A DNA stretch of 42,247 nucleotides, from positions 1 through 42,247 of the IMG/VR virus record IMGVR_UViG_3300045136_000284. One strand, written 5' to 3'. Positions 1 to 42,247 of the stretch are shown here, piece after piece. The position numbers and the translations under genes are program-made. The first letter of the stretch is position 1; each line of letters begins with the position of its first letter. This DNA is from a virus. The notes beneath the pieces were generated by a model. That model had not been told where the DNA came from. It did no database searches and saw nothing but the letters and a program-made list of their open reading frames with translations.

Positions 1-275
1 TCCAGCAGCTCGCTCCAGTCCACGCCGTAGGACTTCATCGCCTCCGGATCTTTCACAAACGTGCGCAATTCCACAATCGCGCTGGGCATCGCCCGTACCC
101 TCCTGTCTTCCCGAACCACCACCGGGTCGTCTTGCCGATGCACAACCAGCCAGCGCCCCTCCCGGCCTACGACGTAGCGCTTCGGCGTAACCGCGCTCGG
201 CGGCGCCTCCGCTGCCGAGCCTAGCAGTACCCCGGCGTATTCCGTAGCTCCGTAGTTTCCACTGCCGTAGCTCAT
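1..275 (-). CDS. Hypothetical protein, cut by the left edge
   Basis: An ATG at 275 overlaps the TGA of the upstream gene (ATGA) and the frame stays open for 91 codons to the window edge. The N-terminus is rich in Gly, Tyr and Ser (MSYGSGNYGATEYAG) and is followed by a more ordinary mixed segment containing KRYVVGREGRWLVVHRQDD. I recognise no family. Its place directly after the spike and a small tail-associated protein suggests a virion or tail accessory protein, which is inference from position only. The C-terminus lies outside the window. Confidence 0.7.
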   Translation of the reverse strand, partial: MSYGSGNYGATEYAGVLLGSAAEAPPSAVTPKRYVVGREGRWLVVHRQDDPVVVREDRRVRAMPSAIVELRTFVKDPEAMKSYGVDWSELL

Positions 276-454
276 GGCGTAGTCCAAACCGCACCTGCGT
301 GCGAACCCAAGCTAGCCTGGCAGATCTGCGGCGCGCCTCCGGCGGCCTCTTCGCCAAGCTGCGGGAAGCCATCGTACCACCAGCGCTCTGAGCCACCAAG
401 GTCGCCCAGCCCGATCGGCAGGCCGTCAACCCAGTAGCGTAGCGTGTCCGCCAT
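272..454 (-). CDS. Small hypothetical protein with a repeated W-[VY]-DG motif
   Basis: This is a 60-residue frame whose ATG overlaps the spike stop codon and whose TGA overlaps the next ATG, so it is translationally coupled on both sides. It contains two similar short segments, RYWVDGLPIG and RWWYDGFPQL, which suggest a small internal duplication. There is no signal peptide or membrane segment. Its position after the spike gene suggests a minor tail or receptor-binding accessory role. The function is unknown. Confidence 0.65.
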   Translation of the reverse strand: MADTLRYWVDGLPIGLGDLGGSERWWYDGFPQLGEEAAGGAPQICQASLGSHAGAVWTTP

Positions 455-2916
455 CAGCTCGCCTCCGTCGCCGACCAGTCGTCCACATAGACGCTGCCAG
501 CGGTTCCGTCGCAGTCCACGTAGAACTCCATCACGCCGTCATCCCCTGATGCCGTGGGGCTGGTTGCAGTTAGCAGCACCCAGGTGTCCGTAGATCCTGA
601 GAAAGTTGCCAGGGTGGTATCGGCCGTGATCCCGATGGCGTAGTTCTGCGCAACGCGAAGCCTTGGCGCCGTGCCGGTGTAGCTGGAAGTCACGTAGACC
701 CATACCGAGACATTGAGCGCAGCGCCATTGGCCACCCCGCGCCGATAGCCGCCAGAGCGCAGCTTACGTGAAGCGGACGCTGGCGTGAGCTGCTCTGATG
801 GCGGAAGGCTTTTGTAGATGCTGGTGGAAGTCCGTGCCGTCCCGGCGGCCAGGTAGCGGCGGTGATCTCCAGCCACCTGATTGTGCTTCATGGAATAGAT
901 GCCCGAGACGTAGGGCATGTCCAAGCTCAAGTTGCTGGTCCCGCTGGAAACAGTGCTGCCGAACTTGCAGCGATAGGCCATGACTCGCGCCGAAGTGGCC
1001 GCAGGCCAGTAGAAATCCGCTGTGGAATGCGGCGCCCGGCCCGTGCCGCTGCCACTTAGATCGCAATCGACCATCTGAAGAATGAACTGGCCATTGTCCA
1101 CCTGCAAGAAATACGGCGTGGAGTAGGACGTTTCTCCGCTGGCGGTGACGCTGTTCATCGACATCACAGACGTGATGATGCTGCTGGTGTTGACACGGAT
1201 GTTGGCATTAGCGTTGCCGAACAACTCGACGTTGGATAGGCTGAGACTGAAGTTTCCTAGGGGGTTAATCCCGTAGCTGTTGTTCCGCCAAATTTTTGCG
1301 TTGGACAGCGTAAGGCTGGAGATCCCAGAGGCGTACACCGCCTGCCCAGCGCAGGAGTGCATAACGATGTCGTCGTAAGCGTAGGGGTACCCGTCGTCAC
1401 AGGTAATCCCTCCGCCGTAGGTGGTTCCGCTAGAGCCTGCCACTCGAAAGCGAGTTGGGGTTACGTTCACCGCCCGGATGTTGGGACCGTACAGGGAGCC
1501 GATGACGGTTACGTCGCTAATCGTAATCGATCCGCTCGCAGCATTCGGCTGGATGCTCATGCAAGAGGTTCCGGTGGTGGCGTATTCCACCAGGTACTGC
1601 ACGGTCAACGAACCATAGAAGCTGTGCGCTCGAATGCCCCAACTGCTTTGCGCGCAGGAGTACAGGGAGCAGTACTGCATCACAACCACCATTCCGGCCC
1701 CGGCTGAGCCTTCGTACGCCGCAATCCCGTACTTAGTTCCTGTGTTAGAACCTAGGTAGTAGAACTCAGCGTACTTGCAGGTAAGGCTGCCGGTCTCCCT
1801 GACGTACAGGTACCCCTGCAATGAGGTGCTGTTGCCGTGGACCTTAACGTTCCGGGTCAAGTTGATTACTTCCGCCTGCGTTGGCGAAGTGCCACTGTGC
1901 GGATAGGTCAGCGTGGAGCTAAGCGTCACCTGAGTGCCAGAGTCCACTGTGCTGATAGTGCGCAGCTCGTTTTCTGAGGCGCTGCGGCGCGTTCCAGCGA
2001 TAGCCAGTTGATCCCCAGCCGCCCAGCCACTGGTGGAGCTAACCGTGAGCGTGCTGCCGCCAGCCGAAGCGTCCGCGGCCAAAAGTTGCATCACATTGGT
2101 CTTCGTAGCGCCTACAATGGTCACGGTGCCATTGGAATCAAGCCCGCTGTCCACGTTCGCTACGCAATCCATCACGTACTCGGCAGTGTAGCCGCTGCCG
2201 ATGGGGTTGGCTTCCGTGCCGATGTTCAGCGTGGCGCCGCTAGAAACTCGCAGTATACCCTTGAGCACAAGCTTGGTGTTGGCATCCGTTTTCCACGTTA
2301 GCGTGCAGCCTGGATTTACAGTAGCGCCAAATGGCGGGCCGCCGCTTACCGTCGGGCCGAAGCTGGTGCTGGAGTTGTTGTCCATCGTCACCGTGAACCC
2401 AGTGAACGACCCTGCACCGGTCCACTGGCCCAGCACGTTGAACTGATCGTTGGCAGCCGGCGCGGCCGTGGTCGTAGTACGAAGCATCCGGCAAACGTTG
2501 TTCGCGGTTGCGTCCCGGTAGAGCGTAACCATGCTGGACGCTGAGGCTACGCAGCGCACCAGGTAGCTTTTGCCGGCAGTGAGCGTCTGCGGCGAGGAGA
2601 ACTTCAGGAACATCCAGTGGATGTTGTTCACTACGTCGCTCACGTTGACAGTGACACTGGCCACGTCCACGCTGTCTGTGGAGTTGCGCAGAGTTACCGT
2701 AAAGGTGTTCGACCCAGGCGATGAGCTGCGAGAGCTGACTAGCACCGCCACGCCATCAACCGTAATCGCCCCCGGAGTGAATGTCTGACTGTCAATGTTG
2801 CTGGTACCCACGGTGACCGTATTCGCCGTGGATTGCAGCATCGAGGTCGAGTCTACGACCGCCCAAGTCGAGGAGCTGGTGAAGTTTCCGCTAGCGATGC
2901 TGATGAGCGTGGCCAT
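454..2916 (-). CDS. Tail spike-like protein with G8-like domain and beta-helix
   Basis: The 820-residue protein is rich in Ser, Thr, Gly and Val, as in phage spikes. Residues 1-190 look like an all-beta N-terminal domain. Residues about 297-361 carry the G8 pattern: GWAAGDQLAIAG, then E-LRTIS, then VTLSSTLTYPHSG, then AEV and LTRNVKV. The G8 family (CEMIP, TMEM2, PKHD1 and bacterial beta-helix proteins) normally precedes a right-handed parallel beta-helix. Residues about 360-660 have the irregular beta-rich character expected of such a helix. The last 130 residues resemble a carbohydrate-binding beta-sandwich (VDDWSATEAS end). The likely role is host glycan recognition or cleavage, but catalytic residues cannot be assigned by eye. 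Annotation as a spike is inferred from fold and position. Confidence 0.7.
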   Translation of the reverse strand: MATLISIASGNFTSSSTWAVVDSTSMLQSTANTVTVGTSNIDSQTFTPGAITVDGVAVLVSSRSSSPGSNTFTVTLRNSTDSVDVASVTVNVSDVVNNIHWMFLKFSSPQTLTAGKSYLVRCVASASSMVTLYRDATANNVCRMLRTTTTAAPAANDQFNVLGQWTGAGSFTGFTVTMDNNSSTSFGPTVSGGPPFGATVNPGCTLTWKTDANTKLVLKGILRVSSGATLNIGTEANPIGSGYTAEYVMDCVANVDSGLDSNGTVTIVGATKTNVMQLLAADASAGGSTLTVSSTSGWAAGDQLAIAGTRRSASENELRTISTVDSGTQVTLSSTLTYPHSGTSPTQAEVINLTRNVKVHGNSTSLQGYLYVRETGSLTCKYAEFYYLGSNTGTKYGIAAYEGSAGAGMVVVMQYCSLYSCAQSSWGIRAHSFYGSLTVQYLVEYATTGTSCMSIQPNAASGSITISDVTVIGSLYGPNIRAVNVTPTRFRVAGSSGTTYGGGITCDDGYPYAYDDIVMHSCAGQAVYASGISSLTLSNAKIWRNNSYGINPLGNFSLSLSNVELFGNANANIRVNTSSIITSVMSMNSVTASGETSYSTPYFLQVDNGQFILQMVDCDLSGSGTGRAPHSTADFYWPAATSARVMAYRCKFGSTVSSGTSNLSLDMPYVSGIYSMKHNQVAGDHRRYLAAGTARTSTSIYKSLPPSEQLTPASASRKLRSGGYRRGVANGAALNVSVWVYVTSSYTGTAPRLRVAQNYAIGITADTTLATFSGSTDTWVLLTATSPTASGDDGVMEFYVDCDGTAGSVYVDDWSATEAS

Positions 2917-2920
2917 AGGC

Positions 2921-4555
2921 TTAGACGCACTCCATGGTGAAATTCACGTAGGTGGCCCCAGAGACCGCGAACAGGTTCACGGCAATGATGTCATTGGCAG
3001 CGATGCTGGTGGTAGTGAAATCGCTCAGGTTCGTGCTTCGGACAGCTTGCCCGGAACTCAAGGAAACTCCGCTGGTATTGATGGAGTTGGAGCTGGTAGG
3101 CAACGACGTGCCGCTTGCGACTTTCCAGAGCTTGATGGTGCATGTCCCGGAGTCCGCCAGTATACTCCACGCCACCATTGTCGAGGCAAATGGCATCCGG
3201 AGGTAGACCGTGCGCCCAGCCGAAAGCGTCGAGCCGCCGCCATCGAAGGTGGCACCGAAGCTGCGTCCTGGCGATGGGCCCGTAAACCCAGTCGCCCCAG
3301 TGTAACCGGTGTAGCCAGTGACCTGCGGGCCTGTGTACCCAGTGTAGCCAGTTGAGCCAGTCGGCCCAATCGGACCAGTGGCTCCGATGAGCCCCGTGTA
3401 GCCTGTCGTCCCGGTGTAACCCGTGTAGCCAGTGAAGTTCCCGGGGCCCGTGTAGCCCGTTGGGCCGAGCGCCCCCTGCGGCCCAGTGTAGCCCGTGTAC
3501 CCGGTTCGCCCAGTATAGCCTGTGTACCCGGTATAGCCCGTGAAGTTCCCTGGGCCAGTGTAGCCCGTCGGGCCTGTCGGGCCGGTCTCACCGGTGTAGC
3601 CCGTGTAGCCACGCGGCCCGATGTAGCCCGTGTAGCCGGTGGCCCCAGTGACTGCCGGCCCAGTGTATCCGGTGTAGCCCGTAGCGCCCGTAGCCGAAGC
3701 TGAGCCTTCCGGCCCAGTGTAGCCCGTGTAGCCAGTCGCGCCGGTGTAGCCCGTTGCTCCCGTGGCAGCCGCAGCGCCCGCTGGCCCCGTGTAGCCGGTA
3801 AACCCAGTGAAGCCAGTGTACCCGGTGACTTCTGGGCCAGTGTAGCCAGTGTACCCGGTGTACCCAGTCGGCCCAGTGACCTCCGGGCCAGTGTAGCCAG
3901 TTGCTCCCGTGGGGCCTTGCGGTCCGGTGTAGCCCGTCGGACCGGTAGCGCCAGTAGCTGCGGCAGCGCCTTCCGGGCCCGTGTAGCCGGTTCCGCCCGT
4001 TGCCCCAGTCGGGCCAGTGTAGCCCGTTGGCCCAGTGATGTTCGGCCCGGTATAGCCAGTCGATCCAGTTGGGCCGGTGTAGCCGGTCATGCCACGCGGC
4101 CCAGTGTAGCCCGTCGGACCAGTGTGCCCATAAGGCCCGGTTTCTCCGCGTGCACCGGTGTAGCCGGTTGGCCCCGTGGCGCCCATCGGTCCGGTGTAGC
4201 CTGTTGGACCAGTCGGCCCAGCGGCTTCCGTGAGCAAATCGGCGATGGTCTTGGCCGTAAGCCCCGCCATCAGGTAGTAGGCTTTTCCCGAAGTGGACTT
4301 GTTCGTAGGGGCAGTGCCTTCCTGGCCACGAGTGACAGTTAGATCGTTGCCTACGATGTTCGTCACTCGGACGATCTCAGCGTTGGGATCGTCGGCTGGA
4401 TCAGGGTAGTCAGTCGCGTTCCACCATGTGGCGTTGAACGGCGGCGTCGGGAAGCGGCTTGCTTGGCCGGAGTAGACCGTCACCAGCGTGGCTACTGCCG
4501 AGTAGTAGCCGAGCACCCGCGCCTTGGCGAAGTTCTTTACCTGGTCGATCGGCAT
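2921..4555 (-). CDS. Collagen-like tail fibre protein
   Basis: The protein has 544 residues. Residues 1-110 form a globular N-terminal domain containing the phrase VTRGQEGT, common in phage tail proteins. Residues about 110-430 are almost continuous Gly-X-Y triplets, dominated by GPT, GYT and GAT, with short breaks such as AAAATGATG and PEVTGYTG. Residues about 430-544 form a non-repetitive beta-rich head ending NFTMECV. Collagen-like stalks between an anchor and a C-terminal knob are well known in phage fibres and support a trimer. Frequent GYT triplets are unusual, since large aromatics in the X position weaken collagen. The ATG shares one base with the preceding TGA. The DNA of the stalk is itself a long imperfect repeat. 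Confidence 0.85.
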
Positions 4556-5016
4556 CAGTACACCACCTTCAGTTGGCCATCGCTGGTGCGGTACACCGCA
4601 CCTTTGCTCAGCCCGCCGGCAATCGCAGCGGCATTGTCCGCGTACTCGGGCAGCCCAAGTTCAAACAGCAGCGGGACTACGTTGCCGGAAGCGTCAGTGC
4701 TCCCACGCAGTCGGGCAGTCGCTTCGAATTCCGCTTCGCCTTCGAAGGTCAGCTCGCCGGAGAAGCTCAGCGGGCCAACGTCAAACCGAAACGGCCCAGA
4801 GCGCCCCTGTACCCGAGCGATTTCCGCCGCTAGCGTTTGCACGATCTGATTGATTCTAAAGGCCATCGCCTCCGGCTTCAGGTCCTCTTTGCGAAGCTGC
4901 GGCACGTCGGTTTTGATCTGGCGCACAGGGTCGCCTTGCACATGCGCAGCTTGCGACCGGCCGGGCTTCACCACCGGCTTCACGCTGCCTGAGCTGAACT
5001 CCGTCCCTTCCTTCAC
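4555..5016 (-). CDS. Hypothetical tail-associated protein
   Basis: I take the GTG at 5016, which forms a GTGA overlap with the tail-hub stop and has AAAGGA upstream, giving 153 residues. A longer in-frame ATG at 5139 would lie deep inside the upstream gene. The N-terminal 45 residues are polar and Lys/Val rich. The middle contains an alternating segment ([20 protein letters not shown]) with beta-strand character. The C-terminus ends [15 protein letters not shown], a type of ending often seen on phage tail or fibre-adjacent proteins. It lies between the hub and the fibre. The exact role is unknown. Confidence 0.7.
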
Positions 5017-8000
5017 AGCATCTGTGTCCTTTCCATCGCTGACATCAGCGGGAACTGCTGATAGCCCTGGCGCATATCCGCCCCTACTGGCATCCACTCG
5101 ACGCGCGAAGCGTCGGCGTAGTGCCGGAAGCCACAGCAAGGATCGAGGCTGATCAGCTCGAAGCCGTACACCCGGCTTTTGTTCAGCACGCCCTCATCGG
5201 AAGCAACCGGGATGTACACCCGCTCGACGTCCCGATAGGGATGCTGCGGCAGCTCCACCTCGTACAGCAGGTTACGATTGTCGGTGAGAACGCGGAATTT
5301 CACCGGAGCGCAACTGTCGTACTGGAGCCACACCTGCTTCAGGAATTTGAAGCCGTTGTAGCCAAAGGTCTGCTCGTAGCTGGACCAGAACGTTTGCACG
5401 CAAGGCAGGCGCACAGCATTGAAGCTGTGGCCAAATAGCTGCGATTTGCCATTGGTCCCTGGCGTCAGCTTCAGCCGGAAGAGCTTCCCGATCAGCTCCT
5501 CCTGGCCGGGTTCGTTCAGAGTGATGATCTGGTGCCGGGTGTCCCAGTTGGTCTTGACCTGGAAGGTGCGCTTCGGGATGCCGTCGGCTTCGATCGTTAG
5601 CGTGCACACCACGCCACCAGTGTCGATGTCCAGGATCAGCTCCCGCAGCAGCTTCTCGCAGGGCCATCCCAGATCCTCCCATTCGGTGAACAGCACCTGG
5701 TCGGGCGGATACTGGATGAAGTCGAAGTGGTAAACCCAAGTCTTGAAATCCGTGTAGGTTGCGCTGGGGCGCAACCGCACCAGCTTCACCGGCTGGTCCA
5801 GATCTATCGGGAACGTGGTTCGCACCCGCAACGGCCCAGTCGAGCTGGTGGAAGCGTCATTGAGCAGCCGGAAGGTCTGCACCGCCATCGCTCGCTGGCG
5901 CCCCATGACGCCATAGGTGATGTCGAGGTTCAGATCAACGTCGTGCCCAACCGAGTCGTACTCCAGCGAAAGCTGCGTCAGGCGCTTGTCGTGCGGATAG
6001 CCCAGATTGTCCCAGTCGCTTGCCCGGCCGCGCTGGATCTCCTCCAGGAACAGGAAGTGGAACGTCAGCGTGTAGAGCGCCACCGGGCGCTTGCCCTTGG
6101 CCTGAATCTCAACGTTAATGGCGTAGGCCTCCCGGCCCAAGCCGCAATTCAGCGTCAATGGGATGCGGTAGCGCCCGCGATCTGGCTGCGCCTCCACAGT
6201 GAAGCGCTCTTCGGCAGTTTCTGAGAAATCGTAGAACACGTCTACGATCACATCCGTTTCCTGGTTCTCCAGCTCCAGAACCATGTCGCCGAAGTGCTTC
6301 TGCATCGCCGGCTGGCCCATGTACATCCAGCCCAGCTTCAGCCTGGCGTCGATCTCTTTTCCGTCGTTTTGGGAAGCGGAGCTGGCGCCGTCGGTGGTGT
6401 AGGGTGCGTCCGGGGTGACTGGCAGGTTGTCCTGATTCAACGTACCATAGGTGGCTTTCCGGCTGGCGAAGATCACCCGGCCGGTGTCCGGCTCGGTCAC
6501 CACCGCATCCACCACCACGTCTTCGCTCGACCAGCGGTCCTCGCGCGTGCTGTAGCGGATTCGGCGCATCTCGCCGTCGGTGTCGCGGTAGGCCAGGAAG
6601 ACGTCATCCTGGTAAAACCACATCAGGATGCGCTCCAGGTCGCTGATGCCTTCGGGCCCGATCTCCTCGCTGAAAGAGATCGGGTAGAAGCCGTTGCTGT
6701 ACTCCCCTTTGAAGATGTGATCGATCGCCTGGGAGTGCTTGACGGCGGCGCCGCCCGAGAACGAATACACGCCATCGTAGCTGATGTAGAACAGCGCGTT
6801 GTTGGCCTTGCACCAGCCCCAAGGCGCCGCCAGGCCTCGCTGCGCTGGAGTTTCCGCAGGCGCCTGCATGGCGCCGTTGTAGACCGTCACGGCGTAGATC
6901 TTACTCTTGTTGAGGCATAGCAGAACCCCTCCGAACTCAGTGATATTCATGATCGGATCGGAGGAGCTGCCAACCTCAATCGCGCCAGGGGAGCCGTCCA
7001 CTTCGTTCACTACCGCAGGAAAGCTCTCCGGACGATTGGGCTTGCTTTTGTAGAGCGTGTTCGGATTGTTCTTGTCCCCGGCCAGGAACACGCAGCCGAA
7101 GGCTTGCGCAGCGTACCGGCAGGGCATGTTCGCCCGGCGGACGGTCTGCACTCGCTCCTGAGCGGCGTGGTCCTTCTGGAACACCGTGACGAAACGCGGC
7201 GGGCTGATGCCGTTCGTCACGGTTTGGACCACGCAGATCTCTTCGTGGTCTGTACCCTGGCCGACCAGGATCGTCGTCCCCGGCGCCAGCACGTCCTCTA
7301 GGGACTGCCCATCGCCCATGCCCGTATGGACGTCCAGCTCCACTTCCACCTGGCCGATGATGGAAGACCCAGGCGCTGGACCAGTCAGCACCCCGTAGCC
7401 TACAATCATCGCCACAAAGGGCGTAGGCAGAACCGAGCTCACCGGGCGGTCGTTGTCGAACTCGGCGATGGGATTGTTGATGATGTCCTCGTCCGGGACG
7501 TTATCCACGAAGTAGCAGTAGCCATCCGGGGTGGCGTGCGCGCTGTTCAGGATGGTCACTCGGCGGTACAGCCCGTCGGAGAACGACCCGCCAGCACGAT
7601 AGAGCACCACGTCCCACATGCCGCCTGTCTGCGGATCGATCCTGCCGATACCTAACGGATCAGGGCTTTCCGGCCTGGCCCACACCTCGATGTTGCCGCC
7701 ATCCGGATCGGTCTCTACGCAGAAGTCGTCCAGCATCAATGGGCTGGGATTGCTCTCATGCCCGGTGATGGGGTTGCGCAGCGTGTAGACGTAGCTGTAC
7801 TTGGCGTAGAGCGACTTCAAGTTGCCGCCGGGCCAACCGACCGCTTGCGCCGGCCACGGCGGCCGGTCGATGCCCCAGTTGCTCATCAGCTCGTAGTCCT
7901 TGCTGGGGGTGTCTTTGAGCTGATCCTTGAGCATCTTGGTGCTGCTGGCCAGGTAGAAATAGGGCCTGCCCGTGAACCCCTTCTTGTAGGCTAGGCCCGT

Positions 8001-8390
8001 CCAGCGCTCCAAAACCGGGCCGAGCTGCGCAGCGTAGATCTCGGAAGAGCCGCTGCTAGGGACGATCGCCAATGGGTCGCCGGCCAGCCGGTAAACGTAG
8101 TTCCCAGCTCCGATGTAGAAGTAGTTGTAGTCCGGGTCCGGCTGGTTGGTGTAGAGCTTGAACAGGCTGTGGATGAAATAGATCAGCCCGGTTTCGCCTT
8201 CGATGCCGCCAGGGGTGAGAACGCGGTAGCCATTGCGGCTGCGCAGTGCCCCTTCGCGCCAGGCGATGAAATTCACCAGGCGCATGTACTGGCCGGCGGC
8301 CAGCATCGCTGGGTCGATCTTCTGGATCTCTCCGGCGTTGCCGAAGGGATACACCAGCGACTGGTAAGGCTGCGGCTGATTCAGCGGCAT
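5013..8390 (-). CDS. Large virion structural protein, probable tail hub/tubular protein
   Basis: With 1125 residues this is the largest protein here. The N-terminus (QKIDPAMLAAGQYMRLVNFIAWREGALRSRNGYR) resembles the start of phage beta-propeller tail or stopper proteins, in which a strand carrying an R-x-GYR-type motif opens the domain. Aromatic and Gly repeats follow through residues 1-600 and beta-sandwich-like repeats make up the second half, which contains several similar units with W and F at regular places. By order (adaptors, holin, this protein, fibre, spike) it corresponds to the tail tubular B or P22 gp10-like component of short tails. There is no signal peptide or membrane segment. 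The function is inferred from size, composition and position. Confidence 0.65.
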   Translation of the reverse strand: MPLNQPQPYQSLVYPFGNAGEIQKIDPAMLAAGQYMRLVNFIAWREGALRSRNGYRVLTPGGIEGETGLIYFIHSLFKLYTNQPDPDYNYFYIGAGNYVYRLAGDPLAIVPSSGSSEIYAAQLGPVLERWTGLAYKKGFTGRPYFYLASSTKMLKDQLKDTPSKDYELMSNWGIDRPPWPAQAVGWPGGNLKSLYAKYSYVYTLRNPITGHESNPSPLMLDDFCVETDPDGGNIEVWARPESPDPLGIGRIDPQTGGMWDVVLYRAGGSFSDGLYRRVTILNSAHATPDGYCYFVDNVPDEDIINNPIAEFDNDRPVSSVLPTPFVAMIVGYGVLTGPAPGSSIIGQVEVELDVHTGMGDGQSLEDVLAPGTTILVGQGTDHEEICVVQTVTNGISPPRFVTVFQKDHAAQERVQTVRRANMPCRYAAQAFGCVFLAGDKNNPNTLYKSKPNRPESFPAVVNEVDGSPGAIEVGSSSDPIMNITEFGGVLLCLNKSKIYAVTVYNGAMQAPAETPAQRGLAAPWGWCKANNALFYISYDGVYSFSGGAAVKHSQAIDHIFKGEYSNGFYPISFSEEIGPEGISDLERILMWFYQDDVFLAYRDTDGEMRRIRYSTREDRWSSEDVVVDAVVTEPDTGRVIFASRKATYGTLNQDNLPVTPDAPYTTDGASSASQNDGKEIDARLKLGWMYMGQPAMQKHFGDMVLELENQETDVIVDVFYDFSETAEERFTVEAQPDRGRYRIPLTLNCGLGREAYAINVEIQAKGKRPVALYTLTFHFLFLEEIQRGRASDWDNLGYPHDKRLTQLSLEYDSVGHDVDLNLDITYGVMGRQRAMAVQTFRLLNDASTSSTGPLRVRTTFPIDLDQPVKLVRLRPSATYTDFKTWVYHFDFIQYPPDQVLFTEWEDLGWPCEKLLRELILDIDTGGVVCTLTIEADGIPKRTFQVKTNWDTRHQIITLNEPGQEELIGKLFRLKLTPGTNGKSQLFGHSFNAVRLPCVQTFWSSYEQTFGYNGFKFLKQVWLQYDSCAPVKFRVLTDNRNLLYEVELPQHPYRDVERVYIPVASDEGVLNKSRVYGFELISLDPCCGFRHYADASRVEWMPVGADMRQGYQQFPLMSAMERTQML

Positions 8391-8399
8391 GGTCCCGGA

Positions 8400-8705
8400 C
8401 TAGCTCGCTTTCTTAACAGCTCCTTTGTAGACCAGCTCCTGAAGCACGAATTGCACCAGCCAGCTCCACAACAGGCTCAGGATCGAAGCTAGGCTCAATC
8501 CGGTAATCGTCAACGTGCCAGAAGCTGGATCAAACTGCGTCTGAATGCCCACCGTGGCGAGCGCCGCCAGCAACGCCGACAGCAAGCGGTTCAACCGGTC
8601 GGTGGACGCCGTGATCCACTTCAACCGAGGCTGCGCTTTTAGCCATTCGATGATGTACACCGCCACGCCAGCGGCGCCGATTTGACTTCCAAACAGGTCG
8701 TTCAT
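8400..8705 (-). CDS. Putative holin (small membrane protein)
   Basis: The protein has 101 residues with hydrophobic stretches at about 8-22 (AGVAVYIIEWL), 40-56 (RLLSALLAALATVGI) and 69-92 (GLSLASILSLLWSWLVQFVLQEL), and a basic tail ending KGAVKKAS. Size, two to three membrane segments and the charged C-terminus fit a holin, which would time release of the endolysin through the inner membrane. The endolysin is at 27959-28483, far away, so this is not a classic lysis cassette. A membrane-associated virion protein is an alternative. The start overlaps the stop of the upstream gene. Confidence 0.55.
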   Translation of the reverse strand: MNDLFGSQIGAAGVAVYIIEWLKAQPRLKWITASTDRLNRLLSALLAALATVGIQTQFDPASGTLTITGLSLASILSLLWSWLVQFVLQELVYKGAVKKAS

Positions 8706-9346
8706 CCTGCTGCTACCCCCACGTCTTCCATGATTTCCTCAGCGATGGCGCGGCAAATCGCAATGCCTTCCTCGTAGCGCGAGCGGCAGTAGTTCTGCCG
8801 CATCTGATCGCGCGTTTCGCCATCGCGCCCAAAGATCCGATCCAGCATTCCGTACTTCAAATAAGGCGCCAGGGTGTCCGGCAACCCGGTGACTTCCGTG
8901 CTCAAGTCGTAGCTTGAGATGTTCGGCTTAATCGGGCCGACCAGTTGCAGCGCGTTCGTTTCGCTGGCCGCTGGGGTGCGATACAGCCCGATATGCTTCA
9001 GCGGAACGCGGTCCTGCTGCCAGTATTGAATCGCCCCGGTATGCGATTCCCACGCCGGGATCATCCGGTCCAGCTCCCCAGCGGTCACCTGCTGCAACAG
9101 CTTGCCCCGGTAGAGCACGTGGTCCACTCGCATCAGGTAGTCGGGCACAGCGATGAAAGGGTTCCCGGATACCAGGCTGGCCGTAACGACGCCCTTGATG
9201 ATCCCGCAGCGCTCAAAGAAATCCGCGACGACCTCGCGGAAATCCGTCAGAAAGTCGGCTTCGGAGTAAACCCCCGTGGTCAACCCGCCTGGCTCTAGCA
9301 GCACGTCGCAGACGCTGAGGTAGATGTCCCCTGCGGTCGTAGCCAC
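8702..9346 (-). CDS. Head-tail adaptor-like structural protein (copy 1)
   Basis: The protein has 214 residues, starting at GTG 9346 with AGGAGG seven bases upstream. It contains the pattern typical of phage adaptor proteins: a helical N-terminus, then a segment meaning 'preferred coordinates then T-x-x-EL' (LLQQVTAGELDRMIPAW), then W-x-x-x-TGAIQYW and a C-terminal helical tail. Adaptors of this kind sit under the portal and connect it to the tail. Two further proteins nearby (9350-9997 and 10517-11689) share the general plan. The assignment rests on pattern and position. Confidence 0.6.
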   Translation of the reverse strand: MATTAGDIYLSVCDVLLEPGGLTTGVYSEADFLTDFREVVADFFERCGIIKGVVTASLVSGNPFIAVPDYLMRVDHVLYRGKLLQQVTAGELDRMIPAWESHTGAIQYWQQDRVPLKHIGLYRTPAASETNALQLVGPIKPNISSYDLSTEVTGLPDTLAPYLKYGMLDRIFGRDGETRDQMRQNYCRSRYEEGIAICRAIAEEIMEDVGVAAG

Positions 9347-9349
9347 AGA

Positions 9350-9997
9350 TCAGCCTCCTTCGCGCGGCGCCTGCCGCTCCAGATCGAACCGGGGTCGGGA
9401 AAGCTCCCGCCAAACGGTCAGCGTGTCGGTTTCCTTCTGGAAGTCCTGGTAGGAACCGACCGAACCCGCGAACACCGCACCGCCTTCCTTCAACTGAAGT
9501 ACATGCGCTGCCATCTCCTGGATGCTGTCCAGAACCTCATCCGGAGCTTGAACAATGTCGCCGTCGTTCACCAGAAGCGGCGGATCACAGATGCCGTACA
9601 CCGTGATCGTGCGTCCGCCTACAGCGTCCAGCGGATGGATCGCCAGCATCCGCACTCCGATCGGAATCCAGCTCGTTACCGGACCGCTGGTCGCCGTCGT
9701 TTCCCGAGTCCAGTTGCGACGCGCGCGGCCCATCGCGGCCAGGCTGGACCGGCGCAATTGCCGGCCGCCAAAGCTCACCGCCAGCGGCACAACCATCGGC
9801 TCCGGGATGGCGTAGAACGTCGTCCCGGCAACCGTGGTGATCTGCACGTCGTCCTGGTAGAAGCCCAGCAGGAGGTTGTGCAGGCGAACCTGCTCATTGA
9901 TCGCTCGATCTACCTCCTGCTGGGGATAGAACGCAGTGTTCCCGTCCAGAGACGACCACACTTGCTGGCGCATCTGTAGCAGCGTTCTGGCGGGCAA
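9350..9997 (-). CDS. Head-tail adaptor-like structural protein (copy 2)
   Basis: The protein has 215 residues. The best start is TTG at 9997, with AGGAG eight bases upstream. The first in-frame ATG (9973) has no ribosome site. It opens with MRQQVWSSL and then EVDRAINEQVRLHNLL, continues with a beta-rich part (FYAIPEPMVVPLAVSF), and ends in a long helix with DFQKETDTLTVWREL. This order (helix, beta middle with a PLAV or LRVD-like strand, C-terminal helix) is that of phage adaptor or connector proteins. It is probably part of the tail-neck assembly along with the flanking adaptor-like genes. Confidence 0.55.
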   Translation of the reverse strand: MPARTLLQMRQQVWSSLDGNTAFYPQQEVDRAINEQVRLHNLLLGFYQDDVQITTVAGTTFYAIPEPMVVPLAVSFGGRQLRRSSLAAMGRARRNWTRETTATSGPVTSWIPIGVRMLAIHPLDAVGGRTITVYGICDPPLLVNDGDIVQAPDEVLDSIQEMAAHVLQLKEGGAVFAGSVGSYQDFQKETDTLTVWRELSRPRFDLERQAPREGG

Positions 9998-10009
9998 GAC
10001 GTTTGCTCC

Positions 10010-10225
10010 TTACCTCGACGGTCGCCGCGAGCTCAACCGCCGGCCAGACTTCCGCGCTGCGATTTTACGCATGTTCTCTGCGAAAATCGCCCGCTTGGCC
10101 TCGACCCCGCCACGGGCTTTCGCCCGAGCGATTTTAGCCGGCGTGGCTTTGCCGAACTTGCCTAGCGTGCCACGGCGCTTCATCCGCGCCACCGCAGCTT
10201 GAATCCACAGCTTCTTCCCGGCCAT
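10010..10225 (-). CDS. Small very basic protein
   Basis: This is a 71-residue, Lys/Arg/Ala-rich protein (MKRRGTLGKFGKATPAKIARAK) with no acidic patches apart from a few Glu in the second half. GAGGAG lies eight bases before the ATG. Small basic proteins with the GTLGKFG-type motif occur in phage structural clusters and may bind DNA or line the head. That role is inference. It lies between adaptor genes. Confidence 0.65.
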   Translation of the reverse strand: MAGKKLWIQAAVARMKRRGTLGKFGKATPAKIARAKARGGVEAKRAIFAENMRKIAARKSGRRLSSRRPSR

Positions 10226-10227
10226 GC

Positions 10228-10488
10228 TTACTTCTCCTCTTTGAAGTCAAAGCCGTCCTGCGGCGTGAAGTACGCCCGATCGCGCCGCCACAGCGACATG
10301 CCTTCCTCCGCCGCAGTCCAATCGTCCATGTTCACCGCGTAGTCCACAGGGTATGCCCTGGTTGGGTTCTGCTGGCGCTGGCGCTTGGCCTGGTCGATGC
10401 GGGCCAGGGCTTCGTTCATGCGCTGAAAGGTGTTGGTTCCAGGGCACCCAGGCTTCACCGGGTACCCGTACTCGTCTTGGTCGTGCAT
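10228..10488 (-). CDS. Hypothetical protein
   Basis: I choose the ATG at 10488, because GGAGG sits five bases before it. An ATG at 10509 is in frame but lacks a ribosome site. The 86 residues are polar, with a helical segment (RMNEALARIDQAKRQRQ) and an aromatic-acidic end (YFTPQDGFDFKEEK). No family is recognised. It lies in the neck-protein cluster. Confidence 0.6.
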   Translation of the reverse strand: MHDQDEYGYPVKPGCPGTNTFQRMNEALARIDQAKRQRQQNPTRAYPVDYAVNMDDWTAAEEGMSLWRRDRAYFTPQDGFDFKEEK

Positions 10489-10516
10489 CACAGCCTCCAT
10501 GTCCGACATTCGGACG

Positions 10517-11689
10517 TCAGAAGATATCCGAGCCGAAATCCCATGCCATTACTCGCGGATCTTGCAACTGCCAGATGTCCGCGTTGCCGGGCAGCATGCC
10601 GCGCCACCACGGCGTTCTGAGCGCATTCAGGAACTTGCCCTCGTCCGCATTCTTCGCCTGCTCCACGCCTTCCCGGAACCGCATCTCGTAGTGGTCTGCC
10701 AGCGTCGGATTGTGGTAGGGGTCCTTCGGCCCTTGCTTATACCGGAAGGCGTCAGCCAGCGCCCCAAACACGAACACGCTGGGGTTGATGAACCACGGCG
10801 GACGGTCCGTCTCGGCATCCAGGTCCGGCCACTGCTGATAGTAGCGATAGCTGAACTGGCGAACCGAAAGCGGCGCCGGCCAGATCTCATAGAGCATGTT
10901 GCCTTGCTCGTTCGGTCCAAGGTCGATCAGCCCGTAGTAGGGATTGCCACTGACGAACGTGCGCCGCGGGTCGCGGTAGTTGGCCTCCTCCAGGGGAACG
11001 TGCAGGCGCACCGGCCAGCCTGTCTGGTCGTCTTTCATTGCCAGGATGGCCTTAAGGTCGGGCGCCAGCGTGACGTACATGGTCACAATGCGATAGGTCG
11101 AACCGGACACGCTATCGCCGCCCCAGGGATGAGTCATGATCAGTTGCGTGGGGCTGACCACCGCCTTGACCGTGTAGATCGGATGCCGGTCACTCAGTCG
11201 GAGCTGCCGCCCAGCGAGTGACGATTGGGTCACCGTGGACCCCGCCGAATGCACGTAGGCGCACCGCCCGACGAACCGATCCGCAAGCACCTGGACCACC
11301 GGAACGGCCTCGTAGGTTTCGCCAGACTTGCCGATGTAGAGGATCGAGTTCTCGGTGATGCCGGCCATCGAGTTCGGGACGAACTCCACAAAGCCGATGT
11401 CGGACACGCCCACTGCAAGCGTCGTGTTCACCACGTCGTTCACCGGCCAGTTGGTGTCCGTTCCGACTACAACATCGCTCCCGGAAGCCAGGCTTACCGT
11501 GCCATCGGAGTGCATCGCCGGGATCGGCAGAATGCCGTCACGGATCAAGTCCGTCCAGTAGGTGCGCATGTCCAGCACCTGCCGGATGCGCCAGTTGATC
11601 CAGCGCTTGACCTGCTCCGGGCTGACGTTCGGCCGCTGGTTGGTGATCTCGCCGATCATCGTCCCAAGGTCGTCTTTAAACTGTGACAT
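10517..11689 (-). CDS. Large adaptor-like neck protein
   Basis: The protein has 390 residues. The N-terminus (MSQFKDDLGTMIGEI, then EQVKRWINWRIRQVLDMRTYW) matches the helical start of phage adaptor-like proteins. A beta-rich middle with many Val, Thr and Gly follows, then W-P-x-P-like strands (YEIWPAPLSVRQFSYRYYQQ) and a C-terminal helix (HYEMRFREGVEQAKNADEG) that resembles the 215- and 214-residue neighbours. The middle is inserted relative to those shorter relatives. Only a terminator and a broken transposase gene lie upstream, so it is the first intact gene of the neck/tail block. Confidence 0.55.
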   Translation of the reverse strand: MSQFKDDLGTMIGEITNQRPNVSPEQVKRWINWRIRQVLDMRTYWTDLIRDGILPIPAMHSDGTVSLASGSDVVVGTDTNWPVNDVVNTTLAVGVSDIGFVEFVPNSMAGITENSILYIGKSGETYEAVPVVQVLADRFVGRCAYVHSAGSTVTQSSLAGRQLRLSDRHPIYTVKAVVSPTQLIMTHPWGGDSVSGSTYRIVTMYVTLAPDLKAILAMKDDQTGWPVRLHVPLEEANYRDPRRTFVSGNPYYGLIDLGPNEQGNMLYEIWPAPLSVRQFSYRYYQQWPDLDAETDRPPWFINPSVFVFGALADAFRYKQGPKDPYHNPTLADHYEMRFREGVEQAKNADEGKFLNALRTPWWRGMLPGNADIWQLQDPRVMAWDFGSDIF

Positions 11690-11717
11690 CGCTTAGCACC
11701 CTTGCGGCAGCCCTGCT

Positions 11718-11765
11718 AAAAAAAGAGCCCAGCGGGGGCCGCCGCCATGTAGCACCCCGCTGGGC
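11718..11765 (-). terminator. Rho-independent terminator (minus strand)
   Basis: On the minus strand GCCCAGCGGGG pairs with CCCCGCTGGGC, an 11-bp perfect stem with a 17-base loop (11738-11754), followed by T and C then seven T residues (11724-11718). It lies between the TnpB remnant and the 390-residue neck gene, so it would end or reduce transcription from the capsid genes before the tail genes. Confidence 0.85.
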
Positions 11766-11787
11766 GAGTTCTCCCCGCAGTCGGAAC

Positions 11788-12147
11788 CTAGCCGTTCAAC
11801 CGTTGCCGGGAACATAGAGAACTGTTCCCAGCATCCGCCCGTTGCCGAGCGGAGGCGCCGGTCTTGCGCGTCGATACGCTGCCGGCTTCCCGCTTCATCC
11901 GGACAGCCTGCCCTGCGGCAGGTCTTACACCCCGTCCACGGGCGTTTTCCGTCTCCGGTCCACTCCCGGCGACGGCGGCCGCAATGGCCGCGAGGTTGCG
12001 CGCTGCGTTCTCGTCCCGATCCAGGACGAGGCCGCAGGCGTCGCACCGAAACGTCCGCTCCCACAGTGGCAACCCCTCATTCATGGCCATACGCCCCACC
12101 CATTCACTGGGAAGCGCAATCGTCTTCCCTCCCTTCGCCGCGCTCGG
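11788..12147 (-). pseudogene. tnpB: TnpB (IS200/IS605) C-terminal remnant
   Basis: The minus frame reads ...LPLWERTFRCDACGLVLD, then RDENAARNLAAI, then SGSGPE-T and a Gly/Arg-rich tail ending SRQRLNG. This is the second half of the TnpB zinc ribbon (one CxxC pair), the RuvC-III DRDxNAAxN motif and the typical tail of actinobacterial or Deinococcus-type TnpB. The first CxxC pair and all upstream catalytic regions are missing, so it cannot be active. The frame continues upstream only as noise through the collagen-like genes. A possible start of a short product would be ATG at 12090. The recognisable part ends at TAG 11788. Confidence 0.8.
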
Positions 12148-12148
12148 A

Positions 12149-12259
12149 TTACGGACCCGTGTAACCGGTGTAGCCAGTCGGACCGGTCGAGCCTGCCGGA
12201 CCCGTAGGGCCCGTCCAGCCAGTCGCGCTAACGATCTTGCTCTCGTGCAGAATCGCCAT
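12149..12259 (-). CDS. Tiny collagen-like protein (copy 2)
   Basis: The protein has 36 residues: MAILHESKIV at the start, then Gly-X-Y triplets of the type GPT, GYT and GST, ending [14 protein letters not shown] lies six bases before the ATG. It aligns with the neighbour at 12273-12389 (shared M-A-I, E, K, V, A-T, T-G pattern), so the pair arose by duplication. The TAA falls exactly at the border with the TnpB remnant. It may be a small virion decoration or fibre piece. The function is unknown. Confidence 0.6.
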   Translation of the reverse strand: MAILHESKIVSATGWTGPTGPAGSTGPTGYTGYTGP

Positions 12260-12272
12260 GCTTGCTCCTCCT

Positions 12273-12389
12273 CTACGAGCCCGCCGGGCCCGTGTATCCG
12301 GTGTAGCCCGTGGGCGATGGACCAGCGTAGCCGGTGTAGCCAGTGTATGGCGTCGCTGGCACGCACTTGTCTTCGAAAGTGATCGCCAT
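12273..12389 (-). CDS. Tiny collagen-like protein (copy 1)
   Basis: The protein has 38 residues: MAITFEDKCV, then ATPYTGYTGYAG and [13 protein letters not shown] good ribosome site (AGGAGG) precedes the ATG. The first residues match the next gene, and the GYT triplets match the fibre stalk at 2921-4555. It follows the capsid genes and a 70-residue protein that also begins MAI, so a head-surface accessory role is possible but not shown. Confidence 0.6.
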   Translation of the reverse strand: MAITFEDKCVPATPYTGYTGYAGPSPTGYTGYTGPAGS

Positions 12390-12398
12390 CAGGCCCTC

Positions 12399-12611
12399 CT
12401 ACGCAATGAGCCCGAACCCGGTCCAGCCCCCCGGAGTGCCTGCGGTCACGCACACCCAGCCGATGTACCCGCCCGTGTTCGGAGCTGTATTCCACACGAT
12501 GTCGCCCCTTTGATAAGTTCCATCGGTGGACGCAGACGGAGGGGCGTCGCCGAAGTACTCCTTGACCGTTCCGCCAGGGATTCGAGGCTTGCTCCAAGGT
12601 TGGATTGCCAT
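12399..12611 (-). CDS. Small protein with a phage tail-type C-terminal motif
   Basis: The protein has 70 residues. The end reads GDIVWNTAPNTGGYIGWVCV, then TAGTPGGWTGFG, a phrase seen at the C-termini of many phage appendage proteins. The rest (MAIQPWSKPRIPGG) is short. GAGGAG lies just before the ATG. It belongs to the group of small genes after the major capsid protein and may be a decoration or appendage piece. The precise role is unknown. Confidence 0.65.
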   Translation of the reverse strand: MAIQPWSKPRIPGGTVKEYFGDAPPSASTDGTYQRGDIVWNTAPNTGGYIGWVCVTAGTPGGWTGFGLIA

Positions 12612-12632
12612 GTCCTCTTCTCCTCGCTGCGA

Positions 12633-13070
12633 TTACAGCTTGTCTGCCGGGACCGTGACGTGCCAGTAGCACACGTCCACGTAGATCAGCCCGGCCGTGG
12701 CCGTGTTGACGTTTCCGCCGGTGGTGGTGATCCTGGCGTACATCGTGTCCTCGGCGTAGGTAGCCGCAACCGGGCCGGCAGAAATCTGCGCCGTGGTGTC
12801 AGACACCGCCTGGGAGACACTGAACGCCGAGGCGAACGAAGTCGCCGTGCCAGCCGAGGACCCTACCGACAGCGTGGCAGCCGAGATGCTCCCGCCGGCT
12901 ACCGCTTCCGCGTGCTTGATCCGGACCCACTGCACCACGGAACCCTTCGGCAGGGTCTGAAGCGTGATGTTCTGGGTGGTTGCCGCAGCGGTAAAGTCCT
13001 TGTAGCTGATGATGTACCGCTTGACAATCGGCCCAGTGCCAAGAGCCGACAACAGATTGGTTTCAACCAT
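12633..13070 (-). CDS. Structural protein, probable head decoration
   Basis: The protein has 145 residues, Ala/Ser/Thr/Val rich and largely beta-like (SVVQWVRIKHAEAVAGGS, then ATLSVGSSAGTAT). It sits directly after the major capsid gene with a strong GAGGAGG site. It has no signal peptide or membrane segment. A head decoration, vertex or minor capsid role is inferred from composition and position. No family is recognised by sequence. Confidence 0.55.
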   Translation of the reverse strand: MVETNLLSALGTGPIVKRYIISYKDFTAAATTQNITLQTLPKGSVVQWVRIKHAEAVAGGSISAATLSVGSSAGTATSFASAFSVSQAVSDTTAQISAGPVAATYAEDTMYARITTTGGNVNTATAGLIYVDVCYWHVTVPADKL

Positions 13071-13095
13071 CTCTTTTTCCTCCTCCTCAGCCCCC

Positions 13096-14067
13096 TCAGA
13101 ACAGCGTGGACGAGGTCAGCTTGAAGCACAAACGCGCCAACGGGACCGTCAGCGTGTTGCCGCACAAGAACTGCCCGGCGGTGTCGATGCCAAGCTGGGT
13201 GCCCTTGAACCCGGTGAACCCGAAGTTGAACAGCGGATTCACACTGAAGTACCACTCAACCGCCTGGGAGTTGATGCCCCACATGCGGCCGCTGGTGCCC
13301 GTCGGGCAATAGGGGTCCAGAACCGCCTCGGCGCCGTTCACCCGAACCGTCTGGAAGCCAGCCTGCGCGACATCCGATTCCCGATCGAGGTTCTGCTGCA
13401 TCGGCTGGAGCGAATTCCAGATCAGATCCCAGCCGTTACGGGAACACACGATCATGTCCACGCGCCGGTTGCCGTTCCAGGTTTGGGTAATGGCCCGGTT
13501 CAAGGCCGACAGGCTGAACGTGGTCAGGTTGGCCACGTAGGCGTTCATGCCTTTCACCGTGCCCGGCGGGGCGATGTCCGCACGAGTGATTCCGCCGATG
13601 GTGGTGTAGGTGTTGCCATCGTCGATCCACTCCTCGAACCCCACCAGGTTGCGAGTCCGCCCGCCGGCAGTGGACAGGTACATGTCCGTCGCCAGCATCT
13701 CCGCCATCGCCGCCGTGGCGTTCGCAAACTTGGCATTGATCTCCTTGAACACCGCCTCGGGCCCGTCGTTGGACATCGCATTGAACCCGATCAGCGGAAC
13801 GTTCACCAGGTACAGCTTCATCGGCGTTTGCAACGCCGTTTCGGTCACCCGTACGTCCGGAGGCGCACCCTCTCCAGGGCCAACTGCCCCGCCCGCCAGC
13901 TTGCCGACGATCAGCGGCTGCTGGACGAGTAAGCCGCCTCGGAATTGGTCTCGGCGCTTGGTCGAAAGCCGCACAAAAACCGGACTTTCGAAGTACACCG
14001 TATCCCGCAACTTCGGCTCAATGAAGTTGTGGGTGTAAGCGTTGATGCCCTGAAGGGGCAGTGCCAT
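13096..14067 (-). CDS. Major capsid protein (probable HK97 fold)
   Basis: The protein has 323 residues. The N-terminus is ALPLQGINAYTHNFIEPKLR and the protein contains IGFNAMSNDGPEAVFKEINA, a phrase typical of capsid proteins in this class, followed by a long spine-helix-like region with repeated Ala and Met and a C-terminal beta-rich part (LTVPLARLCFKLTSSTLF). It follows a coiled-coil scaffold candidate, as usual for short-tailed phage head genes. GGAGGAAC lies before the ATG. The HK97 fold is inferred from order, size and pattern. Confidence 0.75.
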   Translation of the reverse strand: MALPLQGINAYTHNFIEPKLRDTVYFESPVFVRLSTKRRDQFRGGLLVQQPLIVGKLAGGAVGPGEGAPPDVRVTETALQTPMKLYLVNVPLIGFNAMSNDGPEAVFKEINAKFANATAAMAEMLATDMYLSTAGGRTRNLVGFEEWIDDGNTYTTIGGITRADIAPPGTVKGMNAYVANLTTFSLSALNRAITQTWNGNRRVDMIVCSRNGWDLIWNSLQPMQQNLDRESDVAQAGFQTVRVNGAEAVLDPYCPTGTSGRMWGINSQAVEWYFSVNPLFNFGFTGFKGTQLGIDTAGQFLCGNTLTVPLARLCFKLTSSTLF

Positions 14068-14084
14068 TTCCGTTCCTCCTTTTG

Positions 14085-14882
14085 CTACTGCGTCAAGATC
14101 CCGCGCTTGAGCGCGTCAACCCCAATCCGCGCCAGTTCGGGATCTGTTAAGCTCAAACCTTTCGTTTTCTCCGCCAGCTCCTGCGGAATCTCAGCCTTGC
14201 TCACTCCGGGATGGGTTACCCCGATGATCCCGCCAGTGTTGTCCGTCGGAAGCCCCGCAGTCGCCATCGCCAACTCTTGCCGCGCCTTCTCCATGCCACG
14301 CTGCTCCGCCGCCCGCAGCTCTTCCTCATGCTTCTTAGCGGCGAGCTCAGCGCGCTTAGGCGCCACCATCTGCTCGTAAGCCAGCTTGGCGTCCCGCAGC
14401 CCGGTCTTCACCATGAACTGGTACAGCTCCGAGGGGTCCAGCGGCTGGCCAAACTCGTCCTTGTGCTGGAATCCCAAGGTGTAGACCTGGGAATAGAAGT
14501 TCTGCATCCCAGCCAGGATCTGGTCGTTCTGCTGCTGAATCGCCCGTAAGCGCTCATCCAGCAGCCGCTGCACCTCTGCCTGGGTCACCATGCCTGCTTT
14601 CCTAGCCTGTTCCAAAATCTCACTGGCTTCCGGAGCACTGAAATCCTGCGGGTTGGCTTGCAGCTCCTGGAGGCGCAGCCGAGCTGCTTCCAGCTCCTGG
14701 CGTGCCTCCCATTCGCTTTTGGTCATGCCATGTTGCTCGTCCCAGTTGTCTCGATACCAAGCGGCGTAGTCCAATGCGGCCTTTTCGAGCTTCTCCATGC
14801 TTTCCTTCAGCGATGGATATTTCTCGATTACGGCTCGGTCGTTCTCGTCTACCTTTGCGAGGAGTTCGTCAAAGATTCCCAT
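14085..14882 (-). CDS. Capsid scaffolding protein
   Basis: The protein has 265 residues, highly charged and rich in Glu, Lys, Gln and Ala. It has long amphipathic helices at about 20-95 (KESMEKLEKAALDYAAW, then EARQELEAARLRLQELQ), another at 97-125, and a helical stretch at 175-215. The C-terminus is short and basic-acidic mixed. Placement immediately before the major capsid gene and the coiled-coil character are the classic signs of a scaffold that guides head assembly and leaves before DNA packaging. No protease gene is visible nearby. Confidence 0.75.
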   Translation of the reverse strand: MGIFDELLAKVDENDRAVIEKYPSLKESMEKLEKAALDYAAWYRDNWDEQHGMTKSEWEARQELEAARLRLQELQANPQDFSAPEASEILEQARKAGMVTQAEVQRLLDERLRAIQQQNDQILAGMQNFYSQVYTLGFQHKDEFGQPLDPSELYQFMVKTGLRDAKLAYEQMVAPKRAELAAKKHEEELRAAEQRGMEKARQELAMATAGLPTDNTGGIIGVTHPGVSKAEIPQELAEKTKGLSLTDPELARIGVDALKRGILTQ

Positions 14883-14911
14883 CTCTCACCTCTTTCGTTG
14901 TCGTTTCCCGG

Positions 14912-15295
14912 TCATGTCCCTGGCGGAGGGGCAGGCGCCGGTGGGGCAGCTTGAGGCCCTGCCGTGGCCCTTTGTTGAATTGCGTTCAGCTCAGCCCGAA
15001 GCGCTAAGCCCGCCTGGGCAATCGGAACCAGTAGCGGGATCAGCGAGGGCTGAACCAGATTTAACAGGCTGCGCACTTGCCCAGCCCATTGCTCCAATTC
15101 GTCGATCTTGGACAGGAGCTGTACGATGGAGGGGTTCGGCTGGCCAGCGCCAGCCATCGGCCCCGCCTCACCAGGCGCTCCCGCAGGAACTCCAGGAGGC
15201 GGACCGCCGCCGGCAAAGAGCTGCGATGGCGGCATCGCAGGCGATTGCCGGGCGATTTGTGGGGGCAACATGGGTGCCGGTGGGAGTGTGGCCAT
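14912..15295 (-). CDS. Pro/Ala/Gly-rich hypothetical protein
   Basis: The protein has 127 residues: a Pro-rich start (MATLPPAPMLPPQ), a Gly/Pro/Ala linker, a central helical segment (IVQLLSKIDELEQWAGQV, then hydrophobic LLNLVQPSLIPLLVPIAQAG) and a Pro-rich end. The hydrophobic middle could be an amphipathic or membrane-touching helix. It lies between a repeat protein and the scaffold, probably in the same transcript. The start is coupled to the TAA of the upstream gene and has only a weak ribosome site. Confidence 0.6.
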   Translation of the reverse strand: MATLPPAPMLPPQIARQSPAMPPSQLFAGGGPPPGVPAGAPGEAGPMAGAGQPNPSIVQLLSKIDELEQWAGQVRSLLNLVQPSLIPLLVPIAQAGLALRAELNAIQQRATAGPQAAPPAPAPPPGT

Positions 15296-15300
15296 TTCAG

Positions 15301-15543
15301 TTAGGGAGTCTTGCTGTCGTAGGGCGTCACCGGGTTCTTGCCGATTTTAACCCCAGCGCCGCCAACCATGTCGATTCCAGAGTCGCTGCCCGATTTCTGA
15401 ACAGGGCTAGCCGGCGCCCAGGAGGCGTTCACCCCAGCGCCGCCAACCATGTCGATCTCCGTAGACCCGCCAGGCTGCTGTTGGGGGCTTACCCCCATCC
15501 GCCCCATCTTTTGCTGCCCACCGACCATTTCAATGTCGGCCAT
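15301..15543 (-). CDS. Small protein with IDMVGG repeats
   Basis: I choose the ATG at 15543, with AGGAGG six bases upstream. A start at 15576 is weaker. The 80 residues contain three copies of a short unit: IEMVGGQQK, IDMVGGAGVNA and IDMVGGAGVKI, separated by about 30 and 28 residues. Otherwise it is Gly/Ser/Gln rich and likely unstructured. It is the first gene after the promoter at 15610-15581. Repeated identical short motifs suggest a linear binding motif for a multivalent partner, for example a capsid or scaffold surface. That is inference. Confidence 0.6.
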   Translation of the reverse strand: MADIEMVGGQQKMGRMGVSPQQQPGGSTEIDMVGGAGVNASWAPASPVQKSGSDSGIDMVGGAGVKIGKNPVTPYDSKTP

Positions 15544-15556
15544 CCGAGTCCTCCTA

Positions 15557-15574
15557 GAGGGGTCAATGCCCCTC
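15557..15574 (-). other. 5' untranslated hairpin
   Basis: On the minus strand GAGGGG and CCCCTC pair around a 6-base loop (plus strand 15557-15562 and 15569-15574), right before the SD of the IDMVGG gene. It is positioned at the predicted 5' end of the transcript from the promoter at 15610-15581. A 5' hairpin can protect an mRNA from decay or affect start access. It is not followed by a T run, so it is not a terminator. Confidence 0.5.
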
Positions 15575-15580
15575 AAGTAG

Positions 15581-15610
15581 ACATTACGATATTAGCGCAA
15601 CCCATGTCAA
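15581..15610 (-). promoter_or_regulatory. Promoter of the head operon
   Basis: On the minus strand there is a perfect -35 hexamer TTGACA (15610-15605), an 18-base spacer and the -10 TAATGT (15586-15581). The predicted start is near 15574, ahead of the IDMVGG, Pro-rich, scaffold and capsid genes. It lies in a 140-base gap after bacterioferritin. The -10 match is only partial. Confidence 0.6.
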
Positions 15611-15639
15611 CAAACTTGCCTTACTGCTCAACAAATTGC
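15607..15639 (-). promoter_or_regulatory. Tandem direct repeats at the head promoter
   Basis: Two near-identical segments, GCAAGTTTGTTGA (15619-15607) and GCAATTTGTTGA (15639-15628) on the minus strand, start 21 bases apart, which is two helical turns. The proximal copy runs into the -35 element. An inverted repeat GCTCA-TGT-TGAGC lies just beyond (15648-15660). Such spacing is typical of activator or repressor binding sites. The binding protein is unknown. Confidence 0.5.
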
Positions 15640-15683
15640 AGGCGGAAGCTCATGTTGAGCGTCGATTTGGCCTGTTTACGCTT

Positions 15684-16157
15684 TCAGGATGCGCTGCTTA
15701 GCGAAATGATCCAGTTCTGGTAACCAGCCAGGTCGATCAGGCTGAGCTGGCTCTCCAGGTAGTTGACGTGCCCTTCCTCGTCCTGGAGCAGGTCTTCGAA
15801 CAGCTCTCGGCTGCCCGTGTCCCCGACCTTCTGGCATAGATCCACGGCATCGGAGTACTTCGCCACAGCTTCGAGTTCCAGCTTCAGGTTTTCCTCAAGC
15901 TGCTCTCGGGCGTCCTTGCCTGGGACGACATCCACCGCCAACCCAAGCTTCGGAGTCCCTTCCAGGAACACGATGCGCTCCATGAGCCGCTCGGCGTGTT
16001 TCATCTCTTCGATGGCTTCCCGCTTGGTCGCCGCGCTCAACTTCCCAAGTCCCCAGTTGGCCTGTAGCTCGGCGTGCAGCATGTACTGCATGATGGCTTG
16101 CACCTCCGAACTCAGCGCCTCGTTCAAGACTTGAATGACCTTCCCGTCGCCTTTCAT
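15684..16157 (-). CDS. bfr: Bacterioferritin
   Basis: The protein has 157 residues, the full length of the family, beginning MKGDGKVIQVLN as in bacterial bacterioferritins. Ferroxidase ligands fall at the expected places: E18, E51, H54, E94, E127 and H130. Met52, the haem ligand between subunits, is also present in EEMKHAER. The helical plan with LFEDLLQDEEGH near the C-terminus is intact. The family forms a 24-subunit shell that oxidises and stores iron, with haem at two-fold interfaces. Finding it in a phage structural operon, coupled by ATGA to an upstream zinc-ribbon-like gene, is unusual. It is probably expressed late. It may manage host iron or protect against oxidative stress, but a structural role cannot be excluded. 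Confidence 0.93.
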   Translation of the reverse strand: MKGDGKVIQVLNEALSSEVQAIMQYMLHAELQANWGLGKLSAATKREAIEEMKHAERLMERIVFLEGTPKLGLAVDVVPGKDAREQLEENLKLELEAVAKYSDAVDLCQKVGDTGSRELFEDLLQDEEGHVNYLESQLSLIDLAGYQNWIISLSSAS

Positions 16158-16363
16158 GCTTTCTTCCCTCCCTTTCGATTGGTATCGCCAGCGGCGCTAG
16201 CCGGCCGGTGGCCGATGTGGAACCCCTGGCAGTGCGGACAGTAGTAAGCCTCGAAGTGGCGCCGCGTGGTCTTGGAAGCGATTTGCGCCGCCAGCTCCGC
16301 CGCCTGCTCGCTCGGGTACTTCCTTCTGCCAGGGCACACCGCTGGCTTCCCACAACAGGACAT
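16154..16363 (-). CDS. Small Cys/His protein
   Basis: The protein has 69 residues, with two Cys near the N-terminus (MSCCGKPAVC), a helical middle (QAAELAAQIASK) and YYCPHCQGFHIGH, a CxxC followed by His residues. It is likely a small zinc-binding protein of the kind common in phages. The start is coupled to the end of the glycosyltransferase gene (TGATG) with GGAGGAG upstream, and the stop overlaps the ATG of bacterioferritin. A functional link to iron is possible from position only. Confidence 0.7.
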   Translation of the reverse strand: MSCCGKPAVCPGRRKYPSEQAAELAAQIASKTTRRHFEAYYCPHCQGFHIGHRPASAAGDTNRKGGKKA

Positions 16364-19308
16364 CAGTCGTCTCCTCCCGCCCAGGATTTCATAAAGTGAT
16401 GATACGCAATGGTTTTCTCGGTGAAGGTGGTCTTGTGCGTCTGGTGGTTGAACGGGAAAAACACGCTGGGTTCTACCACCAGGATGTCCTGGTCGCCTTC
16501 GGCGATCGAGGCGTCCACCTCGCGCGAGAAGATCTCCATGCCATTCTCGAACACCTTGTCATCTTCAGGGTCGGCTTGCTCCATCCGCTGAAGCACACGT
16601 CCGAGAGTCGGATGTCCAGGGACCGCCCCGATGACGCTGTTGGCGATGAAGCCGTTTTCCTCTCTGGCGACGAGCATCGACGGGACCAACAGCGAGTGGG
16701 GTATCTCCGTCAGCAGCTCCATGTCAGCGTCTAGGTAAACCCCGCCATTGCGCTGCAACTCCAGCAGCCGCAACCGGTCAGCCGCCTTGACCCATCGTTT
16801 GGCCTCAACCGCCCGTCGGAAATAGGCATCCTCGATCCAGCGAGTGTTGTCCAGGGTCAGCAGTCTGTACTCCCAGCCCTTCAGCCGCTCCCGATGCGAG
16901 CTTAGGCACACTTTGACCAGCTCCGGCGGCTCTTCCCCGAGCCAGATGGAGAATGCCCGTCGCGGGATTTTGCGCGGCCGCATGTCCACTTCGATGTCCA
17001 GCCCAAGCTGCTCTGCGCGCTGGCGAAGCAGCGCCCGGTCTCGCTCCACCAGCTCCGGCTGCCAACCTACTCGGTAGGTTTCGTCCAGCTCTTTGCCTGT
17101 AACGCTGAAGTGATGGTGGTTGATCCGCGCCTGCTCGCACCAAACGTACCGGCGAAGCTTGCGGCAACGCGCGGTGAGCTCATTGTCACATCCGACATGA
17201 TGGTAGCCAGTGTGGAAAAACTCGCCATCAAGCAATGGCAGCAGCGCCTTGCCCGCTAGCCAATGGGTTGCCACCTGCCCGCTGGTGTAGATCCCGTCAT
17301 TGAGTCCGATCAGGCCGTCGTAGGCCGGGAAGTGGCGCAGCATGGCGTGCACAGCCTCCAGCAGGAAGCCGTGCTGAGGCTCGCAGTCCGTCCCCAGGTA
17401 CATGACCAGCTCGCCTCGGGCCCGGGCTACGCCGCGCTGGACCAGGCGCGGCACGCCTTGATTGTTCGGCGGCCAGTCGTCCACCTCCACCAGGATCTCG
17501 TACAATGGCCAGCCGGCGTTGGTTTCGATCAGGCTGATGAGCCGCTGAAGCTGCTCTTCGCGCCCTAGCGTCGGGATGACGATGCTCACAAGCGGCTCTT
17601 TCACGTAGCGATACCAGATGGTTTTGTGCTTTCCGACTTGGCCGAATCGCTCCGTGACCGCGCGGCGCACCCCGGGCCACTCTGGCGCGAAGTCGTGCCC
17701 AGCAATCAGAATGCGCGCCTTGGGCAGCCATGCCTCGATGTCCGCTTTGACATCCTCGTAGGTGTGCCCGGCGTCGATGAACACCATGTCTACGCTGTGG
17801 TCGTCGAAGCGCTCTGCGGCTTCGAGCGAACCCATGCGCAGAACATGCAAGTTGTTCAATTCCTTGGCGTTATTCAGGAACTGGTGATAGATGTTGTCCG
17901 GGTTTGCGGCTTCCGCATGCTGCACCTCTTCGCCTTTGGAGCCGCGAAAATGGTCTACCGCCCAAACCTCGCCCCGATGACATCCGGAAGCAATGGCGTG
18001 AGTCGAACGCCCTTTCCATGAGCCGACTTCGACCACGCTTTGCATACGCTCCGCAGTTTCGTACAGCCACAGCAGTTCCGGGTAGAGCATCCAGCCATCG
18101 ATTAAGCGATCAGCATATGGGAAGTAGTACTTCGTGTGCTCCAGGTAGGTCGCGTTGAAGGGATTCCACTCCAGGCACTTCAGCAGGTCCTCCTGGGCGC
18201 CTTGAATATTGCCAAGCCAGCCACGCCCCCAGTAGCGGAAAGCATGCGGCTCATCGCGGTACTGTGCCACCAGGTTGGCATAGAAAGCGTGCCAAGGGAT
18301 CTCCATTGCTGCTGCGGCAAAGGCCGCGACCGCTGTCGCTTGCCGGTTGTGCTGATAGAAGCCCGCCAGCCGCAACAGCGCCTCGCGGCGCGTCGGATCG
18401 GTGTGGAAGGCGCGGAAGTACCACTCGGCCTGCTCGTCTGGTCGCCCTAGGCCGCCCAGGCAATCCCCCAGGTAGATCATGCTCTGCGCCTTCTCGGCTT
18501 TCCAGCGGTCCATGGCAATGTGCCGCTGAAGCACTTGCACAGCACTGGCGTATCGCCGGGTGTAGAGCAGCTCCCGGCCCAGGTAGTGCATGTTGCGGTC
18601 ATTGTCCGGGTGCTTGTAGACCTCCCAGCACAGCCCAGGCAGGTAGTGGCTGCGCGGCTTGGTGGGGTCCTGCCAGTGCTCGATCTTGAGCACGTTTTCC
18701 GGAAGCTGAGTTCGCCGGATCTCCGCCTGCGGATCAATCGGCTGAAGCACCTCGTGGATGACGCACTCTGGGTTCCAGCGCAGCAATCGCCGGTCGTACA
18801 TCTTGCATTGCAGGAACTGCACCGCCGGCCGCCCCATCGCATCGTGCGCGTAGACAAACAAGAACTCCAACTGCCCGTAGCCTTCGTCGATGTAGCGGTT
18901 CACCGCGTCGATGTCCAGCGCGGTGTACTCCTCATCGCAATCTGGCATCGACACGATGTCGTTGCTGGCAAGCGAGGCAGCGTAATTGCGGGCATCGGCG
19001 TAGCAGAAAAACCGATCCCCAGCGGCGACCACCGGCGGATCGGGCACCACCACAAACTCGCGGTTGATAGCCTCCGCCAGCTTCGCGTCAATCTCGGTCA
19101 CGAACCTGGCGCCGACCTCATCGACTTTGCACCCATGCGCACGGGCAACCTCAGGGGTGCCATCGGTTGACCCGGTGTCCACCAGCACCACCTCGCCGCC
19201 ACGGGCCTGAAACTCGCGCAGGGAGCGCATCAGGCGCGGCAGCGTCTTCGCTTCATTCTTTGCAATCAGGACTACGGAGAATTTCGGTCTGGATGATTGA
19301 TTCGACAT
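16363..19308 (-). CDS. Multi-domain glycosyltransferase/methyltransferase fusion
   Basis: The protein has 981 residues. Residues about 8-210 form a GT2-type glycosyltransferase (FSVVLIAKNEAKTLPRLM, then VDTGSTDGTPEVA, DCDE at 123-126). Residues about 240-400 look like TPR-type helical repeats. Residues about 422-540 form a class I methyltransferase-like domain (VVEVGSWKGRSTHAIA, then FIDAGHTYEDV). Residues about 573-740 carry a second GT2-like fold start (VSIVIPTLGREEQL). Residues about 783-970 match GT32/OCH1-type sugar transferases (RAFSIWLGEEPPELV, then GGVYLDADMEL with DxD 860-862). The likely job is stepwise glycan building or modification of a host or virion surface. Acceptor and sugars are unknown. 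It lies between portal and bacterioferritin. Confidence 0.85.
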   Translation of the reverse strand: MSNQSSRPKFSVVLIAKNEAKTLPRLMRSLREFQARGGEVVLVDTGSTDGTPEVARAHGCKVDEVGARFVTEIDAKLAEAINREFVVVPDPPVVAAGDRFFCYADARNYAASLASNDIVSMPDCDEEYTALDIDAVNRYIDEGYGQLEFLFVYAHDAMGRPAVQFLQCKMYDRRLLRWNPECVIHEVLQPIDPQAEIRRTQLPENVLKIEHWQDPTKPRSHYLPGLCWEVYKHPDNDRNMHYLGRELLYTRRYASAVQVLQRHIAMDRWKAEKAQSMIYLGDCLGGLGRPDEQAEWYFRAFHTDPTRREALLRLAGFYQHNRQATAVAAFAAAAMEIPWHAFYANLVAQYRDEPHAFRYWGRGWLGNIQGAQEDLLKCLEWNPFNATYLEHTKYYFPYADRLIDGWMLYPELLWLYETAERMQSVVEVGSWKGRSTHAIASGCHRGEVWAVDHFRGSKGEEVQHAEAANPDNIYHQFLNNAKELNNLHVLRMGSLEAAERFDDHSVDMVFIDAGHTYEDVKADIEAWLPKARILIAGHDFAPEWPGVRRAVTERFGQVGKHKTIWYRYVKEPLVSIVIPTLGREEQLQRLISLIETNAGWPLYEILVEVDDWPPNNQGVPRLVQRGVARARGELVMYLGTDCEPQHGFLLEAVHAMLRHFPAYDGLIGLNDGIYTSGQVATHWLAGKALLPLLDGEFFHTGYHHVGCDNELTARCRKLRRYVWCEQARINHHHFSVTGKELDETYRVGWQPELVERDRALLRQRAEQLGLDIEVDMRPRKIPRRAFSIWLGEEPPELVKVCLSSHRERLKGWEYRLLTLDNTRWIEDAYFRRAVEAKRWVKAADRLRLLELQRNGGVYLDADMELLTEIPHSLLVPSMLVAREENGFIANSVIGAVPGHPTLGRVLQRMEQADPEDDKVFENGMEIFSREVDASIAEGDQDILVVEPSVFFPFNHQTHKTTFTEKTIAYHHFMKSWAGGDD

Positions 19309-19327
19309 TGCTCACAGAACAGATATC

Positions 19328-19495
19328 CTATCCGCCAGCCCATAAGAACGGCAAGCCAAGCACGGGATATGTTAGGGACGCATCCGTTATGGCTGGCTTC
19401 CACACGGTGTAAGTCCGTTGCCCGAAACCAGTTGTCCGCTCGCATGGGCTGTGGCATGGATGCAGGCTAAGGCAACTGACCAAAGCTGTCCGCAT
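19328..19495 (-). CDS. Possible small protein of 55 residues
   Basis: This weak candidate lies in the gap between the portal and the glycosyltransferase. Its ATG (19495) comes seven bases after the portal TGA, with GAGGA just before it. It begins MRTALVSCLSLHPCHSP and ends LGLPFLWAGG. There is no family match, and another frame across the same bases is also open (61 residues). The gap may instead be a leader for the glycosyltransferase gene. Confidence 0.3.
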   Translation of the reverse strand: MRTALVSCLSLHPCHSPCERTTGFGQRTYTVWKPAITDASLTYPVLGLPFLWAGG

Positions 19496-19502
19496 GGCGT
19501 CC

Positions 19503-21380
19503 TCAGTAAGGATTGCCAGTCCGCTGCCCACGAGTCAATCGCGGGACTTCGCCTTTCCCAATAGCGTCTGGGGCAAGCATCTGGCGCTCCATCGCCAGCT
19601 CTTCTAGGATCTGGTCGATGTCCGGGAACTCCAGAATCTCCAACAGTTTGCGTCGAGGGATGGCATTCAGCCGGTAGAGGCTGATGGCTACCTGCTTGTC
19701 CCGGTCGCGCTTGCCGCCGTGCATGGAGCCGGCCGCCACCTGCACCTTGAAGTTCCGCCAGTGGTCTTCCTTTGGCGAACTCCAAGGCACCATGGAGCCG
19801 GGGTCGTAGTCGAAGTCATGGAAAGTCAAGCCGTCGGCGCCGAGCATGCGCATGCGCTGCGCGCGCGTGTAGTACTGGAAGATGTTGCTCACAAACTGCT
19901 CTGCGGCTTCACGCACAAACGGCTCAATGTGCCGGCTCTGAAGCCGGAAGGCCGTTTGGCTGGTATCGCGGAACTGCTCGATGGTATCGCCGCCAGGGAT
20001 CTGGTTCTTGCGGCTCATCCCGGCAATGTCCAGCGTTCCAGCGTGTCGCTGGAAGGCTTGATCGACACGATCCCAGAAAGCGCCAACGTAGCTAGGCAGC
20101 GGTGGCGGTTGCAGGTAGGTCGCGTGACGCACCGGGTCAGCAGTGGGGTTGAACTTCAACCGGGCCCCAGGCATGTCCTGGTGGAAGCTGCGGAAGCTGG
20201 TGTCGTCCACGGCGCCGTCCACAAAGGCAAACTGCGGCTCCACGGCCCTTCGGCTAAGATCCATCATCCCTGCACCAAGCTCGTTTTTGGCGATTGCCAG
20301 CGGCACAAGGTTGCGGTAGATGGACACCCCGCCATTGCGCCACACTGCCGGCACCAGGATCAGTTGAGCGAATGGGAAGCGCCCATGCCAGAAGCACGAC
20401 GGTCCATCGTAAAGCACCTGCTCGCCGACGACGACGATCAACCGCTTGCGCGGAAACAGCCGCCCGCCAGGCGGAACTCGATACCAGTAGTTATGCTGGT
20501 CGGTTTGCAGGCGCGGGTCCTTGACCAGCACCTCCACCCCGGACTCATTGATGCTCGGGTCGTCGATCCAGAACTCCTCGACCAGGGCTACCGGGAACTG
20601 GCTGGCCCGCTGCGGAGACACGCCGAAGTAGCGCCCTTGCTGCCCAGAGCGAATCGTGGGACTCATCGCGGTGAAGCCATATTCAGGCACCTGATCGGGC
20701 GGAGAGTAGTTGGAGCCTGCGACCGTCCCAGAGCCGATGCTGATCTGGCGCTCCAGGTTGTCCGCAGCCGCGCCGTAGACCTGCTTGATTCGGTGCAACG
20801 GCTTGTAAACGCGGTACAAAACCCCTGAGGAGTCTTGGATGTCCCGCCCAGGCTGAATGGGGAACACGGAGTCCATGCCGGCGGCCAGCACGTGCATCCG
20901 GCCAGGCATACTCGCACCGATCTTCCAGTAGCCGACGCTGAGCAAAGCATGGTCAACGGCTTCCTCCAAGCGCAAGTCCAAGTCCTGCTGCGCCCATTCG
21001 TAGGCGATGATCTTCTTGGCAATCTCGGCTTGCCGCAAGTAGTGCGGGTGGTTGTCCGAGGAGGAGATTTCCGGAGCTGGGCGAATGTCGGTCAATGCGC
21101 ACAGCGCATCGATCCGAGCCGCGAACATGGCGTTATCGAAGTACTTCGACCGGTAGCTGGGCCGGCTGCGCGGCCAGTAGCGCCCTTCCAGCATGTCGAT
21201 GTAGGTCTGGATGTAGGCGAATTCCGGGTTGAGCTTCGCCGTTTCTATGGCTTCCTCGCGTGCAGCGCCGATCCAGCGCCGCACAGAGGCTTGGTAGCCA
21301 TCCGGGAAGTCCATGGTCCCGCTTTTGGTGTTCAGGACAATCGGCGCTCGCGGCGCCATCTCGATCACGTTCGCTGCCAT
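19503..21380 (-). CDS. Portal protein
   Basis: The protein has 625 residues, the usual length of portals in podovirus-like phages. After a helical start it has the paired phrase YWPRSRPSYRSKYFDN, then a long core with typical portal elements: SVGYWKIGASM, FWHGRFPFAQLILVP, the stretch VPLAIAKNELGAGMMDLSRR and a C-terminal helical crown (FREAAEQFVSNIFQYYTRAQR type). It forms the 12-subunit ring at the head vertex through which DNA is packaged. It lies between TerL-side genes and the head genes, as expected. AGAGG precedes the ATG. Confidence 0.75.
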   Translation of the reverse strand: MAANVIEMAPRAPIVLNTKSGTMDFPDGYQASVRRWIGAAREEAIETAKLNPEFAYIQTYIDMLEGRYWPRSRPSYRSKYFDNAMFAARIDALCALTDIRPAPEISSSDNHPHYLRQAEIAKKIIAYEWAQQDLDLRLEEAVDHALLSVGYWKIGASMPGRMHVLAAGMDSVFPIQPGRDIQDSSGVLYRVYKPLHRIKQVYGAAADNLERQISIGSGTVAGSNYSPPDQVPEYGFTAMSPTIRSGQQGRYFGVSPQRASQFPVALVEEFWIDDPSINESGVEVLVKDPRLQTDQHNYWYRVPPGGRLFPRKRLIVVVGEQVLYDGPSCFWHGRFPFAQLILVPAVWRNGGVSIYRNLVPLAIAKNELGAGMMDLSRRAVEPQFAFVDGAVDDTSFRSFHQDMPGARLKFNPTADPVRHATYLQPPPLPSYVGAFWDRVDQAFQRHAGTLDIAGMSRKNQIPGGDTIEQFRDTSQTAFRLQSRHIEPFVREAAEQFVSNIFQYYTRAQRMRMLGADGLTFHDFDYDPGSMVPWSSPKEDHWRNFKVQVAAGSMHGGKRDRDKQVAISLYRLNAIPRRKLLEILEFPDIDQILEELAMERQMLAPDAIGKGEVPRLTRGQRTGNPY

Positions 21381-21392
21381 CGCTTGCCTCTT

Positions 21393-21689
21393 TTACCCTT
21401 CCTGTGGCATAAAGAACCTCATCAGCACCCACATGGCGCCGGCCAACCAGCTCAGCGCCAGCCAGGTCAGCACGTAGCCACAGTAACCGTGCTCTGGGAA
21501 CCATTGCGGGCGGCAGCTTAGAAGGATCGCTAACGCCACCCAGTGGCCTGCGCAGTAGCCACAAGACAGCAGCTTACCCAGCTTGGGGGAGCGCCTGGCC
21601 GCTGCCGCCCGCAATCCCGCAGAAATGCCAGCCTCCGTAATGGCCCAACTGATGCAAGCCACCGCCGAAGCTAGCAGGAGTTGCTTCAT
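21393..21689 (-). CDS. Small membrane protein, DUF1360-like
   Basis: The protein has 98 residues with hydrophobic segments at about 3-20 (LLLASAVACISWAITEAG), 43-60 (SCGYCAGHWVALAILLSC) and 72-94 (YVLTWLALSWLAGAMWVLMRF). The CxxCxGHW phrase resembles DUF1360 inner-membrane proteins, which have C-x-C-x-GFW-like patterns. DUF1360 proteins appear in phages with unknown function. The ATG overlaps the stop of the zinc-ribbon gene upstream. Confidence 0.6.
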   Translation of the reverse strand: MKQLLLASAVACISWAITEAGISAGLRAAAARRSPKLGKLLSCGYCAGHWVALAILLSCRPQWFPEHGYCGYVLTWLALSWLAGAMWVLMRFFMPQEG

Positions 21690-22285
21690 GCCGCCACCGT
21701 CGCCTCCACTGCTGATGTCAGCGGCTCGCCTTTCTCTATGGCCGCTTGGGCCTTGGCCGCATCCACAACCATGACCTGCGGATTGGCCTTAGGGTCAAGC
21801 GACCGCCGATCGGTAATCTCGACCAGCGGTGCCGCTTGTTGCGGATCAGGCGGCGGAGCGGTCGCCTTCTCCGGGAGCACTTCCGGGGAGAAGGTTGCCC
21901 ATTGCCCAGGCATGCCCGCGCCGCTCAACCGCTTGCCATCGGAGCTGATGCTGGCGTTGGTGGGCGCCTCCCCAGGCTGTGACAGCCCTTCCGCTTTGCA
22001 GAATTCGCGCAGCTCCTGCCAGGTCTGAATGTAGACCGGCTCGGGTTCGCCGCTGAGCGAGGTGCGCTTGCGGTACATCCACACGCCATCGGTGTAGGCG
22101 TCCTCGCGGTCTTTGAGCTTGTAGCGGGAGGTGATGTCCCCGGTGAACACCACCGCGAAGCGAGACGCCAGCGTTACGCGCTCTCCGCCGCATCGTGGGC
22201 ATGGTGGCGGCGGCTCGCCGTAGCGCTTGCGGTACATCTCCTCAACTTCGGCGCAGGGTTGGCACCAGTATTCGTAGATCGGCAC
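21686..22285 (-). CDS. Zinc ribbon protein, FmdB-like N-terminus
   Basis: The protein has 199 residues from GTG 22285, with GGAGG seven bases upstream. The first 40 residues form a zinc ribbon (MPIYEYWCQPCAEVEEMY, then CPRCGG) of the FmdB regulatory type. The remainder is polar with a Pro/Ala-rich linker and a helical tail (KAQAAIEKGEPLTS). FmdB-type ribbons occur on small regulatory or structural phage proteins. The role here is unknown, but its place between terminase and portal suggests a packaging or head-assembly accessory. Confidence 0.6.
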   Translation of the reverse strand: MPIYEYWCQPCAEVEEMYRKRYGEPPPPCPRCGGERVTLASRFAVVFTGDITSRYKLKDREDAYTDGVWMYRKRTSLSGEPEPVYIQTWQELREFCKAEGLSQPGEAPTNASISSDGKRLSGAGMPGQWATFSPEVLPEKATAPPPDPQQAAPLVEITDRRSLDPKANPQVMVVDAAKAQAAIEKGEPLTSAVEATVAA

Positions 22286-22297
22286 TGGCTTGCCTCC

Positions 22298-22897
22298 TCA
22301 CTTTTCCCTCAAGATCGCGCTCAGGAAATCGTCCTTGGCCGCCGGACTGCGCGGATCGGACAAGTCCGCCCCGAGGTAACCGCACAGGTCGTCTCCAGTG
22401 AAGTCCTCCTTGCCCAACACCATGGCAATGGCGTCGTACTGCTCCTTGGTCAGAAGAACCTTGTGCGGCTCCTGGGCCACGGTCCCCAGCCAGCCCTGCG
22501 CCAAGGCCCAATCCAGCGTCACGCGCAGGTGGCGCTCCAGGCTGACCCCAGCTCGCTCAGCGCATTCCCGAAGATGCCCTAACCACACCGGGTCAATGCG
22601 CAGCTCCACAACCGTGGTGTCGCCATCACGACTTGCCTGACGCTCCACCGCGCTCACAATCGCTGCTGGGGTGGCATCGGGCAGCGCTTTGCGAATGCGC
22701 TCGGCCATGGCGGCCGGCAGCATGATCCCGCCGGCTAGCTCTTCGTTCACCAGGCGCGTCGCCGCAGCGGCAATTGCGTCAACTACGCTGTCCTGCCCAT
22801 CGCCGCGCAGGCTCTCAGCCTTGTGCGCCTGCTCTTTGCCTAGGGAGATGATCACCGCGAACTCACGTTGCGGCTTGGTACTGGTTTCGGCGGCCAT
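22298..22897 (-). CDS. Hypothetical protein, possible DNA-binding segment
   Basis: The protein has 199 residues with a strong AAAGGAGGT site. The TAA of TerL overlaps its ATG. The N-terminal 70 residues are charged and helical, with an Ala-rich stretch (DAIAAAATRLVNEELAGG). The middle reads TTVVELRIDPVWLGHLRECA, then AGVSLERHLRVTLDWAL, which has the strand-helix-helix character of ribbon-helix-helix proteins. The C-terminal third is acidic. The function is unknown. Confidence 0.6.
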   Translation of the reverse strand: MAAETSTKPQREFAVIISLGKEQAHKAESLRGDGQDSVVDAIAAAATRLVNEELAGGIMLPAAMAERIRKALPDATPAAIVSAVERQASRDGDTTVVELRIDPVWLGHLRECAERAGVSLERHLRVTLDWALAQGWLGTVAQEPHKVLLTKEQYDAIAMVLGKEDFTGDDLCGYLGADLSDPRSPAAKDDFLSAILREK

Positions 22898-25119
22898 TAG
22901 AAAACAACCTCCTTTACGTTGCTGTAGCCCATGCTGGGCTGCTCGTCGGGCAATCTGCCCATGTCTTTGAAGTCAAAGTTCGTGTTCTGCTGTTGATCCC
23001 AGCTCTCATGGCGCCACTTGATCAGGATGCTGCGGCAGCCCTCCAGCGGGCAGCGCTCTGCGCGATTGTACTCGTCGCGGTGCCAGACCAGCCCGCAGCG
23101 CAGGCAACAGGCGGTCCATTTGCCTGTTTGCTGCAAACCGGCAGGATCAGAGTTTGGCAGCTCTCCTGGCCGGCGCCGATCGAGCTGATGCGCCCCAAGT
23201 AGCGCCAGCTCGCAAGCGGTCACGGTGTCATCATGAACGGTCTCATCGTAACCGGCGCCATCCCATGACTCGCGCTTGCCTTTGGTGGAGTTCCCAATCG
23301 TGCCATCCGGGTGGCGGGCGTAGTGGCGCATCTCCCAAGCGAATACCGGGTCGCGCACAATAAGAGAGCCGTCAGCCAGCCATGCGTCCAGTTGCACCCA
23401 GGCGTCCTCCCGGTTGCGCGAGTTCCACACCCAATGAAAGCGAGGCGTCAGAACGCGTTCGGAATCCGGATTCGCCCAGCGGTACAGGTTCGGGTACAGC
23501 AGGTAGTGCCGAAGCTGATCCCCAACCGTCTGGAAGTTGGTGTAATCCACCACGATCAGGGCATTGTTGTACCAGCGGCCGATGGCATCGGCCACCAGCG
23601 CCAAGTCTGTCGGCCGGGTGACGTTGCTGCGGAAGCACGCCACTTGCACATCGGGGTTCGGCGCAACCCCAATGCGGTTCACCCAGATGACCGAGTAATC
23701 GTAGCCGCTGCCCTGCCCGGAAGCCACGTCCACGCCGATGACGTACCGGCAGCCTTCAATGGGCATTTCCCAGACCTTCAAGAAGCGGTTGGTGTCGCCA
23801 ACGTGGCTTTTCTTGCAGCCGGGGCACCAGCACAGCGAGGTCTCTCCGCCGGCGTGCCGGCGAGGGGCATGGAACTTACCGGAGGAGTCCATGAAGCCCA
23901 CCGCCAGCGGTTCGCGCTCCCGCACGGTCTGCGCCACTCGCTCCATGGCCTTGTTGCTGAACAGCGTCTCGGTGATGTACTGGAACGCTTCCTGCGGGTT
24001 GGTAGCCAGAGATTGGCGCATGTCCATCAGAGCGCTTTCTCCAATCGCCTCAGCGTTTTGGCGCTGCTGCCACAGCCAGCGCATCTGCCCCAGACTAAGC
24101 TCGTACGGCCGGTAAATGCCAGTGCTGCAATCCGAGCAGCGGGTGCCATCCAGGCTTTTGCCGCCGAAGTTCGTCGGTCGAATCTGCCGGCAGCCAGAGC
24201 ACATGCACCACTCTTCCGCTGCGCGCGTTTTGACCGCCAGCTCCGGCTCTTCTGGCTTCCAGCCGTCCTCCGGCGGAATGAAGTGGCTCTTGTCGAAATA
24301 GATCGGGAGGAACAGCGGAAACCATGTCGCCACCTCGCCTAATCGCACCTGGCTTTCCCAGAGCCGTTCTAGGAACCGCGCCGAGCGCTTGACGCGGCTT
24401 TCAATGATCGCGCAGGTGGTCGGCTCATCCGGCAGCGCCCAGCGCAGATCGCCGAAGACCAGCGAGCGCGCCTTGGCCTCTTCCATTGACCCTAACTCGC
24501 TGATATGGGCGAAGTTAATGCGGTAGCCCTCGGCCACTCCGGTGTACCTTCCGGCGCTTTGCACCAGGATGCGCGTGTTGAGGCCGGGGTCGCGGGCGCG
24601 AAGCTGCGGGTCGGGATTGATCAGGTGCAGCTCCTCCATGTACTTGCGCGGTCCCATCATCGGCCGGAGCCACCATGGCAGCCGGTCGTAGATGTGCAGG
24701 ATGATGCCAAACAAGGACGCGGCGTGCGACATGTCATAGGAGAGGACTAACGCGTTGGCGTTGGGCTGAAACATTGCGGACCAGGCGATGTACGCCTCGA
24801 CGAACGTCGAGACATACAATTGGCGGGCCTTAATGATGAGCAGCCGTACGCCGCGCCCTTTCTTTTTGAGCTGGTTGATGCACTCCAGCACCAGCTCTTG
24901 AGTGTCCATGAGGCGTAACGGGACGTCCCGCATGTCCTTGGTCGAGATCCAGAAGTAGTTCCGGGCGCAGTACTCGAAGTTGTCCATGCACTTCTGGATC
25001 TCGTCGTGGAGGATCTGCACCTCCTTGGGCGCAAGCAGGGACCAGTCGCACTTCTCCGGCTGATCGAAGTACTCGATCAACTCTGCAATCCCTGGGTCCC
25101 GGCCATGCGGATCAAGCAT
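22897..25119 (-). CDS. terL: Terminase large subunit
   Basis: The protein has 740 residues. The ATPase part holds an arginine-rich P-loop-like segment IIKARQLYVST (97-105), whose Gly is replaced by Tyr, and the Walker B with catalytic Glu in INFAHISELG (E208). The C-terminal nuclease part carries IGVDVASG (D464), VVDYTNFQ (D525) and HDDTVTA (D630/D631). Three Cys clusters, at 305-331, 430-435 and near the C-terminus (CCLRCGLVWHRDEY), look like added zinc ribbons. The enzyme packages DNA into the head and cuts it. It starts inside the end of the small-subunit candidate. The unusual P-loop is noted in the findings. Confidence 0.9.
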   Translation of the reverse strand: MLDPHGRDPGIAELIEYFDQPEKCDWSLLAPKEVQILHDEIQKCMDNFEYCARNYFWISTKDMRDVPLRLMDTQELVLECINQLKKKGRGVRLLIIKARQLYVSTFVEAYIAWSAMFQPNANALVLSYDMSHAASLFGIILHIYDRLPWWLRPMMGPRKYMEELHLINPDPQLRARDPGLNTRILVQSAGRYTGVAEGYRINFAHISELGSMEEAKARSLVFGDLRWALPDEPTTCAIIESRVKRSARFLERLWESQVRLGEVATWFPLFLPIYFDKSHFIPPEDGWKPEEPELAVKTRAAEEWCMCSGCRQIRPTNFGGKSLDGTRCSDCSTGIYRPYELSLGQMRWLWQQRQNAEAIGESALMDMRQSLATNPQEAFQYITETLFSNKAMERVAQTVREREPLAVGFMDSSGKFHAPRRHAGGETSLCWCPGCKKSHVGDTNRFLKVWEMPIEGCRYVIGVDVASGQGSGYDYSVIWVNRIGVAPNPDVQVACFRSNVTRPTDLALVADAIGRWYNNALIVVDYTNFQTVGDQLRHYLLYPNLYRWANPDSERVLTPRFHWVWNSRNREDAWVQLDAWLADGSLIVRDPVFAWEMRHYARHPDGTIGNSTKGKRESWDGAGYDETVHDDTVTACELALLGAHQLDRRRPGELPNSDPAGLQQTGKWTACCLRCGLVWHRDEYNRAERCPLEGCRSILIKWRHESWDQQQNTNFDFKDMGRLPDEQPSMGYSNVKEVVF

Positions 25120-25705
25120 CGTCGATCGCTACGGCCTCCTGCGATGAACTTGTGCTTAGCTCACTGCTTCGCGCGGATTCCAGGTACCTCGCTTCCATCG
25201 CCTCCATCGGCCCAACCTGCCGGCCGCCGTTGCGAGCCGCATACAGCCGCCGAACGATGGAATCGAAGCTGTCTGTGGTCCCAGACTGGCTCGTCGCCAC
25301 GACCTGCTGCGTGACGTTGATGCCGCCCTTGCGCTCGATGTAGCCGAAGACCTCTAGCAGCAGCTTGATCGCCCCCAGGTCTTCCTTGTGGGCCAGCGAC
25401 AGCAGCCCTTGGAAAGCAAGGCGAAGCGCTTCCGGAGCGTGCAGCAGCAGCATCTTCTCCTTGAACTGCGCCAAATCGTCCTTGCTCAACTTCTTGCGTT
25501 TCAGCAGCTTGGAGAAGCGCAGATGCTCCGGGATCTCGTAGCGCGAAGGCGGGATGCCATCGGCGCTGGTAGCCGCAGCAATCTCCGCGCCTTCCGTCAA
25601 GTCCAAGTCCAGATCGACATCCGGCGCAACGATTGGACGAGCCTCCGGCTTGGCTTTGCCCTTCTGAGCCTTCGGCTTGGACTTTTTCGCCTTACCTTTC
25701 GACAT
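25112..25705 (-). CDS. Probable terminase small subunit
   Basis: I choose the ATG at 25705 (197 residues); a TTG at 25711 is also possible. The N-terminus is Lys-rich (MSKGKAKKSKPKAQKGK). A helical middle with KLLKRKKLSKDDLAQFKEK and then LAHKEDLGAIKLLLEVFGYI follows, and the C-terminus is Ser/Glu-rich. Size, charge and position directly before TerL fit TerS, which recognises phage DNA and recruits the large subunit. There is no clear HTH that I can prove by eye. Confidence 0.65.
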   Translation of the reverse strand: MSKGKAKKSKPKAQKGKAKPEARPIVAPDVDLDLDLTEGAEIAAATSADGIPPSRYEIPEHLRFSKLLKRKKLSKDDLAQFKEKMLLLHAPEALRLAFQGLLSLAHKEDLGAIKLLLEVFGYIERKGGINVTQQVVATSQSGTTDSFDSIVRRLYAARNGGRQVGPMEAMEARYLESARSSELSTSSSQEAVAIDDA

Positions 25706-25991
25706 CGGCAATTTGCTTCCGCACCGCCTCGAATCCGTTGTCCACCTTGGTCTCCAGCACGTCCAAGCGGTGCTCCATCGACGTCAGCCTGTCCTCTAGC
25801 CGCTGGTTCGTCGCCCCCCATACCGAGGAGTGCACATACCTTCCATTCAGCTTGCCAATGATCGTCTCAGCCAAACTGGCTCGAAAGTAGAGCGCGACCA
25901 GCCCACCCCCAAGCCCAATCAACCCAATGGTTGGCATCACAAAATCCTTGATCTCCGTCAGGATTTGTTGGCATAGAACGAGTTGATTCAA
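25692..25991 (-). CDS. Membrane-anchored coiled-coil protein
   Basis: The protein has 99 residues from TTG 25991, with a GGGG-rich ribosome site upstream. One hydrophobic segment at about 18-36 (VMPTIGLIGLGGGLVALYF) is followed by a coiled coil at about 62-98 (NQRLEDRLTSMEHRLDVLE). The plan resembles XhlA/holin-accessory proteins, where a membrane helix carries a coiled coil. It overlaps the TerS start. A role in lysis or in membrane anchoring is possible. Confidence 0.6.
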   Translation of the reverse strand: MNQLVLCQQILTEIKDFVMPTIGLIGLGGGLVALYFRASLAETIIGKLNGRYVHSSVWGATNQRLEDRLTSMEHRLDVLETKVDNGFEAVRKQIADVER

Positions 25992-26009
25992 CTCCGCCCC
26001 CTTTGCCCG

Positions 26010-26312
26010 TCAGAGTTTCACACCGACCACATGCAATGTGGCCCCGGTTCCTCCCGGGGCCACAAACCACAATTCATGCAACGGGATGTGCGCTGCTGGG
26101 AACGGCCCAATCGTTACTGCATTCGATCGGTCAGCAGCCTCTGGCAAAACGCTGAAGGCGTAGTCACTCGACGAAACCGCGCTTGTCGTACCAGCGTAGA
26201 CGGCATCACTGCCTGTCTCGTTCTCCATTCTGACGAACAATAGGAACTCCGGGTCGGTTGTCGCCCTGACCGCCGTTCCCCCCACTGAGACCGTGTGCTC
26301 AACAATGCCCAT
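26010..26312 (-). CDS. Hypothetical structural-like protein
   Basis: The protein has 100 residues, beta-rich and rich in Val, Ala and Gly (VEHTVSVGGTAVRATT and then ATLHVVGVKL). AAGGAGG lies before the ATG. It has no signal or membrane segment. The first gene after the promoter at 26404-26375 is likely expressed ahead of the terminase. It may be a small virion protein. No family is recognised. The C-terminal coding DNA contains a 10-bp perfect hairpin (26038-26063) with no T run. Confidence 0.55.
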   Translation of the reverse strand: MGIVEHTVSVGGTAVRATTDPEFLLFVRMENETGSDAVYAGTTSAVSSSDYAFSVLPEAADRSNAVTIGPFPAAHIPLHELWFVAPGGTGATLHVVGVKL

Positions 26313-26374
26313 TTGATGGCCTCCTTCTTCTTGCCTGGGAGTGGCCGCAACAGCAATCGCACCTCCCTGGTCAA

Positions 26375-26404
26375 AGTGTAGACTACTATACGTCTAGTAC
26401 TCAA
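26375..26404 (-). promoter_or_regulatory. Promoter before the terminase block
   Basis: On the minus strand -35 TTGAGT (26404-26399), 18 bases, -10 TACACT (26380-26375). It is in the only sizeable gap (about 106 bases) between the 264-residue gene and the 100-residue gene. An inverted repeat TAGAC-8-GTCTA (26379-26396) fills the spacer and part of the -10, which suggests an operator. Confidence 0.55.
26379..26396. promoter_or_regulatory. Inverted repeat in promoter spacer
   Basis: TAGAC (26379-26383) and GTCTA (26392-26396) are perfect inverted arms separated by 8 bases. A dimeric repressor bound here would block the promoter. The identity of a repressor is unknown. Confidence 0.45.
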
Positions 26405-26418
26405 CTGTTTTTCGTTTC

Positions 26419-27213
26419 CTAGGAACCGATTGAGGACCAAATCTTTAGTACTGCTTCCGTATCCGCGCTAGTAGCCGCTGATTCTCCAGCGGTTACGGGC
26501 CCGTCGGGCATCTTGGGAGGGGTGGGGACAATGGCTTTGGTGAGCGGCTTGACCACATCCTTGGCCAATGCCGTTAGCTTGGAGACGATCGCGGAGAGGT
26601 CCACCGGCAGATCATCCACGGAGATTACATCGTAGACGTAGATCTCCTGCGGCGCCTTGGGGTACTGGTAGACCAGCCGCACACAGCCTTCGACGTGAGC
26701 GGAGATCACATCGCGGTTCAGCCGCACGTTGTACTGCCTCCCCTCGATCTCCACCGGGACGTCCAGGAACGGCGGGGTGCGTTCCTGAATCAGAAGGTTC
26801 AGCTCCTCCACAGGCATTGCCTTCCGGCCATGCAGCTTCGCAGCAGCCTGGGGCGCAGCCGGCCGCTCCGGGGCTGCCGAAGGCTCAAAGTCCATGATCG
26901 GCGGAGGGGCATCCGCTTGAGCTGGAGCCGGGGAAGGGGCAGCGGTCGAGGGTTCCTTGGCAGAAGGCTGCGCATCTTGCGCTGCCGGCTGGCGAACGAC
27001 GCTGGATGGGCTAGGGCCCGGCCAGCCGTCCACGGCCGATTCCCATGCCGTGGCCGGTTCCTGGCGCCGGGAGAACACTCCAGACTGGAGTTCGCGCATG
27101 ATCAAGATGGTGCGCTCGATCTCATCCGCCAGCGCCTCAGCTTGAACTTCCGGGCTGCTGTCGCGGTGGCGCGCCAGGCACATCGATGCAATTCGTACGA
27201 AGAGTGCTCGGTT
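26419..27213 (-). CDS. Hypothetical protein with Pro/Ala linker
   Basis: I choose the GTG at 27213, with GGGGAG upstream and five bases after the previous TAG. A longer frame from 27261 overlaps the upstream gene. The 264 residues contain a helical N-terminus with MCLARHRD, a Pro/Ala/Ser-rich linker and a folded C-terminal part from about residue 145 (PVEELNLLIQERTPPFLDVP, then YVYDVISVDDLPVDLSAIV). No family is recognised. It is the gene before the promoter at 26404. Confidence 0.6.
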   Translation of the reverse strand, partial: NRALFVRIASMCLARHRDSSPEVQAEALADEIERTILIMRELQSGVFSRRQEPATAWESAVDGWPGPSPSSVVRQPAAQDAQPSAKEPSTAAPSPAPAQADAPPPIMDFEPSAAPERPAAPQAAAKLHGRKAMPVEELNLLIQERTPPFLDVPVEIEGRQYNVRLNRDVISAHVEGCVRLVYQYPKAPQEIYVYDVISVDDLPVDLSAIVSKLTALAKDVVKPLTKAIVPTPPKMPDGPVTAGESAATSADTEAVLKIWSSIGS

Positions 27214-27220
27214 CACTTGG

Positions 27221-27724
27221 CTAGCTCCCCAGCTCAAAGCCGTCCCAGACGGAAGAGGCATTGGCGGTGTTGAGCGTAAGCAGCGCCTGCTCCCGGCTGA
27301 TCCCTTGCTCCTTGACCATTTGCTGCACCCGGTACTCCAGCTCCGGATCGCTCAGCGGCGCCGGCGTGGGCGTCACTGGCTTGCCGTAAGGGTGCTTCAG
27401 CCGCTCCTGCTCCATCTTGCGCACAGACTCAAGAGCCTGCGCTTGCACCGATGCCACCTGCGCCAGTTTCTCAGCAGCGACTGCCAGGCTGGCGACCTGC
27501 TCTCGAAGCTCCTGTGAGCTGGTCAAAAATGCAGAGGTGGCTTCCCGGACGGCGTGATTGGAGGAAGCCACCTCTGATGCCAGTTGGGCTAACCTGTCCA
27601 GGCCGGACAGGAGTCTGCGGGTGAACTCGCCCAGCGATTTGCTCGCACGGGCGACAAGAATCCCCGTCGCCAGCCCTAGCGCTAAACACAGGGCGACGAC
27701 AGCAGGCATTTTCAATGCTTCCAT
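27221..27724 (-). CDS. Membrane-anchored coiled-coil protein
   Basis: The protein has 167 residues. A hydrophobic segment at about 8-25 (AVVALCLALGLATGILVA) is followed by helical, Ala/Glu/Gln-rich coiled-coil sequence to about residue 110 (LAQLASEVASSNHAVREAT). The C-terminus is Pro-rich and then polar. The N-terminus may be a signal anchor. The predicted promoter puts the transcript start two or three bases before the ATG; a second ATG (codon 6) is preceded by GGAAG. It may position a complex at the inner membrane. The function is unknown. Confidence 0.65.
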   Translation of the reverse strand: MEALKMPAVVALCLALGLATGILVARASKSLGEFTRRLLSGLDRLAQLASEVASSNHAVREATSAFLTSSQELREQVASLAVAAEKLAQVASVQAQALESVRKMEQERLKHPYGKPVTPTPAPLSDPELEYRVQQMVKEQGISREQALLTLNTANASSVWDGFELGS

Positions 27725-27733
27725 CTGGAAGCT

Positions 27734-27762
27734 ATTCTATACGAATGTGTTGACGGAATCAA
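27734..27762 (-). promoter_or_regulatory. Minus-strand promoter at the switch region
   Basis: On the minus strand -35 TTGATT (27762-27757), 17 bases, -10 TAGAAT (27739-27734, five of six match the TATAAT consensus). The start would be about 27727, just before the ATG at 27724, so the mRNA would have almost no leader. It overlaps the opposing promoter for the plus-strand gene. Confidence 0.6.
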
Positions 27763-27778
27763 TGATTTTGTTTACGAT
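27750..27778 (+). promoter_or_regulatory. Plus-strand promoter of the small regulator
   Basis: -35 TTGACG (27750-27755), 17 bases, -10 TACGAT (27773-27778). The start would fall at about 27785, and an ATG in the regulator frame is at 27786. The -35 region shares bases with the opposing promoter and with a palindrome. Confidence 0.6.
27757..27767. promoter_or_regulatory. Palindrome over both promoters
   Basis: AATCA-A-TGATT (27757-27767) is a perfect 5-1-5 inverted repeat. It covers the minus-strand -35 and lies in the spacer of the plus-strand promoter. It is a good candidate operator for a dimeric regulator. Confidence 0.5.
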
Positions 27779-27797
27779 CCATAGCATGAGGCCGAAA

Positions 27798-27980
27798 ATG
27801 TACAATTCGCAGACTATGCCCATAGTCATCGCCGCCAGGGTCAGCCCGACGACCAAGCGTCATCTCAAGTCGATCGGGGAGGGGAGCATCCGCAAGGGAA
27901 TCGAGAAGGTTCTGAAGTTCTACCTGGAGCAGAATTCCAAGAACGGCTCAGAGGCTGCTCAGGCTAAGGTTGGCGCCTGA
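27798..27980 (+). CDS. Small ribbon-helix-helix-like regulator
   Basis: This is the only plus-strand gene. I choose ATG 27798, preceded by GAGG, giving 60 residues; ATG 27786 would give 64 residues and be leaderless. The segment MPIVIAARVSPTTKRHLKSI, then SIRKGIEKVLKFYLEQN, reads as a short strand and two helices, the Arc/CopG (ribbon-helix-helix) plan. Such dimers bind palindromes like the one in its own promoter. It probably controls its own gene and the opposing minus-strand operon. It ends 22 bases inside the endolysin gene, tail to tail. The function is inferred. Confidence 0.6.
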   Translation: MYNSQTMPIVIAARVSPTTKRHLKSIGEGSIRKGIEKVLKFYLEQNSKNGSEAAQAKVGA

Positions 27981-28483
27981 GGCGGCTCGTTCTGCAATCC
28001 CTCTCGTGCGATTGATAGCGCCCTGTCAACCAGCGAAGACGTTGCCAGCGACCAGCACTTCACCGCGTATTGCGGGTCGGTGGCATAGTGCGCAGCAATG
28101 CCCCACAGGAAGCCCCTCACGTCCTTGTCCGCCGAGTACAGCCGGAAATGCGGAGTGTACACGTTGCGGTTCACCCCGGAGATCAACCGAGCGTGGTCCA
28201 CAAAGCACTCCTCCAGGCTGGGATACTTCTCGAACGCCGCATTAACCCGCTGCGGCCCACTAGCCGTCCACTCCGTGGTCATTGCATAGGAAGCCCCAGG
28301 GTAGCGGTCGGTGTCCTTGATTCCGAACACATTGTTGCTGTCCGGGGGCATGGCCCGCCCCCAGCCGGATTCCAGGATCGCCTGAGCCAGCACGACCTCT
28401 GCTGGGACTCCGGTCCGCCGTTCGCTGCGCACAGCCGCCTCTGCGGCCATTTTCAGAAATCTCTCTTGAGCAGGCGTAAGCAT
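27959..28483 (-). CDS. Endolysin, glucosaminidase-type
   Basis: The protein has 174 residues. The N-terminal half matches FlgJ-type glucosaminidases: PAEVVLAQAILESGWG with the catalytic Glu at residue 38, and NNVFGIK after a short loop. A C-terminal region with YPSLEECFVDHARLI and HYATDPQYA matches the second half of the same family. The enzyme cuts the glycan strands of peptidoglycan to free progeny. There is no signal peptide, so a holin or similar is needed for release. A holin candidate is at 8400-8705. It is coupled to the small gene upstream by ATGA. Confidence 0.85.
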   Translation of the reverse strand: MLTPAQERFLKMAAEAAVRSERRTGVPAEVVLAQAILESGWGRAMPPDSNNVFGIKDTDRYPGASYAMTTEWTASGPQRVNAAFEKYPSLEECFVDHARLISGVNRNVYTPHFRLYSADKDVRGFLWGIAAHYATDPQYAVKCWSLATSSLVDRALSIAREGLQNEPPQAPTLA

Positions 28484-28647
28484 CAGCTCAGCACCACCTC
28501 GCTGTTCTCAACAAGCTCTCGTCCATCGAAGGCGTTGTGGATCACCAGCCTGCCGCCGAGCACAGATTCGAATGTCGGACGGCACGGGCATGTGTCATCC
28601 TCCAGGTGCGCCTCCAAGTCCTCGACAGGCAGGATGTGGTAGTCCAC
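28483..28647 (-). CDS. Small Cys-x-Cys protein
   Basis: The protein has 54 residues, from GTG 28647 (the previous stop shares a base). It contains HILPVEDLEAH, then DDTCPCRPTFE and LVIHNAFDGRELVE. This is the widespread short phage family with a CxC (or CWC) centre and an IHNxxDGRE end, of unknown function. It sits beside the endolysin and secreted protein genes. It is too short for the usual ORF cut-off. Confidence 0.75.
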   Translation of the reverse strand: MDYHILPVEDLEAHLEDDTCPCRPTFESVLGGRLVIHNAFDGRELVENSEVVLS

Positions 28648-29144
28648 TACTTGTCCCCGATGCCGATCATGATCCCAACCGCGTGCTGAGCATCCGATAG
28701 GCTGGTCTTGGTGGCCCGGTAGTACGGCCCGATGGTCACGCCCTTGCGCACTGCGGTAATCGCCATCAGCCCGCCAGAGAGCGAGTAGCCGACATTGGTC
28801 CCGCTCTCACCGCCGGAGGACGCCATCCCGGCGGTGCCAAGCGCGTACACGTCCATGCGCCGGAAGCGCGTCAGGTACTGCGCGATGCCTGTTTCGGTGG
28901 TCGTCATCACCCGAAACGGCTCCTTCTGGACGCTCAGGAAATTGACCGCTGTGTAGGAGTAGGTAGGCTTCTCCTCTCCCCTCAGCTTCTTGGCGTAGGC
29001 CAACACCCCGTTGATTTGGGGCGAGGCGTACTGGTTAAACTGCACCCCGGCGCCCAGCCACTGGCCGGGCTGCTCCGCCCGAGCCAACGTCCCAAACAGC
29101 AGCAGCCCAAATACCAACCCGACGCCCTTGAACATAAGCCTCAT
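28647..29144 (-). CDS. Secreted beta-barrel-like protein
   Basis: The protein has 165 residues. A signal peptide (KGVGLVFGLLLFGTLARA, cleavage after residue 23) opens it. The rest alternates polar and hydrophobic residues and ends FGI-like with aromatic residues (GVTIGPYYRATKTSLS, then AVGIMIGIG), similar to outer-membrane or export-associated proteins. AGGAGG lies seven bases before the ATG. A phage protein aimed at the envelope next to the endolysin could change the host surface, for example to block superinfection, which is inference. It may also be a periplasmic lysis helper. Confidence 0.6.
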   Translation of the reverse strand: MRLMFKGVGLVFGLLLFGTLARAEQPGQWLGAGVQFNQYASPQINGVLAYAKKLRGEEKPTYSYTAVNFLSVQKEPFRVMTTTETGIAQYLTRFRRMDVYALGTAGMASSGGESGTNVGYSLSGGLMAITAVRKGVTIGPYYRATKTSLSDAQHAVGIMIGIGDK

Positions 29145-29317
29145 TGCCAGTCCTCCTTTGTTGCGAGCTTGATGGTGAGTTCGAAACCAATGCCCTTGAT
29201 GTTGCCGCGAAGCAGTAGACCGCCTTGGAGCAGCGGGATGATTTGCGATTGCAGGATGCTCCGCACCTGCTTGCCCATCTCTTGCGCCAGCTTGGTTTCG
29301 TTTACAAACAAACCCAT
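29141..29317 (-). CDS. Small hypothetical protein
   Basis: The protein has 58 residues, starting just after the previous TAG and ending with an ATGA overlap. It is helical at first (NETKLAQEMGKQVRSIL), then beta-like (GNIKGIGFELTIKLATK). No family is recognised. It lies between the beta-helix and secreted genes and is below the usual ORF cut-off. Confidence 0.65.
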   Translation of the reverse strand: MGLFVNETKLAQEMGKQVRSILQSQIIPLLQGGLLLRGNIKGIGFELTIKLATKEDWQ

Positions 29318-30262
29318 CTAACCTCCGCCCTTCATTGTACCCTGCGAGGCTTCCGGCCAGCGCAAGTATCCGTGCAATTCCATCCAGTATCCGGCCAATT
29401 CTATGTAAGCTCGGTACTCGCGCACCAGTTTGGACTTGTTATTGAACGCCTGGCGAAAAACCACCTCGGCGGACTCCAGCCAGTGGCCGATGTTGAGCCG
29501 GTGGCCAGCGGCCACGACCATCCCTGGGCCGCAGACGTACACCGGCCCGTCCGAACCTCGGATGTGAAATGGGCTGACAGACCAGCTCGTTAGCGGGTCC
29601 AGCTTCACCTCAGGCGCCACGCTAACTCCAGCGCCGATGCGCACCTTCTCGCCCACTTCAGCCCCATTGTGGATACTGGCGCCATTGCCCACAAACACGT
29701 TCTCGGCAAGCCGCACCCCATCGCCCAGGTAGGCGCCAGTGCTGATCCGAACAGCGTCCCCGATGGTGCATCCGGCGCCGACGGTTGCGCCTTCGAGCAG
29801 TGAGCAGCGCTCGCCGATGACCGTGTTCGGCCCAATGCGCACCTTTGCCCGGACGGAGGAATGCGAACCGATGCGCACTTTCTCGGACAGGACCGCCATT
29901 GGGCCGATTTCCACGTAGTTGCCGATCGTCACCTCGTCCAGAAGCAAGGCGCCTCGGCCAAGCTCGCACCCCTCGCCGACCTGGCACCTGTCACCTAGGC
30001 GCACATACGGCTGCACTTCTGCCCTAGCTCCGACCTTGGCGCCGTCTTGGAGTAAGCAGCCATGGGCAATGCGCACCTCTGAACCGATTTCGCATGTCCG
30101 CTCAATGTAGACCCGGCGGTCGATTCTGGCGCTAGGGTCGGCAGTAAACCCCGCCGCTTCAATTTGCCACGGCCAAACCCACTTCGGTAAGGGCCTGCGC
30201 TGCCCGTCGGCCTCGGCGGCCTGAGTGCGGTCAAAGATCGGTTCGTACTCTTTGGTCAGCAT
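29318..30262 (-). CDS. Left-handed beta-helix (hexapeptide) protein
   Basis: I choose ATG 30262 (314 residues); a longer frame overlaps the gene before. Residues about 50-210 hold many hexapeptide units such as IGSEVR, VGARAE, VGEGCE, IGNYVE, IGSHSS, VGAGCT and IGAGVS, which stack in the left-handed beta-helix of acyltransferases. Acetyl- and other acyltransferases, LpxA-like enzymes and carbonic anhydrases share the fold. The active-site His of a typical enzyme is not obvious. The C-terminal 90 residues (SVSPFHIRGSDGPVYVCGPG) are different and end in a helical part. It may modify a surface sugar. Confidence 0.7.
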   Translation of the reverse strand: MLTKEYEPIFDRTQAAEADGQRRPLPKWVWPWQIEAAGFTADPSARIDRRVYIERTCEIGSEVRIAHGCLLQDGAKVGARAEVQPYVRLGDRCQVGEGCELGRGALLLDEVTIGNYVEIGPMAVLSEKVRIGSHSSVRAKVRIGPNTVIGERCSLLEGATVGAGCTIGDAVRISTGAYLGDGVRLAENVFVGNGASIHNGAEVGEKVRIGAGVSVAPEVKLDPLTSWSVSPFHIRGSDGPVYVCGPGMVVAAGHRLNIGHWLESAEVVFRQAFNNKSKLVREYRAYIELAGYWMELHGYLRWPEASQGTMKGGG

Positions 30263-30500
30263 CTTGCTTCGCTTGGCCTTCCTCCTTGTCCTGGTGCAGC
30301 CCAAGCCCTTGCTCGACCCTGACAGCATACAGCCAGGCGCCAAGCAGGATGTTGCTCACCATGCCAGACTGCATGTTCTCGTTGATCAGGCGCACGTCCT
30401 GCTCGCTGAACTCCGCCAGCGCCATCTCCTCAGCGGAGATTTCCAGCCGCAGCACCCATTTGCTCGCAGTCTTCTTATCGATTCCAGCGTAAACCCGCAC
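30231..30500 (-). CDS. Hypothetical protein
   Basis: The protein has 89 residues, from GTG 30500, shortly after the previous TAA. It starts VYAGIDKKTASKWVLRLE, then has an acidic helical segment (ISAEEMALAEFSEQDV) and an amphipathic helix (MVSNILLGAWLYAVRVE). The end is acidic and polar. No family is recognised. Confidence 0.55.
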   Translation of the reverse strand: MRVYAGIDKKTASKWVLRLEISAEEMALAEFSEQDVRLINENMQSGMVSNILLGAWLYAVRVEQGLGLHQDKEEGQAKQDADQRVRTDL

Positions 30501-30501
30501 C

Positions 30502-30795
30502 TTACCGTTCCTCCTCTCCTTGATCGGCTTCGGGCTGTGGCAGCCCCTTGCGGATGGCTACTACCCCGCCACGTCCGCGCCCCGACTCTGCTTGTCGCTC
30601 CCTGGCCGCCTGCGCGGCTTCCTTGGCGATTCTCAGAAGCGACATTCCCAGCCGCCCTGCGGTTTCGATGTCGAAATAGGCTGCGGATGACGAGCCGTCG
30701 CTACCCTTCAGCTCCAATAGCACCAATTCGCCGTCCGAGCTTCGCATGACGCGCACTTCTCCGGTAACCACATCTTTGCCTTCAGGCTTTCCCAC
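30502..30795 (-). CDS. Hypothetical protein
   Basis: The protein has 97 residues, from GTG 30795, with GGGAG nine bases upstream. It has a beta-like start (VTGEVRVMRSSDGELVLLEL), then a helical segment (AGRLGMSLLRIAKEAAQAAR) and an Arg/Gly/Gln-rich tail. There is no known domain. The start overlaps the end of the zinc-finger gene upstream. Confidence 0.55.
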   Translation of the reverse strand: MGKPEGKDVVTGEVRVMRSSDGELVLLELKGSDGSSSAAYFDIETAGRLGMSLLRIAKEAAQAARERQAESGRGRGGVVAIRKGLPQPEADQGEEER

Positions 30796-31168
30796 TGCTG
30801 CTTTCTCCCTTCTTCTGTTTGGCCAACCGCCGGCGCTGACGGTTGGCTGCCTCGCGTTGCCGGGTCCATTGCCGCTGGCACTCGCCTGGGTGCAAGCGGG
30901 TGTTGCGGTCGCCTACGCCTGGCTGACCGCACATCCGGCAAATAAACGGCCGCTGAGCCTTGTGGCTGTAGACCAAAGACGGCCCATCGCCAGGCTCGTA
31001 GAACTTCGCTTGCGCCAAAATGCGCTGGGTAGGCACATGGACTAGCTGGGCACACGCCCCACGCTTCGCCGCCAGCCGGCAACGCTGCACGCCGTCGTCG
31101 AAGCTCGCTGCCGGCCATGTGCCAACTTTGCCCAGAGCAGTTTTCCACCGCACTTCGTACTCTGCCAT
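30782..31168 (-). CDS. HPGEC-type Zn protein, long form
   Basis: The protein has 128 residues from ATG 31168; a TTG two codons earlier is possible. The first part (EVRWKTALGKVGTWPAAS) is beta-like. The second has CRMCGQPGVGDRNTRLHPGE, then CQRQWTRQREAANRQ with a strongly basic end. A closely related segment is in the 68-residue gene at 32723-32929. The C-x-x-C...H-P-G-E-C pattern looks like a zinc site followed by a basic helix that could bind nucleic acid. It is coupled to the regulator gene upstream. Confidence 0.6.
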   Translation of the reverse strand: MAEYEVRWKTALGKVGTWPAASFDDGVQRCRLAAKRGACAQLVHVPTQRILAQAKFYEPGDGPSLVYSHKAQRPFICRMCGQPGVGDRNTRLHPGECQRQWTRQREAANRQRRRLAKQKKGESSSGKA

Positions 31169-31170
31169 AC

Positions 31171-31722
31171 TCAATCCACCATCGGCACGCCGATGTCTTC
31201 CAGGGCTTGTTTGATCTCATGGGCTGTCTTAACGCCGCAGCCCCTGCGGCTCATGAACCACTTCATCCCTTTCATCGCCGCCTGCGCCACCGTGGTCACG
31301 CCTTCCCGGACAAGCACGTTGTACGCCCTGGTGCTTACCCGTAGGAACTCTATCGGCAGCTCCGTAGCTGGCGGGAGGGTGCTCACGGGCCTTGAAGGCG
31401 CAACAGTAGGCTTCGACAGCCTCAGGAGGATGATCTCCTCTTTGAGCTGCCTGATCCTCTCCTGCGCTCGCCATTGCGCCTCTACCGCTCGGATCAGCCG
31501 GCGAGTGACCACCAGAGCTTTCTGCCGTGCCCGCTCGTAGCTAACCCCAAGCTGCTCCCCGATCTGGTCATAGGTCTTCCCTGAGAGGCGCATCCAGAAC
31601 GCTTGCGAATCCGACCGACTCATCCCAGGGATCTGCTGGTAGGATTCCTTAAGGTCAGCCAGCGACGGCTTAATTCCGCTCTTTCTCATCAAGCTCAGCA
31701 TTTGCCGTGACATTCGGCTCAT
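31171..31722 (-). CDS. Sigma region 4-like HTH joined to alpha-CTD-like domain
   Basis: The protein has 183 residues. Residues about 42-78 (FWMRLSGKTYDQIGEQLGVS, then YERARQKALVVTRRL) carry the helix-turn-helix of sigma factor region 4. Residues about 122-180 (LPIEFLRVSTRAYNVLVREG, then RRGCGVKTAHEIKQALEDIG) match the C-terminal domain of the RNA polymerase alpha subunit. R132, N135, G163 and K165 line up with the UP-element contact residues R265, N268, G296 and K298 of E. coli alpha. It is not a complete sigma factor. It may direct or mimic polymerase at chosen promoters. The start is overlapped by the previous gene (ATGA). Confidence 0.75.
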   Translation of the reverse strand: MSRMSRQMLSLMRKSGIKPSLADLKESYQQIPGMSRSDSQAFWMRLSGKTYDQIGEQLGVSYERARQKALVVTRRLIRAVEAQWRAQERIRQLKEEIILLRLSKPTVAPSRPVSTLPPATELPIEFLRVSTRAYNVLVREGVTTVAQAAMKGMKWFMSRRGCGVKTAHEIKQALEDIGVPMVD

Positions 31723-32726
31723 GCCCCACCTCCGTTAACAAACAACGGCGCGGCAGATTCGATTCGCCGCCGCGCTATTTCGATGAACTGCTGCGATATG
31801 TCGATCCCGATGAACCTTCGGCCATGCTTGACGGCGACCACTCCGACCGTGCCTGTGCCGCAAAACGGGTCCAGCACTACGCCATCCGGCGGGCAGCCAG
31901 CAAGCACGCATGGCCGCGCCAGTGCCACTGGAAATGCCGCATTGTGCCCTTGGCCTACCGGCTGGGTCGGGATGCGCCACACCGAGCGCTTGCGTCGGGT
32001 TGGGCGCGGACCGGCCTGCCGATGCAGGTTCATCCCCAGCCGGAAGCCTTCCTCGCCTGGGACGTTCGGATTGTAGGCGCTCGTCTCCGGGCGGATTTTG
32101 CCCTGGAGCCGATAGCGAGCGTCCGTGCATGGCTCCTCAATCGCCTGGTAGTCGAAGTAGTACTTCCTGGAGCGCGTGAGCAGGAACAGGTATTCGTGGC
32201 TGCGCACGCACCGGTCCAGCACAGGCTCCGGAAGGGGATTCGCCTTCGCCCAAATGATGTCCTGGCGAAGCCACCAGCCACGACTGCGCAGCGAGAGCGC
32301 CGTTTCCCACGGTATGCCGCACAGGTCCTTTGGCTTGAAGCCATTTTGCGCCGGCCCATCGTAGTAGCTGTCACCGATGTTCAGCCAAAATGTGCCTCTG
32401 GGCTTCAGCACTCGGGCGATTTCGTCGCACACTTCGCACAGGTTGTGCACGAACATCTGCGGCCATGGCTCCATGCCCAAGGCGCCGAGCCAAGCCTCGC
32501 AAAACCTACACAGATGGCCCCGCTTGCCGCCGGCGCCCCAGGCATCTTCCCACTCGTGCTTGCAGTACGGGTCTTCGTTCCAAACAGACGGCCGGATATC
32601 GTACTGCCGGAGTCCCCAATACGGCGGCGAGGTTACGCAGCAGTCTACGGAGTGATCCGGAAGCTTGCGCAGCTCCTCCAGGGCGTCTCCGACGATCAGT
32701 TGCAGCGTCCGATTTTCGGATGTCAC
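31719..32726 (-). CDS. DNA methyltransferase, N4-cytosine/N6-adenine type
   Basis: I choose the GTG at 32726, which overlaps the previous TGA (GTGA), giving 335 residues. The motif TSPPYW (32-37) is the catalytic motif of the beta class and favours N4-cytosine methylation, while DPFCGTGTVGVVA near the C-terminus is the AdoMet motif. A Cys/His-containing insert (CKHEWEDAWGAGG, CRFCEAWLGALG) is typical for related phage enzymes. No restriction partner is seen, so it probably protects phage DNA or alters host control. The sequence specificity is unknown. Confidence 0.85.
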   Translation of the reverse strand: MTSENRTLQLIVGDALEELRKLPDHSVDCCVTSPPYWGLRQYDIRPSVWNEDPYCKHEWEDAWGAGGKRGHLCRFCEAWLGALGMEPWPQMFVHNLCEVCDEIARVLKPRGTFWLNIGDSYYDGPAQNGFKPKDLCGIPWETALSLRSRGWWLRQDIIWAKANPLPEPVLDRCVRSHEYLFLLTRSRKYYFDYQAIEEPCTDARYRLQGKIRPETSAYNPNVPGEEGFRLGMNLHRQAGPRPTRRKRSVWRIPTQPVGQGHNAAFPVALARPCVLAGCPPDGVVLDPFCGTGTVGVVAVKHGRRFIGIDISQQFIEIARRRIESAAPLFVNGGGA

Positions 32727-32929
32727 GAGGATTTCTGCCGCCTCTCTCTTTCCGCCTTTCGGCGCGCGCGCTTGCGCGCATTGAGCACCGCTTGCCACTT
32801 CTTCCGGCACTCGCCAGGGTGGATTCGGGCGTTGTGCGGCCCGATGCCCGGCTTGCCGCAGATTCGGCAGACGTAACGCCACTTAGGTTCCGGGAAAACT
32901 CCAATTGCTGGATTGCCTTTACTGCTCAA
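32723..32929 (-). CDS. HPGEC-type Zn protein, short form
   Basis: I choose the TTG at 32929, with AAAGGAG nine bases upstream, giving 68 residues; a longer frame from 33100 overlaps another gene. YVCRICGKPGIGPHNARIHP, then GECRKKWQAVLNARKRA, repeats the motif of the gene at 30782-31168, with a strongly basic end (ARRKAERERRQKSS). Zn-binding and a nucleic acid contact are likely, and it may act on RNA or DNA. It precedes the methyltransferase. Confidence 0.6.
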   Translation of the reverse strand: MSSKGNPAIGVFPEPKWRYVCRICGKPGIGPHNARIHPGECRKKWQAVLNARKRARRKAERERRQKSS

Positions 32930-33158
32930 ATCGGCTGACTCCTTTCTCTGGTTTAAGCTGAACTGGCGCCAGCTCCCTGCTGAGCCGCAGGTGCTTGGCG
33001 ACCACATCGAACACATCCTGGATGGTTGCCCATTGGCAGGTGCTCCAGTGCCGGCTGGCAGTGGAACCGCCCCGGTACGGCATGCAGCCGCATCGGACAT
33101 TCTCCGCCAGCTCTTCCAGCGCTGCCATCATGGCTTGGTACCGCTCATGGTCTGTCAT
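32919..33158 (-). CDS. Hypothetical small protein
   Basis: The protein has 79 residues. ATG 33158 overlaps the previous TGA (ATGA). It starts MTDHERYQAMMAALEELA, then has CGCMPYRGGS, and ends with a basic/hydrophobic mix. Cys residues C23 and C25 are close together. No family is recognised. It is part of the early module. Confidence 0.6.
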   Translation of the reverse strand: MTDHERYQAMMAALEELAENVRCGCMPYRGGSTASRHWSTCQWATIQDVFDVVAKHLRLSRELAPVQLKPEKGVSRFEQ

Positions 33159-33412
33159 TCGGCGTCTCTGATCCTGGACACGTACACGGAGGCGTTCGTG
33201 ATAGCCTCAGGTTGTCCCGCCCAGCCTCCCCACCATGCCCAACTTGGATAGAGCGTGTGCCGGTGGTAGTAGACCACGTAGGACGGGATGTCGAGTTCGC
33301 GGTCGGCTCGCACTTCGTAGCCGACCGGACGGCACGGGCAGCTACGATCGGCGATGTGCCTGCCAGTGTCACCTTGGTGCATGCGGTGCAGGGTGACCAT
33401 GCCTCCTACCAT
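33155..33412 (-). CDS. Small CxC protein, copy 1
   Basis: I choose ATG 33412 (GGGGAGG upstream), giving 85 residues. MVTLHRMHQGDTG, then SCPCRPVGYEV and YVVYYHRHTLYPSWAW. A related gene at 38785-39150 has the same pattern (VTLHLTHP, CSCRPIRYEW, VVYFHLHRIY), so the pair is a duplication. Cys-x-Cys with conserved His residues suggests metal binding. The function is unknown. It is coupled to neighbours by short overlaps. Confidence 0.65.
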   Translation of the reverse strand: MVGGMVTLHRMHQGDTGRHIADRSCPCRPVGYEVRADRELDIPSYVVYYHRHTLYPSWAWWGGWAGQPEAITNASVYVSRIRDAE

Positions 33413-33687
33413 TTCGTCATTCCTCCCCAGTAGATCCGCGTGGCCGCGCGGAAGCCAGGGAACCGCTCTGTGATCTCGGCCATCAGCTCCATAAACTCTG
33501 GCGCCGCCCGACCGCCGCCCTCGTCCGCGACGAGCCAGTACATCAGACGCGCACACTGCACCGCTCTGACGCACTCACCGGCGCTGATCATGTCCAGGAT
33601 TGCCGGAAGGTGCTCGCGCACAACGCGCTGCTGCTCTCCCGGGATGGCCGCCACCAGCGCCTCGATCTCACTGTCTGTCATGCTCAT
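33406..33687 (-). CDS. Helical small protein, copy 1
   Basis: I choose ATG 33687 with GAGGAC upstream; 93 residues. It is helical with SEIEALVAAIPGEQQRVVRE, then a segment with RAVQCARLMYWLVAD and an end with ERFPGFRAATRIYWGG. The 104-residue gene at 38499-38813 has the same plan (IEALVAAVPAEQQGIVREQL, KAVSYVVLMCLLVQD, RDALQLFWDR). The pair belongs to the duplicated block. The role is unknown. Confidence 0.65.
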   Translation of the reverse strand: MSMTDSEIEALVAAIPGEQQRVVREHLPAILDMISAGECVRAVQCARLMYWLVADEGGGRAAPEFMELMAEITERFPGFRAATRIYWGGMTKW

Positions 33688-33994
33688 GCTCGTCCTCTTC
33701 CTCTTCCGGATCAATGATTTCCGCAATAATGTCGCCATGGCAAGGGAACGGCCAGCACCAGCAGCCGAGCGCCTTGCCTTTGAGTTCGCGGCGGGCGCGT
33801 TCCACCAGGTCCGGTTGAGACAGAAACCACTCACGGAAGCGCTCAAAGGCTTCTGCGGGCGTGGCCACATGGATCTTCCCCTCACCACGAATGTAGCTGA
33901 ACGGGTTCTCCCACTCGCTCGTGGGCCCGATGTATACGTCATAACGCGAGCGGCGGCAGTTGACCACCCTAGTTCCCTTTGGGTGAATCTCCAT
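33668..33994 (-). CDS. DUF4326 family protein
   Basis: I choose ATG 33994 (GGAGG upstream); 108 residues. RVVNCRRSRYDVYIGPTSEW, then ENPF and GKALGCWCWPFPCHGDII, are the hallmark of DUF4326, with a conserved CWC...CHGD end. Family members occur in phages. Their function is not established. The C-terminus is a run of acidic residues and His. It lies between the HTH gene and the helical gene. Confidence 0.85.
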   Translation of the reverse strand: MEIHPKGTRVVNCRRSRYDVYIGPTSEWENPFSYIRGEGKIHVATPAEAFERFREWFLSQPDLVERARRELKGKALGCWCWPFPCHGDIIAEIIDPEEEEDEHEHDRQ

Positions 33995-34454
33995 TGGATG
34001 CCTCCGCTGGCTGCGCCTGCTGCCGTGGTTCCCGCGATTCCATGATGAGCACCTTGAACCGCGCTGCGTCCAGGAACAGCTTGGCCATCTCCCGAATGGG
34101 TACCACGACCGCCGGTCCCATCCAAGGATCGGGCAGGTGCGAGTAGGGTTCAAAGTGCGCTGGGCTGCCTGGCAGTTTCCAGAACAGGTAGCCGTTCGTG
34201 CTCCCATCTGCGGCATTGAGCACGTTCTCGGTGAACTCGTTTGTGGCCGCCCGGAACGCCCTGCGCTCATCCATCCCCAGCTTGATGAGCTGAATCCCAA
34301 CCCACAGCCGGAAGGCATCGTCGATGGTGTAGAACGGGTAATCGACCATGGGCAGGACGACGATTTTCCTGGTGATCCAGCGCTCGATCTGCTCAGGCGT
34401 GGCATCGACCAGTTGAGCAAGCTGCCAAATGGTGAACCGGTGCTTAGGTTTCAT
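33969..34454 (-). CDS. MerR-like HTH protein, copy 1
   Basis: I choose ATG 34454 (ATGA overlap upstream); 161 residues. FTIWQLAQLVDATPEQIERW, then IDDAFRLWVGIQLIKLGMD, is a winged-HTH pattern similar to MerR-like regulators, then an effector-like region and GPAVVVPIREMAKLFLDAA. A related gene lies at 39159-39620 (WSLAEAARVLRVRTSKVRQW, VGVVVPVRTLAQMLLAELG). The two are paralogues, probably transcription regulators, though effectors are unknown. Confidence 0.65.
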   Translation of the reverse strand: MKPKHRFTIWQLAQLVDATPEQIERWITRKIVVLPMVDYPFYTIDDAFRLWVGIQLIKLGMDERRAFRAATNEFTENVLNAADGSTNGYLFWKLPGSPAHFEPYSHLPDPWMGPAVVVPIREMAKLFLDAARFKVLIMESREPRQQAQPAEASNGDSPKGN

Positions 34455-34684
34455 CGGGCTTTCAGCCTTTCTGCCAAATCCACTCGCTCTTCGAGCGGCA
34501 GATTCTTGATCAGCGACTCCGTTAACCGTAGGTGGCAGATTGGGCACAGATCGGCCACCCGAAACACCGGCGCAATGTGCCCGTCTACCGGGTCGGCCCA
34601 ATCGTCCACGTGGATAGAGATACTGGCGTTCACACTGCGGTACTCTTTGCCGCAAGCGTCACATTTCCACAGATCCATCCGCAT
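34451..34684 (-). CDS. Small zinc-ribbon protein
   Basis: I choose ATG 34684 with GGAGG spacing of seven; ATG 34690 is possible. The 77 residues contain WKCDACGKEY, then DLCPICHLRLTESL, a CxxC...CxxC zinc ribbon, and a helical charged end (EERVDLAERLKAR). The function is unknown. It precedes the HTH gene in the early module. Confidence 0.7.
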   Translation of the reverse strand: MRMDLWKCDACGKEYRSVNASISIHVDDWADPVDGHIAPVFRVADLCPICHLRLTESLIKNLPLEERVDLAERLKAR

Positions 34685-34931
34685 TGCCATCCCTCCCTAG
34701 GAAGTAAGCCAGCACCGCCTGGCGGGCGGTCTCCAGATCGACATCGCGCAGCTTAGGAAGCTGCTCAGCTTCGCCGTGCCTTGGCGGCAGGATCGACCAA
34801 CCAGCGCCTTCGCCGCCCTTGCAAACATAGGCCGCCACAAGGCCGGTTTCGGCATCGTAGGCTCGGTATATCGGCGGCGCTGTAGGGATTTGCGCCCAAG
34901 CCAGGCGCCCTTCCCGCTTACGTTTTCGCAT
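34659..34931 (-). CDS. Hypothetical protein
   Basis: I choose ATG 34931 (GAGG nine bases upstream); 90 residues. The N-terminus is very basic (MRKRKREGRL), then a mixed segment (PIYRAYDAETGLVAAYVCKG) and an acidic helical end (DVDLETARQAVLAYFLGRDG). No family is recognised. Confidence 0.55.
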   Translation of the reverse strand: MRKRKREGRLAWAQIPTAPPIYRAYDAETGLVAAYVCKGGEGAGWSILPPRHGEAEQLPKLRDVDLETARQAVLAYFLGRDGNADGSVEM

Positions 34932-35562
34932 TCTGATTCGCCTCCTCTCGGCTAGCCAGCCGAAATTCAATCACCCAAACCCAGGGATTGTCGTGCCACA
35001 GGATTCCGTCGGTGTCCGTCCTGCCATTGGTGATGGCTCGATCCCAGGTTTCCCGAAAGGCTTCCCGCAACCGCTGCGCCACGACCGCCGGCAACGGCCG
35101 CTGCTCTGGGACGGGGCCCCACCGCCAGCAGCTCATGCGATGCACCGCTTCGGCGAGGCAATCCTCCGGGGTGATTGCCTGCAATGGCTGGGCGTACACG
35201 TCCAGCGCCTGGACAAACAGCGACGCCTGCTCCCGGCGCATGTAGATCGACCCAATTGGATACCAGCCTTTGGCCAGCAGCTCATCGTACTGCTGCTTGC
35301 TGGCGACTTCCCTGAGCGGGATCACATCCTCCACGCGCCCGCCACGGGAAATCGGGATGCGCAGGTGGCGCTCAGCGACCCACAGGTAATCCCCTGGCTG
35401 GCATGGCATCAGTTTCCGATCCCACATGGCAAACAGCTTGTTCGACGGCAGCACCTTAGCACTCACTACCGGTTGCCGGGTTTGCGTTTTCACCCCATCG
35501 GCAATGGCCTTAGCCTGCTCCACAGGAAGCGGCAACCGATACTTGACTCGTCCGACCGCCAA
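34918..35562 (-). CDS. ASCH-domain-like phage protein
   Basis: The protein has 214 residues from TTG 35562. The start IADGVKTQTRQPV is the well-known ASCH-type phrase. PGDYLWVAERH, then a middle segment with PLQAITPEDCLAEAV and an end FRETWDRAITN, then NPWVWVIEFRLAS, follow the order of ASCH-like phage proteins often annotated as morphogenetic or nucleic-acid-binding. ASCH folds bind RNA or modified bases. The exact role here is unknown. It lies in the early block. Confidence 0.75.
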   Translation of the reverse strand: MAVGRVKYRLPLPVEQAKAIADGVKTQTRQPVVSAKVLPSNKLFAMWDRKLMPCQPGDYLWVAERHLRIPISRGGRVEDVIPLREVASKQQYDELLAKGWYPIGSIYMRREQASLFVQALDVYAQPLQAITPEDCLAEAVHRMSCWRWGPVPEQRPLPAVVAQRLREAFRETWDRAITNGRTDTDGILWHDNPWVWVIEFRLASREEANQNAKT

Positions 35563-35564
35563 GC

Positions 35565-36809
35565 TTACTTCGCGCCTCGGATGAAAGCTTTGAAGCCGAC
35601 CACATCCCTGCCTTTGGACTCTTGGAGTCGGCTGGCAGGGACCAGGCTCTGGACCCCAATGCGCCCATCGGCGTAGCCGAGTTCCAGACCCACGAGTTGG
35701 CCTTCGTTGTGCCGCAGCACATCGGCCAAGCGAAAGGCGTCTACGGCAGCCCCTACGGGTTCCACCGGCGCTTCCGATTTCGCCACCTTGACCAGGATGG
35801 TCTTTTCGTCCTCACGCATGGGGTCACGTCCGATGACTCGGACATAGCCTTGGCCGGGGCGCCGCTTGGTCAACTTCGGCAATTCGAGCCAGATGGTGCT
35901 GTGGTAATCAGCCGCACGAAGCACCGCGCCGATCAGGTCCTCGGTAGGCACGTAAACCACCTGTACGCCCTTCGGCGGCTTGCTGCTCTCAGCCTGAAAG
36001 TCGAACACCTGATTCAGCTTAGGCAACGTTAGCGCCCAGCACGGGCCGCCTTCGAGGTCGTCCCCGGCATGTTCTCCGGAGATGACCATACTGTAGGGAG
36101 TGGTCTTTACAGTCACGCCTTGATCCGCCCATGGGACCATCATGCTCAGCAGCTTCCAGTGCGGCCACTGAAGCGCGAAACTGTCCTTTTGGGCGCCTTT
36201 GAACTTTTCCCCGCCATGCACGGTCACATCGACTCGGCGCGGGTTGCCGGCATGCGCCAGAAAATCGCCATCGCTCCACAGCTCGAAGCTCACAATGTCG
36301 TCATAGGAGAACATCGCTGGGCCAACGGCTTCGAGCGCCTTTGCCAGCTTGCGCGACCTCACGTTGGCGCGGAAATCACACCTGGCGTTCAGCGCCGGCC
36401 AGGTGCGTGGATGGCCCTTGATGATCCCAGGGAGTTCGATTTCGCTGCCCCAGCCGCCGACTTTCACCCAGGCCGGCCGGTCAACGTCTTTAAACCGGCC
36501 GCTGAAGCGCAAATCGAGCCTGCTGCTAGGGTTTTCCGGGAGCATTTTTCTCAGGAGCGCTGGGTCGAACTTGATTTCGCACCTGCCGCGCCGGCCAAGC
36601 TCCGTGCGAAACAGTGGCCCGAGGCTCATATGGAGCCACACTTCGGATTTGGTCGCAGCAGCCACAAGCTTCAGGGACGGATAGGACCGCCTGACGTTCA
36701 ACACGAACCAGGCGTCCACGCTGCAATTGGCGTTTTGGTACAGGCAGTCCAGCGCGTTAACCGCTCGAATGAATTCCTGTTGTAGGACTTCGAATTCTGC
36801 AATGAACAT
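35565..36809 (-). CDS. Possible second sliding-clamp-like protein
   Basis: I choose ATG 36809 with GGGAG six bases upstream; 414 residues. It sits directly after the clamp gene. MFIAEFEVLQQEFIRAVNAL, then SLKLVAAATKSEVWLHMSLG, then CEIKFDPALLRKMLPENPS, follow the strand-helix rhythm of a clamp domain, and a later part (AAVDAFRLADVLRHNEGQLV) looks like a further unit. There is no exact DnaN motif. It may be a diverged clamp subunit or an unrelated processivity factor. The function is inferred from pattern and neighbour. Confidence 0.45.
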   Translation of the reverse strand: MFIAEFEVLQQEFIRAVNALDCLYQNANCSVDAWFVLNVRRSYPSLKLVAAATKSEVWLHMSLGPLFRTELGRRGRCEIKFDPALLRKMLPENPSSRLDLRFSGRFKDVDRPAWVKVGGWGSEIELPGIIKGHPRTWPALNARCDFRANVRSRKLAKALEAVGPAMFSYDDIVSFELWSDGDFLAHAGNPRRVDVTVHGGEKFKGAQKDSFALQWPHWKLLSMMVPWADQGVTVKTTPYSMVISGEHAGDDLEGGPCWALTLPKLNQVFDFQAESSKPPKGVQVVYVPTEDLIGAVLRAADYHSTIWLELPKLTKRRPGQGYVRVIGRDPMREDEKTILVKVAKSEAPVEPVGAAVDAFRLADVLRHNEGQLVGLELGYADGRIGVQSLVPASRLQESKGRDVVGFKAFIRGAK

Positions 36810-36823
36810 GAGGTCTCCCTCTT

Positions 36824-37987
36824 TTAGCCGTTCACAGCAACTGGCATGACCAGGTAGCGGTAGTCCCACACGGCGCCATCGCGGCACATATCGCCATGCG
36901 GCGCCAGTTCCCACCGGCCGGTTAAGCGTTCCCGATAGCCCAGCATCACCGCATCGGAGCGAATTCCGGACAAGCCGTGCAGCAGGTAGCGGCTATTGAA
37001 CACTGCCTTTTCCGGCGGCGCCCCTTCCGAGCACTCCAGCAGCTCAACGGTTTGCTCTGCGGTGTCTGCGTATTCCCACTCCGCGGCATTGGCTGCCGAG
37101 CTAACCGTGAGCAGCTTGTTTTCCGGGTTGACTTCCAGCGCTACGTTGGTCGCTGCCACCGAAGCAAACCGAATGGCTTTGGCTAGCGCTTCAGCATCCA
37201 CCATAACGTTCACTTCCGGAAGGCTTTCGAGCACCCGGTGCACATCCGGGAAAGGCTGCACGGTGCGCGCCCCAACAAGCTCCCAAGCGCCTGGCAAGCG
37301 CAAGTGCAGTTGCTCAGCAGTTACAGCCAGCACCAGCTCGCTGCCATCGCCGTCACCATTGCCATTGCCGCGATAGGCGCAGGCGTGCGCTACGGCTTCC
37401 AACCAGCCCTTGCCTACCACCACTCCGGGGCCCGTGGGGTCATCGGCATCCCATTGCCCTAGCGCTAGGTGCGCCAGCCGATGCCCATCGGTGGCATGGA
37501 ACCGCACGGCGCCGCCAGTGCTTACTTCCATAAGTGCTGCGGCTGGAGCATGGTAGCCGGGCTTGGCCGGGAATACCCCCAGCAGCAGGTTCGCTGCCAG
37601 GCGCAGTTCCTCCGCCGGGACCTTAAGGACTTGCTCGGATATGCCCCCTGGGGACTGCGGTAGCAGCCAGCCGCCTTCCGGGCCGCCGTAGGCCAAGCGC
37701 ACACGCGATTTGCCGCAGCGGCATTCCAGCCAGCGCTCCCCGAACCGCAAGTCAACCAAATCACTGCCCGGCAAGCGCTCCAGCCAGCCGGCTAACCGCC
37801 GACCGTCTATGCCGCGCCAGAGCTGCGTGGATTCGCTGGATTCCACGGCCGGCTCCGCTGTTACCCCGACACCATCCGCAAACGCGCGCACCGCCGGCCC
37901 GGGGCCTAGCAGCCACACAATGCCGCTACGCCCAGCGCAGCTTAGCGCCAAGTTCACCGCCGGCGCTAGTTCACTCACTTTGACCAT
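36824..37987 (-). CDS. DNA polymerase sliding clamp, DnaN-like
   Basis: I choose ATG 37987 with GGAGG seven bases upstream; 387 residues. It has the three-unit clamp plan. VRFHATDGHRLAHLALG carries the DnaN ATDGHRLA motif, and FPDVHRVLESLPEVNVMVDA plus KAIRFASVAATNVALEVNPE match the third domain, ending with DYRYLVMPVAVNG (typical end: MPV). Such rings hold the polymerase on DNA. No polymerase gene is visible in this window. The upstream small zinc gene overlaps it. It is adjacent to a second possible clamp. Confidence 0.85.
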   Translation of the reverse strand: MVKVSELAPAVNLALSCAGRSGIVWLLGPGPAVRAFADGVGVTAEPAVESSESTQLWRGIDGRRLAGWLERLPGSDLVDLRFGERWLECRCGKSRVRLAYGGPEGGWLLPQSPGGISEQVLKVPAEELRLAANLLLGVFPAKPGYHAPAAALMEVSTGGAVRFHATDGHRLAHLALGQWDADDPTGPGVVVGKGWLEAVAHACAYRGNGNGDGDGSELVLAVTAEQLHLRLPGAWELVGARTVQPFPDVHRVLESLPEVNVMVDAEALAKAIRFASVAATNVALEVNPENKLLTVSSAANAAEWEYADTAEQTVELLECSEGAPPEKAVFNSRYLLHGLSGIRSDAVMLGYRERLTGRWELAPHGDMCRDGAVWDYRYLVMPVAVNG

Positions 37988-38159
37988 GATGCACCTCCGC
38001 TTTTGTGCCACTGCCGGCAGCAAGTGCCGAGCGCTGGCAAGCCGGGCACATGCCGCTTTCGACGAACTCCCGAGTTTCGCAGCATTCGCACATGGGTTTG
38101 CCGCAGCAACTGCACGGCACCGTAGGCCATCCGTCTTCTCCGCACCTCGAACAGTACAT
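37971..38159 (-). CDS. Small Cys-rich zinc protein
   Basis: The protein has 62 residues, with GGAGG eight bases before the ATG. CSRCGEDGW, then CSCCGKPMCECCE, then GMCPACQRSALA, give nine or more Cys in pairs, consistent with two zinc sites. The stop lies inside the start of the clamp gene, so the two are coupled. The role is unknown. Confidence 0.7.
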   Translation of the reverse strand: MYCSRCGEDGWPTVPCSCCGKPMCECCETREFVESGMCPACQRSALAAGSGTKAEVHHGQSE

Positions 38160-38164
38160 GTTGC

Positions 38165-38506
38165 TTACCTCCCACGGCCCAGCGCTGTTGGCTCGCCATC
38201 GGAATGCTTACTGCTTGCCACCAGGCGCTGTAGCAGCGTTTCCATGTTGGCTACGTGCCGTGCCAACTCCAATATCGCGTCGCCAAGCGCGTCCAAAGTC
38301 AAAATCACCTGCACCAAACCCACTTTGCCCCTAACCGGGCGTGCCGGCGGACCGTCCAAAATTTTGCCATCCCAGTCTGGTTTTTGGCACCGTGGGCACT
38401 TGTTGGGCCGCCCCGGATGCCGTGGAAGCCACACGTGCCCGCAGCGTATGCAACGCACTTGCACCACAGCTCCACCCCCGCTAGCCAACACCCGCCGCTT
38501 ACGCAT
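38165..38506 (-). CDS. Zinc-ribbon and coiled-coil protein
   Basis: I choose ATG 38506 (coupled to the previous TAA); 113 residues. After a basic start (RKRRVLASGGG) comes VRCIRCGHVWLPRHPGRPNK, then CPRCQKPDWDG, a two-pair zinc ribbon common in small phage and defence-linked proteins. The C-terminal 50 residues are helical (DALGDAILELARHVANMETL). The function is unknown. Confidence 0.7.
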   Translation of the reverse strand: MRKRRVLASGGGAVVQVRCIRCGHVWLPRHPGRPNKCPRCQKPDWDGKILDGPPARPVRGKVGLVQVILTLDALGDAILELARHVANMETLLQRLVASSKHSDGEPTALGRGR

Positions 38507-38813
38507 CCTGCCCACCCTCGCCATGCACGTACTCATACAAACGGTCCCAAAATAGCTGTAGCGCATCCCGGAACTTCGGATACTGCCGCACCAGCGCGCC
38601 CAGCAGCGCCGTTACCTCTGGGGCTTTTACCCCGGTGCCCGTAACGTCCTGAACCAGCAGGCACATCAGCACCACGTAGCTCACTGCTTTGCGGTAATCG
38701 CCGGCTTCCAGCGCACCCAGCACCCATGGCAATTGCTCTCGCACTATGCCTTGCTGCTCAGCCGGCACTGCCGCCACCAACGCTTCAATATCGCCAGCAT
38801 CCATGCGCTTCAT
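38499..38813 (-). CDS. Helical small protein, copy 2
   Basis: I choose ATG 38813 with AGGAG seven bases upstream; GTG 38819 is an alternative. The 104 residues match the gene at 33406-33687: IEALVAAVPAEQQGIVREQL, then KAVSYVVLMCLLVQD and FRDALQLFWDR. It is the second member of the duplicated block. The role is unknown. Confidence 0.65.
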   Translation of the reverse strand: MKRMDAGDIEALVAAVPAEQQGIVREQLPWVLGALEAGDYRKAVSYVVLMCLLVQDVTGTGVKAPEVTALLGALVRQYPKFRDALQLFWDRLYEYVHGEGGQDA

Positions 38814-39150
38814 ATTCACACTCCTGCGCAGGCGCAGGCGCCGAGGCAGGCAAGCTCACCGCGCGCATGTTTTCCCACCACCACGCACCACAGTAGATCC
38901 TATGGAGGTGAAAGTAGACCACATGGGTAGCAAGGCTATCCTTAGTAGGGTCAACCCACTCGTAGCGGATAGGGCGGCACGAGCAGTTCTCACTGGGATC
39001 GTGATCGCCACCGTCCTTCGGGTGCGTGAGGTGCAGGGTTACCGTGAGCCATGTGTAGCCACTGCTCCGGATCAGACTCAGCATCTGGCGACCCAATATC
39101 GCGCAGTTTTCGAACAGTCTGTTTACCTCCAACATTTCGCTTTTACCCAT
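38785..39150 (-). CDS. Small CxC protein, copy 2
   Basis: I choose ATG 39150; a TTG two codons earlier is possible. The 121 residues hold a longer N-terminus (EMLEVNRLFENCAILGRQ), then VTLHLTHP, CSCRPIRYEWVDP and VVYFHLHRIYCGAWW, matching the gene at 33155-33412, and a C-terminal tail with APAPAQECEYEAHGC. The added ends may give a different partner. The function is unknown. Confidence 0.65.
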   Translation of the reverse strand: MGKSEMLEVNRLFENCAILGRQMLSLIRSSGYTWLTVTLHLTHPKDGGDHDPSENCSCRPIRYEWVDPTKDSLATHVVYFHLHRIYCGAWWWENMRAVSLPASAPAPAQECEYEAHGCWRY

Positions 39151-39158
39151 CGCCAACC

Positions 39159-39620
39159 CTACTCCCTACCCTCAAACTTGCCCAATTCCGCCAGCAGCAT
39201 TTGCGCCAGCGTGCGTACGGGCACCACCACCCCAACCGTCGCATACCGTTGCGCCCACCCAACCTCTTCCCAATCCTGGAACGGTTGCAGCACGGCTTCC
39301 CCTAACCCCGACTTGAGCTCACGCCCAAGCTGGCTGTACACAAACCCTACAATGTGACTACCAGCCGCCTCCGTAGGGCAGCGCTCTGCAAACTCGTTGC
39401 GCAACATCCTAAATGCCCGCGCCGCCCCCACCCCCGCATGCACCAGCGCCGCTACGCACCACAGCTTAAACAGCCCTTGCAAATCCAACAGCCCGCCAGC
39501 CGTCAGCTTAACCTCGCCCAGCCGCACCCATTGCCGCACCTTGCTCGTGCGCACCCGTAGCACCCGCGCCGCTTCCGCCAGGCTCCATACCCGCTCCCGC
39601 AACCTATTATTACTGCCCAT
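39159..39620 (-). CDS. MerR-like HTH protein, copy 2
   Basis: The protein has 153 residues with an AGGTGG-type site. VWSLAEAARVLRVRTSKVRQ, then WVRLGEVKL, is the HTH, then LFKLWCVAALVHAGVGAARA and VGVVVPVRTLAQMLLAELG. It corresponds to the 161-residue protein at 33969-34454. It is probably a DNA-binding regulator. Overlap with the previous gene suggests coupling. Confidence 0.65.
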   Translation of the reverse strand: MGSNNRLRERVWSLAEAARVLRVRTSKVRQWVRLGEVKLTAGGLLDLQGLFKLWCVAALVHAGVGAARAFRMLRNEFAERCPTEAAGSHIVGFVYSQLGRELKSGLGEAVLQPFQDWEEVGWAQRYATVGVVVPVRTLAQMLLAELGKFEGRE

Positions 39621-40095
39621 AGCCCACCTGCCTCGCTACCGCCGCCCGCAAGCCCGCATGCCCGGCCAGCAGCAGCCCTACCGCATACAGCGCCGAACTG
39701 CCCAGCCCTACCGCTACCCCCGAACGCTCCGCCAGCACGCATACCCAATGCAGCAGCGTCGCCGCTTCCTCCAGGCGCCCTTGCCCCACTGCGTTAACCA
39801 CCGCTTGCACCCCAGGGCTTAGCCCTACCACCTTCGCCCACTGCACCGCTGCCTCAGCCGCTTCACCCCAGTCCAGCACCCCGCCCGCCGCCGCCAGCGC
39901 TTCCCGATACCCCCCACACTTCGCCGCCAGCTTGCCCGCGAGCCCATCTGCCGCCAGCGCGCCCTCCTCCCCGCCCGCGACCCACGCCGCCCACCGCAGC
40001 GCCAGCGTGTTCCCTACCGCTTCCCGTACCAGGCCACCTTGCGCTTGCTCCACCACACCTAACCGCTCCCACTGCCGCGTAACCGCCGCGTTCAT
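39610..40095 (-). CDS. Ala/Gly-rich helical protein
   Basis: The protein has 161 residues, rich in Ala, Gly and Val. A segment AVVNAVGQGRLEEAATLLHW, then VCVLAERSGVAVGLG, has the same helical style as the two helical copies (33406-33687 and 38499-38813), so it may be a distant third relative. There is no known family. It overlaps the methyltransferase stop by ATGA. Confidence 0.55.
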   Translation of the reverse strand: MNAAVTRQWERLGVVEQAQGGLVREAVGNTLALRWAAWVAGGEEGALAADGLAGKLAAKCGGYREALAAAGGVLDWGEAAEAAVQWAKVVGLSPGVQAVVNAVGQGRLEEAATLLHWVCVLAERSGVAVGLGSSALYAVGLLLAGHAGLRAAVARQVGYGQ

Positions 40096-41192
40096 GCCCC
40101 ACCCCCCTCGACCTTTACGCCCATGGCCAAATCCTCAAACCCATCGCTCATGATGTCCTGAACCACCTGCCCTACTGCATAAGCCAGCCGGCACGGCACG
40201 GCGTTACCAATTTGCCGGAACACCTGGCTCTGGCTACCGAAAAAGTCGTACCCCGCCGGGAAAGTTTGCAATCGAATGGCTTCATCGACGGTTAGCCGCC
40301 TCATAAAAGGCGGAGCGCCCCACGGCGGCAGCGGCTCGCCGCCACGCATTAGGTGCGCATGGTACCCCACCACCCAACCTGGCTTGTCGTGATAAACCTG
40401 CTCCTCATCTACAATCGGCGTGTTGTTCCCGCCCATTGAGGCGTGCAGGGTAGCGGAAAACCCATCCGGATTGAGCGGCCGACCCCGCCCGTTGAACAGC
40501 ATCCCGGCATAGGGCGACTTGCGCAATACCGGCTTAGCCGCCAGCGTAATTTTGGCCCGGCACACCCTCGTGTTCCCCAGACACCCCGCAGGCCCAAGCT
40601 CCTTCAAAATTTGCCGAACTGCCTTCGGGCGCTCTTTGTACCTCTCAAATAGCCTGGGCGCCAAGGCCATGTTCCGCTTGCCCCGCACCCCGATCATAAA
40701 CATGCGCTCCCTGGATTGCGGTACACCATACTCCGCCGCGTTCAATACCACCAGCGCAACCCCATACCCCAGCTCCGCACACCGCTGAAACATGCCCTGC
40801 CGCACCCACTCAAACTTGCCCAACGTTGCCAGCGCCTTAACGTTCTCCATCACAAACGCACCCGGCCGTATCGCTTCGACCGCATCCAAGTACCGCCATA
40901 CCAGTTGGCTCCGCCCATCTGCCAAGTCCATTTTCCCCGCTACCGAAAACCCTTGGCACGGCGGACCACCAAACACCAAGTCAACCCCTTCATGCTGCTT
41001 CACCTCCCCCATCAACCCCTCTAACGGGCCGCATTCCACCATCCCCCCGTGGTTCCGCTCATAGGTCCTGCATGCCTCCTCATTTATGTCGTTCGCCCAC
41101 ACAACCTTAAACCCAGCCCACTCGAACCCTACGTCCATCCCCCCAGCCCCGCTGAACAGCGATACCGCGCTCCGCAGCGGGCGCCCACTCAT
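40092..41192 (-). CDS. C5 cytosine DNA methyltransferase
   Basis: I choose ATG 41192 (overlapping the previous TGA, GGAGGAGG upstream); 366 residues. Motifs in order: I FSGAGGMD (13-20), IV GGPPCQGFS with catalytic Cys79, VI MENVKA, VIII QSRERM, and X IGNAVPCRLA near the end. The variable target region lies between about 180 and 290. No endonuclease partner is seen. The enzyme likely methylates phage or host cytosines against restriction. It is the second gene after the early promoter. Confidence 0.92.
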   Translation of the reverse strand: MSGRPLRSAVSLFSGAGGMDVGFEWAGFKVVWANDINEEACRTYERNHGGMVECGPLEGLMGEVKQHEGVDLVFGGPPCQGFSVAGKMDLADGRSQLVWRYLDAVEAIRPGAFVMENVKALATLGKFEWVRQGMFQRCAELGYGVALVVLNAAEYGVPQSRERMFMIGVRGKRNMALAPRLFERYKERPKAVRQILKELGPAGCLGNTRVCRAKITLAAKPVLRKSPYAGMLFNGRGRPLNPDGFSATLHASMGGNNTPIVDEEQVYHDKPGWVVGYHAHLMRGGEPLPPWGAPPFMRRLTVDEAIRLQTFPAGYDFFGSQSQVFRQIGNAVPCRLAYAVGQVVQDIMSDGFEDLAMGVKVEGGGA

Positions 41193-41557
41193 ACCTCCTC
41201 CTCCCACACTCCCCCCACCAGCCGCATCTCCGCCCCCTGCACCAGCATCACCAAGTCCCAATACTCACTCTCTAAATCGTCTAGCTCGTTCTTCGCCGCC
41301 CTCAACTTCCCACGCGCCCGCTCTACATCTACCCACGCCTCCCCCTTCTCCGCCCTCCCCTCACCCCACTCCACCAGCGCCCGCAACCCCTCCCCCAAAC
41401 CCTCCTTCCCCTTCCCACTCGCCCGCACCGCTAGCCCCACCAGCACCCCTACCGCCCCTATCACCCCCTCCTTCCCCTTAAACCACTCCCTTCCCCGCGC
41501 CCGTACCTCTCCCACTACCCACTCCCCTAACTCCAGGCACCTCTCTTCCAATTCCAT
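41189..41557 (-). CDS. Hypothetical helical protein, first early gene
   Basis: I choose ATG 41557 (122 residues), which falls at the predicted transcription start. A longer frame from 41647 lies upstream of the promoter. It is helical with MELEERCLELGEWVVGE, a Gly/Val stretch (GVIGAVGVLVGLAVRASG) that may touch a membrane, and an acidic coiled-coil-like end (AKNELDDLESEYWDL). No family is recognised. Confidence 0.6.
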   Translation of the reverse strand: MELEERCLELGEWVVGEVRARGREWFKGKEGVIGAVGVLVGLAVRASGKGKEGLGEGLRALVEWGEGRAEKGEAWVDVERARGKLRAAKNELDDLESEYWDLVMLVQGAEMRLVGGVWEEEV

Positions 41558-41563
41558 GCCCTT

Positions 41564-41592
41564 ATTATCGCAGGTGTTTACAGAAATGGCAA
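41564..41592 (-). promoter_or_regulatory. Early promoter
   Basis: On the minus strand -35 TTGCCA (41592-41587), 17 bases, extended -10 TGC-GATAAT (GATAAT 41569-41564). Both hexamers match five of six consensus positions. The predicted start at about 41557 is the A of the first ATG, so the message would be leaderless. A-tracts directly upstream resemble an UP element. Confidence 0.75.
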
Positions 41593-41596
41593 GCTC

Positions 41597-41625
41597 TTTT
41601 TTGGGTTTTTTGTTTTTGGTTTTTT
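41597..41625 (-). promoter_or_regulatory. A-tract UP-like element
   Basis: Four A-tracts of five or six A residues on the minus strand (T runs at 41597-41602, 41606-41611, 41613-41617, 41620-41625) lie immediately before the -35. Such tracts bind the alpha-subunit C-terminal domain and bend DNA. Confidence 0.6.
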
Positions 41626-41657
41626 GGAGTTGCCAGGCCAACCTCACTCATCGCCCG

Positions 41658-41671
41658 CGCGATGAATCGCG
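41658..41671. promoter_or_regulatory. Perfect short palindrome, possible operator
   Basis: CGCGAT-GA-ATCGCG is a 6-bp perfect inverted repeat with a two-base centre, located between the A-tracts and the repeat region. It may be a protein site for control of the early promoter. Confidence 0.35.
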
Positions 41672-41762
41672 GACCCCTCTGTGCGGCTGCGCATGTTCCG
41701 CGCGCGCGGTTCCTTCGGCATAGTGCCATGACTAGTAATGACATGTCCATACTCGACTAGGA

Positions 41763-42034
41763 CAGCCCATGTCCTAAGACAGCCCCGCAGCCCATGTCCT
41801 ATGACAGCCCATAGGACAGCCCATGTCCTATGACAGCCCATGAGCCCCTAGGACAGCCCCGCAGCCCATGAATGATGAATTCCAGCCCCTAGGACATAGG
41901 ACATAGGACAGCCCCTAGCAGCCCCTAGTCCTATCTGTTAACTGAAACCTTGCACTACCACAGCCCCATTGGACAGCCCCTACCTATGGACAGCCCAATT
42001 GCAGCCCCATGGAAGTTAGGCTGAGTCACAGCCC
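41763..42034. repeat. CAGCCC repeat array
   Basis: I count 16 CAGCCC on the plus strand between 41763 and 42034, often as GACAGCCC or CCTA(T/G)GACAGCCC, and no GGGCTG. Spacing of 17 bases recurs. A 19-base unit (GACAGCCCCGCAGCCCATG) occurs twice, at 41778-41796 and 41852-41870. No gene is convincing here. Confidence 0.8.
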
Positions 42035-42050
42035 CTAGAATCCGATAACG

Positions 42051-42247
42051 GGGCTGCGATACTCTGAGGCTGAGGCTGAGGCTGGGGCTGAGGCTGGAAC
42101 TATGACAGAGGGCTGAGGCTGTGAGACTGACACTGAGACACTGAGGCTGAGGGCTGCAACGTTAAGGCTGAGACACTGCGGGGCTGTCCTATGGGCTGCG
42201 ACTAGCACTGAGACACAGCCGGCTGAGGCTGAGGGCTGCGGGGCTGC
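42051..42247. repeat. GGGCTG/GAGGCTG repeat array
   Basis: I count eight GGGCTG and many GAGGCTG units from 42051 to the edge, and no CAGCCC. It mirrors the array to the left, with the switch at about 42035-42050. It is cut by the window edge. No gene is seen. Confidence 0.8.

Follow-up and report, generated by a model that had tools for sequence, protein, structure and literature searches.

A bacterioferritin gene in the packaging and head region of a tailed phage, and its recurrence in other phage lineages

The window, meaning the whole stretch of DNA that was analysed, corresponds to a virus record in IMG/VR and is 42,247 bases long. Among its genes is one for a bacterioferritin (Bfr) of 157 amino acids, bfr. 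The initial annotation had reported an intact bacterioferritin at this position without stating the strand, which is the minus strand. The main features of the region are listed below, where "sister" refers to a related phage described further on.

22897-25119, minus strand: terminase large subunit, from profile matches
19503-21380, minus strand: portal protein, from a PHROGs match
16363-19308, minus strand: 981-aa multi-domain glycosyltransferase/methyltransferase, the upstream part of the accessory block; sister copy 69% identical
16154-16363, minus strand: small Cys/His gene, 69 aa, phrog_15216-like, with an ATGA overlap with the bfr start; same order in the sister
15684-16157, minus strand: bacterioferritin gene, from a TIGR00754 match, the ferroxidase ligands and haem Met52, and the AlphaFold2/Foldseek fold
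15577-15683, minus strand: gap 3' of bfr with a weak promoter-like element, TTGACA-18-TAATGT, aligned with the sister element
15301-15576, minus strand: 91-aa repeat protein, the first gene beyond the gap; kept in the sister
14085-14882, minus strand: scaffold-like gene, 265 aa, immediately 5' of the capsid gene and named from position and conservation only
13096-14067, minus strand: major capsid protein (phrog_9953, NF033394)

Read along the minus strand, the genes are the terminase, a 199-aa gene, an FmdB-type zinc ribbon, a 98-aa gene, and the portal, followed by the 981-aa protein, the Cys/His gene, bfr, the 91-aa repeat protein, a 127-aa protein, the scaffold-like gene, and the major capsid gene. 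Thus bfr lies between the portal and glycosyltransferase genes on one side and the scaffold and capsid genes on the other, and its earlier placement within a phage head region is borne out. The 981-aa protein comprises a GT2 part, a beta-1,4-glycosyltransferase (phrog_13126), Methyltransf_24, a second glycosyltransferase part, and a DXD sugar-binding part; a phrog_13126 gene is also found near Bfr in a distant phage, L115. The 91-aa protein contains repeated IDMVGG-type motifs, is 69% identical in the sister, and perhaps has a weak likeness in L144. The capsid protein has no match among 50,697 phage records. A collagen-like tail fibre protein is encoded at 2921-4555, minus strand.

The gene itself encodes an ordinary Bfr; it is the place of the gene that is unusual, and recurrent. 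The protein matches the bfr model TIGR00754 with 159.5 bits, above the curated cut-off of 125.55, and PF00210 with 106.6 bits, while PHROGs contains no family matching it. All six ferroxidase ligands (E18, E51, H54, E94, E127, H130) and the haem ligand M52 are present in the alignment, as the initial annotation had stated, and so is Y25. The AlphaFold2 model (mean pLDDT 94.6) has the four-helix ferritin fold with a short fifth helix, and Foldseek matches it to P. aeruginosa BfrB and E. coli Bfr with a TM of 0.96. A 24-mer state and haem loading are predicted. The protein is therefore like bacterial Bfr (TIGR00754; E. coli 1BCF, P. aeruginosa BfrB 3IS7) in length, fold, ferroxidase ligands, and Met52. 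It differs in the location of its gene, in a phage and next to head genes, in its identity of 41-46% to the solved Bfrs, which align to it across almost the full length, in the lack of an adjacent Bfd gene, and in having a sister without the haem ligand.

The ATGA coupling of bfr to the Cys/His gene, which runs from 16363 to 16154, can be read directly as TCAT at positions 16154-16157 of the plus strand. This neighbour was considered as a candidate for Bfd, the [2Fe-2S] protein whose adjacent gene defines a Bfr-Bfd pair, and was rejected because the Bfd models of Pfam and NCBIfam did not match it. By these models bfr has no adjacent Bfd gene.

On its other side, bfr is followed by the gap in which a head promoter had been proposed. 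In the sister, the corresponding element (TTGACT-18-TATCGT) passes a consensus scan, which partly favours the proposal. The element of the window falls below the threshold of the same scan and was found by alignment with the sister. Given the promoter-like gap after it, bfr probably closes the packaging transcript and stays outside that of the capsid.

Two other records bear on whether the arrangement is real. One, from a second sample (IMGVR_UViG_3300044960_000463), is 99.8% identical to the window, and its bfr has no difference at all. The other is the sister phage (IMGVR_UViG_3300005573_000132), whose capsid protein is 86% identical to that of the window and which has a Bfr at the same place, 42% identical to that of the window. 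The block of glycosyltransferase, Cys/His gene, Bfr, and downstream head genes is common to both phages. The nearest cellular relative of the window Bfr is chromosomal, as would be expected if host DNA had entered the record by contamination or by misassembly, the latter a concern already raised in the initial annotation. Since the arrangement is repeated in a second sample with an identical bfr and in the same slot of the sister, the contig is regarded as genuine, and the probability of such an artefact as negligible.

The sister Bfr (L006) keeps the six ferroxidase ligands, whereas its haem ligand is replaced (M52I). Together with the loss of M52 from two other viral Bfrs, this means that the description "haem-containing" is not supported for the lineage.

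The origin of the viral Bfrs was examined with a tree that contains them together with the Bfrs of two phyla only, Acidobacteriota and Pseudomonadota. The viral sequences are placed among the Bfrs of Acidobacteriota type (support 100/100). Placing them all in one clade is rejected by the AU test, with p 0.003 for seven viral rows and 0.005 for nine. Viral Bfrs that group with the Acidobacteriota type, but not as one clade, point to repeated transfers.

The window Bfr pairs with one from a Bryobacteraceae contig (54% identity; support 89/88 and 95/97), which has ordinary chromosomal neighbours. The initial annotation had suggested that phylogeny would reveal either a recent transfer or a phage clade. 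Neither was obtained: a single viral clade is rejected, and the branch of the window Bfr beside the Acidobacteriota chromosomal Bfr is long, so that the transfer was not recent. For the window and sister as a clade the AU test gives p 0.23. Owing to this value, the long branches, and the two-phylum tree, an Acidobacteriota host is a lead and not a finding.

Further viral Bfrs were collected by pattern-based scans of IMG/VR, which are not exhaustive, so that the counts are lower bounds. The initial annotation had proposed a survey of other phage genomes for bfr next to a scaffold gene. At least three genomes besides the window and sister carry Bfr within packaging, head, or neck clusters, and such a placement applies to about four viral bfr lineages, a number too small for enrichment significance.

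An example is the phage represented by L021 and L122, in which Bfr comes directly after TerL, 5' of the portal and capsid genes. A relative, L120 (TerL 46% identical, capsid 74%), has, directly after TerL, a homologue (35% over 110 residues) of the L122 gene downstream of bfr. Both junctions could be read, and they differ cleanly by one gene, bfr. Because other relatives are without bfr, this difference is probably an insertion in L122 rather than a loss in L120. In a second phage, known from two samples (L023/L024), Bfr overlaps the end of the portal gene and is followed by the head protease and capsid. In a third, known from four samples (L115-L118), it lies between the capsid and tail-sheath genes, adjoining glycosyltransferase and methyltransferase genes. 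Finally, Bfr is found about 3.4 kb before the portal in L022, and outside any clear head module in L018 (a 206-kb record) and L020.

Of 79 loci whose capsid genes are related, only the twin of the window, the sister, and L122 had Bfr within the stretch of sequence covered. Searching 50 records in full yielded three Dps genes and a further, very divergent Bfr (L203). The 50,697 phage records contained no credible phage Bfr, and 99 of them had Dps-like matches. The earlier remark that ferritin-like proteins are uncommon in phages is thus correct for Bfr and incorrect for Dps. It appears from these sequences that bfr is rare in phages yet has been acquired repeatedly by different lineages.

Several other matches were set aside. 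The Bfr of an unverified "Pseudomonas phage Y5" (OQ572407.1, L003) groups with Pseudomonas BfrB and is likely host DNA in the record. Salmonella and Acinetobacter matches come from long records of 134-582 kb that, judging by name and size, look bacterial. The Bfrs of L015-L017 group with Pseudomonadota; that of L015 is at a contig end, and in L016 and L017 the gene lies at the record edge next to an ORF of the kind produced by read-through of a tRNA region, which makes the host flank of a prophage likely. Distant Bfr matches (31-35%) also occur in two or three short faecal records named "Bacteriophage sp." that carry no annotation.

The rarity of Bfr in relatives would be expected if a host gene had been caught by chance and were co-expressed with the late transcript without benefit, in a gap between portal and scaffold that tolerates inserts. 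Comparable gaps of relatives do hold different accessory genes. However, the sister copy is intact, with all six ferroxidase ligands at 42% identity, and the gene has been captured independently several times, while a compact phage genome would be expected to lose useless genes quickly. A gene of no benefit is, on balance, distinctly unlikely.

Residue variation provides information about which activity has been kept. Neither the ferroxidase ligands nor M52 vary among the 68 cellular Bfrs in the tree, which form a biased set because they were picked by similarity to the phage proteins. Among nine viral Bfrs, seven have all six ferroxidase ligands; the exceptions are L023 (E18K, H54Q) and L203 (E51 and H54 lost). 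M52 is kept in six and lost in three (L006, L020, L203), compared with 0/68 in the similarity-biased cellular set (Fisher p about 0.001, by hand). The window and its sister form an informative pair, in which both keep the iron-oxidation ligands and the sister has lost the haem ligand. Where ferroxidase ligands are lost, as in L023 and L203, the cage must act otherwise or is decaying. The L023 protein (8001-8465), present in two samples, keeps the haem Met and is likely ferroxidase-dead. In L203 (1477-1938), a phage whose capsid is related, the Bfr gene is flanked by the genes of two large proteins.

In Pseudomonas-type BfrB the contacts to Bfd are L68/E81 (PMC13136788), and the window Bfr has T68/K81 at these positions. 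Cellular Bfrs of its own branch also carry residues other than L68/E81, so that the argument from contacts is a weak one.

The preferred explanation, with a probability of roughly 55%, is that bfr came from a host and was taken up as an auxiliary gene into the late packaging and head region of a tailed phage, and that it would supply a ferroxidase cage removing Fe2+ and peroxide. As expected of a phage auxiliary metabolic gene, a host-type gene stands within a genuine phage cluster. Its most likely role is the taming of free iron and peroxide late in infection. At that stage, Bfr would assemble as its usual 24-subunit cage in the host cytoplasm, where the di-iron centre would oxidise Fe2+ using H2O2 or O2. 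Iron would be locked away as a ferric core, so that host machinery and phage DNA would suffer less Fenton damage until lysis.

Three observations make this late iron sink the simplest reading: M52I in a sister with its ferroxidase ligands kept, the absence of an adjacent Bfd gene, and the replacement of Pseudomonas-type Bfd contacts in the window. They likewise suggest that Bfd-mediated, haem-dependent iron release is not the selected function, and such release looks dispensable. Further support comes from the retention of the six ligands in the sister despite 42% identity and in seven of the nine viral Bfrs, from the conserved block shared with the sister, from the rejection of a single viral clade, from the single-gene insertion in L122 relative to L120, and from the presence of Dps in three related large phages. 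Phage Dps and Mn-catalase have been proposed to serve oxidative-stress tolerance (PMC8008677), a reasoning also applied to the Dps of Lactobacillus phages (PMC6669764). During infection by another phage, YerA41, the host mounts an oxidative-stress response, its Dps and catalase transcripts rising within 15 min (PMC7354516). Two points stand against the auxiliary role: a position beside head genes could merely mark where accessory genes are tolerated, and the two viral Bfrs L023 and L203 lack ferroxidase ligands.

Alternatively, the phage Bfr may store iron in iron-poor soil or water and release it with the help of haem, for prolonged host metabolism or iron-requiring enzymes. The presence of M52 in the window Bfr and in six of the nine viral Bfrs is consistent with this. 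The sister, however, lacks the haem ligand at the same slot, no Bfd gene is adjacent, and stored iron would be of small use in a late, one-way infection. Storage for later release is accordingly seen as unlikely.

Bfr cages might also be incorporated in the head or help to build it, as the initial annotation had suggested in proposing packaging with the virion. This would explain both the placement among packaging, head, or neck genes in several lineages and the loss of ferroxidase ligands from L023 and L203. Weak ferritin-fold matches, some with poor rmsd, are also found in proteins named prohead protease. On the other hand, the window protein ends at the normal Bfr end in the alignment, with no targeting extension; most relatives with related capsid genes have no Bfr; a promoter-like gap separates bfr from the capsid transcript; and in L018 the gene is away from head genes. 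Carriage in the virion or a part in assembly is very unlikely. A broader version, in which unrelated phages repeatedly recruit Bfr into head modules so that an iron- or haem-handling cage could be delivered to the next host, some copies shedding haem or ferroxidase activity and leaving a structural role, is less probable still. The prohead protease entries with these matches, A0A6J7WPK9, A0A6J7WIS1, and A0A6J7XDU5 in BFVD, are possible ferritin-domain fusions.

A comparable arrangement is known from encapsulins with ferritin-like cargo (EncB, FLP; PMC8346489, PMC6668986), where the gene for an HK97-fold shell is also near a ferritin-like gene. Encapsulin cargo carries a C-terminal targeting peptide, and the shell occurs without packaging or tail genes. 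In contrast, the window Bfr has no cargo tail and scores far below the cut-off of the EncB model, and it stands near a genuine phage capsid gene accompanied by genes for terminase, portal, and tail fibre.

In the literature, virus-encoded bfr was found published once, in a putative Bathyarchaeia virus from Vrana Lake sediment, where it was proposed to act in iron metabolism as an auxiliary gene kept by purifying selection (PMC10904782). That gene is Thermoproteota-derived, whereas the gene of the window, of Acidobacteriota type, sits among the head and packaging genes of a tailed phage that has a syntenic sister. The new elements are the syntenic pair in tailed phages, the repeated and independent capture in late clusters, and the loss of the haem ligand with ferroxidase ligands kept. 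Virus-encoded bfr is thereby widened from a single archaeal-virus case to several tailed-phage lineages. Copies that have lost haem and kept ferroxidase would provide a natural test of which half of the Bfr chemistry a phage needs, the oxidation of iron or its haem-driven release. How iron and peroxide are controlled in phage infection has been little explored.

The Dps and Mn-catalase of gut phages and the Dps of Lactobacillus phages are likewise iron and peroxide proteins of the ferritin superfamily acquired by phages, with the same proposed stress role, although Dps belongs to a different family from Bfr and is the commoner of the two in phage records. The three Dps genes found here (L200, L201, L202) come from phages of about 100 kb whose capsid proteins are related. 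Dps adjoins what reads as an amidase-like gene in L200 and L201.

Follow-up and report, generated by a model that had tools for sequence, protein, structure and literature searches.

A multi-domain phage glycosyltransferase/methyltransferase whose family is associated with threonine-rich collagen-like fibre genes

Introduction

What does a bacterial virus modify with a single chain of 981 residues that carries several glycosyltransferase units and a methyltransferase? The gene that raises this question lies in the window, which is the whole stretch of 42,247 nucleotides analysed here (IMG/VR virus record IMGVR_UViG_3300045136_000284). Phage glycosyltransferases encoded near tail-fibre genes are usually taken as modifiers of the host surface or of DNA, as described in PMC7029224 and PMC10202952. 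In a literature search that left most subscription journals outside its scope, no report was found of phage collagens glycosylated by phage enzymes. The initial annotation had considered two targets, a glycan on the virion, for example on a collagen-like protein, and the polysaccharide of the host. In this study, the domains of the chain, its relatives and their gene neighbourhoods were analysed by computation.

Results

The gene (P0001), encoding a multi-domain glycosyltransferase/methyltransferase, occupies positions 16363 to 19308 on the minus strand. It starts with ATG at 19308 and is open throughout, and its translation gives the 981 residues of the initial annotation, which had not mentioned the strand. 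That annotation spoke of a four-part enzyme and listed five parts. Besides a TPR scaffold, the chain has four catalytic domains, and the order is GT2a and TPR, a Methyltransf_24-type methyltransferase, GT2b and a GT32/OCH1-type domain. The motifs that it had named are present, namely DCDE (residues 123-126), VGSWKGRST (from about 428), FIDAGH (about 510), PTLGREEQ (from 579) and the DxD motif as DAD (860-862). In Pfam, Glycos_transf_2 matched three stretches of the chain (8.6e-19, the best being residues 11-58), and this family, Methyltransf_24 and Gly_transf_sug all exceeded their curated cut-offs. The AlphaFold2 model had a mean pLDDT of 90.2 and a pTM of 0.69, and the fold-search matches listed below each span mainly one domain. 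In a hydrophobicity scan, no 19-residue stretch of the chain reached 1.6, so there is no sign of a membrane anchor like those of lipid-linked glycan enzymes.

The GT2a domain (residues 1-215; positions 18664 to 19308, minus strand) has a GT-A fold with the GT2 signature motifs. D44/D49, ARN 106-108, D123/D125/E126, H185/E186 and H211/Q213 were invariant in 39 aligned sequences. Its profile matches were GmaR (1.2e-15) and SunS (3.4e-7), and its fold matched SunS (7msp_B, Z 22.6, 3.1 A, 270 residues aligned). The TPR-like helical scaffold follows at residues 216-395 (positions 18124 to 18663, minus strand). Pfam TPR models fall below cut-off on the sequence of this chain alone; the helical domain C-terminal to GT2a is seen in the PDB profile search, which returned TPR chains, in the helices of the model across about residues 222-395, and in SunS itself, a GT2 with a helical domain, which is the best of the fold matches listed over residues 1-317 and extends to residue 408. 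PDB titles name SunS and ThuS as S-glycosyltransferases. SunS, ThuS and GmaR are glycosyltransferases that act on polypeptides. GT2a-TPR is thus predicted to be a peptide-acting glycosyltransferase of the SunS/ThuS/GmaR type.

The third part is a class I SAM methyltransferase of the Methyltransf_24 family (residues 414-566; positions 17611 to 18069, minus strand), with a SAM-binding fold and motif residues that were invariant in an alignment of 15 sequences. Pfam matched residues 426-532 (3.7e-17), the profile search found MeT1 (6g7d, 4.1e-6), and the fold search also found MeT1 (6g80_C, Z 20.8, 2.4 A over 173 residues). Other types of O-methyltransferase matched the fold at Z 17-18, so the predicted sugar substrate comes from the context of the domain. 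The GT2b domain (residues 572-784; positions 16957 to 17595, minus strand) has D641, H682 and D708 invariant in 31 sequences, and its fold matched WrtF (9omj_B, Z 18.3) and TarP (Z 17.3). The last part (residues 781-981; positions 16366 to 16968, minus strand) shows the DxD motif, the C-terminal His/Trp motif and the GT-A fold of OCH1-like GT32 enzymes; DxD 860/862, H970 and W976 were invariant in 17 sequences. Pfam Gly_transf_sug (GT32/DXD) matched residues 820-869 (2.2e-6), the profile matches were YeGT (1.2e-10) and Och1 (1.8e-4), and the fold matches were 8ovt_B (Z 19.4) and Och1 (9n3s_A, Z 17.1, 24% identity). Alignments thus gave invariant catalytic motifs in all four catalytic domains. 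The initial annotation had asked for domain-wise profile searches, and named non-catalytic middle or last parts as one result that would refute it; since all parts have folds that could plausibly be catalytic, and their motifs are conserved, the computational part of this test did not refute it.

The initial annotation had regarded the order of the domains as the remarkable point. This view was dropped, since only 3 of 60 phage relatives have the same order, and in the others the modules are reshuffled, doubled, replaced or split into separate genes. Two GT32 modules were found in L094, a GT-D module as replacement in L089, and a different methyltransferase as replacement in L020 and L120; GT32 is present in 15 of the 60 loci. 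Where phage relatives have GT-D modules, these show matches to 4pfx/4phr (9.1e-8) and to a DUF1792 entry (9.2e-5). In L084, L086, L122 and L131, modules that are fused in the window are encoded by separate adjacent genes, as expected of one pathway. A single scan of bacterial genomes, made with GT2b alignment and patterns only, gave three relatives, all with GT2b only. Sugar-nucleotide genes, which might point to the donor, were also considered. From 25 loci, 177 neighbour proteins were taken, and 102 of them, the plus-strand ones, were scanned; in the 25 of 43 families listed, GDP_Man_Dehyd, Epimerase and RmlD_sub_bind had two matches each, and these matches are too few for naming a sugar.

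In the window, the enzyme gene lies between a portal gene on its 5' side (positions 19503 to 21380, minus strand; P22_portal, 9e-8), part of the structural operon, and a ferritin-like gene of the Dps/bacterioferritin type on its 3' side (positions 15684 to 16157, minus strand; Ferritin, 1.4e-30). Pfam agrees with the initial annotation on both neighbours. A relative of the ferritin-like protein (41%) is also found in locus L085. The proposed acceptor is encoded on the same strand, 11.7 kb from the enzyme gene: a collagen-like tail fibre of 544 residues (positions 2921 to 4555, minus strand). It has 97 Gly-X-Y triplets in runs of at least three, and Thr stands at Y in 72 of them, 36 of which are Gly-Tyr-Thr (GYT). 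Two putative micro-ORFs on the minus strand may encode second acceptors, one of 36 residues ending in a Gly-Xaa-Thr collagen tail (positions 12149 to 12259) and one of 38 residues with GYT triplets (positions 12273 to 12389).

A Gly-X-Thr collagen-like ORF was found in 50 of 60 phage loci with GT2a-TPR and in 0 of 34 with GT2b only (Fisher test, 5.6e-17); for loci other than the window, the flank was at most 10 kb around the enzyme gene. When only loci of at least 10 kb were counted, the numbers were 46 of 54 and 0 of 22. Gene adjacency of the SgtA/BclA type is thus seen for the family, with the collagen ORF and the GT2a-TPR gene on the same strand in 49 of the 50 loci and a median gap of 1.24 kb, the gap in the window being the largest of the set. 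Under a looser rule, 54 of 60 loci had a collagen-like ORF; the six without one comprise four in pieces shorter than 13 kb and two (L094 and L101) longer than 20 kb. One gene-sharing group accounts for 31 of the 60 loci, and when phages were grouped so that fewer than two other proteins were shared between groups, the link was kept in 21 of 23 groups. In the cultured jumbo phages PaBG and NCTB, distant GT2-TPR genes (26-34% identity to the L312 enzyme) had no collagen inside 12 kb. In Actinomycetia phage DSL-LC01 (OQ999401), by contrast, a GT2-TPR gene is found at a distance of two genes from a pair of annotated collagen genes.

The search from the collagen side gave the same picture. With the peptide GYTGYTG, 27 of 50 collagen records had a GT2a-TPR match, as against 4 of 50 with the permuted control GTYGTYG, and all four control matches came from the 11 control records that have a Gly-X-Thr collagen, the other 39 having none. 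By hand count, a GT2a-TPR match was absent in 4 of 22 records of at least 20 kb in which GYT made up 15% or more; when these four and three GYT-poor records were searched for plain GT2, one match exceeded the cut-off. Over the pooled triplets (n=3328), Thr occupied Y in 68% and Tyr was the commonest X residue (33%), and the typical collagen triplet of the GT2a-TPR loci is Gly-Tyr-Thr. Close members of the enzyme family were present in 18 of 47 cases where the collagens had at least 5% GYT and, in this sample, in 0 of 14 where they were GYT-poorer (p 0.006). The enzyme is also present in L071 and L084, whose collagens have no GYT, and a Thr-rich Y position occurs in phage collagens without GT2a-TPR enzymes as well.

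Discussion

With regard to the two targets considered at the outset, the gene association strongly favours the collagen-like fibre, and little was found for host polysaccharide. We therefore consider it fairly probable that the enzyme, which is modular, glycosylates protein, and that its product is a methylated O-glycan on the collagen-like fibres of the virion. The suggestion of the initial annotation that one protein builds and caps a glycan would be the best fit, with methylation as the cap. For the acceptor and the course of the reaction we propose the following. The soluble enzyme would work inside the infected cell, where it would make a short O-glycan on the fibres. GT2a, together with the TPR scaffold, would grip the fibre polypeptide and add the first sugar, most likely on the Y-position Thr of Gly-Tyr-Thr or Gly-Pro-Thr triplets. 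Elongation or branching may then fall to GT2b and GT32, whereas the methyltransferase may O-methylate a sugar to cap or mark it. The finished glycan could make a stiffer, hydrated collagen triple helix that cannot use hydroxyproline, and could give the fibre a phage-specific surface.

Another virion protein, such as the major capsid or tail protein, might be the acceptor, and the collagen link would then reflect only a shared location among late genes. Phage glycosyltransferases are described as modifying capsid and tail-tube C termini in mycobacteriophages (PMC12619734), and the enzyme gene is itself part of the structural operon, with the portal gene on one side and capsid genes on the other. 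However, the link recurs in otherwise dissimilar phage groups and in the search from the collagen side. The portal of the window is shared with L085 only, and capsid relatives were found in L085 and, weakly, in L081; no common capsid acceptor therefore explains the spread of the enzyme, and we regard this explanation as unlikely.

Slightly less likely again is modification of host lipopolysaccharide, capsule or teichoic acid, by which superinfection would be blocked as in serotype conversion. It would agree with the similarity, although weak, to phrog_841 (7.5e-4), a family of GtrB-like proteins of O-antigen conversion, with TarP and WrtF as structural neighbours of GT2b, and with the host-surface role proposed for marine phage glycosyltransferases adjoining tail-fibre genes (PMC7029224). 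However, the chain has no membrane-like segment and GT2a is closest to polypeptide glycosyltransferases. Neither a Gtr cassette of membrane-anchored GtrB and GtrA flippase, nor any flippase or further Gtr-like family, was found among the scanned proteins of the window, which may be a fragment. The collagen association and the location among late structural genes also argue against a host-surface role.

YeGT, the best solved match of the GT32 domain, glycosylates tyrosine (PMC11152714). Since Tyr is also the commonest X residue, GT32 could act on the Tyr of GYT instead of Thr. We consider this improbable: GYT is general in the loci whereas GT32 is in a quarter of them, the GT32 fold also serves sugar acceptors (Och1), and GYT content is alike in loci with GT32 (median 0.44, n=12) and without it (0.36, n=42; p 0.34), so GT32 was rejected as the cause of the GYT triplets. 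Glycosylation of hypermodified DNA bases is the least probable of all, since, although phage DNA-glycan glycosyltransferases have been described (Pyle 2024, cited in PMC12619734) and the window encodes DNA methylases (N6_N4_Mtase, 4e-42; C5 DNA_methylase, 1.4e-65), the C5 methylase argues for ordinary cytosine, no hypermodification enzyme of the thymidylate synthase/hydroxymethylase type was found in the 41 Pfam-scanned proteins of this possibly fragmentary contig, and the collagen association would be left without explanation.

For glycosylation of the collagen-like fibre, the repeated and specific link to Thr-rich collagen-like fibres provides a concrete, testable protein acceptor, and the covariation of GYT with the enzyme amounts to a direct prediction of substrate specificity. 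If this is true, tailed phages join bacterial spores and giant viruses as users of collagen O-glycosylation, and compact one-chain enzymes become available with which bacteria could be made to produce glycosylated collagen. Experiments could then also address what fibre glycans do for adsorption and stability. More tentatively, and with the odds somewhat against it, a widespread class of tailed phages may place defined glycans on the Gly-Tyr-Thr of their own collagen fibres by one-chain 'glycan synthases' with swapped extension, GT-D, GT32 and methylation modules. This would yield a fast-evolving sugar coat, in which glycosylated Thr would take the role of hydroxyproline in animal collagen.

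Several known systems resemble the enzyme in part. In the serine-rich-repeat pathway of Fap1, an O-glycan is built stepwise on a repeat protein, and dGT1 has GT-D and GT-A domains on one chain (PMC5063993, PMC5207161). Six genes divide the work there, whereas the enzyme of the window has no GT-D and has a methyltransferase and GT32. Mycobacteriophages decorate their virions by phage-encoded glycosyltransferases; the acceptors described are the capsid and tail-tube C termini (Freeman 2023, via PMC12619734), whereas the acceptors of the present family are probably collagen-like fibres. In the Clostridioides difficile spore, the gene of SgtA adjoins the collagen-like bclA3, and in vitro SgtA puts beta-O-GlcNAc on Thr residues of the collagen repeat (PMC7157674); a 2-O-methyl sugar is part of the BclA glycan (PMC6222408). 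SgtA is described in PMC7157674 as adding GlcNAc only, and that study did not find the extending enzymes, whereas the phage chains carry up to five catalytic modules. The likeness to SgtA is one of gene context and Thr repeat. SunS/ThuS and GmaR, with a GT2 and a TPR-like helical domain, match residues 1-400 best by fold and by profile, and they have none of the methyltransferase, GT2b and GT32 modules. SunS and ThuS modify small bacteriocins, and GmaR modifies flagellin. In Mimivirus, collagen modification is a lysine-based chemistry. There, too, a viral collagen is modified by the virus itself, which hydroxylates and glycosylates it (PMC8968730); Mimivirus is a eukaryotic virus, whereas the enzyme family of the window belongs to bacterial viruses with Thr-rich collagens.

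Results

All nameable structural genes of the window, a virus record of 42,247 bases, are on the minus strand. They include a terminase-like gene (22897-25119), the portal (19503-21380), a match to a major head protein (13096-14067), two adaptors of the SU10 type, a match to an internal virion protein and a gene for a collagen-like tail fibre (2921-4555). The enzyme, a chain of 981 residues by ORF translation, is encoded at 16363-19308 on the same strand; the coordinates, motifs and neighbours claimed for it in the initial annotation, which did not mention the strand, were borne out. A ferritin-like gene (15684-16157, minus) lies within the structural operon, and its relative in the near relative L085 has 41% identity. 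Just downstream of the capsid-region genes, two micro-ORFs on the minus strand (12149-12259, 36 codons; 12273-12389, 38 codons) consist almost entirely of a short head followed by a Gly-X-Thr tail, and a comparable micro-ORF of 52 codons is present in locus L097 (5701-5859). A fragment like the zinc-binding C-terminus of TnpB (Cas12f1-like_TNB, 1.5e-6) lies amid the structural genes (about 11788-12140, minus) and is followed by a sequence that by eye resembles a terminator. A small protein (31171-31722, minus) matches the C-terminal domain of the RNA polymerase alpha subunit and, weakly, region 4 of sigma-70; judged from these matches, it is possibly a phage transcription factor.

In Pfam, the enzyme matched GT2 (8.6e-19), Methyltransf_24 (3.7e-17) and Gly_transf_sug (2.2e-6); the TPR models were below cut-off. 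In PHROGs, residues 104-377 matched phrog_13126, a glycosyltransferase family (3.1e-50). The AlphaFold2 model, for which the input alignment was 34 window and locus proteins, had a mean pLDDT of 90.2 and a pTM of 0.69; as modelled, the domains are well folded and their placement relative to each other is loose. When the model was compared with known folds by VIA-align 2, residues 1-317 matched SunS (7msp_B; Z 22.6, rmsd 3.1 Å, 270 aligned residues), residues 397-571 MeT1 (6g80_C; 20.8, 2.4 Å, 173), residues 572-774 WrtF (9omj_B; 18.3, 2.7 Å, 171), residues 777-976 YeGT (8ovt_B; 19.4, 2.7 Å, 180) and residues 777-971 Och1 (9n3s_A; 17.1, 2.8 Å, 191). PDB profile searches agreed with these matches: GmaR (1.2e-15) and SunS (3.4e-7) for the GT2-TPR part, MeT1 (4.1e-6) for the methyltransferase, YeGT (1.2e-10) and Och1 (1.8e-4) for GT32, and weaker GT2 matches (best 7e-6) for the second GT2 domain, GT2b. 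Invariant in the alignments were the DxDE of the first GT2 domain, GT2a (39 sequences), Asp641 and Asp708 of GT2b (31 sequences), the GT32 DxD 860/862 (17 sequences) and the SAM-motif residues of the methyltransferase (15 sequences). These residues are presumably catalytic, their roles being carried over from the families. Among the best viral fold matches (BFVD) are multi-domain glycosyltransferases of giant viruses (Pithovirus LCPAC104, Indivirus and Catovirus), one of which has methyltransferase in its name.

Scans of viral contigs and one scan of genome contigs gave, after removal of overlapping copies, 94 loci including the window, and 60 of them have GT2a with its TPR-like helical part (GT2a-TPR). 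These 60 carry GT2b in 55 cases, a methyltransferase in 16, GT32 in 15 and a GT-D-like module in 12. The GT-D module was below the Pfam cut-off in two relatives (0.0024-0.008) and matched PDB sequence 4pfx/4phr by profile (9.1e-8). Plain GT2a-TPR-GT2b was the commonest form (30/60), the window's domain order occurred in three loci, and the other orders after GT2a-TPR include methyltransferase-GT-D-GT32-GT2b, methyltransferase-GT32-GT32-GT2b and GT2b-methyltransferase-GT-D. In L084, L086, L122 and L131 the modules are separate, adjoining genes. The core therefore consists of GT2a-TPR and GT2b, to which the other modules are exchangeable additions. No relative of the window's hexapeptide-repeat protein (29318-30343, minus; 341 residues, left-handed beta-helix, acyltransferase-like), which might acylate sugars, was found among the other GT2a-TPR loci.

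A collagen-like protein as the target, for which the initial annotation had given collagen-like Thr or Tyr as an example only, is backed by gene association. Collagen ORFs, defined by runs of at least 10 Gly-X-Y triplets with Thr at Y in at least half, were present in 50 of the 60 GT2a-TPR loci but in none of the 34 GT2b-only loci (Fisher, 5.6e-17). The contrast held for loci of at least 10 kb (46/54 vs 0/22) and at least 18 kb (31/35 vs 0/11), and when shorter runs were allowed (54/60 vs 0/34). The two genes were co-stranded in 49 of 50 loci and lay a median of 1.24 kb apart. When loci with at least two other proteins in common were joined, 21 of the resulting 23 groups, the largest of which has 31 loci, contained at least one collagen member. 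There are exceptions to the link, such as the six of the 60 loci that had no collagen even with shorter runs allowed.

The reverse search started from DNA encoding the peptide GYTGYTG; from 119 stretches, 42 lacking a collagen ORF were dropped and the first 50 of the remaining 77 were used. GT2a-TPR matched in 27 of these 50, compared with 4 of the first 50 of 102 control records found by the permuted peptide GTYGTYG (21/28 vs 2/24 for records of at least 20 kb). All four control matches fell within the 11 records with Gly-X-Thr collagen, and none in the other 39.

In the pooled collagens of the GT2a-TPR loci (3328 triplets), GYT was the commonest triplet, with Thr at 68% of Y and Tyr at 33% of X; the published values for Thr at Y are 48.3% for Gram-positive bacteria and 31.6% for all bacteria (PMC8968730). 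Close members of the enzyme family accompanied 18 of 47 GYT-bearing collagens but none of 14 GYT-poor ones, and a more distant stand-alone GT2-TPR protein was found with GPT collagens, in L306, in L312 and in phage DSL-LC01. In DSL-LC01 (L377), positions 6556-13098 hold an unbroken row of two collagen genes, one hypothetical gene, a gene for a tryptophan halogenase and the GT2-TPR gene; the halogenase adjoins a candidate fibre-modifying enzyme. In L003, a gene with a CX3CX2C motif (6950-8026), radical SAM enzyme-like by eye, is flanked by two GT2-TPR genes and lies upstream of a GYT collagen.

Discussion

We infer the activity of the enzyme in all its aspects. Since GT2a-TPR is tied to collagen and is built like glycosyltransferases acting on polypeptides, we propose that it would be the initiating enzyme. 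If so, GT2b and GT32 would extend the glycan and the methyltransferase would cap it. The capping role is suggested by MeT1, a methyltransferase blocking a sugar hydroxyl (PMC9883506).

Glycosylated Thr stabilises collagen without hydroxyproline in the cuticle of a deep-sea worm. It is already known that a collagen-like protein is glycosylated by the product of an adjoining gene, and that virions are glycosylated by phage-encoded enzymes. Our literature search, which covered few subscription journals, found no paper linking modular one-chain enzymes to GYT collagens in many different phages. In the nearest biochemical precedent, SgtA, whose gene adjoins bclA3, adds a sugar to Thr in the collagen repeat of BclA3 (PMC7157674). 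The proposed methyl cap would resemble the 2-O-methyl sugar described on BclA of another spore former (PMC6222408).
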